In this document: positions 1-45,219 of the stretch, one piece after another | How the letters are laid out: each line of letters begins with the position of its first letter | How positions within the stretch are numbered: position 1 is the first letter of the stretch | Virus record (IMG/VR): IMGVR_UViG_3300037961_006176 | Location: 1-45,219 of that record | DNA: 45,219 nt | Origin: a virus | Reading direction: 5' to 3' (one strand) | Program-made: the position numbers and the translations under genes | The notes under the pieces: generated by a model | The model's input: only the letters and a program-made list of their open reading frames with translations | The model's database searches: none | What the model was told of the DNA's origin: nothing

Positions 1-286
1 CCTTTTCTTCTCCTATAATTAATTTATGGAATTTACAACCCCAACTTTTTAATTGTTTAGTAGTAAATTCTCTATAATCGATTTTAGATGAATTACCTCT
101 AGCAGTCCAATAAGTAATGTGCCATCCCTCATCAAATAATCTGTTTATTTTACTTATATTTTTATAATCAGGTTCAGCTAAATCATATCTCCTTACATCT
201 GAATAAAAACATATAGTTTCATCAATATCAATATAAGCCTTTTTTTGTTTATCAGAAAATCTTTTAGCTACTTTAAATTCTTGCAT
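1..286 (-). CDS. HAD-superfamily phosphatase, C-terminus cut by window edge
   Basis: The first 95 codons of a gene that runs off the left end. Residues 18-26 read AYIDIDETI, the HAD motif I (DxDxT) with the nucleophile Asp and the acid/base Asp. WTARG near residue 60 fits motif II. The segment LKSWGCKFHKLIIGEEK resembles the small HAD phosphatases found in capsule and sugar-nucleotide loci. Motif IV (DD) would lie beyond the edge. The ATG at 286 directly abuts the stop of the upstream gene. The substrate cannot be told. Given the glycosyltransferases just upstream, a sugar phosphate is a reasonable guess, and a nucleotide or polynucleotide phosphatase is an alternative. Confidence 0.8.
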   Translation of the reverse strand, partial: MQEFKVAKRFSDKQKKAYIDIDETICFYSDVRRYDLAEPDYKNISKINRLFDEGWHITYWTARGNSSKIDYREFTTKQLKSWGCKFHKLIIGEEK

Positions 287-574
287 TTACCAAATTTTAA
301 TTTTACATCTTAATATATCCCAAAACATCATCCAATCTGCAATTTTGGCTTTTATAGGATCATGAAAGGCAGCAGGTTCATTTTTTTCAAATAAATAATG
401 TCCTGTCCAAGCAAATGGGTAAATGATAAAAGGTATAATAGGTATTAAATACCATAACCAATAATAAAAAATTAAATAAGTACTTATTAAAGTAACCCAT
501 TGACCTAAAAAATGTAACCTAATACAATTTTTGTTTTGATGAAGATTTAAATACATTTTATAATAATCCTTCAT
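287..574 (-). CDS. Mpo1-like (DUF962) small membrane protein
   Basis: A 95-residue protein with two hydrophobic segments (about residues 23-40 and 41-55). It has the Mpo1/DUF962 pattern: an N-terminal LHQNKNCIRLHFLGQ (His...Asn...His) and a later WTGHYLFEKNEPAAF, which matches the family's W-x-G-H-x-x-F-E-x-N-x-P-A signature. Yeast Mpo1 is an Fe(II)-dependent dioxygenase acting on 2-hydroxy fatty acids in the membrane, and the histidines here could bind the metal. The gene's 5' end overlaps the 3' end of the glycosyltransferase gene at 558-1184 by 17 bases. Its role in a phage is unknown; modifying host membrane lipids is only a guess. Confidence 0.75.
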   Translation of the reverse strand: MKDYYKMYLNLHQNKNCIRLHFLGQWVTLISTYLIFYYWLWYLIPIIPFIIYPFAWTGHYLFEKNEPAAFHDPIKAKIADWMMFWDILRCKIKIW

Positions 575-1184
575 AAAATTTATTTTGTTTTTCTTGTTTC
601 TCTATAGTTTTATGGTGATATAAAGCTAAATCTTCCATAGGAGGTAGAGCAGCAAATCTTTTATGTCCCTCTAATACTTCATGTACTTTATTTTTCCATT
701 TAATTTCTGGTTTATTTTTCCAAATACGCCATTGATAATCTGGCCAATTAACCCATTTTCTCTCATTTAATTTCCAACCCCACTTTTGTACATGTTCATC
801 TAAAATACCTTTTACTGTATTTACTCTAGGAACTAAATAAACCTCACTTGATGGATTAGATTCTATTATCTTAGGAAGGTTTCTAATTAATAATCTATTA
901 GGCACTTCATCAGCATCAATTTGAAATATGTAATCACCAGAACACATTTCTGATAATTGGTTTTTCCAATCTGCGAAATGATGTTTAAAAGTTGCTGCCA
1001 CATATTTGGTATTAGGTTCATCTTTTAATTCTAAAATACGATTCCATACCTCAGCAGTACCTTTGCCTTTATCAAATAAAACTACTATTTCATCCTCAGG
1101 TCTTCTATTGTCTAATAAAAAATTAAGTAAAATTGTAATTTCTTTTAATTCATTACAAACGGTAATAGCATAACTTATTTTCAT
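558..1184 (-). CDS. Glycosyltransferase family 2-like protein
   Basis: A 208-residue protein beginning MKISYAITVCNELKEI, the usual first strand of GT-A fold transferases. IDADEVP at about residues 90-96 is the metal-binding DxD-type motif (DADE). Later residues such as HHKTIEK fit the C-terminal part of GT2 enzymes of the 'glycosyl transferase with DxDE' type. It is shorter than most GT2 enzymes (230-300 residues), but start and stop are intact. It is the last of three transferases transcribed in series. Donor and acceptor cannot be predicted. A copy of the CGTATATT motif lies just before the start, within the end of the upstream gene (1206-1213). Confidence 0.8.
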   Translation of the reverse strand: MKISYAITVCNELKEITILLNFLLDNRRPEDEIVVLFDKGKGTAEVWNRILELKDEPNTKYVAATFKHHFADWKNQLSEMCSGDYIFQIDADEVPNRLLIRNLPKIIESNPSSEVYLVPRVNTVKGILDEHVQKWGWKLNERKWVNWPDYQWRIWKNKPEIKWKNKVHEVLEGHKRFAALPPMEDLALYHHKTIEKQEKQNKFYEGLL

Positions 1185-1190
1185 ATAATA

Positions 1191-1607
1191 TTAAGGTAAT
1201 AATCCAATATACGAAAGAGCATCCATAAAGTCACGTTCTTTAAAATGTTTTACTGTACTCATATCCGTTTTATATTCACCATCCTCATTTTTTACAGCCT
1301 CAACAGCTGCCCATTTCCATTCATCTTTATTCGTCCCATCAGCAAAAACCATACCTTTTTCTTTAACATTAATTGTATTAGGTAACCAAATTAATTCAGT
1401 ATTAGGGTCTTCCCAAGCTAAATCCTTATACAATTCAGGTAAAATTTCCCATTGTTCATTAAAAAATTGAGATCCTTTTTTCATTAAACTGTTAGTCCAA
1501 AACCCACAGGACATACTATAATAGTTAGTTATGTCTTTATTAACCTCAACTTTATAACATAAATCACCTCCTGATTTAGGACAATTTATTATTTCATCGT
1601 GTTGCAT
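1191..1607 (-). CDS. Conserved-looking hypothetical protein in glycosyltransferase cluster
   Basis: A 138-residue soluble protein that I do not recognise. It has three N-terminal cysteines (CPKSGGDLC and MSCGFW, roughly residues 9, 17 and 34) and is rich in Trp and acidic residues in the middle. There is no signal peptide or membrane segment. It sits between two glycosyltransferase genes, one base after the GT at 1609 and 6 bases before the GT at 1184, so it belongs to the same transcript and may work on the same glycan. The cysteines could form a metal site, but the set looks incomplete. Confidence 0.6.
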   Translation of the reverse strand: MQHDEIINCPKSGGDLCYKVEVNKDITNYYSMSCGFWTNSLMKKGSQFFNEQWEILPELYKDLAWEDPNTELIWLPNTINVKEKGMVFADGTNKDEWKWAAVEAVKNEDGEYKTDMSTVKHFKERDFMDALSYIGLLP

Positions 1608-1608
1608 A

Positions 1609-2904
1609 TTATTTTAATTTTTCTAATTTAGGTAATTCTAATTTAGGCATTTGGAGTTGTACCTGTTCTGCAAATTCAGGAAGGTTATCTTCCAAAATTG
1701 TACCTACTAAATCTCTCATATTTTCCCAACTAAAATTACTTTTAGCAAAATGTTTTTGTTTTCTTGCTCTTTCTAAAAACTTTTTATAATGTTTATATAA
1801 ATTCTTTAAAGTTGTTCCTACATGTGGTTCACTTACTTTAAACCATTTTGCTTCTTTAATTAACCAAGCATTAGCAGCCGATTTATGTACAGGTTCTAAT
1901 GTACCAGGTAATAATGAAGTATATTCAGGATTTAGAAAATCCATATGACCTGACCAACCAGATGCCATAATTGGTTTTCCTGTCAGCCCAAATTCTAATA
2001 ATGGTCTTCCAAATCCTTCTCCTTTGGTTAAACTTAACATAGCTTTAACTTTAGGATGGTTATATAATTCATTCATTTCCTGATCACTAAATTCCCCAGA
2101 TAATAAATAAACATTAGGTAAATTTGAAGATTTTACACTTTTTCTAATTTCCTTAATTTTATTTAATATTTGGTCCCTACTAATATAAGAGGAAACTCCT
2201 GTAGATGCCTTTAATATTAATGCAGGTTTAGGTCCCCTTTTATCTTTAAAAGTTTCATAGAATGATTTTACTAATAATCCTACATTTTTTCTATCATGAC
2301 CTAAATCACCATTCATCCAATGACCTACAAATAAGAAACAAAATTGCTCATCTATTTCTTTTAAGTTAATATTTTTAATTTCACTAGATTTTAAGGTTTT
2401 ATAAATATCTAAATTTACACCTTCAAATACTGTTTTAATAGGTTTAGTTAATTTAATTTGCCCCATTACTTGTTGTGTTTGAGGATTTTTCTTTTCATAA
2501 ACCATATTTTCAAAATTTACCTTAGAAAAATCAGAAGATACTAAATTTAAATCCATTCTATTCATTCCCTCAACCCACTCAGGTTTACAAGCTGTTGCTT
2601 CAATACCAGCTGTTAAACCAATATTGTATTTTCCAACAGGTTGGAATTCATTAGGAATAGTTATTTGCATCCATATATCAGGTTTTTGTTGTTGCCAATT
2701 AGGTTTAGCTAAGTGTCCTAATAAAAAATTCCATTCTGGATTTTGGTTACAAAAACCCCAAGATGTTTCTCCCCATCTTTGAGATAATAATTCAACTTTA
2801 TATTTATCTAAATCAATAATAGCTTTAACTATATCTCTTGCTCTTGCTCCATATCCTGAGTAAGTGTCAAATGGACATGATATTACAAATCTTGGTTTGC
2901 TCAT
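1609..2904 (-). CDS. Glycosyltransferase, GT4 (group 1) type
   Basis: A 431-residue GT-B fold enzyme. The N-terminus MSKPRFVISCPFDTYSGYG shows the Gly-rich loop of the acceptor domain. The donor domain carries FLFVGHWM, and LTKGEGFGRPLLEFGLTGKP (about residues 292-311) gives the E-x7-E motif typical of retaining GT4 enzymes. The C-terminal tail is Lys/Leu/Pro-rich. Its stop overlaps the ATG of nothing downstream but shares bases (TAATG) with the upstream GT at 2904, so the two are probably translated together. Substrates are unknown. Confidence 0.85.
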   Translation of the reverse strand: MSKPRFVISCPFDTYSGYGARARDIVKAIIDLDKYKVELLSQRWGETSWGFCNQNPEWNFLLGHLAKPNWQQQKPDIWMQITIPNEFQPVGKYNIGLTAGIEATACKPEWVEGMNRMDLNLVSSDFSKVNFENMVYEKKNPQTQQVMGQIKLTKPIKTVFEGVNLDIYKTLKSSEIKNINLKEIDEQFCFLFVGHWMNGDLGHDRKNVGLLVKSFYETFKDKRGPKPALILKASTGVSSYISRDQILNKIKEIRKSVKSSNLPNVYLLSGEFSDQEMNELYNHPKVKAMLSLTKGEGFGRPLLEFGLTGKPIMASGWSGHMDFLNPEYTSLLPGTLEPVHKSAANAWLIKEAKWFKVSEPHVGTTLKNLYKHYKKFLERARKQKHFAKSNFSWENMRDLVGTILEDNLPEFAEQVQLQMPKLELPKLEKLK

Positions 2905-4349
2905 TAATATATTATTTTATGGTTTAAAAATTTTCCTTTATACTCATTAGCATTTACTATTTCATATTTTTCTTTACCTTTAAAAATAGTAAATAATTCA
3001 TCTACAGCATTAATAACTCTTTGTGCTTGATGTTTTGAAGTAAATCCTGCTTCATCTCCTACAGCCCAATCTCTACCTAATTTACCTCTTCTTTTTAATT
3101 CCTTTCTACCTAACTTATACACTTCTTTTATCCTTTCAGCTGCATCCTCCCAAGTGCATCTATCATCAAAGATGTAAGGTGTTGGAGGAGAACCTTGGAT
3201 TGATCTACTAGTAGGGTAAACAGGAAATGCCCATTCTCCATGTTTTTTAAAAGTACCTCTATGATTTGAAGGTATATCTTTACAAGGTGTAAACCAATTG
3301 CCTTCATTATCAATAAATCTCATTTGATCCTGCATACCACCTGTAACATTAGCTATTATAGGGGTACCAGCTAAAATGGATTCAGTATTAGCTAACCCCC
3401 AACCTTCATTAGAAGTTAATAATATAGTACAATCAGCCATATTATAGAAGAAATTCAGTTGTTTTTCTGTTAACTTTTGATCTATCAAATATATTTGATC
3501 ATGATACTTTTCACCTAACAAATATTCTATTACTTGAGGTAAATCAGTTCCAGGGTCTGTTACTTTCTCTGTTTTAAGAATAAAAGCACACTTTTTAGCT
3601 TTATCTTCAGGTAATGAATCTAAAAATGCTCTAAATGCTAATAAAGTATCAGGAATTTGTTTTCTCCTAATGTTCCTTGAATTAAAATAAAGTGTAAAAT
3701 CATATTCTTTACCTTTAAATACAGCATTTTTAAATTCTTGTAATTCGATATCTGAATCATCTATAGGTTTGTATGCATTAATATCTTTACCATGAGGAAC
3801 ATATTTAAATAGTCTTCTAGAATTATCACATTCTTCTAAAACTAATTTATTAATATTAACCGTTTGTTTTGATATACCCATTAATAAATCACAAGCTTCA
3901 TAATAAGGTTTATTATACATTGGAGCTGGGTAATCATCCCAAATGTTTAGATATATTATTGGGATATTCTTCCTAATTTCCTGTTCCATATTCCAAATAT
4001 GCATAAAGTATCTAGGATCAGTAAATAAAAACATAGCATCCGGTTTTTCTATCTGTAATATTTGTCTAATAGTATTGGGATCACCATAACCATTAGTAGG
4101 ATAAAGCATAACAGAAGCATCACTTATTCCAGCCATTTTATTAGTATCAGCACTAATATCTAATTTTTTTCCTACCTCTGGATGTTTAATCGCTCCAGCC
4201 ATTTGAACCCAATTAAAATGTTGAGCAGTATGTATTACTATTTCCTTAGCTACTGTAGCCACACCAGAGTGAACTCTAATGTCATCACATATTAAAAGTA
4301 TTTTTTTTCTTTTACTAGGTGGTAAATATTTAAATTGTTCTTTGTTCAT
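2904..4349 (-). CDS. Glycosyltransferase, GT4 (group 1) type
   Basis: A 481-residue GT-B enzyme. KKILLICDDIRVHSGVATVA at about residues 16-35 is the N-terminal nucleotide-fold strand plus Gly loop. LLTSNEGWGLANTESILAGT at about 312-331 contains the E-x7-E donor-site motif, followed by a GGMQDQM segment. The C-terminal region WEDAAERIKEVY is typical of GT4 proteins. It is the first of three transferases in this run and follows the small RHH-like gene by three bases. The run looks like a small glycosylation module for virion or host surface; the target is not visible. Confidence 0.85.
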   Translation of the reverse strand: MNKEQFKYLPPSKRKKILLICDDIRVHSGVATVAKEIVIHTAQHFNWVQMAGAIKHPEVGKKLDISADTNKMAGISDASVMLYPTNGYGDPNTIRQILQIEKPDAMFLFTDPRYFMHIWNMEQEIRKNIPIIYLNIWDDYPAPMYNKPYYEACDLLMGISKQTVNINKLVLEECDNSRRLFKYVPHGKDINAYKPIDDSDIELQEFKNAVFKGKEYDFTLYFNSRNIRRKQIPDTLLAFRAFLDSLPEDKAKKCAFILKTEKVTDPGTDLPQVIEYLLGEKYHDQIYLIDQKLTEKQLNFFYNMADCTILLTSNEGWGLANTESILAGTPIIANVTGGMQDQMRFIDNEGNWFTPCKDIPSNHRGTFKKHGEWAFPVYPTSRSIQGSPPTPYIFDDRCTWEDAAERIKEVYKLGRKELKRRGKLGRDWAVGDEAGFTSKHQAQRVINAVDELFTIFKGKEKYEIVNANEYKGKFLNHKIIY

Positions 4350-4352
4350 TGA

Positions 4353-4541
4353 TTATAATTCGAGGTTTGTTTGATTGGTTATTTGTTTACGAAAATCATC
4401 ATCTGTAAGATACAAAAACAAAGCACGGTCTGCAAGTTTTTGAAATGAAAATTTTCTTTTTACACATTCAATCTTAAAATTCTCGAATAAATCGCTTTTA
4501 ACTTTGACACTAGTTAGTGTCATTGGTTTTTTATTTGTCAT
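4353..4541 (-). CDS. Small ribbon-helix-helix-like DNA-binding protein
   Basis: A 62-residue protein. TLTSVKVKSDLFENFKIECV could be the beta strand and first helix, and KRKFSFQKLADRALFLYLTD the second helix of an Arc/MetJ-type ribbon-helix-helix fold, which would act as a dimer on DNA. The fold call rests on size and residue pattern only. It is the first gene after a promoter-like leader (4542-4600) holding both a T4-late-type TATAAATA and a TATAAT-type box, and it leads the glycosyltransferase run. It may be a regulator, possibly of its own operon. Confidence 0.55.
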   Translation of the reverse strand: MTNKKPMTLTSVKVKSDLFENFKIECVKRKFSFQKLADRALFLYLTDDDFRKQITNQTNLEL

Positions 4542-4560
4542 AATCTTAATTTATTAAAAC

Positions 4561-4575
4561 GTTTATTATACATAT
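4561..4575 (-). promoter_or_regulatory. Recurrent TATAAT-type promoter motif upstream of the RHH-like gene
   Basis: Read on the minus strand this is ATATGTATAATAAAC. The same 15 bases occur before hsp20 (11541-11555), and 14 of 15 occur before a holin-like gene (28197-28211). All three lie between genes or at a gene end, in the direction of transcription. The TATAAT core resembles a sigma70-type -10 box. It is about 20 bases from the start codon at 4541. Confidence 0.5.
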
Positions 4576-4580
4576 ATAAG

Positions 4581-4588
4581 TATTTATA
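4581..4588 (-). promoter_or_regulatory. Candidate T4-type late promoter box
   Basis: The minus strand reads TATAAATA, identical to the consensus late-promoter box recognised by T4 sigma factor gp55, about 40 bases before the ATG at 4541. In AT-rich DNA this octamer can arise by chance, and I found no second convincing copy before another gene, so the call is tentative. Confidence 0.3.
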
Positions 4589-4600
4589 AAAGTCGCTCTT

Positions 4601-5494
4601 TTATTCACAGTACCCACAAGTACAGGGGTAATTTTGTTCCTTAATTTTTCCTTGGGAATTAAACACGTGAGACATAAAATCATTTACGTATTTGTTAGCC
4701 CTATTTAACTTTATTTTACCACTTGGGGGTGAAAATTCTTGTATCCTTGTTTGTGCCCAGTCACAATTTTCATATAATTTTCTTTTAACTATAAAAAATT
4801 TAATATCTATTTTATCTAGAGGTATATTATATAATTCAGAAAAATATTTTTTATATAAAATAAGTTGAAATTGCTTATCTTCATTTTTTTTCATTTTATC
4901 ATGCCATCCTCTAGTACTTGTTTTAATATCAATTATTGTAAAAGTATCACTGCGTTCATGATATAAAACAACATCTAACATTCCTTTAAACAGTAAATTA
5001 TTTAACATTTTATTAGGGGTATTAATAATAGGCAATTCAATACCTACTAGATAAGTACCTCTTTTTGAGAAATAACCACCTACCTTTTTCTTAAAAAACC
5101 TTAGTATTTCAACTCCATCTTCAAAAAATTCCCTCATTTCAACTGCATCCGAAAAATGAACTTCATTATTTTGTTTGTATTGTTTTTGATAAGACTCAAT
5201 AAATACCTCTTGAAATCTGTCTATTAATTCTAATCTATTAGCAGCTGCCTTAGATTGTTCATAAAATACAGTTAAATATTCCTGAATTACCTCATGGATA
5301 GCAATACCAAAAACTAAATATATAGAAACATCTCTTTGACTAATCTTATCCTTATAATGCAATGCCCATTTTCTTTGACATTGTTTGAACATAGATATCT
5401 GAGAATATGATATATTCTTTTGGTATGAGTAATCAATCTCATGGGGTGGATTCTTTTGAATCTCCCTAACTATTTTAGGTAATTTTTTAGCCAA
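4601..5494 (-). CDS. PD-(D/E)XK nuclease, Cas4/RecB-like
   Basis: A 297-residue protein. The N-terminal ISYSQISMFKQCQRKW is the typical start of RecB/Cas4 nucleases (S-x-S-x5-C). GIAIHEVIQEYL gives the conserved His near residue 67. LLFKGMLDVVL and FTIIDIKTS are the catalytic D...(D/E)xK core, and a Gln/Tyr helix (QFQLILYKKYF) follows. One N-terminal Cys plus a C-terminal C-x-C-x2-C (CTCGYC) could hold a 4Fe-4S cluster as in Cas4 and AddB. Such enzymes process DNA ends in replication or recombination. It lies downstream of the clamp-loader genes. Confidence 0.85.
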   Translation of the reverse strand: MAKKLPKIVREIQKNPPHEIDYSYQKNISYSQISMFKQCQRKWALHYKDKISQRDVSIYLVFGIAIHEVIQEYLTVFYEQSKAAANRLELIDRFQEVFIESYQKQYKQNNEVHFSDAVEMREFFEDGVEILRFFKKKVGGYFSKRGTYLVGIELPIINTPNKMLNNLLFKGMLDVVLYHERSDTFTIIDIKTSTRGWHDKMKKNEDKQFQLILYKKYFSELYNIPLDKIDIKFFIVKRKLYENCDWAQTRIQEFSPPSGKIKLNRANKYVNDFMSHVFNSQGKIKEQNYPCTCGYCE

Positions 5495-5497
5495 AAT

Positions 5498-5899
5498 TTA
5501 TTTTTTCCATTTATTACGCCCAACTAACATCCCAATTATTCCATAATTAGCAATGTCAATAAACGTATCTTCCATACCTTCTCCTTTAACATAATTTCTA
5601 TTATGTACTAGAAGGTTTTTTAATCTTGAAATTTTATCAGTAAGTCTGATAGCTAAGCCAGTTAATGAAAATTTTTTATCATCACTACTATTTAAGATAT
5701 CACCTCCAAGGGCTATATTATTTAAACCATAATCCATATGTTTAGCGGCAAACATTTCATACATTTCCATCCCAATTCTTTTATATTCTTCAGCTAACTC
5801 GGGATATTCAGTTTCAAATATTTCAACTACTCCTAAACCATCAATCGTAGTTTCTTTCTTTTCATCAGTCATTAATTCATATGCTTTTTTACTATCCAT
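5498..5899 (-). CDS. Nmad1/DUF1599-family nucleotide-modification-associated protein
   Basis: A 133-residue helical protein. The pattern KHMDYGLNNIA, then AIRLTDKISRLKNLL, then EGMEDTFIDIANYGIIGML matches the DUF1599 (nucleotide modification associated domain 1) family: DYG...N, R-x-x-DK-x-x-RL and E-x-x-x-DT-x-x-D-x-x-x-Y. Families of this type occur in phages with hypermodified DNA, where they are thought to act on nucleotides. That agrees with the 7-deazaguanine cassette elsewhere in this window. It overlaps the upstream 75-residue gene by 8 bases. The biochemical reaction is not established. Confidence 0.7.
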   Translation of the reverse strand: MDSKKAYELMTDEKKETTIDGLGVVEIFETEYPELAEEYKRIGMEMYEMFAAKHMDYGLNNIALGGDILNSSDDKKFSLTGLAIRLTDKISRLKNLLVHNRNYVKGEGMEDTFIDIANYGIIGMLVGRNKWKK

Positions 5900-6119
5900 T
5901 TACTTGTGATTTAACATTAAAATATTTTTCTAATATTTCTAACCTTTCATCTGCTGATGCTAATAATTTTAGAGCTTCATTACAGTTATCCCAATAGTCT
6001 TTAGTTGAATGATCACCAATACCTGCTGGGTGGTTAGTTAATAATTTAACACTTGCTAATGCTTTAGCTTTGTCAGCCTCAGCTTCTTTTTTTAAAAATT
6101 CGTATACTTCTTTATTCAT
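5892..6119 (-). CDS. Small hypothetical protein, mostly helical
   Basis: A 75-residue protein of unknown function. It is Lys/Glu/Ala-rich with two predicted amphipathic helices (about residues 3-28 and 45-68) joined by a Gly/His/Pro loop (NHPAGIGDHSTKDYW). No catalytic motif, signal peptide or membrane segment is visible. It overlaps the start of the Nmad1-like gene by 8 bases, so it is probably co-translated with it. Confidence 0.6.
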   Translation of the reverse strand: MNKEVYEFLKKEAEADKAKALASVKLLTNHPAGIGDHSTKDYWDNCNEALKLLASADERLEILEKYFNVKSQVNG

Positions 6120-6128
6120 AATTTTAAT

Positions 6129-6836
6129 TTAACGGTTATCTATATATACTATTACTTCAGTGTAATAATTTAAAAAATCTTCAGTAAATATATACTCATT
6201 AGATATTTCAAACATATCAGTAGAATACAATTTTACTTTAGGAAACAATCTAAGATATGTATCTCTAAAAATTCTAAATTCTTCCTTATGATCTTTTAAA
6301 TGCCATTCACCTACTATTTTTCTAACGTTTTCTTTTATCCACCAAAAATTGTTATCATTAAAAATATTATATTCTCCACCTTCACAATCAGTTTTTAAAA
6401 AATCAATTTTATCCACATTAGCATTTTTAACAATATCCATAAAGGTTAAGGTTGGGAATGTACCTATGTTTGATTTAATTTCACCCTCCTTTAAGTCATA
6501 AGCCTTTAAAACTTCTTTTCCACTAGTACTACCTACACCAACTTTAAAAATTTCACAATTTAATTTAGTTGTTTGACAATTATCTACAAGAGTAGATATT
6601 ATAGTATTACTAGGTTCTATACAAATTACTTTTGATGGGTTTTGATTTTTAATTTGGAATACAAAAGGACCTATACTTGCTCCAAAATCAAATACAATAT
6701 CTCCCTCCTCTACTTCAAAATCAATTTGGTATTGTCCATTTTTATAGGTTGTATATTCCTTTATAATTACATCTTTAAACCAACCACTACTAGCACCCCA
6801 TTTAAAACCCTTAAATAAATTATTGTTTTCTTTCAT
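6129..6836 (-). CDS. FkbM-type SAM-dependent methyltransferase
   Basis: A 235-residue class I methyltransferase. IVFDFGASIGPF at about residues 47-58 is motif I (the SAM-binding Gly loop), VICIEPSN is the acidic end of strand 2, and IDFLKTDCEGGEYNIF is the FkbM signature (D-x-E-G-x-E). FkbM enzymes usually O-methylate sugars. It ends where gp62 begins (4-base overlap), so it sits inside the clamp-loader operon as an accessory gene. A second FkbM gene is at 14596-15420. Modification of a phage- or host-made glycan is a likely role. Confidence 0.85.
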   Translation of the reverse strand: MKENNNLFKGFKWGASSGWFKDVIIKEYTTYKNGQYQIDFEVEEGDIVFDFGASIGPFVFQIKNQNPSKVICIEPSNTIISTLVDNCQTTKLNCEIFKVGVGSTSGKEVLKAYDLKEGEIKSNIGTFPTLTFMDIVKNANVDKIDFLKTDCEGGEYNIFNDNNFWWIKENVRKIVGEWHLKDHKEEFRIFRDTYLRLFPKVKLYSTDMFEISNEYIFTEDFLNYYTEVIVYIDNR

Positions 6837-7246
6837 TTTAATAATTTACTAATTTCTTTATTGTCATACCCCATACTGGTTAATATACTAAGAATAATAT
6901 CATCTTCCAAAATATTTAAATAATCCTTCACTTCAGATTTTGAACACTCCCAATGGTTAGATAGAGATAATAATAACTCATTATTATGTTGCTTAACATT
7001 AGACTTAATATATTTATTCCATTTTGTGTTTTTTGGTATAAATTCTTTATAAATACTATAAATTGCTCTTTTTTCCTGTGGAGGATATTCTTGTACATAA
7101 TTGGCTACTTCAATAAAATCTGGGTTCATAGAAATAAATCTATGTATCATATAACTATTCCATACCTCCCAATCTTTATCTGTAAAATTTTCGACTGGTG
7201 ATTTAATATAATTGATTTGTTTAAGCCAATCAAATATATTCTTCAT
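6833..7246 (-). CDS. 62: Clamp-loader small subunit, gp62-like
   Basis: A 137-residue protein. The N-terminal MKNIFDWLKQINYIKSPVEN and WNSYMIHRFISMNPDFIEVAN resemble T4/cyanophage gp62, which has an 'INY-K' start and an aromatic 'Y-x-x-x-R-x-x-S' helix. Basic residues follow (PKNTKWNKYIK), then an acidic C-terminal helix pair. In T4, gp62 joins four gp44 subunits to load the gp45 clamp. The position two genes after gp44 supports this, since T4 also has 44 followed by 62. It is shorter than T4 gp62 (187 residues), as in many marine relatives. Confidence 0.75.
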   Translation of the reverse strand: MKNIFDWLKQINYIKSPVENFTDKDWEVWNSYMIHRFISMNPDFIEVANYVQEYPPQEKRAIYSIYKEFIPKNTKWNKYIKSNVKQHNNELLLSLSNHWECSKSEVKDYLNILEDDIILSILTSMGYDNKEISKLLK

Positions 7247-7497
7247 TAGGCAATTTCTTCCTCTAGTTCCTCTCTTAAATCAGCAGGAACTGATCCTTTT
7301 AATATCTTGCCTGTTTTAGGATCAAAAAATACTGGTATTGGTAATAAGGCATCTTCGTCTGTTCCAGTAATAAATTTAGATACTGTTCTTAAAATTACAC
7401 CTTGTTGAAATACACTTCCACCTTTTGAATTTTTAATACCAGTAGTATTTTTTAAATCAATAGGAGGACCTGCTGGGTTTTGAATTGGTTGTTCCAT
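7246..7497 (-). CDS. Small hypothetical protein between gp44 and gp62
   Basis: An 83-residue protein I do not recognise. The first third is Pro/Gly-rich and probably disordered (NPAGPP near residue 7). The middle has LRTVSKFITGTDEDALLPIPVFFDPKTGKIL, and the end is very acidic (ELEEEIA). Its stop and the gp62 start share bases (TAATG), so the clamp-loader subunits are translated with this gene between them. A replication link is suggested only by position. Confidence 0.6.
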   Translation of the reverse strand: MEQPIQNPAGPPIDLKNTTGIKNSKGGSVFQQGVILRTVSKFITGTDEDALLPIPVFFDPKTGKILKGSVPADLREELEEEIA

Positions 7498-7499
7498 AA

Positions 7500-8414
7500 T
7501 TATTTATTATTTATTAAATTTTGAATTAAACTCATTGTATTTATTTCCTTATCTATTCGGAAATTTGCTTTATATTGATGGTCATTAACTAAAATAGCTA
7601 CTGTACCTTCCTTACCAGGCAAATAAATGCTTGCATTTTCGAATAACGATTTGAATAATTCTTCAAAGTCATCAACATTAGCATTTGCAATTATTTGTCT
7701 AATTTCTTTAAATTTAGGTTGTGGATCCTTTAATTTATTTATTACTTCATCTATATAATTAGATGATACTAGTACTGATTGGTCTAATTTTAATGTATTA
7801 TTTTGTGTAGATAACTGTATAGTATTAATACATTTACGTAAATCCGGATAATATTGATTAACTAAAGGTACCAGATCATTTACCTCGTGTGTAATTGATT
7901 CTTCATTACAAATCCAAGATAAGTGTTTAGCAACATCTTTTTTAGTAGGGGGTACAATTTTAAGTACTTGACACCTAGACTGTAAAGGATCAATAATACG
8001 TTCTACATAATTACAAGTTAAAATAAAACGAGTAGTACGTGAAAATGTTTCTATTATGTTTCGGAGCGATGCTTGCGCTTGAATCGTGAGAAAATCCGCC
8101 TCGTCCAAGATAACAACCTTGATGGACTTAAATGATGCAACAGATGCGAAACCAGAGACTTTATCCCTAATAGTTTCGATCCCACGCTCGTCAGAAGCGT
8201 TAATATAAATGTGATCACAATCTAAATTTTTAACAATTAATTTGGCTAAAGTAGTTTTACCAGTACCAGCTGGTCCGTAAAATATTAAATTTTGTATGTC
8301 ATTCTGTTCTAAATAACTGGATATCGATTTTTTGATATTTTCATTACCAACATAATTCTCTAGTTTAATAGGTCTATACTTTTCTACTAATAAACTATTC
8401 TCCGAATTCGCCAT
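7500..8414 (-). CDS. 44: Clamp-loader ATPase, gp44-like
   Basis: A 304-residue AAA+ protein. Walker A GPAGTGKT is at residues 47-54, Walker B VILDEAD at 101-107, sensor 1 LTCNY at 132-136, and the RFC-box arginine finger motif SRC at 146-148. ASDERG at 73-78 is the RFC/gp44 signature. T4 gp44 has 319 residues. The protein forms the ATP-driven motor that opens the gp45 clamp and places it at primer ends. Its start overlaps the end of the 89-residue gene by 20 bases. Confidence 0.93.
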   Translation of the reverse strand: MANSENSLLVEKYRPIKLENYVGNENIKKSISSYLEQNDIQNLIFYGPAGTGKTTLAKLIVKNLDCDHIYINASDERGIETIRDKVSGFASVASFKSIKVVILDEADFLTIQAQASLRNIIETFSRTTRFILTCNYVERIIDPLQSRCQVLKIVPPTKKDVAKHLSWICNEESITHEVNDLVPLVNQYYPDLRKCINTIQLSTQNNTLKLDQSVLVSSNYIDEVINKLKDPQPKFKEIRQIIANANVDDFEELFKSLFENASIYLPGKEGTVAILVNDHQYKANFRIDKEINTMSLIQNLINNK

Positions 8415-8664
8415 ATATTGAATATTTTTTTTCTGGTTCTGGTATCACTTCTGTTTCTTTTGAATCAATAGCATATAAATTACTTTTAAGAGGTTCCAAT
8501 CTGTAATGACCTTTAAATCCGGTTTTAATCATATAAGCTTCTAATGTATCAGTTAATGATTTATGAACAGGTCCATCTGGTTCATTTGCAACTAATCTCC
8601 ACTTATCTCCAGGTGGAACTCTACGAGCAATTAATATGTTTTTTTCTTCAATTTTTGTCGCCAT
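8395..8664 (-). CDS. Small hypothetical protein before gp44
   Basis: An 89-residue soluble protein of unknown function. It has a basic first half (LIARRVPPGDKWRL), a central helix (TDTLEAYMIKTGFKGHYRLEPL) and an acidic tail. It overlaps the gp44 start by 20 bases. Its own ATG immediately follows a CGTATATT motif (8665-8672), leaving almost no leader, so either the message starts further upstream in groEL or the motif is not a promoter here. Confidence 0.6.
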   Translation of the reverse strand: MATKIEEKNILIARRVPPGDKWRLVANEPDGPVHKSLTDTLEAYMIKTGFKGHYRLEPLKSNLYAIDSKETEVIPEPEKKYSIYGEFGE

Positions 8665-8680
8665 AATATACGAAATTATT
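8665..8680 (-). promoter_or_regulatory. Recurrent motif AATAATTTCGTATATT
   Basis: The minus strand reads AATAATTTCGTATATT, identical over 16 bases to 25448-25463 and one base different from 40102-40117. The CGTATATT core also precedes the 105-residue gene, gp45 and gp32. Here it fills the whole gap between the groEL stop and the next ATG. It could be a phage promoter element or a translational operator. Confidence 0.45.
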
Positions 8681-10309
8681 TTACATCATCCCCATCATTG
8701 ATGGATCCATTTGTGGTTGATTTTTATTATTGTCTTCTTCTAATTCATTTACTACAGTACATTCTGTTAATAAAACTGTACCAGCAACTGATGCTGCGTT
8801 TTCTAGTGCTAATCTAACTACTTTAGTTGGATCAATAATACCAGCTTTTTTCATATCAGTTATCTTATTAGTTTTTATATTATAACCCGCCCAAGCATCA
8901 TCACCAGAATTGATTAATTGATCAGCTAATATCTGTCCTTTAACTTCATCATAACCAGCATTTACTAGAATTTGATTAAATGGTTTTGCACAAGTTGCCT
9001 TTACAATTTGCGCCCCAGTTGTTTTTGCTTCTATACCAGAAGAGGCATATAGTAAAGCTGTTCCACCTCCAGGTACAATACCTTCTTCAATTGCAGCTTT
9101 AGTGGCATGAAGAGCATCATCAACTCTATCTTTCTTTTCCTTCATTTCAGTTTCAGTATTTCCTCCTACATGAATAATAGCTACTCCACCTACAAATTTA
9201 GCTAATCTTTCTTGTAATTTTTCTACTTCAAATGGAGTTTCTGCTTTATCTATTTGGTTTTGAAGTTCTTCTATTCTCTTTTCAATAACTTCAACTTCAC
9301 CTTTTCCATCTACTATAGTTGTTTTTTCCTTTTCTACAGTAATAGTTCTAGCTTCTCCAAACCAATCCCAACTGAACTTATCAAGCTTCATTCCTTTTTG
9401 CTTATCAAATACTTTACCACCAGTTGTAATAGCTATATCCTCTAAAACTAATTTTCTTCTATCACCAAAATCAGGGGCTTTAACGGCACATACTTTCATT
9501 GTACCTCTCATTTTATTAACAATAAGAGTAGCAAGTGCTTCATTATCAATATCTTCAGCAATAATTAATAACGATCTTGCTTGTGCTGATACAGCTTCTA
9601 AAACAGGTAATAATTCTTTAACCTGAGTTAGTTTTTGGTCAGCAATAAGAACGAGGGGATTTTCTAAAGTAGAAGTCATATTACTATTATTAGTAACAAA
9701 ATATGGTGATTTATACCCTCTCTCAAACTGTAACCCTTCAACAGTCTCTAAATACGTTTCACCTGTACGAGATTCTTCTATATGAACAACCCCCTCCATT
9801 CCGACTTTGTCTATTGCTGTTGCAATCAATTTACCAACCTCTTTGTCATTGTTTGAGGAAATTGTTGCAATTTGTTCTAGTTGTTTTTCACCTGAAATAT
9901 CTTCAGATATTTGTTTTTTTAGATTTTTCACTACCTCACTTACAGTTGCATCTATATCTCTTTTAATTTGAACTGCATTTTCATTATTATTCAAAGCATT
10001 TAATCCTGCTTTTATCATATTACTTGCTAATAATGTAGAAGTAGTAGTACCATCACCAGCTTTTTCAGCTGTTTTAATAGCAGCTTGTTTAACTAATTGT
10101 ACTCCTAGTTCCTGGTTAGGATCTTTTAATGTTATAGATTTAGCCACTGTTACTCCATCTTTAGTTGATTGAGGAACTCCTTGATCATTTGCTATAACAA
10201 CATTTCTACCATTAGGTCCTAAAGTTGATACTACAGCATTTGCTAGTGTATCAATACCTTTTACTAAATTTTTTCTGGCTGATGAGCCAAATTCTACTTT
10301 TTTATTCAT
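8681..10309 (-). CDS. groEL: Chaperonin GroEL
   Basis: A full-length 542-residue group I chaperonin (E. coli GroEL has 548). The ATPase signature GDGTTT is at residues 85-90, with LGPNGRNVVI near 30-39. The apical domain includes FERGYKSPYFVTN, and GGGTALLY lies near residue 410. The C-terminus has a short MDPSMMGMM tail like the Gly-Met tails of bacterial GroEL. It is probably active, because catalytic motifs and length are intact. It overlaps groES by 8 bases. Full GroEL genes are uncommon in T4-like phages, which normally supply only a GroES-like gp31. Confidence 0.97.
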   Translation of the reverse strand: MNKKVEFGSSARKNLVKGIDTLANAVVSTLGPNGRNVVIANDQGVPQSTKDGVTVAKSITLKDPNQELGVQLVKQAAIKTAEKAGDGTTTSTLLASNMIKAGLNALNNNENAVQIKRDIDATVSEVVKNLKKQISEDISGEKQLEQIATISSNNDKEVGKLIATAIDKVGMEGVVHIEESRTGETYLETVEGLQFERGYKSPYFVTNNSNMTSTLENPLVLIADQKLTQVKELLPVLEAVSAQARSLLIIAEDIDNEALATLIVNKMRGTMKVCAVKAPDFGDRRKLVLEDIAITTGGKVFDKQKGMKLDKFSWDWFGEARTITVEKEKTTIVDGKGEVEVIEKRIEELQNQIDKAETPFEVEKLQERLAKFVGGVAIIHVGGNTETEMKEKKDRVDDALHATKAAIEEGIVPGGGTALLYASSGIEAKTTGAQIVKATCAKPFNQILVNAGYDEVKGQILADQLINSGDDAWAGYNIKTNKITDMKKAGIIDPTKVVRLALENAASVAGTVLLTECTVVNELEEDNNKNQPQMDPSMMGMM

Positions 10310-10673
10310 TAGATATGTTATTTATTTGTTCAAATTCTTCTTTAGTTACTTCTGTCTCTGCTATTACTTCTTCAATAGCTGTTTTACTATTAACTTTAGC
10401 TAGTACCTGGTTTTCAGGTCCAACATAGTATTCTTCTCCATCATAAGGTAATTTAGTAAAGCCCATAGTTGGTAGTACTACTTTATCTCCTACTTTTAAA
10501 ACTGTAGGGATAAATTCTCCACTAATAGTAGGTTTACCAGGTCCAACTGCTACAACCTCACCAAATTCATTTTTTTCTTTACCTAAATCAGGTACAATAA
10601 TATTTCCGTAAGTAGTCTCTTCTGACTCAAACGGTTTAACGATAACTGCGTCAAATAGTGCTTCTAATTCCAT
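10302..10673 (-). CDS. groES: Co-chaperonin GroES (gp31-like role)
   Basis: A 123-residue cpn10. ALFDAVIVKPFESEETTYGNIIVPD covers the first strands and the mobile loop (the hydrophobic IIV would contact GroEL). FGEVVAVGPGKP and VGDKVVLPTMG are the standard GroES core, and EYYVGPENQVLAKV is the last strand. It is longer than bacterial GroES (about 95) because of an acidic C-terminal tail of about 25 residues, and closer to T4 gp31 (111). It caps GroEL during folding of capsid and other phage proteins. It overlaps its neighbours on both sides. Confidence 0.93.
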   Translation of the reverse strand: MELEALFDAVIVKPFESEETTYGNIIVPDLGKEKNEFGEVVAVGPGKPTISGEFIPTVLKVGDKVVLPTMGFTKLPYDGEEYYVGPENQVLAKVNSKTAIEEVIAETEVTKEEFEQINNISNE

Positions 10674-10968
10674 CTGTGTATTCTTTTATGTTATTTCTTA
10701 TATTTTTAAATTGTGTTAAAAATTCATTTAAATCTAATTTCTTTTTAATGTGTAATTGTTCATCACTAATCCACCTTAATGCTTGATCAAATCTAGCATG
10801 GTAAGAAATTGATTTTGAATAAGTTTTACTTTTACCCTTAGACCTAAAATGGTCTTTATCGGATTCAACTTTTACATTAACAGTATAACAATGATCATCC
10901 TTAGTAATAAAATAAGGATCTAAAATAGGATCTGTAATTGTTGTTATTGATTTTGCTTTTCTAGCCAT
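10651..10968 (-). CDS. Hypothetical basic protein, first gene of the groES-groEL operon
   Basis: A 105-residue, Lys/Arg-rich soluble protein that I do not recognise. The middle holds short basic stretches (FRSKGKSKTYSKSISYHARF) and a C-terminal helix (DLNEFLTQFKNIRNNIKEY). No known motif is visible. It overlaps the groES start by 23 bases and would be co-expressed with the chaperonins. A CGTATATT motif lies 26 bases before its ATG. Confidence 0.6.
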   Translation of the reverse strand: MARKAKSITTITDPILDPYFITKDDHCYTVNVKVESDKDHFRSKGKSKTYSKSISYHARFDQALRWISDEQLHIKKKLDLNEFLTQFKNIRNNIKEYTDGIRSTI

Positions 10969-10994
10969 ATAACTTTTTTATTTGTTGTACCATC

Positions 10995-11002
10995 AATATA
11001 CG
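10995..11002 (-). promoter_or_regulatory. CGTATATT motif before the groES-groEL operon
   Basis: The minus strand reads CGTATATT, about 26 bases before the ATG at 10968, within the 73-base gap after hsp20. It is preceded by a T-rich run (TTTTTTA). It has the same core and similar spacing as the copies before gp32 (37238-37245) and the 54-residue gene (25448-25455). Confidence 0.45.
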
Positions 11003-11007
11003 TAAAA

Positions 11008-11025
11008 AACATTGCTAGGACACGT
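11008..11025. repeat. Inverted repeat, arm downstream of hsp20
   Basis: The plus strand reads AACATTGCTAGGACACGT. The minus strand at 11518-11538, upstream of hsp20, reads the same sequence with a 3-base insertion (TAG after AACATTG) and one A-to-G change. The two arms are opposed and enclose hsp20. Confidence 0.7.
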
Positions 11026-11041
11026 TTTTTTTGTAAAACTA

Positions 11042-11464
11042 TTACTTAATTTTAATAGACTTTGGTTTAGCCTCTTCAGCTAATGGTATAAAAATTTCTA
11101 ATAAACCATTTGCTAAAGTAGCATCAATATTACCTAAATCAAATTTAGGAGCTATTTTATACCTTAAATCAAATGATTTTTTAGATAAACCATTATGAAT
11201 AATTCCTGGATGGAGTTCTTCTTTTTCTGGTTTACTATAACTTATTTTTAAAATATCCCCTTCAATATCTAAGACTACGTCTTTTTTAGTAAGACCAGTA
11301 CAAGCTACTTCAAAATGAAGTCCTGCATCGTCAAAGAAAATATTAAGTGGATGTGGTTGTTTGAAATTTCCAACAGGTTGAAATGTGCTGTCAGATTTAA
11401 AGTGATTCCTAAAAAGGATGTCGAAAGGACTTATATGCCTTTCAAAGATTTCTAATGTACTCAT
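11042..11464 (-). CDS. hsp20: Small heat-shock protein, Hsp20 family
   Basis: A 140-residue alpha-crystallin-domain protein. The N-terminal arm (about residues 1-45) is followed by the domain core: LHFEVACTGLTKKDVVLDIE, then LKISYSKPEKE, KSFDLRYKIAPKFDLGNIDA and LANGLLEIFIPL. The ANGLLEI(F) segment is the family's A-x-x-x-n-G-v-L hallmark. The C-terminus PKSIKIK carries the I-x-I motif used in oligomer assembly. It binds unfolded proteins without ATP and passes them to chaperonins, which are encoded just downstream here. Hsp20 is common in marine T4-like phages. The gene has its own long leader with a promoter-like box and a hairpin. Confidence 0.92.
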   Translation of the reverse strand: MSTLEIFERHISPFDILFRNHFKSDSTFQPVGNFKQPHPLNIFFDDAGLHFEVACTGLTKKDVVLDIEGDILKISYSKPEKEELHPGIIHNGLSKKSFDLRYKIAPKFDLGNIDATLANGLLEIFIPLAEEAKPKSIKIK

Positions 11465-11479
11465 ATCATTTTATTTTAT

Positions 11480-11494
11480 GGGGCCGAAGCTCCC
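11480..11494 (-). other. GC-rich hairpin with UUCG tetraloop in hsp20 leader
   Basis: The minus-strand RNA reads GGGAGCUUCGGCCCC. C(UUCG)G closes a five-pair stem with one bulged A. It stands out in very AT-rich DNA. It lies 16 bases before the hsp20 ATG and between the gp45 stop and hsp20. No U-run follows, so it is more likely an mRNA stability or processing element than an intrinsic terminator. Confidence 0.55.
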
Positions 11495-11517
11495 GGTTAA
11501 TTAATTTAAAACATAAC

Positions 11518-11538
11518 ACGTGCCCTAGCTACAATGTT
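11518..11538. repeat. Inverted repeat, arm upstream of hsp20
   Basis: The minus strand reads AACATTGTAGCTAGGGCACG followed by T. It pairs with the plus-strand copy at 11008-11025. It lies just after the TATAAT-type box at 11541-11555, about where transcription would start, so it would be at the 5' end of the hsp20 message. Confidence 0.7.
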
Positions 11539-11540
11539 TT

Positions 11541-11555
11541 GTTTATTATACATAT
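11541..11555 (-). promoter_or_regulatory. Recurrent TATAAT-type promoter motif upstream of hsp20
   Basis: The minus strand reads ATATGTATAATAAAC, identical over 15 bases to 4561-4575. It lies immediately after the gp45 stop and about 75 bases before the hsp20 ATG, which would give a leader containing the inverted-repeat arm and the UUCG hairpin. Confidence 0.55.
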
Positions 11556-11560
11556 GTGAA

Positions 11561-12286
11561 CTATTCGTTTCTCGCAACAAAGTATTCACTTTTTATATCC
11601 TCAGAGTTAAAATTTAATTTTAACATTCCGATTTTTGATAATTTTAAAGTGCCATTTTCTTGATCTTTATTGGCATTTAAAATATCTTTAAATATATCGG
11701 AATCAAATGGAACCGATATATCATTTTCTTTTACTTTACCATTCATTTGGTATGTAATTTTATTAGAAAACCCAGTACTATCACCAAATATGAATTCACA
11801 AACTAGATTTCCATCTATGTCAGTAGTTGAATTTATCAACATATTATTAACATCTGATAGTGCACTTTTTGCCTTAATTAAATGGTCAATATCCTCTTGA
11901 GATAAATCTAATTCAATATCAAACCCTTCTTCGGGATCATCATAATATGTGTTTTTACCTAATATTAAAGTATCAGCTAATGAATAGGTTAAATCAAAAT
12001 TAGAATCAGCTATGTTTATTTTAGTATAAACCGCTTTCATTTTTTCTAATGATAAAACTAAATCTCCATTAGTAATAGATATTAATTTACTTAATTTATT
12101 AGTATCAAATACACCTAATTCTGAATCTTCTAGTGGAAAATTATTTAATTCTACTTTACATACTCTTCCTGCTTCACCAGCATAAACTGTAAGTGTATTG
12201 TCTTTAATCCTCCACTTAACCTGGTTGTTTAAGCCATTTATATAATATTTAGCAATTGTGCTTGTTAATAGGTTTTTACTAATCAT
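11561..12286 (-). CDS. 45: Sliding clamp, gp45-like
   Basis: A 241-residue protein, close to T4 gp45 (228). It starts with LLTSTIAKYYINGLNNQVKW and has a DNA polymerase processivity-factor pattern: DNTLTVYAGEAGRVCKVEL, the LGVFDTNKLSKLISIT strand-helix and a matching second domain with FDSDIFKDILNAN. Three copies would form a ring around DNA and tether the gp43 polymerase; in T4 the clamp also activates late transcription. It follows the gp43 C-terminal gene after a 23-base gap that contains a CGTATATT motif. Confidence 0.85.
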   Translation of the reverse strand: MISKNLLTSTIAKYYINGLNNQVKWRIKDNTLTVYAGEAGRVCKVELNNFPLEDSELGVFDTNKLSKLISITNGDLVLSLEKMKAVYTKINIADSNFDLTYSLADTLILGKNTYYDDPEEGFDIELDLSQEDIDHLIKAKSALSDVNNMLINSTTDIDGNLVCEFIFGDSTGFSNKITYQMNGKVKENDISVPFDSDIFKDILNANKDQENGTLKLSKIGMLKLNFNSEDIKSEYFVARNE

Positions 12287-12292
12287 AACGGT

Positions 12293-12300
12293 AATATACG
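12293..12300 (-). promoter_or_regulatory. CGTATATT motif before gp45
   Basis: The minus strand reads CGTATATT, six bases before the ATG at 12286, preceded by a run of A and T (AAAAAAATTA). The core is the same as before gp32 and the groES operon, but the distance to the start is much shorter, which favours a translational operator or a short-leader promoter. Confidence 0.4.
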
Positions 12301-12309
12301 TAATTTTTT

Positions 12310-13245
12310 TTAGATTTCAAAGGAACTTAATGCATTTATGTGGGGATTTAAATCTAATGACCATCCTAAATCACTAAAAAATCCTTCTAATTTATTTAAT
12401 AATATTGATTCAAATACTTTTTGCCTGTCAGCATATATATCTAAAAAATCTTTTATTTTATCTGGCATATCATAATCTAAAAATGCTAAAGCTTCTATTT
12501 TATATGGGTTATCTTTTAAATAAATCCATTTAACCTTATCCGCCATTGTTATTTGATTATGTTTTTTATCTAAATTCCAGAACTTTAATAAATCATTATA
12601 TCTAATAGCAGCTCTTACAGGTGCAGGAGCTCCCTTTTCTATATCAGAAAAAATTTCACCAGCACTTGCTTTTCTTCCTCTATATTTTTTTAATTTTTTA
12701 ACAGCTGTAGGGTTACCTAGTTTACCAATAGGTATTTCTCCATTTAATATTTGTTTTTTAAATTTTTTTATTTGATCTAATATTTCTTTATGTGGTACTC
12801 CTTTAAGTACTTGTTGTAATATGTTATTAAAAAAATCTCCTAAAATAGGTGGGAAGTTAGCTTTCATAAACTCTAAACCCTTAATATCTAGTGTTTCTTT
12901 TTCTATACCCTCTTGTTTAGTAATCCATTGAGCATATCTTCTAGTAGCTCTAAAATAAGCAGAACGAATAACACATTCTGTTTTCATTTCCAATCTATGA
13001 GAAGAAACATTAAAGCAATCTTTAGCTAATTGATCATAATGTTCTGTAATTATATCTTGGTAAGCTAAAGCTACCTTTTCCAGTTTATTATCTTTCTCTT
13101 TATCTGGTAAGCTTTCAAAGTTAGGAAATAAATGCAAAAGTATAGGTTCAGCATTAAAATAGTTCGAATCCGTGTCCACATAAGCGCAGTAATTAGTATC
13201 TTCTTTATCACAAATAAACCAAGGTGTTTCTTCTAAATGTTTCAT
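12310..13245 (-). CDS. 43: DNA polymerase family B (gp43), C-terminal part
   Basis: A 311-residue protein holding the missing half of the polymerase at 15933-17642. AYVDTDSNYF at residues 21-30 is family B motif C, with the two catalytic Asp. RRYAQWITKQEG corresponds to the KKRY/thumb entry motif after the palm. The C-terminal 150 residues (GRKASAGEIF onward) match the gp43 thumb region. Together the two parts give 880 residues against 898 for T4 gp43. It starts with its own ATG overlapping the previous gene by 4 bases. No intein residues are seen at the junction, so the halves must join non-covalently. Confidence 0.9.
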   Translation of the reverse strand: MKHLEETPWFICDKEDTNYCAYVDTDSNYFNAEPILLHLFPNFESLPDKEKDNKLEKVALAYQDIITEHYDQLAKDCFNVSSHRLEMKTECVIRSAYFRATRRYAQWITKQEGIEKETLDIKGLEFMKANFPPILGDFFNNILQQVLKGVPHKEILDQIKKFKKQILNGEIPIGKLGNPTAVKKLKKYRGRKASAGEIFSDIEKGAPAPVRAAIRYNDLLKFWNLDKKHNQITMADKVKWIYLKDNPYKIEALAFLDYDMPDKIKDFLDIYADRQKVFESILLNKLEGFFSDLGWSLDLNPHINALSSFEI

Positions 13246-13628
13246 TTATAATCTTTATATGATTTTTCTTCTACTAAACCAGATTTAGTTAATAAATTTA
13301 TTTCTTTTTTTACTTCGGAACGTCTATCATTAGTAACATATACTGATCTTGCTAGTTGTATAAATTCAGCATCAAATCTTTTTTCACGTTCACAATCTCT
13401 AATCCAATCTTCAATATCCCAAAGTTGGCCATTTATCTCGGCTAATTTAAGATACAAATTTTGTAGCTGGGATCCAAACTTTTCAAATAATTTTACACAT
13501 AAAGGATTAAGAGTATAAAATTCCTTTTCAATATTAACTAATTTTTTCTTATCTTCAATTTTAAGCATTTTTAATTCCAAAATTGAGATTTTATCTAATA
13601 ACTCTCCGTTTGATATTTCTATTTTCAT
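13242..13628 (-). CDS. DUF6165-family protein
   Basis: A 128-residue helical protein. ISNGELLDKISILELKMLKI at the start and LAEINGQLWDIEDWIRDCER plus FIQLARSVYVTNDRRSEVKK later match the DUF6165 pattern (S-x-GELLDKI-x-IL-x-x-K; LW-x-IED-x-IR; laR-x-VY-x-x-ND-R). This family is found in cell-surface polysaccharide clusters, with no proven activity. It overlaps the gp43 C-terminal gene by 4 bases (ATGA), so it is coupled to it. It is part of the sugar-related set inserted between the polymerase halves. Confidence 0.7.
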   Translation of the reverse strand: MKIEISNGELLDKISILELKMLKIEDKKKLVNIEKEFYTLNPLCVKLFEKFGSQLQNLYLKLAEINGQLWDIEDWIRDCEREKRFDAEFIQLARSVYVTNDRRSEVKKEINLLTKSGLVEEKSYKDYK

Positions 13629-13629
13629 A

Positions 13630-14319
13630 TTATAAGCTTATTTTTTTATAAACTAATTTACTATTATAACCTGGTTCTTCCTTGCTAACTAATATCCATT
13701 TACTTTGGTCTTCCTTTAGTTTATGATAAACAAATGCTCCTTTTCCTACTATAGGATATTCTATAGTTAATTTCTCCCAATTAGTATCTGCTTTATTATC
13801 CTTCCATTCTACCCAAGTTCCTTTAAAATAATTATCATCTATTATAATAAGAGAATTAATTGGCATTTTATCTTCAATAGCGCAAAATTCTTCCCAACCA
13901 TGTATAGCACAAGGAAATGGATCTTTTAAATTTAAATCCATAGAATCTAAATGAACAATATTAGGAATTATGTTTATGTTTTTTAAATATTCAACTGAAT
14001 CTGATGTTGAATGAAAAACATTTTTTAATTTTAAATTCTCATACATAAGGGAGCTTTTATTAACTATATTATTATCAATATCAACTGAGTAAAAATTACC
14101 CCCTGTTTTTTCACACATTTTAGCTAGTAAAACACCTACACAACCATCATTCCAGTTTTGTGATGCCCCCGTTTCAATACAAGTTATAGTATCAAAATTA
14201 ATATGATCCTTAATAGAAATAAAGAATTTTTCCAATTGGTTTAATCTTTGATTCATTCCATCATAAGTTACCCCAGGATTGAATGAACGATACCAATTAA
14301 ATATTTCTTTTAAATCCAT
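13630..14319 (-). CDS. SAM-dependent methyltransferase-like protein
   Basis: A 229-residue protein with a Rossmann-type start: TITCIETGASQNWNDG (about residues 43-58) in place of the glycine loop, NFYSVDIDNNIV as strand 2, IVHLDSMDLN as strand 4, and NSLIIIDDNYFKGTWVEWKD as strand 5 with a DD pair. This is the layout of class I methyltransferases related to CmcI and 'methyltransferase 24' proteins in sugar clusters. The DD near strand 5 may bind a metal. The substrate is unknown; a glycan is likely from the neighbours (DUF6165, FkbM, cupin isomerase). Confidence 0.65.
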   Translation of the reverse strand: MDLKEIFNWYRSFNPGVTYDGMNQRLNQLEKFFISIKDHINFDTITCIETGASQNWNDGCVGVLLAKMCEKTGGNFYSVDIDNNIVNKSSLMYENLKLKNVFHSTSDSVEYLKNINIIPNIVHLDSMDLNLKDPFPCAIHGWEEFCAIEDKMPINSLIIIDDNYFKGTWVEWKDNKADTNWEKLTIEYPIVGKGAFVYHKLKEDQSKWILVSKEEPGYNSKLVYKKISL

Positions 14320-14327
14320 AAATCTAA

Positions 14328-14594
14328 TTAAAATTTACCACTTTCTCCTGGTATTTGGATTATTCCTTTATCTTTAGTTCCATCTGATCTTAGTCTATCA
14401 TTGTATTGTAATGATATATCATATGATACATTATTTATTTTAAATTTTCCTCCTTGTTTTAACATTTTCCTAAAAAAGGACTCTTGTTTTTCATCCCAGG
14501 ATTCACTAATTAAAATTAATTCTTCTTTAGATATAGGAGCGTCATTAGCTAAAATATACATTCCTTTTCTTATTGATTGTTTTTTTAAAGCCAT
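14328..14594 (-). CDS. Small hypothetical protein
   Basis: An 88-residue soluble protein, basic at the N-terminus (MALKKQSIRKGMYIL) with a helix (ISKEELILISESWDEKQESF) and a C-terminal part with beta character (GKFKINNVSYDISLQY). I recognise no family. It lies 1 base downstream of the FkbM gene and 8 bases upstream of the methyltransferase gene, inside the insertion between the polymerase halves. Confidence 0.6.
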   Translation of the reverse strand: MALKKQSIRKGMYILANDAPISKEELILISESWDEKQESFFRKMLKQGGKFKINNVSYDISLQYNDRLRSDGTKDKGIIQIPGESGKF

Positions 14595-14595
14595 A

Positions 14596-15420
14596 TTAAT
14601 TAGTTTTTAAAGCTAAACAAGATACATTATTTTCAAAATCTAGTTTATACCCTTTGTTAGTTAAATAATTTTTAATATCTTCAAGTTCTTCAGTTAATAA
14701 ATTTTCCCATTCAAAAATAATACAATTAGGTAAATTTTTTAAACTTTTAATTAAAATATGATCATAACCTTCAACATCTAAATGTAGCCAATCTATCTTA
14801 TCATCAACTAATTTATTTATATTAATAGAAGGATAAATTGTAGGTTTGATTGGTTCTATTTCTTGTGCATCAGGTACTCTTTTTACAATTGAATTAGTAT
14901 ACCCTTTTCCTCCTTCCCAAAATGGAGTTGGTTTACCATCACTAGTAACTAATAAATTTAATAACTTTACATTTTTATATTTTGAATAGTTTTCTTTTAG
15001 TTCTTTAAATTGTTTATTAGATGCCTCTACTAAAGTAGCTTCTGTAAGATTAGAAATAACAGATGGAACCCATTCTCCAAATGCTCCATCATGAGTACCT
15101 ATAGCTACTCCTTTTGGTTTAATTCCTTTTGAGTTTAAACTTAAAATATAATAATAAAACTTTTTATAAAGTTCAAATCCATATTCCTGAACACTCCAAC
15201 TTTTTTCCCAAAGTAAAGTTTTATTAGCATCATAAACTAGAGCATTATATATTTCTGTGTTTGGATAATGAGCCCAAGAATCGGAATTAAGCTCTACCTC
15301 CCAAGTAACTTTTTTAGAAATAGGGTTTACTATTTTAAGAGTTAACGGAGTAGGAATATAAGATGGTATTTTCCCTATATTAACTTTTATGTCTTTATGT
15401 TTATACTCTATCGAAATCAT
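14596..15420 (-). CDS. FkbM-type SAM-dependent methyltransferase
   Basis: A 274-residue class I methyltransferase. KGVAIGTHDGAFGEW (about residues 104-118) is the SAM-binding loop, ATLVEASNKQFKEL the strand-2 acid, and IDWLHLDVEGYDHILIKSL the FkbM signature (DVEGyD), followed by FEWENL. About 100 N-terminal residues before the catalytic domain are extra and may bind the acceptor. Its 5' end overlaps the cupin gene by 20 bases. It is one of two FkbM enzymes in the window; O-methylation of sugars is the usual role. Confidence 0.85.
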   Translation of the reverse strand: MISIEYKHKDIKVNIGKIPSYIPTPLTLKIVNPISKKVTWEVELNSDSWAHYPNTEIYNALVYDANKTLLWEKSWSVQEYGFELYKKFYYYILSLNSKGIKPKGVAIGTHDGAFGEWVPSVISNLTEATLVEASNKQFKELKENYSKYKNVKLLNLLVTSDGKPTPFWEGGKGYTNSIVKRVPDAQEIEPIKPTIYPSININKLVDDKIDWLHLDVEGYDHILIKSLKNLPNCIIFEWENLLTEELEDIKNYLTNKGYKLDFENNVSCLALKTN

Positions 15421-15778
15421 CCTCTAGTCTAACAATATCATCTTCTCCAAAATAAGTTCCTGTTTGGACTTCAATAAAAATTACATCTTCAGAAGTTTCG
15501 TTCCAAGCTCTATGTTTGGCTCCTAATGGAATGTGTATTGATTCACCTGGGTATCTAAATACTTTGTCATCATCTAAAATTATAGTTAAATTACCTTTAA
15601 CTACAATCCATTCTTCTCTTCGTTTATTATGGTATTGGTAAGATAATCTTTTACCAGGTTTAACTCTTATTCTTTTTACCTTAACATTCCATTCATCTAA
15701 TAATATTTCATATTCACCCCAAGGTCTATTTTGTTCAGGGCTAGGTAGGTTATTCCACCAACTATCTACTATACTCAT
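15401..15778 (-). CDS. Cupin, type II mannose-6-phosphate isomerase-like
   Basis: A 125-residue single-domain cupin. NRPWGEYEILLDEWNVKVKR at the start, LSYQYHNKRREEWIVVKGN with the metal-binding His/Glu, IPLGAKHRAWN with the third His, and EVQTGTYFGEDDIVRLEDDF at the end match the C-terminal isomerase domain of ManC/AlgA (E-x-Q-x-G-x-Y-x-GEDDIVR). It would interconvert fructose-6-phosphate and mannose-6-phosphate, or a related sugar, feeding NDP-sugar synthesis. It overlaps FkbM on one side and a 53-residue gene on the other (ATGA). Confidence 0.85.
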   Translation of the reverse strand: MSIVDSWWNNLPSPEQNRPWGEYEILLDEWNVKVKRIRVKPGKRLSYQYHNKRREEWIVVKGNLTIILDDDKVFRYPGESIHIPLGAKHRAWNETSEDVIFIEVQTGTYFGEDDIVRLEDDFDRV

Positions 15779-15936
15779 TTTACGTATCCACTTTTAATTT
15801 TTTTAATCATATCTCTAATTTGATCATTCCAAAGACTCCAAGTGTCTCTATCCTGTTCAAAATAAGCTTGTTCACATCTAGTTTTTGTTTCACTTTCAAA
15901 AACATTTAATAGGTTTAGTAATTGATCTTTTATCAT
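15775..15936 (-). CDS. Small hypothetical protein, 53 residues, directly after gp43 N-terminal part
   Basis: Translating the minus strand from the ATG at 15936 gives a 53-residue, helical, charged protein (MIKDQLLNLLNVFESETKTR at the start, IRDMIKKIKSGYVK at the end). Its ATG overlaps the TGA of the polymerase gene (ATGA) and its own TGA overlaps the ATG of the cupin gene (ATGA), exactly as expected of a real coupled gene. No family recognised. Because it starts where the polymerase half ends, an interaction with the split polymerase is conceivable but not shown. Confidence 0.65.
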   Translation of the reverse strand: MIKDQLLNLLNVFESETKTRCEQAYFEQDRDTWSLWNDQIRDMIKKIKSGYVK

Positions 15937-17642
15937 AGTTCTAATTTTACTTCATTTTTAATTACTTTATTCATATGTTTATTAGCACATAAAGCTGATT
16001 CCTGGATAATACGGTGACCAGTTAATGTAATTGCTTCACTTAAAATAGATAAACTCATTCCATATCTAAATGAAGGTAAAGCTGTAGCACCATACAAACT
16101 GTTAAGCAAAATTTTCATTGTATATTGCATTAAGTAATAGTACTCACCTTTTTCTTTATCTCCAGCTTTATAAGCTAATTTCATTTTATTTTTATAATCT
16201 ACTCTTTCATCAAACCATTTATTTAAAATAGTTGATAATGTTGATTCTTTTTTAGTATCAAAAATACTCCCATTTGCTGATATAGCTAGTCCATTTTGTT
16301 CTATCATAGCTACTAGTCTACCTACATTAACTTTAGTTTGTTGTCCTTTAGGATTTTCAACTAATAATTCTTCATCTTGATCACGTTCCTTTAAATCATT
16401 AAGACCTAATCTATTATTTCTATCATCAGCATCTACTATTCTTCCAACAAATGTTTCTTTACCTATATTTAAAGACATTATAATAGATGGATATAGTGAA
16501 GTTAAATCCTCATCAAACATATATTTATACAAACCTGCTTTAGGGCAAAATAAGTAACCACCAGCATAACCTTTTTTACTTTTAGGATTAGGATCTTTGG
16601 CTGGGGGAATTATATTTTGAGATAATAGATAAGCTGAAATTGCTCCGTCTTGTGTATTACTATTAGCATAAACTTCACTATAATTATGTTTGCCTTTATG
16701 TGATAAGTTTTTAGTTAAAGCAATATACTGTAATTTTTCGTCTAGTAATTTTAGTATCTCAACATCACGAAAGTTATATTGAATGAATTTTTGAATATCA
16801 GTTTCAAATAATTGATCTAAATTACCCTCATATTCTACTTTACCTATACCTGTATATTTTTCTCCTATTGCATCTAATTTCCAACTAGGTTCATCTTTCC
16901 AACTATACTTTTTATGTAATCTCATATAGTCTAGGGATTCAACTCCTACAATATCTACAAATTGATTACGTTTAAAGAAATATTGATTACCTTTTTTAGC
17001 ATTTACTCTACTTATTGGTGATAATTCATTAGCAAATTCATCTCCTAATACATTGCACATTCTATAATATAAATAAGGTATATCAAAAAAATCACTATTA
17101 TAACCAATTAAAATATCAGGATCAATTTCTCTAAAATGTTCTAAAAAGTTAGCAAGTAAACTTTGTTCTGTGTTACAAGGTATAATTTCTTTATTTTTAG
17201 CTTTAGTACGTTTTAATTCGTCTTTTTTATCTAAAACTAAAATTACCCATTTATCTGGGGTTTTGTCCCAGTAGGCAATAGATGTAATAGGCATAGGAGC
17301 TCTTTCTATATACTCCTCAGTTAAAGCTCCTCCAATTTCACACTCTATATCAAAAAATAATTCTCTATGACCTGTAGATGGTTTATCATCAATACCATAT
17401 CTCTCAATAAGATATTTTTGATAAGGTTTCATATCATGGAAATGTAAATTAGGGGTGTTTTTATTCCATTCATAGGTCCTAATTAGATTTTCCCCATTAA
17501 TTCCCTTATCTGTAGCCTTGTCTTTAGAACATTCTTTATATGCAGTGTTATACCATTCAAGTTCATCATAACCTGCTTCATCCCATAAATGAATTTTATA
17601 TTTATTATTTCCTAACCTTGTGGCATAACATTTTTTATACAT
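15933..17642 (-). CDS. 43: DNA polymerase family B (gp43), N-terminal part
   Basis: A 569-residue protein with the exonuclease and first half of the polymerase domain. Exo I FFDIE is at 96-100, exo II YNSDFFD at 181-187, exo III YNFRDVE at 289-295, polymerase motif A DLTSLYPSII at 379-388, and motif B KILLNSLYGA at 510-519. It ends about 50 residues after motif B, before motif C, which is encoded separately at 12310-13245. All proofreading and motif A/B catalytic residues are intact, so this is a functional split, not decay. The TGA overlaps the next ATG. Confidence 0.93.
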   Translation of the reverse strand: MYKKCYATRLGNNKYKIHLWDEAGYDELEWYNTAYKECSKDKATDKGINGENLIRTYEWNKNTPNLHFHDMKPYQKYLIERYGIDDKPSTGHRELFFDIECEIGGALTEEYIERAPMPITSIAYWDKTPDKWVILVLDKKDELKRTKAKNKEIIPCNTEQSLLANFLEHFREIDPDILIGYNSDFFDIPYLYYRMCNVLGDEFANELSPISRVNAKKGNQYFFKRNQFVDIVGVESLDYMRLHKKYSWKDEPSWKLDAIGEKYTGIGKVEYEGNLDQLFETDIQKFIQYNFRDVEILKLLDEKLQYIALTKNLSHKGKHNYSEVYANSNTQDGAISAYLLSQNIIPPAKDPNPKSKKGYAGGYLFCPKAGLYKYMFDEDLTSLYPSIIMSLNIGKETFVGRIVDADDRNNRLGLNDLKERDQDEELLVENPKGQQTKVNVGRLVAMIEQNGLAISANGSIFDTKKESTLSTILNKWFDERVDYKNKMKLAYKAGDKEKGEYYYLMQYTMKILLNSLYGATALPSFRYGMSLSILSEAITLTGHRIIQESALCANKHMNKVIKNEVKLEL

Positions 17643-17646
17643 TCAA

Positions 17647-18171
17647 TTATATAAATTTAGATAATTCATCTGATGTAAAGAATTGAAGTAAATTAGGTTT
17701 AAAATAATTAATTGACTTCATTACTTTTTTATCTCGTGTCCTATAAACAACATATCTATCTTCTACCTTCTCGTAGTGACATGGCTCAGCTTGTTCTTTA
17801 GAGCGGACGGTGACAGTTTCCATGGCTTCCTCTTCAGTGCTGCAAGACTTAGACATATTGCTTGCTTGTACTTCTTGATAGGCTGGCCATATCTTATCTT
17901 TAAGGCCATGTAACATAACCCCGTTCCCAAGGGAAACATAAGTAATATCACACAAAGCATCCAAAACTTCCACGATGTCTCCGTTTTCGCAAGCTTGTCT
18001 ATATTCTTCCAATTCTTCAAGTACAAAGTCGTATACGAATTGCCATTCCTTCTTTTCTGGTATCGTTGGTTCATAATTGTTAGGTTTATTAAATGTACTG
18101 TTAAATTCTTCTACTTCATTAACAAAAGGTACATCTACATTATTTTTTTTAAATCCAAATGTTTTACTCAT
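17647..18171 (-). CDS. All-alpha NTP pyrophosphohydrolase (MazG/HisE-like)
   Basis: A 174-residue protein. LEELEEYRQACENGDIVEVL followed by DALCDITYVSLGNGV gives the E-x-x-E ... E-x-x-D Mg-binding arrangement of the all-alpha NTP-PPase superfamily, and AYQEVQASNMSKSC is typical of the phage HisE/MazG-like branch. The C-terminal 60 residues (VEDRYVVYRTRDKKVMKS) look like an added small domain. It would cleave (d)NTPs to NMP and PPi, perhaps adjusting pools during DNA modification. It is linked to the upstream phosphoribosyltransferase gene by an 8-base overlap. The local GC content (17760-18020) is visibly higher than in its neighbours. Confidence 0.8.
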   Translation of the reverse strand: MSKTFGFKKNNVDVPFVNEVEEFNSTFNKPNNYEPTIPEKKEWQFVYDFVLEELEEYRQACENGDIVEVLDALCDITYVSLGNGVMLHGLKDKIWPAYQEVQASNMSKSCSTEEEAMETVTVRSKEQAEPCHYEKVEDRYVVYRTRDKKVMKSINYFKPNLLQFFTSDELSKFI

Positions 18172-18640
18172 TATCTTTCATTTTTTTCCACCAAGATGTT
18201 TTGGCTCCACCTGGCATAGTTAGACCACCAATATAATGAGAATCTCTTAAATGCTCAACCTCCTTTAAGTAATCAGGTATAGCTTCTGAATCTTCTCTCT
18301 CCCATGGATATACTATCCATTGATCTCCTACTTCTTTAGCATAAATGCAATCTTTAAATTTTGAAGTAGGTTTATTATGTAACACAGCCCAATAAGCACC
18401 TGGTGCTTTACTTAAAGTATGTCCTGTATCATTAATATCATCCACAACTAAAGTATTCTTACCTGGATGTAAAACATAAGGTAATCCTAATTCATGTGAA
18501 ATTAATACTGCTGGGATTAAACCTCCTCTCGGTAATCCCATTACTGAATCTATGTTTGGGTAATCCATAAAGATTTTATAACATAGCATTCTTACACATT
18601 CGTGTATTTCAGACCATTCTAAATAAACTTTATTACTCAT
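18164..18640 (-). CDS. Purine phosphoribosyltransferase (guanine/xanthine/hypoxanthine type)
   Basis: A 158-residue PRTase. SVMGLPRGGLIPAVLISHEL is the pyrophosphate-loop region and NTLVVDDINDTGHTL the PRPP-binding motif. The ending VGDQWIVYPWERED resembles the W-x-x-x-PWE segment of xanthine-guanine PRTases. I take the ATG at 18640, which shares bases with the folE2 stop (TAATG), rather than the ATG at 18667, which would overlap folE2 by 28 bases. It converts a purine base plus PRPP to the nucleotide. In this cassette it could recycle guanine released by DpdA. Confidence 0.82.
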   Translation of the reverse strand: MSNKVYLEWSEIHECVRMLCYKIFMDYPNIDSVMGLPRGGLIPAVLISHELGLPYVLHPGKNTLVVDDINDTGHTLSKAPGAYWAVLHNKPTSKFKDCIYAKEVGDQWIVYPWEREDSEAIPDYLKEVEHLRDSHYIGGLTMPGGAKTSWWKKMKDNE

Positions 18641-19659
18641 TAAGATATATGAATTAAACTTGACCATGTTTCATGTGAAACATCGGGGCAAAACTTACTA
18701 TTTGGATGTAGAATAACTGATATAGCATCATGTGAATGTAACGATTCTTGATGTGAACATATTACTCTAAAATCCTTTATTCTTTTATCTGCAATTAATT
18801 GCTCATATATTAATCTAGCAGCATCTTCTACAAATTTAAGATAAGAACCATTTAATTCAGCAAATGCCATTTCATCTTCTCTTTTTACTACTACTTGAGT
18901 TTCTGTATTGAGAGCTCTATCACACATTTCTTGTAATTCCTCTATCCAAACCATATCTTCAAATTCAATGGATATTCTAGCTACTGATCTTTGTGAATGT
19001 GATACTGTGGCTTTATTTCTATATTTTCTAGCATACTCAGCTAATTCATAAGAACAAGGACAAGCTGATGAATATACAAAATCAAAATGAATGTATTTTT
19101 TAAGTTCACCCTCTTTATTTAAATCACCTTCTAAAGTAACATTGTAATACTGGTAGCCCTCATTATCTGATCTTAGTGATTTTTTAATAATAGGGTAAGA
19201 AAATTTAAGTGCAATTTTAGAATCAAATGTATTTAATTTTTCCTTATAAGCATATAAAATATCTTTTAATTTATCTATACTAAAAGTATCATTTCTAAAT
19301 TCATAAAAGGATCTCATAATACGAGACATATTAATACCTTTTTTATGTGCTTCTAAAGATACTGTACCCGTTACTTTAGTTTCTAATTCTATATCACCAT
19401 TATCCCTTGTTGAATATTTTAGTGGTAATCTAAAATTATGGATTCCCACTTGTTGAATTTCAACGGGAGAACCTTGAATTAATGATGAAGGACCATTTTG
19501 CAAATCAGGAAAGGTTTCAATATCTTCCTTTGTAGCAATATAATCTGAATCATAATCCCTATTTGGTTCATTATATTTTATTGAATGTTCATTTGGTTCT
19601 GGTTCTTTGTAGGAATTTACATCTCCCACCCATTCATATTTTTTTTCGAATTTACTCAT
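18640..19659 (-). CDS. folE2: GTP cyclohydrolase FolE2 (type IB)
   Basis: A 339-residue enzyme. Family features are GIHNFRLPLKY early, KGINMSRIMRSFYEF (the FolE2 M-S-R helix), YSSACPCSYELAEYA with the metal-binding/catalytic Cys, SHSQRSVARISIEF, and the C-terminal ESLHSHDAISVI. The first 65 residues are an extra polar extension compared with bacterial FolE2 (about 270 residues). It converts GTP to 7,8-dihydroneopterin triphosphate, the first step toward 7-deazaguanine. Together with QueD, QueE and a QueC homologue it gives the pathway a GTP entry point. Confidence 0.92.
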   Translation of the reverse strand: MSKFEKKYEWVGDVNSYKEPEPNEHSIKYNEPNRDYDSDYIATKEDIETFPDLQNGPSSLIQGSPVEIQQVGIHNFRLPLKYSTRDNGDIELETKVTGTVSLEAHKKGINMSRIMRSFYEFRNDTFSIDKLKDILYAYKEKLNTFDSKIALKFSYPIIKKSLRSDNEGYQYYNVTLEGDLNKEGELKKYIHFDFVYSSACPCSYELAEYARKYRNKATVSHSQRSVARISIEFEDMVWIEELQEMCDRALNTETQVVVKREDEMAFAELNGSYLKFVEDAARLIYEQLIADKRIKDFRVICSHQESLHSHDAISVILHPNSKFCPDVSHETWSSLIHIS

Positions 19660-19786
19660 TTTCTAAATATTCTTTTAATTTATCTATTAATACTAATACT
19701 TCATCTGGTTCCATTGTTATTGCACAACAAACACCAACATTTTCCTCTATTTCCTCTAAAATTTCTAATGCTTCTTCTCTAGACAC
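19652..19786 (-). CDS. Small hypothetical protein between queE and folE2
   Basis: A 44-residue frame with a GTG start at 19786 that overlaps the queE stop; it ends 8 bases inside folE2. It is acidic and helical (EEALEILEEIEENVG, then DEVLVLIDKLKEYLENE) with two adjacent Cys in the middle. An upstream TTG at 19852 would give 66 residues but would overlap queE by 74 bases, and an internal ATG would leave about 20. The start is therefore uncertain. It fills an otherwise empty 119-base gap, which supports a real gene. Confidence 0.5.
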   Translation of the reverse strand: MSREEALEILEEIEENVGVCCAITMEPDEVLVLIDKLKEYLENE

Positions 19787-20561
19787 AACGCTCAGTATTA
19801 AATGCCATAATATGAGCTCTGCCCGTAAATCTCCAACCTCTATCCCTAGCAAAATTCATTACAGGTCCATAACTTTCAAATAAAGATTCCCTATCATCAC
19901 CAGCAGGCATAACCCAAACTTTATCATCTGGTATATTACATTCTTTAAGGAAATCTTCTACTTCACTAACCATAGATAATTTATTATCTAATACAGGTTT
20001 AATATGATAATCATCATGATACTCAATAGACTGTTTTATAGCTTCTACATTGCATCTTTTCGAGTTATGTTTTTTAACCATCCTTTCGTCGACAATTGCT
20101 CCTTGAGGAGTAGTAGCACCAATAACGGGAATGCTATTACTGAACTTAGGAGAAATTGAAAGGAGATTAATAGGATAATCAGTGGGAAGGAAATGACTTC
20201 CTTCAGTTTCGATAGTAATAAAGATATTATTTTCATGAGCAAAATGAGTTAATTCATTTACTAGAGCAGGATGCATTGTAGGAGAACCTCCTGTTAACAT
20301 CATCTCCTTTATATGAGGATGATCATTATACATGTCAATAATATCTTGGAAACAATAAGTACCTTTTTCTGGGTGAATACTTGTATACCAAGAATCACAC
20401 CAACCCCCCTCTCCAAAATAACATCTATGTGTGCATCCTGATGTTCTAACAACAATTGTAGGATAACCTTGTCTTGATCCTTCTGATTGTACTGCGGTGT
20501 AAAGTTCTAACACCCCTAGAGTCTTTTGATAGTCCTCTATTCTTTTTAATTGTTTGTGCAT
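19779..20561 (-). CDS. queE: 7-carboxy-7-deazaguanine synthase QueE (radical SAM)
   Basis: A 260-residue enzyme. LGVLELYTAVQSEGSRQGYP is the usual QueE start. The cluster motif is C-x3-C-x7-C (CTHRCYFGEGGWCD), longer than the standard C-x3-C-x2-C because of an insertion. MMLTGGSPTMHP is the GGE-like motif, IFITIETEGSH a later strand, and LLSISPKFSNS the S-P-K motif of QueE. It turns 6-carboxy-tetrahydropterin into 7-carboxy-7-deazaguanine. It lies between queD and folE2 in the cassette. Confidence 0.9.
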   Translation of the reverse strand: MHKQLKRIEDYQKTLGVLELYTAVQSEGSRQGYPTIVVRTSGCTHRCYFGEGGWCDSWYTSIHPEKGTYCFQDIIDMYNDHPHIKEMMLTGGSPTMHPALVNELTHFAHENNIFITIETEGSHFLPTDYPINLLSISPKFSNSIPVIGATTPQGAIVDERMVKKHNSKRCNVEAIKQSIEYHDDYHIKPVLDNKLSMVSEVEDFLKECNIPDDKVWVMPAGDDRESLFESYGPVMNFARDRGWRFTGRAHIMAFNTERCV

Positions 20562-20605
20562 ATTGTTAATTTTTTAAAGTGGTTTTTCATTCACTAATAA
20601 CCTTT

Positions 20606-21070
20606 TTATTCGCTATAATAAGCTGCATTTTTGCCGTGTTCCATAAACTTAACTTTAGTAACTCTAACTCTACCTTCAGTTTCAGTATCAACAAACTTAT
20701 TAAGCTTATTATAAATATATTCAGCAAATTTCTCTGCGCCAGTAGCCGGTATTACTCTTACTTGAGCTACTCCAGCTGTGTCCATTTCCTTAAATGCATT
20801 AATATATGGATCATCCTCAGCAACTATTAGAGTATGATCAAACATATAATCCATCCATTCTTTAGGTGATTTACCATCAATTTTAGTTTTGGCTCTTTTC
20901 ATACCACCAAAATCCCAAACCCAATTTCTTTCATCTAAACCTCCTTCAAAATAAACTTTAAATGAAATTCCATAACCGTGAATAAATCTACAGTGTGTTG
21001 TTTCTGCTTTCCATTGACGGAACACTGTACTAAATCCGTCAAATACTTTACTTGATTGAAATTTACCCAT
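20606..21070 (-). CDS. queD: 6-carboxy-tetrahydropterin synthase QueD
   Basis: A 154-residue member of the PTPS/QueD family. THCRFIHGYGISFKVYF holds the catalytic Cys and the H-G-(H/Y) metal-site segment, VWDFGGMKR is the D-F-x-x-(L/M)-K motif, and MFDHTLIVAEDD contains the D-H-x-x-L motif. GAEKFAEYIYNKL replaces the common P-T-x-E-N-x-A helix. It makes 6-carboxy-tetrahydropterin from dihydroneopterin triphosphate, the FolE2 product. It overlaps the thioredoxin gene by 8 bases. Confidence 0.88.
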   Translation of the reverse strand: MGKFQSSKVFDGFSTVFRQWKAETTHCRFIHGYGISFKVYFEGGLDERNWVWDFGGMKRAKTKIDGKSPKEWMDYMFDHTLIVAEDDPYINAFKEMDTAGVAQVRVIPATGAEKFAEYIYNKLNKFVDTETEGRVRVTKVKFMEHGKNAAYYSE

Positions 21071-21311
21071 TATAAAAATTTAATATTTGTGCGTCTGGTT
21101 GGTTACCAACTAAACGTCTTAATTCTTGACCATTTTGGTCAACTAAAACTAAACTAGGAACACTTCTAACTCCATACTTCATAGACATTTCTCTATTTTG
21201 ATCAATATCTATTTTTTTGTAATTAATTTGCCCCTTTAACTTTTCCATTCTCGGTGCTAGTGCCTTACAAGGACCACACCATGCTGCTGTAAAATATAAA
21301 ATTGTATTCAT
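21063..21311 (-). CDS. Thioredoxin
   Basis: An 82-residue small thioredoxin. FTAAWCGPCKALAPRM has the WCGPC active site. YKKIDIDQNREMSMKYGVRSVPSLVLVDQNG supplies the rest, including the cis-Pro loop (SVPSL). It is shorter than E. coli thioredoxin (108) but similar to phage thioredoxins and glutaredoxin-length forms. It can reduce ribonucleotide reductase (nrdA/nrdB are at 30186-32889) or other phage enzymes. It overlaps queD. Confidence 0.9.
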   Translation of the reverse strand: MNTILYFTAAWCGPCKALAPRMEKLKGQINYKKIDIDQNREMSMKYGVRSVPSLVLVDQNGQELRRLVGNQPDAQILNFYNG

Positions 21312-21313
21312 AA

Positions 21314-21532
21314 TTAAACTAATTCTTCTATTATACCTATTAACTCACTAAATATAAGAACCCCTACTGCAATAGGCACGGAATATAGTAAAAGTCCATA
21401 ACCAGCTAATCTAAAGCCGGATTTAATAAAACTTACAATTTGATGCCATTTTTGATTTGGCATATATTCTAAATTTTCTCTATCTTTTTTAATACTGTTA
21501 AAATCTTTCATATTTTTATTTTTTATATCCAT
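21314..21532 (-). CDS. Small single-span membrane protein
   Basis: A 72-residue protein with a polar, charged N-terminal 40 residues and one hydrophobic segment at about 44-65 (GYGLLLYSVPIAVGVLIFSE). It ends IIEELV. The ATG at 21532 overlaps the upstream glycosyltransferase stop by 10 bases; an ATG seven codons in (21511) is also possible. No family recognised. Confidence 0.6.
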   Translation of the reverse strand: MDIKNKNMKDFNSIKKDRENLEYMPNQKWHQIVSFIKSGFRLAGYGLLLYSVPIAVGVLIFSELIGIIEELV

Positions 21533-22419
21533 TCTTTAATTTCATTAAATACATATTCTGGTGTGATGCTAGTATGACATTCAAATTGTCTGGGTGTGTT
21601 TTTATGTTCAGGGCACCAATACCAATCACTAACATCAAAAACTTTATCTTTAGAATTCCAACAACCATGACAAACATTTTTATTAGTTATTCTTTTGTAA
21701 TTATTTAAGTTTAAATCAAATTCATGCCAATCTTCTGTAAAATTAGCTATCATAGCAACTGGTTTATCTAATGCATGAGCAACCCAAGCAATACCCGAAG
21801 ATAACCCAATATAAAACTCTGAATGCTCTATATAATTAATTACTTCAGATAAAGGTAAATTTAATTTTTTAACTGATTTTTTAGGTGTTCCATTAAAAAA
21901 TGGACTCTTACCAAATAATTCATGTTGGTCTAAACAAACAGGAGTAATTCCTTCTTTTCTTAACATTCCACATAATTCTTTCCAATAAGGAGATTCTGGT
22001 TGTTTTCTAATTCCCTGTGGAGAGTTCCAATATTTTAATTGACTTGTTGACTGAATGCCAAAAGTAACATACTTACTTTTTATTGGTCTTTCTTTTTTAA
22101 ATGAATCAATTTTAGGTCTTATATATCCTGGGTTTTCGAATCCTAATTGTTCAGCCATACCTTGTTGTAATGGGCTATGAAAATTATAATTAACATCTAA
22201 TGATACATCAAAAGGTTGTGTTCTAGAATTAAGATAATTATCGTCTACAAATATAATATTTGGGTATGATTTAATAAATAAGTTATGAAAATATCTATTA
22301 GCAAAAAAATAAACATTGCAGTTATGTTTTTGTCTATATAATTCTAGATAAGGCATTAGAGCAATAGTATCTCCTAATGATTTAGATAATAAATTAATTA
22401 AATGGTCTTTTATTATCAC
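21523..22419 (-). CDS. TibC-like (BAHT) O-heptosyltransferase
   Basis: A 298-residue GT-B enzyme of the GT9 type. LLSKSLGDTIALMPYLELYR at the start and SEFYIGLSSGIAWVAHALDK in the donor domain match heptosyltransferases, in particular the bacterial autotransporter heptosyltransferase (TibC/AAH) family. The C-terminal part has four Cys (C-x2-C in NVCHGCWN, then WCPEH and FECHTS), as in the iron-finger motif of that family. It would transfer heptose from ADP-heptose to Ser residues of a protein. ADP-heptose enzymes are encoded at 37274-38382. The start is GTG, overlapping the preceding stop (TAGTG). Confidence 0.78.
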   Translation of the reverse strand: MIIKDHLINLLSKSLGDTIALMPYLELYRQKHNCNVYFFANRYFHNLFIKSYPNIIFVDDNYLNSRTQPFDVSLDVNYNFHSPLQQGMAEQLGFENPGYIRPKIDSFKKERPIKSKYVTFGIQSTSQLKYWNSPQGIRKQPESPYWKELCGMLRKEGITPVCLDQHELFGKSPFFNGTPKKSVKKLNLPLSEVINYIEHSEFYIGLSSGIAWVAHALDKPVAMIANFTEDWHEFDLNLNNYKRITNKNVCHGCWNSKDKVFDVSDWYWCPEHKNTPRQFECHTSITPEYVFNEIKEWI

Positions 22420-22610
22420 TATTTTCCTCCGTTCTTTCTATAATCAATTATAAACCCAATAGCTACTAAAATATTTAAACCTAAACTAGCTAATATCTCA
22501 TGTATATCTTGATACACATTTAAACTTAAATGAACATGCCCTATAATCCAAAACGGAATAGCCATTTGCTGACTATACCAAATTAAAGCAAATTCTAAAA
22601 ATTTTTTCAT
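22419..22610 (-). CDS. Small membrane protein, 63 residues
   Basis: A 63-residue protein with two hydrophobic segments (about 6-28 and 41-56) and a basic end (DYRKNGGK). The frame is open further upstream to an ATG at 22694, but that region is the tRNA-Gln gene, so the ATG at 22610 (MKKFLEFALIWY) is chosen; it follows an AAAATT leader like many genes here. The stop overlaps the next GTG start. Family unknown. Confidence 0.65.
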   Translation of the reverse strand: MKKFLEFALIWYSQQMAIPFWIIGHVHLSLNVYQDIHEILASLGLNILVAIGFIIDYRKNGGK

Positions 22611-22622
22611 AATTTTAATTTG

Positions 22623-22693
22623 TAGTCTCATAAGGATTCGAACCTTAACTAGCTGGACCAAAACCAGCTGTGCTACCGTTACACCATGAGACA
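22623..22693 (-). tRNA. tRNA-Gln (anticodon UUG)
   Basis: The minus strand folds into a full cloverleaf of 71 bases. It has a D-arm GTGT/GCAC, an anticodon stem GCTGG/CCAGC with loop TTTTGGT (anticodon TTG, reading CAA), a 4-base variable loop, and a T-arm TAAGG/CCTTA with loop TTCGAAT. The acceptor stem pairs at six positions; the first pair is T-T, in line with the weak first pair of Gln tRNAs. CCA is not encoded. It lies 6 bases after queC. Reading CAA fits the AT-rich codon use of this phage. Confidence 0.92.
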
Positions 22694-22699
22694 ATTGTA

Positions 22700-23524
22700 T
22701 TATTTTGAATACTCAGATAATACTTTTGCTACTGAATCTCTTGCTACTTCCCAAGTAACAGGCCCCGTTTCATCAGCATATTCTACTGGGTCAGGTCTTC
22801 CTAATGCAATAAAAGCTTCAATTCTTTCTACTGATGAAGCTGATTTATAATCAGAATACCATTTCCAGGCGTTAGTTTCAGGTCTATAATAGTGTTTAAT
22901 AGGCTTATAAGATGTGTTAGTTCTTGAATAAACTTCATCAAACTCTAATCCTAATTCCTCACATAATTCTTCTCCATCTTTTAAAATACCTAATTTATCA
23001 GTATCTAAATAAGGAGTAAAATAACCAACTCTATCAGCATCCCAATTACCAACTCTAAATGCATTGTCGTCTGCATCTCTAAATTCTTGTCTACAATCAG
23101 GATAAATAGCATGATCACCAGCGTGGATACCTAAACAAATATCAACATTTTCTTCTGTAGCATTTGCCTTAGATAAAGCTACTGCTTGAGTAATAGAAGC
23201 GAACATTTTATTTCTATTAGGTACTACTGTTTCTTTCATATTATCTTGCTCATAATGTCCTTCTGGAACATCATCTCCACCTTCTACTAAAGCGGAATTT
23301 AACAAATCAACTAAACCATCAAGTTTAATTTGTTTGTAAGTAATATTAAAGCCTTTACTTGCTAAATAATCTATAAGAGACTGTGCTCTTTCTAGTTCAA
23401 CTCTATGCTTTTGACCATAATCAAAAGATAAAGCTGTAACTGAACTGTACTCAGATAACGCCCTGAGTAAAAGTGTGGAACTATCCATTCCGCCACTTAA
23501 CGATACAACTGCATGATTATACAT
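22700..23524 (-). CDS. queC: QueC-family protein lacking the zinc site
   Basis: A 274-residue PP-loop protein. VVSLSGGMDSSTLLL is the ATP-binding loop, VTALSFDYGQKHRVELERA the next QueC motif, VVPNRNKMFASI the third, and YPDCRQEF and YFTPYL follow. In ordinary QueC four Cys near the end bind zinc (C-Y-x-G ... C-G-x-C-x-x-C). Here the region reads RTNTSYKP ... YSDYKSASSVERIEAF with no Cys at all. Canonical QueC turns the 7-carboxy compound into preQ0; this one may differ, for example a decarboxylase of the DpdL type. It overlaps dpdA by 8 bases. Confidence 0.85.
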   Translation of the reverse strand: MYNHAVVSLSGGMDSSTLLLRALSEYSSVTALSFDYGQKHRVELERAQSLIDYLASKGFNITYKQIKLDGLVDLLNSALVEGGDDVPEGHYEQDNMKETVVPNRNKMFASITQAVALSKANATEENVDICLGIHAGDHAIYPDCRQEFRDADDNAFRVGNWDADRVGYFTPYLDTDKLGILKDGEELCEELGLEFDEVYSRTNTSYKPIKHYYRPETNAWKWYSDYKSASSVERIEAFIALGRPDPVEYADETGPVTWEVARDSVAKVLSEYSK

Positions 23525-24353
23525 TGTTAACTAAATTTAAAAATGACCCAGTATGTTCTGGATAGGGCCTCAATCCATTTATTTTTCTAAACATAGAAGT
23601 ATTATGTAAAATATCTTCATAGTTAATATCTGTAAATTTAACATCAAAATGATCATTCATATTTGCTTTAGGTTTTTCTGTTAATCCACTTTCATCATAT
23701 TTAATGCCTTCTAAAGCAGCCATTACTGGGTTTGATGTATCAATAGATTCTATAAATTTAAAATCTCTATACCATCCAAATTCTTGAGGTACTGCACAAC
23801 CTAATAAATGAATTCTATCATATACACCTAATCCTTCTTCTTGGATTAATTTACTAATAAATGTTAATCTACCTAATGCTTTACCTAAATCTTTATTTAC
23901 ATGAGGATATAAATCATTATACCAAGTAGCACCATAAGAAATAGCTATTTTTTTATAACCTAATTCTTTTAAATTTCTAAAACTCTTCCAAGCATCAACA
24001 TAATCTTTTCCTTGAACTACAGCTACTCTAGTACAATTTTTAGGCATTTTAATTCCTCTCCAATATTTAGCATATACTTGAGTTTGAGTATAATCCATCC
24101 ATTCATCTGGGACTATAAATTCATTAGGGCATAATTCATGTAACCAATACATTAATCTTTTCCAATCATACGCTTTTCCTAATTCATGTAGTGAATTATC
24201 CATAACAATATATCTTCCTGCTTTTTTAGCATCGAAAAAATATTTCTTATACTCTTCATCTTGATCTAAAAGATGGGGGAGACAATAGTCATAATCATTA
24301 AATTCTTGGGATGCTAATAAAAGACATCTAGGTACTTCGTGACTTACTTTCAT
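23517..24353 (-). CDS. dpdA: DpdA-like DNA guanine transglycosylase
   Basis: A 278-residue TIM-barrel protein of the tRNA-guanine transglycosylase superfamily, in the compact phage DpdA form. Barrel strands can be followed: RYIVMDNSLHELG (Asp52, a candidate catalytic residue), NEFIVPDEWMDYTQT, TRVAVVQGKDY, KKIAISYGATWY and IHLLGCAVPQEFGW, with FIESIDTSNPVMAALEG near the end. The zinc Cys/His set of tRNA enzymes is absent. It would swap guanine in DNA for a 7-deazaguanine base. I use the ATG at 24353; a TTG at 24389 would add 12 residues. It heads the cassette with queC. Confidence 0.82.
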   Translation of the reverse strand: MKVSHEVPRCLLLASQEFNDYDYCLPHLLDQDEEYKKYFFDAKKAGRYIVMDNSLHELGKAYDWKRLMYWLHELCPNEFIVPDEWMDYTQTQVYAKYWRGIKMPKNCTRVAVVQGKDYVDAWKSFRNLKELGYKKIAISYGATWYNDLYPHVNKDLGKALGRLTFISKLIQEEGLGVYDRIHLLGCAVPQEFGWYRDFKFIESIDTSNPVMAALEGIKYDESGLTEKPKANMNDHFDVKFTDINYEDILHNTSMFRKINGLRPYPEHTGSFLNLVNNV

Positions 24354-24395
24354 ATAACTAACGTTACGAAACTTGTTTATATTTTCCAAATAATT

Positions 24396-24533
24396 TTAAA
24401 TAGTTCTAAATCTTCTTCTACCATTCCAAGCCATTCTTTTTCCTTGGCCCATGTATTTTTTAGATTCAGTTCTATCGTTAAACTCATTTCTTATTGAGTT
24501 TAACTGTGTGTTGCCGTTATCCTGGTTTTTCAT
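24396..24533 (-). CDS. Small basic hypothetical protein, 45 residues
   Basis: Translation from the ATG at 24533 gives 45 residues: a polar first half (MKNQDNGNTQLNSIRNEF) and an Arg-rich end (KRMAWNGRRRFRTI). The ATG overlaps the TGA of the upstream gene (ATGA). It fills the gap before dpdA. The basic end could bind nucleic acid. No family recognised. Confidence 0.6.
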   Translation of the reverse strand: MKNQDNGNTQLNSIRNEFNDRTESKKYMGQGKRMAWNGRRRFRTI

Positions 24534-25027
24534 TTTTTTGCCGGTCGCCCTCTGCGACTTTTTACATAAATTTTGTTATATTTTTCCTCAATTTGATAAT
24601 ACAAATCTAATATTGTACCTATACATATATCAATTTCTTGGTTTAATTCATCTCTTGATATACGAAAGTTTTTCATAAAATGTTTATACAAACTATCTAA
24701 TTTATCCGCTTCATCTCGTTCATGATCCTCCCACAATCTTTTTCTTCTTGCGCCAAGTAATTTAGTTTTTTCTAAATACTTTTGAACATCAGGCATACAC
24801 TCTTCATAAATTTCATTAAGCATATGTTCGCAAAGCCATGCCTGTAATTGATAGGGACCTTGGTCAAAATCCCCATTAAAAATCTTATCACGAAAATCCG
24901 CCTTATTGGGTAGTGGTTTGTTTTTTGATTCATACCATCTCCACCATCTAAACTGATTATAATTTAATTTTTGGAACTTAGTAAGCTCCTTTTCGATAAA
25001 TTTTCTGCTTTGTGTTACATTAAACAT
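24530..25027 (-). CDS. Hypothetical protein with AT-hook-like tail
   Basis: A 165-residue, highly charged helical protein of unknown function. The start MFNVTQSRKFIEKELTKFQK leads into a Trp/Arg-rich stretch (FRWWRWYESKNKP). The C-terminus KSRRGRPAKK contains the AT-hook core RGRP flanked by basic residues, which suggests minor-groove binding of AT-rich DNA. I take the ATG at 25027, which overlaps the upstream stop (TAATG). The longer form from 25042 starts with TTG. It lies just upstream of the DNA-modification cassette. Confidence 0.65.
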   Translation of the reverse strand: MFNVTQSRKFIEKELTKFQKLNYNQFRWWRWYESKNKPLPNKADFRDKIFNGDFDQGPYQLQAWLCEHMLNEIYEECMPDVQKYLEKTKLLGARRKRLWEDHERDEADKLDSLYKHFMKNFRISRDELNQEIDICIGTILDLYYQIEEKYNKIYVKSRRGRPAKK

Positions 25028-25128
25028 TATAATCCTATCCAATTAAAAAAGTAATACAATGGAATATAGAATATAATAAAAAAACATACCCAAAGAATAA
25101 AAAATAAAATATCCGAATTTTTTCTCAT
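25027..25128 (-). CDS. Very small membrane protein, 33 residues
   Basis: Translation from the ATG at 25128 gives 33 residues: MRKNSD, then an almost entirely hydrophobic and aromatic stretch (residues 7-29, with ILFFILWVCFFIIF) and a short end (NWIGL). This is a single transmembrane segment with basic residues first. The stop shares bases with the next ATG (TAATG), supporting real translation. Function unknown. Confidence 0.55.
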   Translation of the reverse strand: MRKNSDILFFILWVCFFIIFYIPLYYFFNWIGL

Positions 25129-25132
25129 AACA

Positions 25133-25252
25133 TTAACAAGGGCAAAAAACCCATAAACTAAAATATAACATATAAAATACTAAAGCAATAAACAGAAATC
25201 CAGTAATTGCATCAATTTCTTGTTTAAATTTATTTCTAAACTTTTTAAACAT
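25133..25252 (-). CDS. Very small membrane protein, 39 residues
   Basis: Translation from the ATG at 25252 gives 39 residues: a basic, amphipathic start (MFKKFRNKFKQEID), one hydrophobic helix (residues 15-36) and a C-terminal CPC. It lies 4 bases upstream of the 33-residue membrane gene and 5 bases downstream of the 54-residue gene, so spacing fits an operon. Such proteins may anchor to the host membrane; no family recognised. Confidence 0.55.
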   Translation of the reverse strand: MFKKFRNKFKQEIDAITGFLFIALVFYMLYFSLWVFCPC

Positions 25253-25257
25253 AACTT

Positions 25258-25422
25258 TTATTTATTATTTTTTTCCCAATTTTCTCTAAAAGTAATAACT
25301 TGTTTTCCCATTGGACCTCCTTCTTCACCAGTAATATTTAATACACTCATTCCTTCACCTATATTCATTGGTAAACCTTTACTTTTTTTATCTAATAGAA
25401 AATTTATTAATTCAGTTCTCAT
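25258..25422 (-). CDS. Small hypothetical protein, 54 residues
   Basis: Translation from the ATG at 25422 gives 54 residues. MRTELINFLLDKKSKGLPMN starts a likely helix, and MSVLNITGEEGGPMGKQVIT forms a Gly-rich middle before an Asn/Lys end (ENWEKNNK). No known motif is visible. It is the first gene after a leader of 58 bases that carries the AATAATTTCGTATATT motif (25448-25463), at the same 25-26 base distance from its ATG as in gp32. Confidence 0.6.
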   Translation of the reverse strand: MRTELINFLLDKKSKGLPMNIGEGMSVLNITGEEGGPMGKQVITFRENWEKNNK

Positions 25423-25447
25423 AACCTTTATTTTTATTTACGTTGTA

Positions 25448-25463
25448 AATATACGAAATTATT
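25448..25463 (-). promoter_or_regulatory. Recurrent motif AATAATTTCGTATATT
   Basis: All 16 bases match the copy at 8665-8680. It lies 25 bases before the ATG at 25422, in a 58-base gap between the P-loop kinase and a run of small genes. Spacing fits a -10-like element for the small-gene operon. Confidence 0.5.
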
Positions 25464-25480
25464 CCCGGTTCTCCAAATTT

Positions 25481-25999
25481 TTATGTAGAAGTCTTTATAG
25501 GTAGTTGATTATAACTTGAAGGTATTGTATAAATCTTAGATAATTGTTCTGCCCATTCTAATTCCCATTTAAACATAGGTTTTTCATCATAATGCAAACC
25601 ATAATATATATGATCCTGAAGGTCTTCATTCCATTTGTAATGTCCTCCTCTTTTTTTATCTCTACTATGAATGTTTTTTATTGATGCTTCTAAATTATTT
25701 TCCCAATAAATTCTTTCTATTTTAATATCATCAAATTCAAGTTCCAGAATTTTTTCAGATTCAAGAAGATATTGTTTATTACAAAAATTAATACAAGAAA
25801 TAATGATATTTTTATTTCTTTTAATATCCTTAACTAAATTAGGGTACTTTAGATCTCCATCAAATTTTAATTGTTGGAACCAACCCGCAGTCCAATCATC
25901 ATAAATTTTATATTTTAAATAAGGATGTTTTTTATAATGATTTATTAAAGTAGTTTTACCAGACCCAGGTAAACCTATAAGAAATGTAACCTTTTTCAT
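25481..25999 (-). CDS. P-loop kinase / ATPase, polynucleotide kinase-like
   Basis: A 172-residue protein. KVTFLIGLPGSGKTTLINHY (residues 3-22) is a clear Walker A loop. KYKIYDDW resembles the acceptor-site Asp region, and IIISCINFCNKQYL is the strand after which zeta-toxin/PNK-like kinases place their Walker B equivalent. IERIYWENNLEASIKNI and HSRDKKRGGHYKW form the basic LID-like region. It could phosphorylate a small molecule or nucleic acid end. It overlaps nothing; the membrane-protein gene lies 6 bases upstream. Confidence 0.75.
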   Translation of the reverse strand: MKKVTFLIGLPGSGKTTLINHYKKHPYLKYKIYDDWTAGWFQQLKFDGDLKYPNLVKDIKRNKNIIISCINFCNKQYLLESEKILELEFDDIKIERIYWENNLEASIKNIHSRDKKRGGHYKWNEDLQDHIYYGLHYDEKPMFKWELEWAEQLSKIYTIPSSYNQLPIKTST

Positions 26000-26005
26000 A
26001 TTTAT

Positions 26006-27097
26006 TTATTCTTCTATTTCGTATTTTCTTTTTATTCTAGTAATTTCTTGGCTTAATCTATTCCATTCATCACTACCTTTAGGGTGTTTAGCTCTTTCAG
26101 TTACTATAGTAATTATATCACTTTTATCTATAACCCCATCTTTATTAAAATCAAATTCCTCATCATAATGGATTCCTTCATTACCATTTTGGCCAATAAT
26201 ATCCATTCTTTTTTCATCTTCCTCAGTGTATATAACTTCATGTTTTTTTTCTTCTACTTTTTCACCATACAAATTTTCTCTTCTTTTTGGAAAAGCTTGA
26301 TTAAAAGCAAAATTAGCAGCTACAACTAAAGAAACTGCTAAGGGATCAAATACAAATATTATTACTAGTAAAAGAACATTAATAATTTTATCCATAGCAA
26401 TACCAGTTAAACCTGATAAGTATTTTAGGGGTCCCAATTCACCAGCTACTTCTGTATTATTATCTAACTCTAGTATTTGTCGTTGGTATTTTCTTAAGGA
26501 ATCAATAGCTACATCTCTTTTTATATTGACATTTTTCCGTTTATCTTCCTCAATTCCAAGTCTAGTTTGCGCAGCACGTAAATCAACTGTCGAAATTGTA
26601 TTTCTAACACCTCCAGCCACAGTAGTATCTTTAACTTGAATTGAGACTGATCTTGCATTAGATAATGAAGTAATATTTTCTGATATTTGGTTAAGTTCAT
26701 TTTCATATCTGGTTACATCTTGTTGGTAAAAGTCTACTTTTTGTTGAATAAATTTCTTTTCATTATCCACATAAGTTAATTGGTTAAATGTTTCTTGATA
26801 AGCAGCGGATAAAAACCCATAAATACCCATTGAGGTAATTATAATTAAAATAACTGTAGCAATTGTTAAATAAGTTCTTAATATTTTATTTATTGTACCC
26901 CAATATTGGTATAAAAGTGAAGCCGTGACTAATTTAGCTATTTCTAAAGAACCCGCCATTATAATAACTTCGGTACTTGCCCCTGCAAACAATTTACTTA
27001 GTCCAAATACGGAATAAAATGCTGCGGACCCAGACACAGAAAGTGCTGAAAACCCAATTAGAAAGGGTAACATTCCTTTTTTAATGTTTTTCAACAT
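26006..27097 (-). CDS. Membrane protein with coiled coil and EF-hand-like loop
   Basis: A 363-residue protein. Hydrophobic segments occur at about residues 11-35, 43-62, 75-98 and 235-262. Between the third and fourth is a polar, coiled-coil-like domain (residues 105-220), probably outside the membrane. The C-terminal 90 residues are polar and contain DFNKDGVIDKSD (near residue 318), a close match to a calcium-binding EF-hand/dockerin loop with D, N, D, G, I, D, D in the right places. Function unknown; a host-membrane role in entry, lysis or exclusion is possible. Confidence 0.7.
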   Translation of the reverse strand: MLKNIKKGMLPFLIGFSALSVSGSAAFYSVFGLSKLFAGASTEVIIMAGSLEIAKLVTASLLYQYWGTINKILRTYLTIATVILIIITSMGIYGFLSAAYQETFNQLTYVDNEKKFIQQKVDFYQQDVTRYENELNQISENITSLSNARSVSIQVKDTTVAGGVRNTISTVDLRAAQTRLGIEEDKRKNVNIKRDVAIDSLRKYQRQILELDNNTEVAGELGPLKYLSGLTGIAMDKIINVLLLVIIFVFDPLAVSLVVAANFAFNQAFPKRRENLYGEKVEEKKHEVIYTEEDEKRMDIIGQNGNEGIHYDEEFDFNKDGVIDKSDIITIVTERAKHPKGSDEWNRLSQEITRIKRKYEIEE

Positions 27098-27112
27098 AAT
27101 ATTATTTTTTAA

Positions 27113-27580
27113 TTAGTCGAAATCAACGTACGAAATCTCTACGTCTTCTCCACGTAATATTGCTTCAGCAATTGGAGGATAAATTCTTTTATAGGCATCA
27201 ACTGATGCACCAATAAATCCATCTTTAGATTTTGTAACATTTTGTTGTTGAGTATCCCCAACTAAAAGACAACCCGAAGTATGTTCATCAGTATTACCTG
27301 TGTGGATTAAAATATATTCAAATCCAGGTACATCTTGTACATGTAACATACCTTTATGCATTGAACCATATTTTTTAACATATCTACCATGAAAACCACC
27401 TACTGTTCTTAATTTAATTTTATAAGTACCTGCTGGTATTCGGGTTTCATGCATTACTTTATCACGTCTTTTTTCGTCCTCTAATGTATAGGCCAAAAAA
27501 TTTCTACCATCTGTTATATCAAATAAAAGACCATTAGTAGAATCTTTTTGAGAGCTAAACCTTAATACTTCTAATTTCAT
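27113..27580 (-). CDS. DUF5675-family protein, possible peptidoglycan-related
   Basis: A 155-residue protein. The sequence follows the DUF5675 pattern: start MKLEVLRFSSQ, then LAYTLEDEKRRD, RIPAGTYKIKLRT, MLHVQDVPGFEYILIHTGNT and TSGCLLVGDT. The IHTGN ... GCLLVG portion resembles the H-x(n)-G-C motif of L,D-transpeptidase-like folds, and phage members often sit in lysis regions. Here it directly follows a terminator, two holin-like genes and an envelope block. Whether it has catalytic activity is not established. Confidence 0.8.
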   Translation of the reverse strand: MKLEVLRFSSQKDSTNGLLFDITDGRNFLAYTLEDEKRRDKVMHETRIPAGTYKIKLRTVGGFHGRYVKKYGSMHKGMLHVQDVPGFEYILIHTGNTDEHTSGCLLVGDTQQQNVTKSKDGFIGASVDAYKRIYPPIAEAILRGEDVEISYVDFD

Positions 27581-27599
27581 TCTAAATTATATTAATTAT

Positions 27600-27626
27600 A
27601 AAAAAACCCGCACGTTAGTGCGGGTT
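27600..27626 (-). terminator. Rho-independent terminator
   Basis: On the minus strand a perfect 9-pair stem (AACCCGCAC with GTGCGGGTT, loop of 4) at 27605-27626 runs straight into seven U residues (27606-27600). It is the only strong intrinsic terminator I see in the window. It ends the transcript from the two holin-like genes before the DUF5675 gene. Confidence 0.93.
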
Positions 27627-27646
27627 ATAAATATTAAACTACCTCC

Positions 27647-27877
27647 TTACTTTTTAAGAATGTGATACAATACAAAAGCACCAACTAAACCAAGTAGTCC
27701 TTCTGCGTTAAGTGATCCAAGAATAGCCATGATGTTGTCAACTACTGACACTTCAGGCCAAAAAGGTATTCCTGCTCCACCGAATAGCACTTCCAGTACT
27801 ACCCCTAGAGCAATTACACTAACTCCAATTTGAGTCAGTTTGTTAGCCCACAAGCCAACTTTTTCTAAAATTTCCAT
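27647..27877 (-). CDS. Small two-span membrane protein, holin-like
   Basis: A 76-residue protein with hydrophobic segments at about 15-36 and 54-73 (LLGLVGAFVLYHIL) separated by a short acidic loop (PFWPEVSVVDN), ending in KK. Size and topology fit class II-type holins, but many small phage membrane proteins look similar. It is the last gene before the terminator and is one gene after a second small membrane protein, a layout often seen in lysis pairs. Confidence 0.6.
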   Translation of the reverse strand: MEILEKVGLWANKLTQIGVSVIALGVVLEVLFGGAGIPFWPEVSVVDNIMAILGSLNAEGLLGLVGAFVLYHILKK

Positions 27878-27916
27878 AAAATTAGGGTTTTAGTTAAACA
27901 ATACGATAACTAGCAA

Positions 27917-28156
27917 CTAGTTTTCTTCGTTGTTTTTCTTACCGAAGATTTTGCCTACCTCAGCTATTCCGAATGAGCCGAGAGTAATGATTACAAATGA
28001 ATTATAAATGTAATCTTGGATTACGAGTTCTTTTCCGTAAAATCCAGTAATAATATCTACCGCAGCAAATATTACCATAACAGCAAAGGATGCAAATCCT
28101 ACTACTGATTTTTCGTTAATGTCGTTATTATCTTTAAACAAATCTTTAAATGCCAT
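27917..28156 (-). CDS. Small two-span membrane protein, holin-like
   Basis: A 79-residue protein: a polar start (MAFKDLFKDNNDINEK), hydrophobic segments at about 17-38 and 48-67 (SFVIITLGSFGIAEVGKIF), and a basic/acidic tail (GKKNNEEN). It resembles phage proteins annotated as holins of the two-span type. A TATAAT-type promoter motif (28197-28211) lies about 45 bases upstream, so this gene and the next may be expressed separately from the outer-membrane operon. Confidence 0.6.
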   Translation of the reverse strand: MAFKDLFKDNNDINEKSVVGFASFAVMVIFAAVDIITGFYGKELVIQDYIYNSFVIITLGSFGIAEVGKIFGKKNNEEN

Positions 28157-28196
28157 AATAATTCTATTTAAATTAACAAAACTATTTTGGAACCTT

Positions 28197-28211
28197 ATTT
28201 ATTATACATAT
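28197..28211 (-). promoter_or_regulatory. Recurrent TATAAT-type promoter motif before holin-like genes
   Basis: The minus strand reads ATATGTATAATAAAT, matching 14 of 15 bases of the copies at 4561-4575 and 11541-11555. It begins at the stop codon of the upstream gene and lies about 45 bases before the ATG at 28156. Confidence 0.5.
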
Positions 28212-28609
28212 TAGAATGCACTAGCTTCCTGTATTTCCTTAATATCTTCTAAAAGTTCTGTTAACTCTACAGGACATTCAAGGTCTAATCCAGCTTTATA
28301 AGTTTTTTCTATCCCGTTTTTCCAAATAATTATTGTAGGAGCCATTCTTACTCTGTGTTCCTTTTTATATTTTGGAGCTTTTGCAATATCTATGCGATAG
28401 TATTGAATATCTGACAATTTGTCCCAATCACTAAAAGCATTGGATTCATTGAATTTTGCCCAATATTCTAATACAATTATGGAAGATTCGTCATCCCCAA
28501 ATGCACTAGAAGAATTTAATATTTTATCTAATTGATTATCATCAGCCCAATTTTGAGCTAAACTAGACATTGGTAGTGCTAGTAATAGGATAAGGATTAA
28601 TTTCCTCAT
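28211..28609 (-). CDS. Exported thioredoxin-fold protein without CxxC
   Basis: A 132-residue protein with a clear signal peptide: MRKLILILLLALPMSSLAQ, cleaved after Ala or Gln near residue 18-19. The mature part follows a thioredoxin layout: SIIVLEYWAKFNESNAF where a CxxC would sit (here FNESNAF has none), IQYYRIDIAKAPKYKKEHRV, MAPTIIIWKNG with the cis-Pro loop, and KTYKAGLD. It cannot act as an ordinary disulfide reductase and may be a binding protein in the periplasm. It is the third gene of an envelope operon with the barrel candidate. Confidence 0.7.
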   Translation of the reverse strand: MRKLILILLLALPMSSLAQNWADDNQLDKILNSSSAFGDDESSIIVLEYWAKFNESNAFSDWDKLSDIQYYRIDIAKAPKYKKEHRVRMAPTIIIWKNGIEKTYKAGLDLECPVELTELLEDIKEIQEASAF

Positions 28610-28611
28610 AA

Positions 28612-28896
28612 TTAACGTCTTTGTTGTAATTCATATAGACGCTCATCAATCTTATCTAATTGCTCTCTCATCGCTTCAACGTCTTCTTGAGTATCCATTA
28701 TTGTTTGACGTATTAATTCGTCTTTAAGATCATACTCAATTCTATCAATTACTGGTTCTGGAAGTTCTTTTGCTAAAGCTATATCAGCTTGTAATGTAAA
28801 ATACATTAATGCTAATGAAACTGCTCCAGCTAATAACATCCCTATTGTTTTTAGGTCTAGTGTGACTTTAGTATCTTCGCCTATTTGCTTTGCCAT
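28612..28896 (-). CDS. Single-span membrane protein with coiled coil
   Basis: A 94-residue protein: a polar start, one transmembrane helix at about 17-38 (TIGMLLAGAVSLALMYFTL) and a long charged helix from about 50 to 94 (DTQEDVEAMREQLDKIDERL) with heptad-like spacing. It would stick a coiled coil into the periplasm or cytoplasm. Its ATG overlaps the stop of the barrel gene (TAATG) and it lies 2 bases before the exported thioredoxin-like gene. A spanin-like role is possible but not shown. Confidence 0.65.
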   Translation of the reverse strand: MAKQIGEDTKVTLDLKTIGMLLAGAVSLALMYFTLQADIALAKELPEPVIDRIEYDLKDELIRQTIMDTQEDVEAMREQLDKIDERLYELQQRR

Positions 28897-30131
28897 TATC
28901 TAAAAGTATAATTAAGTCCAAAAGATGTTATAAACATTTTAGAATCCCACATTCTAGTGTATTCCGTATCAGCAAATATTCCTAATGATTTACTTATTTT
29001 CCATCCAAAATTAGCTCCTGCTTGATAATCCCACCATTGATCACCTTCTGCTGCATCAGCTAATCCATATTGATCCCAACTATCTCTAAATAAGTAAGAT
29101 AATGGAACTCTACCATAATCATCTTTATCACCTCTTACATACTTGTGATAAGGTAAATATGCGGTTCCATATAAGTGTAACCAGAAGTTAGATTTATAAT
29201 GGTAAAAATCAAATCCTACTACTGGGCTTACTAACCCAAATTCAGATGTATTACCTAAAACTTCTGCATTATATCTTGAAATTAATCTTTTATAAGGTCC
29301 ATCTCTAAATTCTAAATCGGAAGAAGCAATTCTAACCCCGTTTGGATCCCACCAAAAATAACCTCCAATATTTTGTTCATTACCTGTTACAGGATTATAT
29401 ATTGTTGTAGTATAATATGCATCTTGGTAACCATATTCATAAGCTAATTCATACCAATAATTTTCTTGATTACCATCCGCATCTAAAGCACTAACCCAAA
29501 TTTCATAAGGATTAACACCATAAACTCTTTCATGTGTTCTATAAGCAGCACCTGCCGAGAGTGCAAATTTCTTTCCAATTGGTAATCTAGCTCTTAAATC
29601 AGCCGAATTATAATTAAAATCATAAGCACCTTGAAATCTTGATTCTATTTTAGCAATGTGATATTTTCCTGTATGTCTTAAAAATAACCTCTGATTGTCC
29701 CATTCTTCTCCTCTACGTCTTTCTTTTTCAAAGTGGAATAAATATTCCCAACCTTGTACTGCAGAGGTAGGAGCTAATAAGGCATTTTGTCTTTCCTTAT
29801 TTTGATCGCCAGTCCAAAAATTACCTGGTTTTCTTTCGTAGTCAAATCTACCTAATTTACGAATACCAAACCCAATTCTATAATCTGAAGGGAAATATTC
29901 AGTAACATCAACTACTTCCGGTACATCATAAATCCCAGCACCCTCAGGAGTTCTAATTAAATATTTTTTATCTGATGATTCATATGCTGATCTATAATCT
30001 CCAGCGCCATATACTGTAGCGTATTTAAAGAAATCATTATAGAATTCTTTAAAAATATTTTTCTTTTCCTTTTCTTGAGCCGTAGCAGGAATAGCTAGGA
30101 ATAATGCAACGATTAATAAGAATATCCTCAT
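28896..30131 (-). CDS. Predicted outer-membrane beta-barrel protein with signal peptide
   Basis: A 411-residue protein. MRIFLLIVALFLAIPATAQ is a signal peptide ending in the Ala-Gln common in Bacteroidota. The mature part is Tyr/Trp/Phe/Gly/Asp-rich with many short alternating strands (for example HIAKIESRFQGAYDFNYNSA, KFALSAGAAYRTHERVYGV, FGWKISKSLGIFADTEY), and it ends MFITSFGLNYTFR, close to the C-terminal aromatic signal of barrel proteins. No plug or known porin family recognised. A phage-made surface protein could alter receptor access or envelope strength. First gene of the envelope operon. Confidence 0.7.
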   Translation of the reverse strand: MRIFLLIVALFLAIPATAQEKEKKNIFKEFYNDFFKYATVYGAGDYRSAYESSDKKYLIRTPEGAGIYDVPEVVDVTEYFPSDYRIGFGIRKLGRFDYERKPGNFWTGDQNKERQNALLAPTSAVQGWEYLFHFEKERRRGEEWDNQRLFLRHTGKYHIAKIESRFQGAYDFNYNSADLRARLPIGKKFALSAGAAYRTHERVYGVNPYEIWVSALDADGNQENYWYELAYEYGYQDAYYTTTIYNPVTGNEQNIGGYFWWDPNGVRIASSDLEFRDGPYKRLISRYNAEVLGNTSEFGLVSPVVGFDFYHYKSNFWLHLYGTAYLPYHKYVRGDKDDYGRVPLSYLFRDSWDQYGLADAAEGDQWWDYQAGANFGWKISKSLGIFADTEYTRMWDSKMFITSFGLNYTFR

Positions 30132-30185
30132 ATTAATATGTGTTTATGTTTGACTATAAATATGGAGAAATATCCTTAGATTCAA

Positions 30186-31901
30186 CTATCCATCACAAGA
30201 AACACAATCAGCCATACGAGAACCTAAATCTCCTTTGATTACTGAGTCAGTTCTTAGATAATATAATGTTTTTACACCTAATTTCCAGGCTTCTATATGT
30301 ACCTGATTAATCCATTTAGGTGAATCATTAGGATCAAATGATAAGTTAAGTGATTGAGTTTGATCAACATACCTTTGTCTTATGGCAGCTTGACGTACTA
30401 ATTCTAATTGGTTTATTTCTGGAAATGTTAAAAATACCTCTTTTTCTTCAGGAGTTAAAATATCATCTGGTAAGTTTTGGGCTGATCCCCCATCTTGTAA
30501 CATCTGATCCCACCATTTATTTTTATTTTCATTTTTAGATTCTAATAAAGCTTCTAATACTTTATTTTTTCTAATAAAAGTACCTTTAGCACCATTAAAA
30601 GTATAAACATTAGCAGGTAAAGGTTCAATACCAGCACTAATACCACCACAAATAACTGAATTTGATACAGTTGGAGCTATAGCTAATACATGTGTGTTTC
30701 TCATACCAGTACCTCTACACCAAATAGGTTCACCATATTCTTGAGCTAATTCCATTGATGCTTTTTCAGCTTTATTTCTAATATCAGAAAAAATATTATG
30801 TGTGTGTGCTGTTGAAGCTATAGAGTTAAATGGTAAATTTTTCTGTTGTAAAAACGAATGCCAACCCATTACTCCTAAACCTAGTGCCCTACCTTTTTTA
30901 GCATGATTATGTGTTCTAATAAGTGAATCTTTACCATTAGATTTATCAATAAATTCTTGCATTACACCATCTAAAAACCAAGTAGCTAATTCAACTGTAT
31001 CTGTATTTTGCCATTCCTCATATTTAGCTAAATTTAAAGATGATAAACAACAAATAAATGAATGCCATTCATCTGTAAACAACGTAATTTCTGAGCATAT
31101 GTTAGTCATTGATACATCTAAATTATTTAGTCTATATGCTATAGGATTATCTTTATTTACATTATCTTTATACATTATATAAGGTTCACCAGTTTCCATT
31201 CTAGATTTTAAAACTGTAGCCCAAGTACTTAATGCTTCGGGATCCCTTGATTCTAATTTACGCATAAAAGTATCTCCAACAACTACACATTGATGTAAAT
31301 TTAAACATTGTCTATTTGGATCTCCTTTTGGTCTTCTAATTTGTAAAAATTCGTCTATATCTTCATGTTCAATATCTAAATTAACTGATGCAGCGCCCCT
31401 TCTAACATTACCTTGGTTAGTAGCTATAATAGTTGAATCATAAATTTTAGCCCATGGAACTACCCCCTCAGATTTACCATTACCAGCTATTTCAGTACCT
31501 CTAGGTCTAATTTTAGATAAACCAATTCCTACACCACCTCCTTTTGAAGTTAGTCTCATTAATTCAGCATTAGTTAAACCTATACCTCTAATAGAATCTG
31601 GTGTGTCTATTCCGTAACAAGAAATAGGTAAACCTCTATCAGTACCCATATTAGAAATTACAGGTGAAGCTAATCCAAGCCACCCATTCCACATTATTTT
31701 GAAAAATTTATTTTCTAATTCTGGTTTTTTAAGTCTAAAAGCTGCTGCCTTAGCAACTCTTCTATATGCTTTTCTTACATCTTCTCCGGGCAATAAATAT
31801 CCTTTTGATATTGTAGCTAAAGATATTTCATCCATCCATTCTGGGAAATGTTTACCTGCTTCCCAATTACTATAATCTACTTGTAATGCGTTATTTTCCA
31901 T
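30186..31901 (-). CDS. nrdA: Ribonucleotide reductase class I, alpha subunit NrdA
   Basis: A 571-residue large subunit. Active-site residues are visible: LPISCYGID (first active Cys), VSMTNICSEI (the N-x-C-x-E radical site), FICCLSSLN (second Cys), KTLYYLRT (Tyr pair of the radical path), and the C-terminal CVSCDG that is re-reduced by thioredoxin. The N-terminal ATP-cone is absent, so dATP inhibition is probably lost, as in several phage enzymes. I use the ATG at 31901 two bases after the nrdB stop; a TTG at 31937 lies inside nrdB. It makes deoxynucleotides for replication. Confidence 0.95.
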   Translation of the reverse strand: MENNALQVDYSNWEAGKHFPEWMDEISLATISKGYLLPGEDVRKAYRRVAKAAAFRLKKPELENKFFKIMWNGWLGLASPVISNMGTDRGLPISCYGIDTPDSIRGIGLTNAELMRLTSKGGGVGIGLSKIRPRGTEIAGNGKSEGVVPWAKIYDSTIIATNQGNVRRGAASVNLDIEHEDIDEFLQIRRPKGDPNRQCLNLHQCVVVGDTFMRKLESRDPEALSTWATVLKSRMETGEPYIMYKDNVNKDNPIAYRLNNLDVSMTNICSEITLFTDEWHSFICCLSSLNLAKYEEWQNTDTVELATWFLDGVMQEFIDKSNGKDSLIRTHNHAKKGRALGLGVMGWHSFLQQKNLPFNSIASTAHTHNIFSDIRNKAEKASMELAQEYGEPIWCRGTGMRNTHVLAIAPTVSNSVICGGISAGIEPLPANVYTFNGAKGTFIRKNKVLEALLESKNENKNKWWDQMLQDGGSAQNLPDDILTPEEKEVFLTFPEINQLELVRQAAIRQRYVDQTQSLNLSFDPNDSPKWINQVHIEAWKLGVKTLYYLRTDSVIKGDLGSRMADCVSCDG

Positions 31902-31902
31902 A

Positions 31903-32889
31903 TTAAAATAAATCTGCGGCATCCCAATTTTGAACACCTTTGCTATAATTTGTTACTCTATTTGCAAAAAAATCAGTATGTTGTTTTCCAGCTGATAGGC
32001 TATCAAACCAACTCATTCTTTGTACTGCTTCTTTATCTATACCATTAACTATTGGCTCATATCCTAAATCCCCCATTTTAGTATTTACTCTATGTTTTAT
32101 AAATGATACTAAGTCATATTTAGAACAACCTTCTAAATCACCCATTTCATACACTTTATCTATAAAATCTAATTCAAGTTTTAAAGATAATCTAGCAGCT
32201 TCCTCTACTTGTTCTTTAAGTTCTGGGGTGTTTAATTCAGGATTTTCTTTTAGTAAAGTTCTAAATAACCAACATCCTGCATTAGAATGTAATGATTCAT
32301 CTCTAATACTCCATTCTACTATTTGACCTACACCTTTAAGTTTATTTCTAAGTTTAAAAGATAATAAAACAGCAAATGAACTAAATAAATTAACTCCTTC
32401 AGTAAATGCAGAAAATATGGCTAATGATTTAGCTCTTTCATGCCAATCGGGGTTACCATCATGATCATCTCTTACATTCATTAAATTTTCTATTTTAGCC
32501 ATTGTTGTTTCATCTTCTAAAAATTCAGCAAAATCATCTAATCCTAACTCCTCATTTAATAATGAATATGCCTCAGCATGAATAGTTTCAAAACAACCAA
32601 AAGTTACTGCCATAGCTATTACTTCAGGTTTTCTAAACCATTTTGTTACTAATGTAGACCAATAATCATTTACTACTGTTTCTGTTTGAGCAAACCCCTT
32701 TAAAATAGATCCTATAATATTTTTTTCTGTTTCTGTTAAATTTTGTTTCCAATCATTAACATCAGCCATCATAGGTACTTCCGTCCATAACCAATGAGCT
32801 TGTTGTTGTTTCATGTAAAAATCAAACGCTTCTGGGTATTCAAAAGGTTTGTAAACTATTCTTTCTTCAATAAGGGATTTTTTTGCCAT
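31903..32889 (-). CDS. nrdB: Ribonucleotide reductase class I, beta subunit NrdB
   Basis: A 328-residue small subunit. GCFETIHAEAYSLL holds the metal Glu and His and the radical Tyr (E-x-x-H-x3-Y). IVEWSIRDESLHSNAG carries the later E...E-x-x-H metal ligands. NLTETEKNIIGSILKGFAQT gives the first helix, and the C-terminal DAADLF would dock into NrdA. All ligands are present. The gene precedes nrdA with a 1-base gap, and the helicase lies 6 bases upstream. Confidence 0.95.
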   Translation of the reverse strand: MAKKSLIEERIVYKPFEYPEAFDFYMKQQQAHWLWTEVPMMADVNDWKQNLTETEKNIIGSILKGFAQTETVVNDYWSTLVTKWFRKPEVIAMAVTFGCFETIHAEAYSLLNEELGLDDFAEFLEDETTMAKIENLMNVRDDHDGNPDWHERAKSLAIFSAFTEGVNLFSSFAVLLSFKLRNKLKGVGQIVEWSIRDESLHSNAGCWLFRTLLKENPELNTPELKEQVEEAARLSLKLELDFIDKVYEMGDLEGCSKYDLVSFIKHRVNTKMGDLGYEPIVNGIDKEAVQRMSWFDSLSAGKQHTDFFANRVTNYSKGVQNWDAADLF

Positions 32890-32895
32890 AATATA

Positions 32896-34260
32896 TTATT
32901 TAAATTCTTTTAATTTGTTCCATAACATTTGTTTATCATAAGAATCAACATCTGTATCAAACTTATTTGTTGTTGTTTTAGGGGCTAATTCAGTTTCTTC
33001 TGTGTCTTTGTAATCAAATACCTCAAAATGACCTGTTGACGTATCTGCATTAACAGAAAAAGTAAGACCATCCATACCATATCTATTTTTCATAATATGA
33101 AAACGACCAGTACCGTTAACCTTATCTTCTTTTTTTCGTGATAAAGACATAGCAAAATCAGATATCATCATTTTATCGTATGATCCTGCTGCTTTATCCC
33201 CTTCTATAATTTTATCTTGCGCTCCAGCTCTATTTACCTGGGAAACAGACCAAATAGGGACGTTAAGTTGTCTAGCTAATCCTTTTGCGCTGCTATAAAT
33301 ATCATCAATTTCATCTTTACGTTCACGAGTTTTCTTTCTTCCTGAAAGAAGGTCTACATAATCAATAATTACTAAATCTGCTTTGATCCCCATGTCTGCA
33401 CATTTACCAAGATGTGATTCAATAGTTGACATTGTTGCCCTTCCTGTAGGAAATTCTTTGATAACTAATTCACCTGGTAGTTGAGGTATTGTTTCTTCTA
33501 CCTTTTCTTTAAATGAATTAATTTTAGTAACTGGTATTTTAGTAAAGAAAGAATCATATCTTCTACCTACATAATCTTCACCCAATTCTAAAGTATAATG
33601 TACTACATTATATCCTAATCTAACAGCATAACCACCTAAAGCTACAAGAGACCATGATTTACCACCTCCAGGATTACCAAAAATAAGACCAAAATCTCCA
33701 TTTCCCAATCCACCTTGTAATAATTCATTAATACGTTCCCAAGGTGTAGGTATAGTAATTCTTGAATTTTTTCTATATCTGTCTTCAATATTTTTATTAT
33801 ATTCATGACCTAAATTTTTATCTTGTCCAGCTTTTAAAGCATTATCTACAATAGTTCTTATACCATCAAAATCTCCCGCTTTAAGTAAATCAACTGAGGT
33901 CATTAATGCCTTTTTTAATTGTTGATTTTTACAAAAATTAGTAAATTCTTCACGTACATATTCTAAATCTTCATCTGAGGTAACGTAAGCTAATTTTAAT
34001 TGCTCTTTAATAGATACTTGTAATACATCATTATCTACTTTTTGTAATTCAACTTTTAATACTTCTAATGAAGGTGTAGTATGATACTTATCATAGTACT
34101 TTAAAATTTCTTTAATTGCCCATTTTTGAGCTTGGTTTTCAAAATATTCATCAGATATAATATCATGAATATTGGTTAAAAACTCTTTATGTGTTAATAA
34201 AGAAGATAAAACCTTTATTTGAAAATCAGAACCATATTGATTTATACTATTAAGCGTCAA
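32896..34260 (-). CDS. 41: Replicative DNA helicase, gp41-like (DnaB family)
   Basis: A 454-residue helicase. Walker A GNPGGGKS is at residues 195-202, and the RecA-like core follows with ADLVIIDYVDLLSG (Walker B, DnaB type) and NVPIWSVSQVNRAG (motif H3). The N-terminal domain (residues 1-150) fits the DnaB-type helical domain. It unwinds DNA ahead of the fork as a hexamer. No ATG is near; the frame begins at a TTG (34260) that overlaps the RNase H stop by 11 bases, so the start is probably TTG. Confidence 0.93.
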   Translation of the reverse strand: MTLNSINQYGSDFQIKVLSSLLTHKEFLTNIHDIISDEYFENQAQKWAIKEILKYYDKYHTTPSLEVLKVELQKVDNDVLQVSIKEQLKLAYVTSDEDLEYVREEFTNFCKNQQLKKALMTSVDLLKAGDFDGIRTIVDNALKAGQDKNLGHEYNKNIEDRYRKNSRITIPTPWERINELLQGGLGNGDFGLIFGNPGGGKSWSLVALGGYAVRLGYNVVHYTLELGEDYVGRRYDSFFTKIPVTKINSFKEKVEETIPQLPGELVIKEFPTGRATMSTIESHLGKCADMGIKADLVIIDYVDLLSGRKKTRERKDEIDDIYSSAKGLARQLNVPIWSVSQVNRAGAQDKIIEGDKAAGSYDKMMISDFAMSLSRKKEDKVNGTGRFHIMKNRYGMDGLTFSVNADTSTGHFEVFDYKDTEETELAPKTTTNKFDTDVDSYDKQMLWNKLKEFK

Positions 34261-35296
34261 ATTTATAACCTTTAAATTGTGTAAATATATCTTTTAACCA
34301 AATCTCTAAATTTCTAATCATTCCTCCTAATTTATCTTCATTATATAATTGAACAAATATTTCACTATTTAAATCAGGTAAATCTGATTCCGTCAATTTG
34401 TCTAAATATTCTATTTCATTATTATCAATCATTGGAGCTGATAAATCCATAACCTTATAACTTGTTTCCAACCTATTTCTATCTTGTATTATCCTAGAAT
34501 ATACAACATGATCTTTAAATTTCCTAGCAGATATATCAAAAATGTCTTCTAATGTTAAATTGTGAGTTTTTAATTCAGGAAATTTTTTAAATATTCCTTT
34601 TACTCCCAAACCCTTTACCCCTGGAATTTTATCTGAATTATCTCCTAATAATGTTTTATATAATATAAAATTATGAGATAATACACCGAATTTTTCCTTA
34701 ACTGTATCTGAATTATAGTATTCTTTTTCCATTGGTCTGTATAAAATAATTTTATCAGATACTAATTGTACAAAATCTTTATCACTAGAAACTATAAAAC
34801 AAGTTGAATTATATTTTTCTACTAATTGTTTAGATAACACGGCTATAACATCATCTGCTTCCACTTTATCAAATGCTATAGTTTTTATGGGTAATAACTT
34901 TAAATATTGAATTAAACGTACTATTTGGTCAACTTTTGAATCATGTTCTTCCTCTAAATTATCAAATGCATCCCAATTAGTAATTCTTTGTAAATTTCTA
35001 TCTTGTTTGTACTCGGGGAGCAGGTTCTTGCGGTTGGTAGATGAACCCGCTCCATCGAATACTACATAAACAGAGGTTGGTTGAGTTTGTTTAATTAAAG
35101 CACCTAAAGAACGTAAAAATCCACCTAGTCCTCCTATATGAACACCATCAGGATTTACCATATTTAACATTGCAAAATTTCTAAAAAATAAATTTAAACC
35201 ATCTATTATTAGAACTTTATCATGTCTTTTTAATTGTGGTTCCTCCCCGTTCTCCTGAACTGAGTCCAGCAGATTAAATAGTTCTTTATGCTTCAT
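34250..35296 (-). CDS. rnh: 5'-3' exonuclease / RNase H, T4 rnh-like
   Basis: A 348-residue FEN1/RNase H-family nuclease. Metal-site Asp/Glu motifs appear in order: KVLIIDGLNLFFRNF, VYVVFDGAGSST, DKVEADDVIAVLSK, FIVSSDKDFVQLV, and LLGDNSDKIPGVKGLGVKG (the helix-hairpin-helix part). It removes RNA primers and flaps during lagging-strand synthesis. T4 RNase H has 305 residues. It lies between uvsX and the helicase, in the replication run. Confidence 0.88.
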   Translation of the reverse strand: MKHKELFNLLDSVQENGEEPQLKRHDKVLIIDGLNLFFRNFAMLNMVNPDGVHIGGLGGFLRSLGALIKQTQPTSVYVVFDGAGSSTNRKNLLPEYKQDRNLQRITNWDAFDNLEEEHDSKVDQIVRLIQYLKLLPIKTIAFDKVEADDVIAVLSKQLVEKYNSTCFIVSSDKDFVQLVSDKIILYRPMEKEYYNSDTVKEKFGVLSHNFILYKTLLGDNSDKIPGVKGLGVKGIFKKFPELKTHNLTLEDIFDISARKFKDHVVYSRIIQDRNRLETSYKVMDLSAPMIDNNEIEYLDKLTESDLPDLNSEIFVQLYNEDKLGGMIRNLEIWLKDIFTQFKGYKFDA

Positions 35297-35301
35297 TGTT
35301 A

Positions 35302-36378
35302 TTATTCTGGTTCCTTCTCAAATTGAGAAATATCTCTTACTTCTTCATTTTCCTCTACAACATCAAAATCCATACCCCCTAATATTTTAGACCATTCAGC
35401 TGCATGATTAGATTTATATTCTTTTAAATCCTTATCACTATCTAAAATAAAACCATGAGGTGTCATTACAATTCTACCTCTAGTTGTAACTCCATTAATA
35501 TGGTTTTTATCAATTTGTATATTAGCTCTTTTAGCAAATTCTACCTGCTTACCATCTTTAATTGCTTTAATTTTAGATGTTCCAGCAGACATAATATTAC
35601 CAAATGTAACTACGAATGTTGAATCAAACCACATTGCATAACCACCCTTATTCATTAATTTAGGTTTACCCATAGGTGATTCTGGTTTTAATGTCCAAAC
35701 TTTATTAACACAAACTAATGTATTAGTATAAGGTGAAGATTCTTTTCTTGATAATGTAATTCTTTGATTAACATTATTTCCAAATTGAGTTGACATAGCA
35801 CCTGCATTCCATTCATTATTATTTTTATTTGATTTAAGTGACATTTCACAAGGCACTGATCCTATACTATCCCATAAGAATAATAAATCATAAGGTAAAT
35901 TACCTTTTTTCTGTTCATCCATTAAATCTAAAATAAATCCAGCTACGTCTTCTATTGAATTAATAGTTTCTCTATCTATATAAATAAAGTTACCATCATA
36001 TCCTACAATTTCACCTGTTTCTGGGTGTTTTTCAACTTTGATATCTAGCCCCATTTGAATTGCATGTTCCCAATTCCATTTCATCTCAGTAATGATAAAA
36101 ACGGGCAGTATATTTCTCTTTTGAGCTGATACTGCCGCTTCAATCATTGCAGTTGTTTTACCTGTGTCTGAATGACCTCTAAGTAAAACAATATGACCCA
36201 TAGGAATACCAGGGATCGAAGTAACTTCTTGAAATGCAGATGAAAGAGGAATCCATTGTTGTTCCTTAAATTTAATATTTTTATCTAATCCTTTTTTATT
36301 TTTAAAATTAGATAAATCAAATTTACTCCTTAACTCAGCTGATACAGCTGCTGTTAATGATTCTTTCTTTCTTGCCAT
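35302..36378 (-). CDS. uvsX: RecA-like recombinase, UvsX
   Basis: A 358-residue protein. Walker A GHSDTGKT is at residues 68-75; YDLLFLWDSIGSVP is the Walker B strand, and QFGNNVNQRITLS plus NTLVCVNKVW form loops 1-2 of the RecA core. T4 UvsX has 391 residues, and its N-terminal polymerisation segment (NFKNKKGLD) is reduced here. It forms filaments on ssDNA and drives strand exchange and recombination-dependent replication. Its ATG overlaps the gp32 stop (TAATG). Confidence 0.92.
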   Translation of the reverse strand: MARKKESLTAAVSAELRSKFDLSNFKNKKGLDKNIKFKEQQWIPLSSAFQEVTSIPGIPMGHIVLLRGHSDTGKTTAMIEAAVSAQKRNILPVFIITEMKWNWEHAIQMGLDIKVEKHPETGEIVGYDGNFIYIDRETINSIEDVAGFILDLMDEQKKGNLPYDLLFLWDSIGSVPCEMSLKSNKNNNEWNAGAMSTQFGNNVNQRITLSRKESSPYTNTLVCVNKVWTLKPESPMGKPKLMNKGGYAMWFDSTFVVTFGNIMSAGTSKIKAIKDGKQVEFAKRANIQIDKNHINGVTTRGRIVMTPHGFILDSDKDLKEYKSNHAAEWSKILGGMDFDVVEENEEVRDISQFEKEPE

Positions 36379-37211
36379 TAATTAAATAAATTATCAAATT
36401 CGTCTTTTTTCGTTTGTTTTGCCTGTGAAGTGTCTAAACTAAATTTAGATTTAGCCTCTTCTTTTTCCCAAGGTAAATCCTTAGGATCGTTATCAAAATC
36501 AGTAGGTGATTCAGAAATAATATCACCTTCTTCATGTGAATCCTCTGGTGCTAACCATTTTTCCAATGCTGATTTCATTTCATCAAACGTATAACGCTTA
36601 AATAATTCTTTAGGATTTGGTTGTTCTTTTAACCATCCCTCTACTTGTTTGCTATCCTCACTAAGTGGAGTTGTTTTTAACCTTACTCTAACTGAAGATC
36701 TGTTATAAGGAGTACCAGTAACTTCAGGACCTACTGTTTCTACAGTTAAATCTCTACCTGATGCTACATCAGTGTAGTCTCCAATTTCTTCATCAACAGC
36801 TAAAGCTAATAATTCTTCATATACTGTTTTACCAAATTGCCATAATCTAACCCCTTTATCTTCTTCACCTCTAACTACTACAGGAACGAAAACTCGGTTT
36901 TTAGCATCTAGCTTTTTAGCAAGTACATAATTTTCCTTATTATACTCTTCTCTTAATTTTTGAGCAAATAATTGAATAGGGTCTTTTTCACCAAAATTTA
37001 AAGGTGAAATCATAACCTTATTTGTAATACCATAATAGAACTTAAGTTCTGTAAATGGGTTTTTAGGATCAAATGCACTAGGCACGATTCTAACTTGTTG
37101 TTTACCTACAGTTGGTCTCCAGAATATTTTAGTATAATCTGTTTTTTGTCCACCTGTGGTTTGTTTTTGTTGGAGGTTATCCAACTTCTGTTTAAGTAAT
37201 GATAAATCCAT
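36378..37211 (-). CDS. 32: Single-stranded DNA-binding protein, gp32-like
   Basis: A 277-residue protein. A basic Leu/Lys-rich start (LLKQKLDNLQQKQ) corresponds to the cooperativity domain, then YTKIFWRPTVGKQQVRIVPS and NPFTELKFYYGITNKV form the OB-fold core, and KGVRLWQFGKTVYEELL is a core helix. The tail is acidic (DNDPKDLPWEKEE) as in gp32, where it contacts other replication proteins. The protein has no Cys, so the zinc site of T4 gp32 is absent. T4 gp32 has 301 residues. A CGTATATT motif lies 26 bases before the ATG. Confidence 0.88.
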   Translation of the reverse strand: MDLSLLKQKLDNLQQKQTTGGQKTDYTKIFWRPTVGKQQVRIVPSAFDPKNPFTELKFYYGITNKVMISPLNFGEKDPIQLFAQKLREEYNKENYVLAKKLDAKNRVFVPVVVRGEEDKGVRLWQFGKTVYEELLALAVDEEIGDYTDVASGRDLTVETVGPEVTGTPYNRSSVRVRLKTTPLSEDSKQVEGWLKEQPNPKELFKRYTFDEMKSALEKWLAPEDSHEEGDIISESPTDFDNDPKDLPWEKEEAKSKFSLDTSQAKQTKKDEFDNLFN

Positions 37212-37237
37212 AATTATAACTTTTTTTATGTAACATT

Positions 37238-37245
37238 AATATACG
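37238..37245 (-). promoter_or_regulatory. CGTATATT motif before gp32
   Basis: The minus strand reads CGTATATT, 26 bases before the gp32 ATG at 37211, within a 62-base gap. The distance equals that at the groES operon and the 54-residue gene, which supports a transcription signal for the gp32-uvsX-rnh-41-nrd run. Confidence 0.5.
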
Positions 37246-37273
37246 CACAATAATTCAAGGAGCCAAATTATTT

Positions 37274-38005
37274 TTAAATAACTACAACTCCTTTTTTTTC
37301 TACAACCTCTAAAGCACACTTTTGTGCAAAAGCAATACTTTCGATAACATTTTTACTAGTTAAATAGCTAAAAACAAAGGCAGCAAAAAAAGTATCTCCC
37401 GCCCCTGATAAGTCAGAAACTTCTGCCTTTCTTTGAGGTGGAATAATTGTATCATTATATTTAACCCCATTTTCACCCAATGTAACTAATAAATTTCCTT
37501 TATAATTTTTTAAATATTTTTGATTTTTATCAAATTCAAACTCATTTATTTTTATAAATGTAGTTTCATTTATCCATTTATCAAATATTTTTTTAGAGTC
37601 AATAAAAGATAAAGGATATTTATCAATAAGATATTGAATAATCCTTTCTGTTAAAAAACCTTTATTATAATCACTAATTACAACAGCATCATAGTCTCCT
37701 AATCTAGTGATAACATCATTTTTTACCCTTTTACAACTATCATCCTCATCTACTCTTAATAACATTTGGTTAGTTTTAATATCAACTAATCTTGTTTTTG
37801 TAATTTCATCTTCATTAGTAACCAAATCTATATCCCAATTTTTAGCTAAACTTGCTAAATTATTAAAAACATTTTTAGCCATTCCTCCATTTGATTTTTG
37901 TTCAATAGGATTAAATACAGGTACAGGAGCTTCAGGGCAAATTCTATTACATTCACCGTAAACAAATTTATCTATACAACTATCTCCTATAACTAATACT
38001 TTCAT
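37274..38005 (-). CDS. HldE-type heptose-7-phosphate kinase (PfkB/ribokinase family)
   Basis: A 243-residue sugar kinase. KVLVIGDSCIDKFVYGECNR is the RfaE1/HldE start, PEAPVPVF plus SNGGMAKNVFNNL the substrate loop, and SDLSGAGDTFFAAFVF the PfkB signature with catalytic Asp. It is shorter than the HldE kinase domain (about 310) through loss of part of the lid. With the adenylyltransferase gene just upstream (overlap ATGA) it would make heptose 1,7-bisphosphate, two steps before ADP-heptose. The two enzymes are a fusion in many bacteria. Confidence 0.85.
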   Translation of the reverse strand: MKVLVIGDSCIDKFVYGECNRICPEAPVPVFNPIEQKSNGGMAKNVFNNLASLAKNWDIDLVTNEDEITKTRLVDIKTNQMLLRVDEDDSCKRVKNDVITRLGDYDAVVISDYNKGFLTERIIQYLIDKYPLSFIDSKKIFDKWINETTFIKINEFEFDKNQKYLKNYKGNLLVTLGENGVKYNDTIIPPQRKAEVSDLSGAGDTFFAAFVFSYLTSKNVIESIAFAQKCALEVVEKKGVVVI

Positions 38006-38382
38006 TTTAAAATATTTGAGGTTGAATAATTACCTATACGATCAAAATATACAATTTTTTTAGCATATTGACCACCTACTATTTCCTTACCTTTCCAATC
38101 ACTTCCTACAACTAAAATATCAGGTTGTTCTTTTTGAACTAGCCATTCTAAGTGGTCTTTAGAATCAAAAACATAAATTTGATCTATAGCTTTTAAACTT
38201 TCTAAAGCATAATGTCTATCTTCTAGGTTATTATAAGGTCTATCTGGTCCCTTATCTTGAGCTACTTTTTCATCAGAATCAATTCCAACAACAAGATAAT
38301 CACCTAATGATTTAGCATAATTGAATAATTCAAAATGTCCTCTGTGGAGAATATCAAAACAACCATTTACCCAAATTTTCAT
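38002..38382 (-). CDS. HldE-type heptose-1-phosphate adenylyltransferase
   Basis: A 126-residue nucleotidyltransferase. WVNGCFDILHRGHFELFNYA contains the H-x-G-H motif of the cytidylyltransferase fold. YLVVGIDSDEKVAQDKGPDR, PYNNLEDRHYALESL and YSTSNIL are the remaining family motifs; S-T-S is the nucleotide-binding end. Close to the HldE/RfaE2 C-terminal domain (about 130 residues). It would join heptose-1-phosphate to AMP, giving ADP-heptose. It overlaps the kinase gene by 4 bases. A glycerol-3-phosphate cytidylyltransferase is the main alternative, less likely beside the kinase. Confidence 0.85.
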   Translation of the reverse strand: MKIWVNGCFDILHRGHFELFNYAKSLGDYLVVGIDSDEKVAQDKGPDRPYNNLEDRHYALESLKAIDQIYVFDSKDHLEWLVQKEQPDILVVGSDWKGKEIVGGQYAKKIVYFDRIGNYSTSNILK

Positions 38383-38389
38383 AACCTAA

Positions 38390-38857
38390 TTATACTTCTA
38401 TAATCTTATGTATTTTTGTATTTAACTGATTTAGATCATTGTGTTGAGTCAGTAAAATACAATTTCTATAGTGTTGCCAATCTACTTGATAACTAGTATC
38501 AACAACACCACCATTTAATTTCTTAATTAATTCGTTTAAAGCGTTTATTGTATATAAAGTATTCGATTCTTTTTTTCTATGTACTAGGATTGTATTATCA
38601 GGAATTGTATGAACATTAGCCTGTTCAACATTGTAAGTAACTACATACTCATCTTTACCTACAATTTCTAAAACAAATAATTTATTGTAAATAATAGTGT
38701 ATTTAGATTTTATATCCTCAATTAACCCATCAAGGCCATTTAAATCAGTAAAAGTACAAAATAATTTATTATTCAAATCTCCTAAAATTTTGATGTCACT
38801 AATAACATCATAACTCGGATTATACGTATTGTAATTATCTGTTAAAATTGTAGTCAT
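38390..38857 (-). CDS. Hypothetical protein paired with the family A-like polymerase
   Basis: A 155-residue protein of unknown function. Its mixed alpha/beta sequence includes YDVISDIKILGDLNNKLFCT, KLFVLEIVGKDEYVVTY, NTILVHRKKESNTLYTINAL and an end IHKIIEV. No signal peptide, membrane segment or familiar motif. I take the ATG at 38857, overlapping the polymerase-like gene by 23 bases; a GTG at 38866 is three codons earlier. The long overlap suggests coupled translation and possibly a partner of that polymerase. Confidence 0.6.
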   Translation of the reverse strand: MTTILTDNYNTYNPSYDVISDIKILGDLNNKLFCTFTDLNGLDGLIEDIKSKYTIIYNKLFVLEIVGKDEYVVTYNVEQANVHTIPDNTILVHRKKESNTLYTINALNELIKKLNGGVVDTSYQVDWQHYRNCILLTQHNDLNQLNTKIHKIIEV

Positions 38858-40094
38858 AACCTTCACTTTCCTTTATGTTAAGATCGTATTTTTTAAATAC
38901 TTCTCTAACTTTATCTATGACCGAAGCTTCTTCTTCGGCAAAATCAAATAAGAATGAATCATACGTATATAATACTAAACGCGTCTTCTTACCCTTCAGT
39001 ATACTAAAAATATCCCACAAAGCCAAAACATTTTGAGATGTTTCCATATTTTGTAAAACATAATTAAATAACTTTTGCGGATTCATATTATCCAATTTAT
39101 TTTTTTCTAATTTAAAACTTGAAATCGGACACTCAATATACCCCTCATTATTAAATATATCCCAAGTATTTTTTACAAACTTTTCTATCCTACTAAAAAA
39201 TTCCAGGTCTTTGTAATTATCGAAAACTCCTCCGTATAGTTGTTTAAATGTCAATTCCTTAGCTTTTTGATAATCTACTTTATATAATGATGCAAAGTGA
39301 CTATGTATATCACTTGTTGGAAATTTATACCCAACTAATTTAGCCGCTAAAGTAGGATGATAAGCACTAATATCAATTTCTATAAATTTATCATTACGCG
39401 GTATAAAACTTTCTCTACAACCATTATCTTTATTTAAAGCCGCATAATTAACACCTTTAAATTTATTTGATGGTCTTGTAGTTAACGTTTTTAAATTGTA
39501 CTGTGTGTAAACTCGCTCACTATTAATGGAATGGAAATATCCTTCGAATCTAGGTACGTGTACTCGAATTCCACTTCGCTCGATAGCGTTGAATACCACT
39601 GATACTCTATTGTTAAAGAATTCATCATAATCTGTTTTTGTTTTATCTATATTATCTTTTAAATCATTAAATATTTGCTCACACAATTCATAATGTTTTA
39701 CAACTGGTATTGATTTATTATCAACTCCTCTATTATAAAATATATCATGTGATTTTGTTGATGGTCGTATATACGTAGTAGGGGGTGTGTTTATGTCATA
39801 AAGAGTTTTTAGAGGAAAATAATGTAATATTTCCTTTTTATCCCTACAATATAATACTTTAAACTTTTTTAATATTGCGTCTATATGCGTTTTATCATTG
39901 TTAAATGTTTCGCTATGGTCAATACTTAATATAAAGCCTTTACTTGATTGTATTGGTTTAATATACACCAAAGACACGCTATTTTGCGTTGGGTGTTCGG
40001 CATGATCTGTTGGTATAACTTCAATAAATGCCTCGTTATAACCGCTATTGTAAAATTGTGTTAATTGATCTAAATCTTCTATAAGCCAATACAT
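38835..40094 (-). CDS. Family A-like DNA polymerase with altered motif C
   Basis: A 419-residue protein. Family A motifs occur in order: TTRPSN at 205-210 (the R-x-S motif), FIPRNDKFIEIDISAYHP at 230-247 (motif A, Asp241), SDIH at 261-264, KAKELTFKQLYGG at 277-289 (O-helix/motif B), and LVLYTYDSFLFDF at 373-385. The last replaces the usual His-Asp-Glu by Tyr-Asp-Ser (378-380) but keeps the Asp. The first 110 residues may be a decayed exonuclease domain. It is much shorter than Pol I or T7 polymerase. It could be a repair, priming or translesion enzyme beside the gp43 replicase. Confidence 0.75.
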   Translation of the reverse strand: MYWLIEDLDQLTQFYNSGYNEAFIEVIPTDHAEHPTQNSVSLVYIKPIQSSKGFILSIDHSETFNNDKTHIDAILKKFKVLYCRDKKEILHYFPLKTLYDINTPPTTYIRPSTKSHDIFYNRGVDNKSIPVVKHYELCEQIFNDLKDNIDKTKTDYDEFFNNRVSVVFNAIERSGIRVHVPRFEGYFHSINSERVYTQYNLKTLTTRPSNKFKGVNYAALNKDNGCRESFIPRNDKFIEIDISAYHPTLAAKLVGYKFPTSDIHSHFASLYKVDYQKAKELTFKQLYGGVFDNYKDLEFFSRIEKFVKNTWDIFNNEGYIECPISSFKLEKNKLDNMNPQKLFNYVLQNMETSQNVLALWDIFSILKGKKTRLVLYTYDSFLFDFAEEEASVIDKVREVFKKYDLNIKESEGYDYNFNR

Positions 40095-40101
40095 GACTTA
40101 T

Positions 40102-40117
40102 AATATACAAAATTATT
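40102..40117 (-). promoter_or_regulatory. Variant of the AATAATTTCGTATATT motif
   Basis: The minus strand reads AATAATTTTGTATATT, one base different from the copies at 8665-8680 and 25448-25463. It lies between the virion gene stop and the ATG of the family A-like polymerase (40094), seven bases before that ATG, as expected if it opens the replication region. Confidence 0.4.
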
Positions 40118-40977
40118 TAATATCCTCCACTAGTTCTATAACTCCTTCTTACACTTCTATTGCTTGCTTGTCTTATTTGGATATTATCTTTAATTGGTAT
40201 TAAAAAATCATGTGGTCTACTAATGTGTTCAGCTCCAACCATAGGCCCTTTATCAGGATGTATATGATATAATCCTTTATAAGGTTTCCCTGTTTTTTCT
40301 ATTTTATATTCTGTTCCATCAGTTTCTAAATTATTTAAAATTTCTCCACTTGTATACTTAAAGTATTGGTCAAATTTTTTGTTAAAATAAGATTTAAATC
40401 CTCTTATACCCGCGTTGTCTTCTAAATAAGATACAGCTGCTTTATTTTCGTTAAATACTTTACTTCTATCTCCTCTTATTACCCAAGTAAGTCTAAATGG
40501 AGTATATAGTTGAAAACTTACATTTGGTTGTTTTTCAACGTATTGTCTAAATTGTGTTTGATCAATTTCTATATATTTAAGCTCATTTGTTTTACTTAAA
40601 AAATAACGTTGGTATTCTCCATTTTCATATTGTTCTTTAGTAGGAGTAACTATAATTTCTTTTGGTGGAGAAGGTGGTTTTGAACCTAAATTTAATTTTG
40701 TTCTTTCAGTATATACATTAGGTAGAATATAGAATGAAGTATCTTTACTTAAAGATCCTTGATTACCTAGCTCTGGATCATCTTTCTCTCGTGTTGATTC
40801 ACTATTTATTCTTATTAATTTTCTATTTGGCTTATCATTTGGGTTTTTACCTGTATAAAAAGTACCATCAAATAAAGAGTAATAATTACCAATATAGTTT
40901 TCTCCACTTGCGACAATCATATATTCACCTCCTCCGGTGTATAAATTTGTTTGTATTTGTGATGGTGGATAGTACAT
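40117..40977 (-). CDS. Probable virion structural protein
   Basis: A 286-residue protein with no signal peptide or catalytic motif. The start MYYPPSQIQTNLYTGGGEYM leads into GENYIGNYYSLFDGTFYTGK, a Gly/Tyr-rich motif that I associate with structural proteins of marine T4-like phages. A YHIHPDKGPMVGAEH segment near residue 240 has several His that could bind metal. The end is Arg/Ser-rich. It lies 10 bases after the large tail protein gene, which supports a tail or baseplate role; the exact part is unknown. Confidence 0.6.
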   Translation of the reverse strand: MYYPPSQIQTNLYTGGGEYMIVASGENYIGNYYSLFDGTFYTGKNPNDKPNRKLIRINSESTREKDDPELGNQGSLSKDTSFYILPNVYTERTKLNLGSKPPSPPKEIIVTPTKEQYENGEYQRYFLSKTNELKYIEIDQTQFRQYVEKQPNVSFQLYTPFRLTWVIRGDRSKVFNENKAAVSYLEDNAGIRGFKSYFNKKFDQYFKYTSGEILNNLETDGTEYKIEKTGKPYKGLYHIHPDKGPMVGAEHISRPHDFLIPIKDNIQIRQASNRSVRRSYRTSGGY

Positions 40978-40987
40978 AATTTATTTT

Positions 40988-43900
40988 TTAAAATCCAATA
41001 CCAGAACTTACTGGGGGTTTATATGCGTCATAATAGTTACATCCTACTTCTAATAGCATTGTTATTAATTTTTTAGATGGAAAAATATCACTTTTATCGG
41101 CTCTAAATGTATTATGGGTGAATACTCCAGTTCCTGGGGAAGGGTAAACAGTTGATTGGTTAGGGAATAGTACTGGGAACCATTCATTAGCTATAAAATT
41201 ACACCAACTACCACCACCAACAATTCCTTGTCTAAGTTCTCTTCTAAATTGAGCCGCTTTATTTGCTAGAAGATTATTTGTAAATGTTGAAGTCCATTCA
41301 TAAACCGCTTTATTATTCCTACCTTCTACACTTAAACAAGGTCTACCTAAGTAAGTAAAAACTTTAATTGGATAATGGTTAGTTATTACAGAAATAAGAA
41401 TCTCTCTTAATAAACTAATTTGAGCATCAGTATACTCTTCAAAATAATCAAAACCTCTATAATTTCTCATTGGTTGGAATTTTAAAGAACCAAAAACTTG
41501 TGTAGAAACACCCGCTAAATCAGTATTAGCTACTAATTTATAAGGTACGGATACTCTATCAGCTGGTATTATTTTTCCAGTAGAATTTATATATTCTCCA
41601 TTGTTATTTTTAGTTAACCACCCAGAACTACATAATTCAACACTAATTTGGTTTTTAGCCCCTTGACGACCAATACCTGCGTTTGATGCCCAGTATTTGT
41701 AATCCATTACTTTAACACCATTTCCTTCTCTATCAACTATCCAATGAGTACTCACTCCTGCTTTTGGGTTTGGTGGTCGGGAATCTTCATTTCTCCAATA
41801 TCTCATTATTCCTTCAACTTCGGCCTTACTACTTTTATCTATATTATCAGTAGCTGTATGATGTAAAACAATTTGTGTTTTATTAGTTTCTGTATAGAAG
41901 TAAACTAAACCTGAAGGGGAATATTCGTTTACTGTTGAGATATTAGGATTATGTGGACCTCTAACACTATCAACTGTTCGAAGTCTTTCAGGTGGGTTAG
42001 CATTACTTTTTACTGTTCTTTTAGATGGTCTTGGTAGTCCACCTTCTAATATTTTAAATTTATCACTTGTTGCTTTTGTTGAAGAAGGAATGGATAAACA
42101 TTCATAATCAGTAGTCCAATTATTTTCTCCAATTTTATGGTTTACTTTAGTTGTTATAAAACTTAAAGAATTAGGATAATTAGCAGGTAAAAATCTTTGA
42201 TCTATATTTAATTTATTATATATTTTTACTCCAGCTAATCCTTCAACTGTCATTTGGAATTGTAAAGGTATAAACCCGTTAGTCATTGTAACTACTCCTT
42301 CATCTTGATATTGTTTTTTATCTACTTTTTCTTTAAAACTTTTGTATAAAGATTTACCTAATTTAATAAAATCCTTATTTTGTTTATACCATTGAGCATC
42401 TCTAATCTCTACAACTTCATTTGTTAAACCTGAGCCTATAGCGCTATTTTTTTCAACATAATTTAATCTTTGTCCTCCAAAAGCCGTAGCTAAATAGCTA
42501 ATATAATCACTAGCAACTTCTCCAGTTTTATCATTAAATTCCCTACCATCTGCTGCAGTACCCGATTCTACTAAATCATATAAACTTATAATATACCCTC
42601 GAAGTCCCGCACTTTTGTCCCATATATAAGCTTTAATACCCTGAGATCTTTGAGAAGAATCAAACTCTCTTTTATATTTATCTGGTAGGTTACTATAACT
42701 TAAAATGTTTTGATATTGTAATTTTATTTCATAAAAATTACCAAAAGATCCTAAGGGTTTATTTTCAATTTTTACTCCTCCTCCATTATTAAATGAAATT
42801 ACTTGAGAATATCCATTTCTTTTTATTTTTCCTTTTTGTATCCATTCATCTCTAATTTCATTTTCCCTTTTTATTAATTCTTGAGTTATATTTATTTGTG
42901 GTGGGGTAGTTTCTTCAAATTCTTCCTGGAATCTATTTATTAGTCCTTTATTCCAATTGCTTAAAGGTAAAGCACTAACCCCCTTAGTTGATGAATTAGT
43001 AGCAGCGGCCCCAATAGAAATTATATTTTGTAAATCAGGAGTAATTTTAGTTATAAAATTAAAATCTTTAACAAAGTTAGATGCTCCAGTAGTTGGGTTA
43101 TAACCTATTAATTCAAATTCTGCTAGTCTTGGTGCTTCTTCCTCTACTTTAGGTTTTACTGCCTCTAACATTCCAGCATATCCCCTAGGGAGATTTTGTT
43201 CTATAAAATTAACATAAATATTATCTTTAATTGATGGTTCTAAATTAGTTATACCACACATTGCTCTATTTATACCATTACAAATATTTTGTAAAAAAGT
43301 AAATACTGAAATTGATCCATCTACATTTTGATTTGATTCTAATTCATCAATTAAAAATTGAATATTTAAATATAAATTCATTAATTGCCCAACTACAATT
43401 GTGCCCCCCGCATTACTATTATTATTTGTTTCCAATGAAAATTCTTTATTAACAAAATTTTCTATTTTAAATGGTCCATTAGTTCCAAAGAAATATCGTA
43501 ATGTGGTATAATCTTGAAAGTCAGGATCTGATAAATCATATTCAGTACTACCTTCGGGGTTTAGTTTTTCTTTAACTTCATCTGTTAAAATTGGTTTAAA
43601 TACACAAATAGTAGGATCTATTGGGATAAAATTAGGTTCATAATTACATATAATTTGATTATTTTCTTCAAATATTAATTCAGGTGCTGGAACGGATGAT
43701 TCCGGATCGCTAATAAATTTATTAACTCTATTAAAAAAATCAGTTAAAAATTTACCAAATCTTATATAATTTTTACCTCGTAATGACTGGAGAGTCTGTT
43801 CAAATGCATCAGAAAATTCTTTTTTTATAAATTGGTCAGCTAAAGTTATATTACCGAATGTCTCCTTAATACTTGATACTATTTTTTTAGTTGGGACAAA

Positions 43901-45109
43901 CTGATCAAAACTTACATAGTCTTTACTATTTTCTTTTAATTCATCAAAATTAATAATTGTATTTACTAGATATTTAGATATAGCATCGGCTCCTAAATTA
44001 GGTAATTTAACATTCGAATCTTCCTCACCTATTGTTTTTATTTCTTCTTCCGCATCACTACGTCTTACTCTCTCTGTTAGTTCTCCATCTAAACCTGGCT
44101 CAATATTTACAGCTTCGGAAACTCCAAATACTCTATTTTCAATATATAATTTTTCTCTTAGTGCTCTTAAACCAATTTTTGAAGATGAACCTGGAGGATT
44201 AGCGGCTAAAGAAGTAATAACACTACCTAAAGTTATTAAATTAATAGTAATATCATAAGATAAATCTGGGTTTAGCTTCCATTCAAAGTTTGTAACTTTA
44301 CCTAAAAATCCATCATAATTACCTTTATAACGAGATCTATAATTCTCAATAATACTAATTACATCTCTTGGTGTTTTACCTTTTTCTTGTTCAAACCAAA
44401 TATCATCAATTATTGTAGTACCTGTATTTTGGATATCTATTGTGGGAGGACTAGTACTTTCATCAATATTATTTACATACTTGTCCCAGCCATACTCTAA
44501 CATCATAATATAACCTAATCTTAGATATAAGGTTTCGATTATGCTAAATTGAAATTTATTAAATGCTTTTAAAGTTACTGTTGCTTTTTTTATAGAACCT
44601 CTATTTACACAATCTACACTAACATCAATTATACCTGGGATAGGTTGTAAACCTTGATCTTTAAATCCCATACCTCCATAAAGTGAATTAAAGGAATTAA
44701 ATAAAGATTTATTTTTAATTACCCCACTCCTGGTTTTGTAAGTACCATCCTCATTTAATGATTGAAATGTATTAAAAAGTATAAAATTTTGAGCTAAATT
44801 TTTACCTAAAAATCTATCAATATCAGCATCTGTAAATGTGCTAGGATTAGTTTCTGTTGGTGAACCAGTACCAACATAACCATCACTAATTAAAATATCT
44901 TTGATTTTTTGTCTTGCTTTTGAGTCAATACCAATTCCAGAAGCTAATTTTACCCATGCATTTCGAGTGTTTAAATAGTTTAAAACTTTATTACTTCTTT
45001 TAGTAGTATTATTAAATCTATCAGTACCTGATCCTTGTAATTTTTGTCTAAAATTAATTTGATCAGCTACATAATCTAATACTTCTTCCCCTACTATATT
45101 TCCTGTCAT
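40988..45109 (-). CDS. Large tail/baseplate protein with amidase domain
   Basis: A 1373-residue protein. The first 1,050 residues look structural (for example VDCVNRGSIKKATVTLKAFN and YLRLGYIMMLEYGWDKYVNN near 190-240, resembling baseplate hub proteins of marine T4-like phages). At about 1070-1180 there is an amidase_2-type domain: TQIVLHHTATDN, then STHWIVDREGNGVKVMDYKY and NQISVELCSSG. The metal-binding HH is present; I could not place the second zinc His with confidence. It would open host peptidoglycan as the tail penetrates, the role of gp5 lysozyme in T4. Confidence 0.75.
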   Translation of the reverse strand: MTGNIVGEEVLDYVADQINFRQKLQGSGTDRFNNTTKRSNKVLNYLNTRNAWVKLASGIGIDSKARQKIKDILISDGYVGTGSPTETNPSTFTDADIDRFLGKNLAQNFILFNTFQSLNEDGTYKTRSGVIKNKSLFNSFNSLYGGMGFKDQGLQPIPGIIDVSVDCVNRGSIKKATVTLKAFNKFQFSIIETLYLRLGYIMMLEYGWDKYVNNIDESTSPPTIDIQNTGTTIIDDIWFEQEKGKTPRDVISIIENYRSRYKGNYDGFLGKVTNFEWKLNPDLSYDITINLITLGSVITSLAANPPGSSSKIGLRALREKLYIENRVFGVSEAVNIEPGLDGELTERVRRSDAEEEIKTIGEEDSNVKLPNLGADAISKYLVNTIINFDELKENSKDYVSFDQFVPTKKIVSSIKETFGNITLADQFIKKEFSDAFEQTLQSLRGKNYIRFGKFLTDFFNRVNKFISDPESSVPAPELIFEENNQIICNYEPNFIPIDPTICVFKPILTDEVKEKLNPEGSTEYDLSDPDFQDYTTLRYFFGTNGPFKIENFVNKEFSLETNNNSNAGGTIVVGQLMNLYLNIQFLIDELESNQNVDGSISVFTFLQNICNGINRAMCGITNLEPSIKDNIYVNFIEQNLPRGYAGMLEAVKPKVEEEAPRLAEFELIGYNPTTGASNFVKDFNFITKITPDLQNIISIGAAATNSSTKGVSALPLSNWNKGLINRFQEEFEETTPPQINITQELIKRENEIRDEWIQKGKIKRNGYSQVISFNNGGGVKIENKPLGSFGNFYEIKLQYQNILSYSNLPDKYKREFDSSQRSQGIKAYIWDKSAGLRGYIISLYDLVESGTAADGREFNDKTGEVASDYISYLATAFGGQRLNYVEKNSAIGSGLTNEVVEIRDAQWYKQNKDFIKLGKSLYKSFKEKVDKKQYQDEGVVTMTNGFIPLQFQMTVEGLAGVKIYNKLNIDQRFLPANYPNSLSFITTKVNHKIGENNWTTDYECLSIPSSTKATSDKFKILEGGLPRPSKRTVKSNANPPERLRTVDSVRGPHNPNISTVNEYSPSGLVYFYTETNKTQIVLHHTATDNIDKSSKAEVEGIMRYWRNEDSRPPNPKAGVSTHWIVDREGNGVKVMDYKYWASNAGIGRQGAKNQISVELCSSGWLTKNNNGEYINSTGKIIPADRVSVPYKLVANTDLAGVSTQVFGSLKFQPMRNYRGFDYFEEYTDAQISLLREILISVITNHYPIKVFTYLGRPCLSVEGRNNKAVYEWTSTFTNNLLANKAAQFRRELRQGIVGGGSWCNFIANEWFPVLFPNQSTVYPSPGTGVFTHNTFRADKSDIFPSKKLITMLLEVGCNYYDAYKPPVSSGIGF

Positions 45110-45111
45110 AA

Positions 45112-45219
45112 CTAAATTGCATTGAATTTATTAAATTGGCTTACTACAGCCCCAATATTCATTGGTATTCTTATTTGTACTCCTAAAGGTGGAAACATTG
45201 ACATTTGGTTTAATTGAGG
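45112..45219 (-). CDS. Virion protein, C-terminal fragment cut by window edge
   Basis: The last 35 codons of a gene entering from the right end. The visible residues include NQMSMFPPLGVQIRIPMNIG and end NKFNAI, followed by TAG two bases before the tail-protein ATG at 45109. Too short to identify. Its position just before the large tail gene suggests another tail or baseplate component. Confidence 0.6.
   Translation of the reverse strand, partial: PQLNQMSMFPPLGVQIRIPMNIGAVVSQFNKFNAI

Follow-up and report, generated by a model that had tools for sequence, protein, structure and literature searches.

The stretch of DNA analysed here (the window) is a 45,219-base IMG/VR record, the metagenomic fragment IMGVR_UViG_3300037961_006176:1-45219, in which a T4-type family B DNA polymerase (gp43) is encoded by two separate genes of the minus strand. 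The first (15933-17642) encodes an N-terminal half of 569 aa with the exonuclease domain, the palm motif A and the fingers with motif B, and the second (12310-13245) a C-terminal half of 311 aa with motif C (DTDS), a KxRY-type motif, the thumb and the C-terminal end. A gp45-like sliding clamp gene (11561-12286, minus strand; phrog_223, E=0.003) lies directly downstream of the C-half, and a cluster of phage GroEL, GroES and Hsp20 genes (8681-11464) adjoins these replication genes. The halves are 2.69 kb apart, and the six complete genes that the initial annotation had placed in this interval of about 2.7 kb are indeed present as intact ORFs, all on the minus strand and with 4-nt overlaps of the ATGA type at gene junctions. 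From the N-half onwards, they encode a 53-aa product without any family match and found in no other gap (15775-15936), a mannose-6-phosphate-isomerase-like cupin of 125 aa (15401-15778; PF01050, E=8e-30), an FkbM-type methyltransferase of 274 aa (14596-15420; PF05050, E=3.7e-7), an 88-aa protein that is a near-constant occupant of the gap (14328-14594), a 229-aa protein (13630-14319) and a DUF6165 protein of 128 aa (13242-13628; PF19662, E=3e-11). The name of isomerase given earlier to the cupin stands as a match to the MannoseP_isomer domain at the E-value above. The 229-aa protein matched only phrog_24975, a family of unknown function, and neither Pfam nor NCBIfam returned a methyltransferase, so that its proposed identity as a possible class-I methyltransferase derives from motifs read by eye.

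The assignment of the exonuclease motifs and motifs A and B to one gene, and of motif C and the thumb to the other, is borne out by Pfam, by phrog_262 and by the fold of RB69 gp43. The N-half contains the DNA_pol_B_exo1 (E=1.4e-21) and DNA_pol_B (E=5e-23) domains of Pfam and corresponds to positions 39-569 of the 856 of phrog_262 (T4-type DNA polymerase; E=9.5e-111), and the C-half to positions 565-844 (E=6e-43), which indicates that the halves are complementary and that no polymerase sequence has been lost. They meet at phrog_262 position 565-569, in the loop just before the catalytic motif C; in an alignment with T4 gp43, the break falls at residues ~606-612, a few residues before the DTDS of motif C (T4 618). 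An AlphaFold model of the C-half (pLDDT 81) matches RB69 gp43 residues ~611-903, with a Z of about 20 and ~280 aligned residues. Taken together, the exo motifs, motifs A and B, motif C, the thumb and an RB69-like C-terminal fold, all features of T4-type gp43, are thus found across the two proteins. The DNA_pol_B family PF00136 is matched at only two places in the 45-kb record, which are the two halves.

Distribution and age of the split

Relatives were gathered by scanning IMG/VR with the N-half and the C-half of the window and with one distant member as queries, and loci with at least 60% identity in the N-half were regarded as members of the clade. In all 219 clade loci, about 91 of them distinct by junction sequence, gp43 is divided at one and the same point, with no intact copy among them; the window aside, the 218 fetched loci are mostly environmental viral contigs. 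The window being a metagenomic fragment, an assembly artefact or a chimeric contig could be suspected, but an identical break recurs in about 91 distinct loci drawn from many different metagenomes, as well as in two MAG contigs, and this leaves the explanation a vanishingly small probability. Nor was an intact gp43 found elsewhere by PF00136, either in the record itself or in 17 related contigs of up to 139 kb, a search in which no second PolB gene appeared. In 16 of these contigs (30-119 kb) the two halves are the only PF00136 matches, and in the 139-kb contig the family detects the N-half only, with the C-half below threshold but visible by tblastn.

The split clade is monophyletic with 100/100 support and sits on a long stem. 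Its nearest intact relatives, the Microcystis phage Mel-JY01 and environmental kin, share about 36-38% identity with it, and a search for intermediates between both groups found none. These sequence comparisons indicate that the gp43 split is clade-wide and old, and not peculiar to the phage of the window. No description of this clade was found in the open-access literature. As for the host, one relative (L375) lies on a contig assigned to a Flavobacteriaceae MAG from the North Sea, and a Shine-Dalgarno-like core precedes just 1 of 43 gene starts in the window, as expected for Bacteroidota; both are weak hints of a host in that phylum. Other genes of the window include one tRNA (22623-22693; Rfam RF00005) and a set of preQ0 genes (18640-23524) with a FolE2-type GTP cyclohydrolase (PF02649), a QueE-like radical SAM protein and QueC, suggesting 7-deazaguanine modification of DNA or tRNA.

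Conservation of the two halves

Both halves bear the marks of working proteins. Throughout 69 loci, not one of the catalytic residues of exo I-III and of motifs A, B and C varies, and dN/dS ranges 0.14-0.20 (0.195 for the N-half and 0.137 for the C-half). The spacing between the C-half and the clamp gene is nearly constant at 26 nt, and genes for gp44, gp45, gp32 and a DnaB-type helicase are present in the window. The ends created by the break are also conserved. The C-half opens with a new head, MKHLEETPWFICD, several positions of which are conserved at 97-100%, and the N-half of the window finishes in a short tail, VIKNEVKLEL, which in the clade most often has ten residues of the type V-I/M-R/K-N/G-E-I/L-K-L-E-I. 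The new tail (like ...NEIKLEI) and head probably form part of the joint between the halves. Damaged C-halves were seen in two loci, one with an internal stop (L042) and the other broken into two frames (L076), reflecting either sequencing errors or recent decay.

A different reading of the locus would be that the split gp43 is a decaying remnant and that another enzyme replicates the genome, for instance a PolIII-alpha-like protein of 419 aa encoded in the window (38835-40094), which weakly matches the DNA polymerase family phrog_17 (E=9e-6). A minimal PolIII alpha in split form, accompanying PolB, has been described in jumbo phages (PMC7824862), and the 419-aa protein may be part of a similar system. 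Decay is nevertheless very improbable for a gene pair under the constraint described above, with invariant active-site residues in both halves, a fixed distance to the clamp gene and the replication genes just named in the window.

Other broken polymerases and the origin of the break

That T4-type polymerases can be made as two proteins is already known. In the Aeromonas phages 44RR2.8t and 25, as in the window clade, two neighbouring genes encode the polypeptides of a T4-type PolB, and for phage 25 the 43A and 43B proteins have been shown to purify together and to be active as a polymerase (PMC2988022). This precedent, raised in the initial annotation, holds, although at a different break point: the Aeromonas split lies between motifs A and B (T4 ~511-521; 498 + 391 aa) and that of the window clade before motif C, at T4 ~606-612, which makes them separate events. 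The gaps differ as well, with about 50 nt of untranslated DNA in 44RR or a homing endonuclease gene (HEG) in phage 25, as opposed to protein-coding cargo in the window clade. A further parallel is the split NrdA of phage Aeh1, also an essential enzyme in two reassembling pieces, but a different enzyme and with the HEG mobE in its gap (PMC2988022).

Two routes could in principle rejoin the halves covalently. Gene 43 carries group I introns in Aeromonas phage 25 and in JSE (PMC2993671), and RNA splicing (of an intron of group I or II) or ribosomal bypassing might thus operate here; but no Rfam intron family was detected in the gap of the window at E<=1, so that RNA splicing, like an intact gp43 elsewhere, failed as a refutation of the initial annotation in the sequences searched. 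Moreover, both halves possess conserved start and stop codons of their own, and the gap is filled with complete genes, overlapping at their starts and stops and unrelated in identity between relatives, all of which makes this route extremely improbable. The other route is protein trans-splicing through a split intein, for which there are precedents. The Pseudomonas jumbo phage MIJ3 has a split PolB with a split intein and an HNH endonuclease gene (PMC6892783), and in two of the loci examined here (L197:6001-10084 and L292:884-4978) PolB is broken at DTD/S and accompanied by split-intein sequences and by a separate, free-standing ORF that is endonuclease-like but in which Pfam sees only ROS_MUCR/zinc-finger similarity, an arrangement of the Dassa type. 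These systems share with the window clade a PolB in two parts and a gene in the gap, and L197 and L292 also a break near motif C, but they come with the two parts of an intein and with a free-standing endonuclease, or an ORF resembling one, neither of which is present in the window clade. No intein or Hint domain was detected in either half (Pfam, E<0.01), the head of the C-half lacks the terminal His-Asn that would precede the extein, and the N-tail spans only about 10 residues in most relatives, so trans-splicing is very improbable. Likewise, the flanking intein segments and the HEG in the gap typical of Dassa-type fractured genes were not found. In all likelihood, gp43 of this clade is a two-subunit enzyme assembled non-covalently, as judged from the conservation of both halves and by analogy with the Aeromonas proteins.

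Bearing on the origin of the break are two loci of the sister, Mel-JY01-like clade (L361:968-4698 and L362), whose other members have an intact gp43. Here the polymerase is broken near the same loop as in the window clade, but with a long extra tail in the N-half and a HEG with four NUMOD3 motifs (E=5.8e-22) between the parts. The start codon of the C-part (TAATG) lies inside the DTD motif, and this break may therefore be fresh or inactive. A third case, the 484-kb uncultured phage LR756508 (L158:2364-10288), has gp43 split at nearly the same position as the window clade and four non-HEG genes in between (two similar proteins of unknown function, a cytidine deaminase and another unknown). It differs in having cis inteins in both halves and groups weakly with the intact clade (81/67), and is probably a separate event. 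A tail of ~45 aa in its N-half resembles, by eye only, the L361 tail and the intein N4 block; a scan with this N-half as query gave no matches. Altogether, the breaks in L361/L362, L197/L292 and LR756508 indicate that this region of gp43 has been broken repeatedly.

The absence of a HEG noted in the window was confirmed there and extends to all 91 distinct gaps, and a search of the gaps with three HEG-like ORFs as queries recovered no remnants. As to whether such a gene once occupied the gap, none is left in the 91 gaps, but the HEG at nearly the same break in the sister lineage suggests how breaks of this kind arise. By analogy with that lineage, an origin of the break in a HEG that was later lost has a slightly better than even chance.

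The gap and its cargo

Among the 91 distinct loci, no interval of the region varies as much as the gap, which measures between -4 and 4,214 nt, is empty in four loci and falls into 30 distinct length bins, unlike the nearly fixed 26 nt from the C-half to the clamp gene and the fixed spacings from hsp20 to groES. The 88-aa gene is the only near-universal cargo family, present in 85/91 gaps and missing in 6. DUF6165 follows (57/91) and then the cupin (19/91), a cytidylyltransferase-like protein (16/91), the 229-aa protein (3/91) and the FkbM-type gene (2/91). DegT, FkbM, GNAT, formyltransferase-like, glycosyltransferase-like and, by eye, sulfotransferase-like proteins are found in one to five gaps each. 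No cargo family is HEG-like, and within the fetched stretches (most under 18 kb) these families almost never occur outside the gap. The earlier description of the cargo as sugar-modification genes, with no HEG, holds, with the addition that the constant element is the 88-aa gene, the sugar genes varying from relative to relative. The presence of the cupin requires 12 changes on the polymerase tree (shuffles, mean 15 and minimum 12) and that of the 88-aa gene 3, which points to the latter as an old resident and to sugar genes that come and go. A glycan function of the cargo would fit these family assignments. Further sugar genes lie elsewhere in the window: two tandem glycosyltransferase-like proteins (1609-4349; phrog_2170). 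There is also a PfkB-type kinase ORF beside a 126-aa ORF (37274-38382) that apparently matches the cytidylyltransferase-like cargo family, a pair like a two-gene version of the HldE-type ADP-heptose enzyme.

The 88-aa protein (AlphaFold pLDDT 72) has no match in Pfam, PHROG or NCBIfam, nor in the PDB by Foldseek, and its gene did not turn up in those contigs of the sister clade that were searched. A role as an essential third subunit was considered and rejected in view of its absence from six gaps and its relaxed dN/dS (0.45). Equally, an empty gap is probably not ancestral but secondary, since the four empty loci represent a single change, L040 is nested, and the 88-aa gene is already there in the first branches (L082, L072). 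The trees of the N- and C-halves conflict strongly (AU p<1e-49 both ways). When distances are compared across the gap, however, their correlation of 0.71 only borders on the lower end of what is seen inside the gene (0.72-0.82), so the gap was discarded as a recombination hot spot; recombination is frequent throughout the whole region. The gap is, very probably, a stable cargo site.

The most plausible overall account (probability of roughly 0.78) is that of an obligate two-subunit gp43 with a stable cargo site between its genes and a probably HEG-initiated break. The gp43 of an ancestor would have been broken, without loss of sequence, in the surface loop that leads from the palm helix after motif B to the β-strand of motif C, the initial break probably coming from a HEG that later disappeared. 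Both polypeptides would be translated from one operon and associate, with no covalent link, to give a functional replicative polymerase, to which 43A contributes the exonuclease, motif A and the fingers, and 43B motif C, the thumb and the clamp-facing C-terminus, with the N-tail and the MKHLEETPWFICD head probably contributing to the joint. The stretch left between these two essential genes would then have turned into a stable slot, in which the 88-aa gene settled early and further genes, mostly of sugar or surface chemistry, come and go. A more adventurous and rather doubtful extension is that the split is kept as useful, with two essential, conserved half-genes, expressed together with the replisome, flanking a slot dedicated to the exchange of surface-modification genes, and with the 88-aa protein included, perhaps as a joint or regulator of the two-part polymerase.

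What is new here is the position of the break, its fixation across a lineage, the lack of a mobile element in the gap, and a sugar-related cargo that changes while the 88-aa gene stays constant. For a whole phage lineage, a broken replicative polymerase can thus be a fixed and long-lived state, and not just a transient result of HEG activity, and a break in gp43 can find a second use as a place for cargo. With their cut beside the catalytic aspartates, the two-chain PolBs that occur naturally in this clade are also suited to tests of how a polymerase active site is assembled from two polypeptides. If the idea of a dedicated slot were true, these phages would exchange surface-modification genes through a gap flanked by the halves of an essential gene.

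Follow-up and report, generated by a model that had tools for sequence, protein, structure and literature searches.

A phage-encoded HldE-like kinase and nucleotidyltransferase pair and a TibC-type glycosyltransferase point to possible heptosylation of virion fibres

The virus record IMGVR_UViG_3300037961_006176, analysed here over its whole 45,219 bases (the window), encodes a short HldA/HldE-type kinase and nucleotidyltransferase pair, as judged from sequence, together with a TibC-type glycosyltransferase. We tentatively read these genes as a phage heptose-activation module and a transferase that would heptosylate a virion fibre, a reading to which we give slightly less than an even chance. 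Behind it stand homology, fold, conserved residues, linkage of the module genes, a deletion scar and a statistical link to repeat proteins in relatives; from these we infer the substrate, the nucleotide, the acceptor and a fibre encoded outside the 45 kb. The record is a linear, AT-rich (~29% GC) virus fragment, so absences from it are weak. Its replication gene set is T4-like, and its UvsX shares 62.7% identity with the Flavobacterium phage immuto protein. ORFs at 8681-11464 (minus strand) resemble GroEL, GroES and a small heat-shock protein by eye. A 1373-aa protein at 40988-45109 (minus strand) holds an amidase-like stretch (Amidase_2 match, sub-cut-off) and diverges fast, with 27-43% identity between relatives.

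The two genes of the pair are:
37274-38005, minus strand: HldA/HldE-N-like PfkB sugar kinase, 243 aa, a short form (profiles and structure model)
38002-38382, minus strand: HldE-C-like nucleotidyltransferase, 126 aa (profile matches and alignment)

The ORFs overlap by 4 bases and encode two separate chains. The kinase matches Pfam PfkB (E 4e-15), and its best NCBIfam family is TIGR02198, HldE domain I, at 126.8 bits against 41.5 for ribokinase, a score far below the family cut-off of 345 bits. The nucleotidyltransferase matches CTP_transf_like (E 7e-17) and scores best on TIGR02199, HldE domain II, at 107.1 bits; this is well below the cut-off of 181.5 bits and 29 bits above the glycerol-3-phosphate cytidylyltransferase model (77.7 bits). 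Its sequence matches in the PDB are in the majority cytidylyltransferases. The sequence-only reading had taken the two adjacent genes for the halves of HldE, and the best families bear this out for both genes where it had placed them. The structure nearest to the AlphaFold2 model of the kinase (pLDDT 93.8) is Burkholderia HldA (4e84; Z 25.4, rmsd 2.1 over 235 residues, 30% identity), with ribokinase second at Z 23.6, a gap of less than 2 Z units. Aligned with bacterial HldE-type kinases, the kinase retains an SGAGD segment and an N-terminal PEAPVPV segment, and the HxGH motif is retained in the nucleotidyltransferase alignment; SGAGD and HxGH we take to be motifs of HldE membership. Compared with HldE and HldA-HldC (RfaE), the window shares the best family of both proteins, the nearest kinase structure and, through 22 of 80 viral relatives, the kinase-first fusion order, but it has two short separate proteins that score under the curated cut-offs, and its kinase is without ~27 alignment columns found in the bacterial enzymes.

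The sugar is not readable from the window alone, and we turned to viral relatives. From 593 viral loci we kept 80, ascertained through an HldD-like (ADP-heptose 6-epimerase-like) SDR gene alone. A kinase is present in 66 of these and a nucleotidyltransferase in 58, with a cupin in 61 and a HAD protein in 10. Kinase and nucleotidyltransferase are fused as one ORF in 22 of the 80, always kinase first, as in HldE. Every one of the 22 fused-ORF loci (among L448-L527) has a cupin as well as its HldD-like gene. Against the ADP-heptose 6-epimerase model the partner SDRs reach 159-210 bits, against GalE 23-58; HldD is the best match of the SDRs that adjoin the kinase in L041 and L044 (182 and 192 bits, GalE 46 and 58) and of the SDR homologue in P-SSM2 (210 bits). 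Among viral relatives of the kinase, the gene content between nucleotidyltransferase and kinase differs: a HAD and a cupin lie there in L033, L034 (a near-duplicate of L045) and L036-L040, a GT4-type transferase in L029, L032 and partly in L030 and L042, and no gene in the window and L031. L044 (6794-12203) holds two types of heptose kinase, PfkB and an HddA-like GHMP kinase (93 bits, cut-off 600), along with a GmhA-like SIS protein (at most 57 bits, under the cut-offs) and a HAD-nucleotidyltransferase fusion. Heptose, as the sequence-only reading had it, gains from the HldD-like linkage, the natural fusions and the GmhA-like and HddA-like genes of L044, and we consider it likely; ADP as the activating nucleotide we regard as somewhat less likely than heptose.

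The transferase gene is:
21523-22419, minus strand: TibC-type glycosyltransferase, 298 aa, catalytic and iron-finger modules, without the N-terminal barrel

Its earlier assignment to the autotransporter-heptosyltransferase type was confirmed. It scores 202.1 bits on TIGR04414 (autotransporter heptosyltransferase), marginally above the cut-off of 200, and matches TibC 4rap with E 2e-34. The model (pLDDT 87) lies nearest TibC (Z 28.4, rmsd 2.2 over 278 residues), followed by the GT9 structure 3tov (Z 20.0), WaaF (18.6) and WaaC (18.1), the last two being ADP-heptose enzymes. We took the catalytic and donor-binding residues from the accessible portions of PMC4358343 and read them across 39 phage transferase sequences. 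In TibC numbering, D110, K230 and W305 are kept in all 39 and T226 in 36, and the window enzyme has all four. The four iron-finger cysteines are found in 38 of the 39; in the window they are Cys 250, 253, 269 and 281, as residues only.

Two features of TibC are missing. R286, which contacts adenine N1 according to those portions of PMC4358343, is replaced by Val193 in the window in a sequence alignment, and is Arg in 4/39 phage transferases. The N-terminal beta-barrel (TibC residues 1-97), the deletion of which is described there as abolishing TibC activity, is absent, the match beginning at profile position 84 and TibC residue 92. The same text has P300 make TibC select the D,D form while AAH takes both heptose forms; the window has Ser at this position, as in AAH. 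No autotransporter substrate gene was matched among those window ORFs scanned with Pfam. Compared with TibC and AAH (BAHT), the phage-encoded enzyme therefore has the same fold, catalytic Asp, Thr/Lys/Trp donor residues and four iron-finger cysteines, and shares the Ser at the stereoselectivity position with AAH, but it differs in the barrel, in the adenine-contact Arg and in having no autotransporter partner recognised among the ORFs scanned. As the barrel and R286 were tested and are both missing, we assign no BAHT membership. Fold and residues together suggest that the enzyme would work like a TibC-type enzyme. The proposed TibC-like use of ADP-heptose on Ser is accordingly retained as to fold and weakened by the Val at R286 and the missing barrel.

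We also looked at genomes from the order of a Flavobacteriales MAG, a host order guessed from UvsX only. TIGR04414 was passed by 0/150 of them, with six weak matches, while 107/150 gave an HldE-kinase match of at least 250 bits, two of these passing the cut-off. If the host belongs to this order, the transferase would be uncommon among host genes, while the hosts may well make heptose themselves.

Further genes were placed with the module:
21314-21532, minus strand: 72-aa ORF, its first 15 bases being the start of the HldD-like gene of G022; deletion scar
2-286, minus strand: HAD phosphatase of the module, 95 aa visible, cut by the left contig end (profile, 121 bits)
15401-15778, minus strand: cupin of the mannose-6-phosphate-isomerase type

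The window gave no match to an HldD-like epimerase. Its nearest relative by synteny, G022, has an HldD-like gene that starts inside the final codons of the TibC-type transferase gene, and the small ORF that follows the window transferase shares 15 bases with this epimerase and then enters the next gene. The remnant and the intact gene in G022 indicate that the transferase-adjacent epimerase was lost in the window lineage. This loss beside the transferase joins the kinase pair and the transferase, which 15 kb separate in the window, as parts of one system. A frameshift of the epimerase in G022 was rejected, its frame being broken only by a run of N.

The G022 copy of the HAD gene is fused to a hexapeptide acetyltransferase. 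A HAD fused to a left-handed-helix (hexapeptide) acetyltransferase is also seen in L168 (113-868, minus strand), possibly with a role in glycan O-acetylation. HAD homologues in P-SSM2 and L037 match an EcbF/BcbF-type HAD model, sub-cut-off, and no GmhB model was matched. A search for GmhA, proposed with the sequence-only reading, returned no homologue in the window, itself a fragment, and one sub-cut-off match among 40 records; a GmhA-like SIS protein was found in 0/80 HldD-ascertained loci with our own profile, built from five sequences and with its positive control on four of those five. Genes annotated as 'phosphoheptose isomerase' (T4-GC 306) in the cyanophages L002, L003, L004, L005 and L007 were rejected as GmhA, since they align with HAD phosphatases; the P-SSM2 copy matches TIGR01689. 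The window cupin is a possible sugar isomerase, presumably tied to the heptose module.

What might the transferase act on? The fetched flanks of 11 of 21 transferase loci contain a collagen-like (Gly-X-Y)n gene, which is Ser/Thr-rich in nine; the 11 include the near-duplicate pairs L009/L010, L012/L016 and L025/L026, the repeats of L009/L010 being mostly Ser/Thr-poor. In L018 the repeat runs for 918 aa, with 97% Ser/Thr outside Gly. No such gene was seen in the fetched flanks of 17 kinase loci, in the window or in L168-L174. We then drew viral contigs solely by a DNA pattern, taking for each pattern the first 50 contigs of at least 15 kb among the matches listed (80 rows; at least 120 stretches for each pattern). 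A TibC-like enzyme is present in 17/50 contigs chosen for (Gly-Thr-Ser)3 and in 1/50 chosen for (Gly-Pro-Gln)3 (Fisher p 3e-5, which overstates the significance, the contigs being related), a comparison confounded by phage group. One of the 17, G010, was already in the earlier set, which leaves 16 new contigs. In 10 of these a Ser/Thr-rich repeat ORF lies 43-5,685 bases from the transferase, and in the other six it is absent from the fetched stretch. Scanning ten ORF ends gave an S74 tail-fibre chaperone in four, collagen repeats in five and neither in four. In L012, L016 and L018 the transferase is near genes that resemble tail sheath and tube, judged by eye. The repeat linkage, the pattern-drawn contigs and the S74 and collagen ends single out virion fibres as the most plausible acceptor among relatives. 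The window phage's own acceptor is not in sight within the 45 kb, where, as in L168-L174, we found no Ser-rich repeat protein; a fibre encoded elsewhere in the genome would fill this place. A tail fibre had been among the acceptors first proposed, and the suggestion is strengthened by the relatives and not by the window itself. For the other candidate, the phage's own exported barrel protein, we found nothing in support, 28896-30131 being without a Pfam match.

Several further genes of the window have counterparts around the transferase in relatives:
13242-13628, minus strand: DUF6165 protein, with relatives in 7/21 TibC-like transferase loci
13630-14319, minus strand: methyltransferase-like by eye, no Pfam match, with relatives in 3/21 transferase loci
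14596-15420, minus strand: FkbM-type methyltransferase
6129-6836, minus strand: FkbM-type methyltransferase

FkbM proteins are near the transferase in 9/21 loci. The family B DNA polymerase is in two ORFs within 12310-17642 (minus strand), 15933-17642 with SLYPS and 12310-13245 with DTDS, and cupin, FkbM, methyltransferase-like and DUF6165 genes lie between them. Among eight kinase-ascertained contigs of at least 20 kb, the transferase is present in G022, G009, G025 and G028 and was not found in G023 (nearly identical to G028), G026, G027 and G036. Conversely, the kinase occurs in 3/21 transferase loci and in 3/17 of the (Gly-Thr-Ser)3 transferase contigs, one of them weak. As the kinase is missing from most transferase contigs, the enzymes are separable, and many such phages must use host heptose or another sugar; the window phage supplies at least part of its own activated sugar. 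The T4-like cyanophage heptose/LPS clusters share both the kinase family and the nucleotidyltransferase family with the window and also contain HAD, cupin and HldD-like genes, but are without a strong TibC-like match in the five module-bearing records, one of which gave 17.8 bits. The families are also those of pelagimyophage rfaE.

We hypothesise that the kinase would convert heptose 7-phosphate to heptose 1,7-bisphosphate, that the HAD protein at the contig end would yield heptose 1-phosphate, a step we supply, and that the nucleotidyltransferase would form ADP-heptose. The TibC-type enzyme would then transfer the activated heptose to hydroxyls of a protein expressed in the course of infection, for which a Ser/Thr-rich virion fibre is the likeliest candidate. 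The FkbM-type methyltransferases may modify the glycan. With the HldD-like epimerase lost, the phage would make the D,D form or use host pools. A wider conjecture is that aquatic phages carry a GmhA-free ADP-heptose pathway, with a cupin isomerase for GmhA and a small HAD for GmhB, and TibC-type enzymes that hyper-O-heptosylate Ser/Thr of collagen-like (Gly-Ser/Thr-Ser)n tail-fibre shafts, the window phage being a reduced, epimerase-less member; we consider it quite unlikely.

One feature bears on the alternatives as well:
18640-24389, minus strand: 7-deazaguanine cluster of FolE2, QueE, QueD, thioredoxin, QueC and a weak DpdA-like gene

Activated heptose and several transferases could instead remodel the host surface, altering O-antigen or capsule, for example to bar other phages, with the TibC-like enzyme acting on a glycan or a host surface protein. 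This is the published reading for pelagimyophage rfaE (PMC7029224, in the text accessible), and it is consistent with the GT2 and two GT1/GT4-like transferases and the PMI-type cupin of the window, with the large sugar clusters, epimerases and transferases among them, that surround the cyanophage relatives, and with heptose that may be host-native, given the 107/150 kinase matches. TibC and AAH act on protein, however, in the accessible portions of PMC4358343, and the linkage of the transferase to Ser/Thr-rich repeats, and to sheath-like genes in three loci, argues for the virion; we consider surface remodelling rather unlikely. A different activated sugar, with another nucleotide (GDP, CDP) or another sugar phosphate moved by the TibC-like enzyme, would account for the loss of R286 in 35/39 phage transferases, the scores of kinase and nucleotidyltransferase under equivalog cut-offs and the cytidylyltransferases among the PDB matches, and the cupin in 61/80 modules might further alter the sugar. 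The linked epimerases are specifically HldD-like, however, fusions occur naturally in the HldE order, and TIGR02199 leads the cytidylyltransferase model, and we judge this explanation improbable.

Deazaguanine may be present in the phage DNA, given the FolE2/QueE/QueD/QueC genes, and the transferase sits within this cluster, away from fibre genes, between QueD/thioredoxin and QueC/DpdA-like genes in both the window and G022. It might therefore decorate a 7-deazaguanine base. This adjacency is not conserved: a que match was found in 0/21 transferase loci, and the 69.5 kb of G036 contain the que cluster but not the transferase. We dropped this reading as most improbable. Pentose DNA sugars (RB69 arabinosylation, Thanatos) were rejected as a parallel, the accessible parts of those sources naming no HldE-like enzyme. 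Heptosylation of a virion fibre remains our preferred reading.

Phage HldE-like genes are already known. PHROG 7878 carries an HldE-like name, and 35 phage records, for the most part from cyanophages and marine viruses, contain the kinase. The accessible portions of PMC10653327 note rfaE/hldE in viruses and those of PMC7029224 discuss pelagimyophage rfaE as an O-antigen gene, while those of PMC4508852 and PMC4283603 had no bearing on the matter. To call ADP-heptose an unusual metabolite for a phage, as the sequence-only reading did, was therefore an overstatement. One BFVD entry, from an uncultured phage, is named Aah/TibC, and the transferase is also carried by a cultured virus, Microcystis phage Mel-JY01. 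In the openly licensed PMC literature on phage ADP-heptose, TibC and fibre O-glycosylation we found no work on phage TibC-type enzymes. As far as we can see, the following is new: HldD-like and TibC-like genes are linked, the window has lost this linkage, the module does without GmhA and has a cupin, and the TibC-like enzyme is associated with Ser/Thr-rich repeat proteins.

If the reading is correct, phages would heptosylate their own fibres, and would do so with enzymes of a family described until now for bacterial adhesins. This would have consequences for the stability of the fibre, for host recognition and for masking. The reading would give a testable function to phage genes usually classed as 'LPS' auxiliary genes, correct the annotation of the cyanophage 'phosphoheptose isomerase' to a HAD protein and point to a missing isomerase that the cupin may supply.

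Follow-up and report, generated by a model that had tools for sequence, protein, structure and literature searches.

A predicted thumbless variant of family A DNA polymerase, encoded with a constant partner gene among the replication genes of T4-like phages

The stretch of DNA analysed here, referred to below as the window, comprises positions 1-45,219 of IMG/VR record IMGVR_UViG_3300037961_006176 and is 45,219 nucleotides long. Its minus strand carries an open reading frame at 38835..40094 that encodes a protein of 419 amino acids, which we call mini-PolA, while the plus strand across the same interval contains many stops and is closed to reading. A sequence-only reading of this DNA had described the protein as a second, family A-like DNA polymerase. 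The coordinates, the length, the order of the motifs (R-x-S, A, O-helix and C), the Tyr-Asp-Ser triplet and the two aspartates Asp241 and Asp379 that it gave are all correct, on the minus strand. The PHROG_17 profile (DNA polymerase) matches residues 194-397 of the window protein at 9e-6. Searches of Pfam and NCBIfam with the window protein alone returned nothing useful and left DNA_pol_A unmatched; the Pfam DNA_pol_A profile (PF00476) does match 22 of 62 diverse relatives, the best at 8e-13, so that this family is reached solely via relatives and profiles and not by the window protein singly.

The number of confirmed relatives depends on the query, being 150 for the window protein, 312 for the copy in Flavobacterium phage immuto and 109 for the copy in Microcystis phage Mel-JY01, three sets that may overlap. 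A viral scan with a jumbo-phage copy as query gave zero confirmed relatives. The carriers form a large group of T4-like phages from marine and freshwater environments, in which the reading frame is intact across hundreds of contigs and sequence identity reaches down to 22%. The immuto copy (gp001, YP_010114413.1) is 33% identical to the window protein and the Mel-JY01 copy (WWT39333.1) is 31% identical, and both have the same neighbours. The former is annotated as "DNA polymerase family A" and the latter as "hypothetical protein".

Downstream of mini-PolA on the minus strand lies a small gene of unassigned fold family (38390..38866, 158 amino acids), which we term the partner. Its reading frame is listed from a GTG and overlaps the end of mini-PolA; an ATG at 38857 is the likelier start. 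In mini-PolA loci the partner is 130-160 amino acids long, and it comes next after mini-PolA, on the same strand, in all 204 of the 204 loci with room for it, at a median gap of 23 bp. In the reverse direction mini-PolA lies upstream of the partner in 75/75 partner loci with room, all of them from the clade of the window, which makes this a weaker test than that against phage records, where mini-PolA and partner occur in the identical 6 of 50,697. The C-terminal portion of the partner, about 125 residues, is 58% identical to its counterpart in immuto, as against 33% for the polymerase. Its predicted model has a pLDDT of 78.5 and a disordered N-terminus, and comparison of that model with the PDB gave no significant match. 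Resemblances to EF-G/ACT-like and origin-binding-domain-like folds were weak and below the level at which we would trust them, and no family is claimed.

After mini-PolA and its partner the same strand carries, in order, genes for a gp32-like single-strand DNA-binding protein (36378..37211; PF08804, 3e-10), a UvsX/RecA-like recombinase (35302..36378; phrog_97, 1.6e-12), a Pol I-type 5'-3' exonuclease of the flap/RNase H-like kind (34250..35296; PF02739, 5.5e-37) and a DnaB/gp41 replicative helicase (32896..34260; PHROG_19, 5.8e-80). The order of these four genes is identical in immuto and Mel-JY01. Wherever it was found, the gp32-like gene is downstream of mini-PolA and on the same strand (211/211 loci), and the recombinase, 5' nuclease and helicase genes share the strand of mini-PolA in 184/184, 130/130 and 89/89 loci respectively. 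In the window a PfkB-type kinase and an RfaE-like nucleotidyltransferase gene (37274-38382, minus strand) stand between the partner and gp32, and immuto has a single hypothetical gene at the place of these PfkB/RfaE-like genes. Elsewhere on the minus strand of the window is a GroEL-like chaperonin gene (8681-10309; PF00118, 7e-61), and GroES/GroEL are also found in immuto.

The window also encodes a family B replicase (PolB) in two genes, in agreement with the description of mini-PolA as a second polymerase. The N-terminal half (15933..17642; PF00136, 5e-23 and PF03104, 1e-21) contains the exonuclease, motif A (DLTSLYP) and motif B (NSLYG), and the C-terminal half (12310..13245; PF20286, 4e-5 and PF00136, 7e-4) contains motif C (VDTDS), the split thus falling between motifs B and C. 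Five genes separate the halves. Cupin/mannose-6-P isomerase-like, FkbM methyltransferase and DUF6165 genes are among them, and Pfam recognised no homing endonuclease in the five. Contigs related to the window show PolB divided in the same way, with the halves at other distances, and a further split PolB (in G009) belongs to another clade. In the Mel-JY01 clade PolB is mostly intact, with one split case. In the immuto clade, which has T4-like structural genes, PolB is not detectable and there is instead a full-length PolA (L081, NC_055915.1 37898-40231) whose exonuclease motifs are intact and look active. PolB or full-length PolA is present in every carrier record larger than 150 kb, and mini-PolA is not the sole or main polymerase in these phages.

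Phylogenetic analysis places the mini-PolAs in one clade with 100/100 support, in which the window, Mel-JY01 and immuto groups are nested and which is separate from full-length immuto gp199, E. coli Pol I and HMO-2011 PolA; the branches to the jumbo copy and to the outgroups are long, and the deep order is unsure. Mini-PolA is therefore retained alongside intact PolB, split PolB or a full-length PolA of the proofreading type, and an enzyme kept through such changes of replicase is not itself the replicase. Nor is it easily seen as a divergent but otherwise ordinary replicase, or as a replicase paralogue in decay. Membership of family A and the presence of a full-length PolA in the immuto clade speak for that idea, but a separate clade with full support, intact in hundreds of contigs and coexisting with PolB or PolA, makes it highly improbable.

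To examine the fold, an AlphaFold model of mini-PolA was built with 62 aligned relatives (pLDDT 93.8, pTM 0.91). The top Foldseek matches of this model in the PDB are all Pol I-family proteins, with E about 1e-16. VIA-align superimposes about 395 of the 419 residues on residues 300-876 of the Bacillus (Bst) Pol I large fragment with a Z of about 27 and an rmsd of 3.3 A, at about 16% identity to the bacterial Pol I large fragment. Since the structural alignment starts at Bst residue 300, the N-terminal 150 or so residues correspond to the exonuclease platform and the remainder to palm and fingers. The palm and fingers fold, whose absence had been named beforehand as the outcome that would count against a polymerase, is present in the predicted structure. 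By its predicted fold mini-PolA is thus confirmed as a genuine family A (Pol I superfamily) polymerase, and this end-to-end match agrees with the PHROG_17 match and with the profile alignment to Pol I described below. It is classed as a family A variant and not as a standard member because the thumb subdomain is absent.

Residues 1-150 (39645..40094) form a vestigial 3'-5' exonuclease domain from which the catalytic acids are gone, as the suggestion of a decayed N-terminal exonuclease had anticipated. The proofreading signature DxE ... D ... YxxxD is lacking; DxE is absent and position 25 varies among E, I, V, D, K and G in the relatives. The platform of Bst and KlenTaq is likewise inactive, while full-length phage PolAs such as immuto gp199 retain the exonuclease DxE, N..D and Y..D, in contrast to mini-PolA. 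A global hhalign alignment of the N-terminal half with Pol I was misaligned and was discarded. The thumb appears to be replaced by a short linker at residues 176-203 (39486..39569). E. coli Pol I has 124 residues between the conserved Gly that opens the palm and the Arg of motif 1; nearly all mini-PolAs have 20, 32 or 38 there (range 20-38), and the AlphaFold model has one 7-residue helix at the position of the thumb. From this spacing and the predicted secondary structure, the thumb is deleted in mini-PolA; the fingers are also shorter than those of Pol I.

A profile-profile alignment with hhalign (E 5.5e-12) allows the active site to be read against E. coli Pol I. It equates R207 with R668, D241 with D705, H246 with E710, K279 with K758, F283 with F762, Y287 with Y766, N344 with N845, Q348 with Q849, Y378 with H881, D379 with D882 and S380 with E883. 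Conservation was counted over about 250 unique relatives (248-251 at the positions counted), and R207, D241, H246, K279, Q348 and D379 show no variation in any relative that has the position. Arg207, within the motif TxTRPSN (39474..39476), is conserved in 249/249 relatives. In motif A (39357..39374) both Asp241 and His246 are found in 250/250, and in motif B or the O-helix (39231..39260) Lys279 is found in 251/251 and Phe283, Tyr287 and Gly288 (G767 in Pol I) each in 250/251. Motif C (38955..38963) has Tyr378 in 247/248 and Asp379 in 248/248, followed by Ala in 127 and Ser in 121 relatives and never by Glu. Mini-PolA therefore contains the features by which family A is recognised, namely the Asp of motif A, the K...F...YG of motif B, the Asp of motif C and the Arg of motif 1. 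It lacks three that are common in the family and not strictly defining, the steric-gate Glu, Arg754 and a His-Asp-Glu motif C: the first is replaced by His in every relative, the position of R754 is Tyr in 243 relatives and Arg in 8, and motif C is Tyr-Asp-Ser/Ala. At the position of R841 there is Gln or Asn.

The two aspartates had been proposed to bind the catalytic metals, and their invariance suggests that the enzyme is probably active. The Tyr-Asp-Ser triplet had been singled out as an oddity, a view that has to be revised. The phage PolA of Tt72 naturally has Ser at the position of E883 and is active, and among its mutants S616A keeps 76% of the activity while D384A and D615A keep 4% (PMC9324360). 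The Ser in motif C of mini-PolA is therefore no sign of inactivity. What is truly unusual is the absent thumb together with a sugar gate that is His without exception; in Pol I the Glu at this position serves as steric gate (PMC9324360). The absent thumb, this His and the constant partner gene were not part of the sequence-only reading.

Mini-PolA may be compared with several known systems. With the bacterial Pol I large fragment (Klenow, Bst, KlenTaq) it shares the fold and motifs 1, A, B, 6 and C; it differs in that the thumb is absent and the fingers are shorter, and in having His in place of E710, in most cases Tyr in place of R754, Gln or Asn in place of R841 and Tyr-Asp-Ser/Ala in place of His-Asp-Glu. 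The phage PolA replicases (immuto gp199, HMO-2011, Staphylococcus Twort-like and Tt72) also belong to family A, and an Asp-Ser motif C is found in those of HMO-2011, the Staphylococcus phage and Tt72. The three phage PolAs examined are, however, 680-1061 amino acids long, have HDS or HDQ as motif C and keep the equivalents of the Glu gate (E710) and of Arg754, and the Tt72 enzyme has a thumb (PMC9324360). Group 2.2 jumbo phages encode a split minimal DNA polymerase III beside a T4-like PolB (PMC7824862). That enzyme belongs to family C (pol beta fold) and is made from two separate genes, whereas mini-PolA is a family A protein; conceptually, the arrangement is the closest precedent. Profiles of mini-PolA and the partner found no match at E 10 in T4, RM378, HTVC008M, P-SSM2 or S-PM2. 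A model for the pair of mini-PolA and partner is provided by T7 DNA polymerase with thioredoxin and mitochondrial Pol gamma with its accessory subunit, family A enzymes that owe their processivity to a small partner. These partners bind thumb or spacer elements, which mini-PolA lacks, and no relation of the phage partner to thioredoxin or the Pol gamma accessory subunit was found.

Taken together, mini-PolA is probably an accessory DNA polymerase for short synthesis coupled to the single-strand DNA-binding, recombination and 5'-nuclease proteins, and it is from the gene neighbourhood that we infer a specific role in gap filling or recombination. Two metals held by D241 and D379 would support ordinary templated addition of dNMPs, and the absence of a thumb would make the enzyme distributive and confine it to short patches, synthesised without proofreading. 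It could fill gaps and extend the 3' ends left by the 5' nuclease, as in Okazaki fragment maturation, and it could extend the 3' ends that arise from UvsX strand invasion in recombination intermediates. The partner might bind the polymerase, DNA or gp32 and so tether or recruit mini-PolA in place of a thumb, although, with a recognisable fold absent, its action as a tether is a guess. Against this reading stand the changes in residues that normally contact the incoming nucleotide or the template (His for E710, Tyr for R754 in most relatives, Gln/Asn for R841 and Tyr for H881), because of which the chemistry could differ from that of a usual DNA polymerase, and the broken motif B of one pair of close relatives, L075 and L076. 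An obligate two-subunit enzyme, in which the phage partner supplies the grip on DNA and the His sugar gate gives an unusual nucleotide preference such as rNTP tolerance or RNA-primer extension, is conceivable but rather doubtful.

The same features have to be weighed for other functions. The lack of exonuclease acids, an open DNA-binding cleft left by loss of the thumb, altered positions E710 and R754 and the proximity of UvsX and gp32 would all suit a translesion polymerase that inserts opposite damaged or modified bases when the replicase stalls. Mini-PolA is linked, however, to core replication genes and not to scattered repair genes, and we regard such a function as unlikely. The suggestion that it might be needed for templates containing 7-deazaguanine is not borne out by the large carriers. 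A 7-deazaguanine gene set (FolE2-type GTP cyclohydrolase, radical SAM, QueC and DpdA-like) lies at 18640-24389 on the minus strand of the window, as in immuto, and QueC and DpdA are present in both. In Mel-JY01 (190 kb), LR756508 (484 kb) and G001 (177 kb), by contrast, neither QueC above the cut-off nor DpdA was detected, in a search by which a divergent DpdA could be missed, and the association with these genes thus fails.

An enzyme that accepts ribonucleotides, for synthesis or extension of primers, could be read from the His found in place of the Pol I steric gate in 250/250 relatives and from the Ser or Ala after the catalytic Asp, both of which might permit rNTPs; an Asp-Ser motif C resembles that of single-subunit RNA polymerases. 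Yet His is bulky and could act as a gate in the way that Tyr or Phe does in other families, F283 and Y287 of the DNA polymerase O-helix are retained, and homologues of the immuto DnaG-type primase are present in every carrier record larger than 150 kb that was tested. We give ribonucleotide use little credence, and a primase-like role is unlikely: mini-PolA has a family A fold with no TOPRIM or AEP primase core, and a separate DnaG homologue is present. A catalytically dead polymerase fold that scaffolds or regulates the replisome together with the constant partner would account for the lost thumb, the dead exonuclease and the changes at R754 and E710. It is nevertheless improbable because D241, D379, K279, R207 and Q348 are unvarying in 248-251 relatives, where drift of the kind observed at exonuclease position 25 would be expected.

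A literature search, with most subscription journals outside its scope, found no paper on the mini-PolA family, gp001 or WWT39333.1, and the thumbless subfamily and its partner appear to be undescribed so far. The usual account of phage replication assigns one phage polymerase to each genome, whereas in this widespread lineage of aquatic phages the main polymerase has changed while a second, minimal one and its partner have been kept. Mini-PolA is a natural system in which to ask how small a part of Pol I suffices for activity, what a strictly conserved His does at the sugar gate and what an additional polymerase contributes to recombination-driven T4-like replication, and it is open to experiment because phage immuto and its host, Flavobacterium sp. 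LMO8, have been isolated. Natural variation extends to motif B, which is broken in one pair of close relatives (L075, at 5001-6290, and L076) by the changes Y287 to N and G288 to S; the metal-binding aspartates and the His are intact in both, which may represent a natural partial loss of function.
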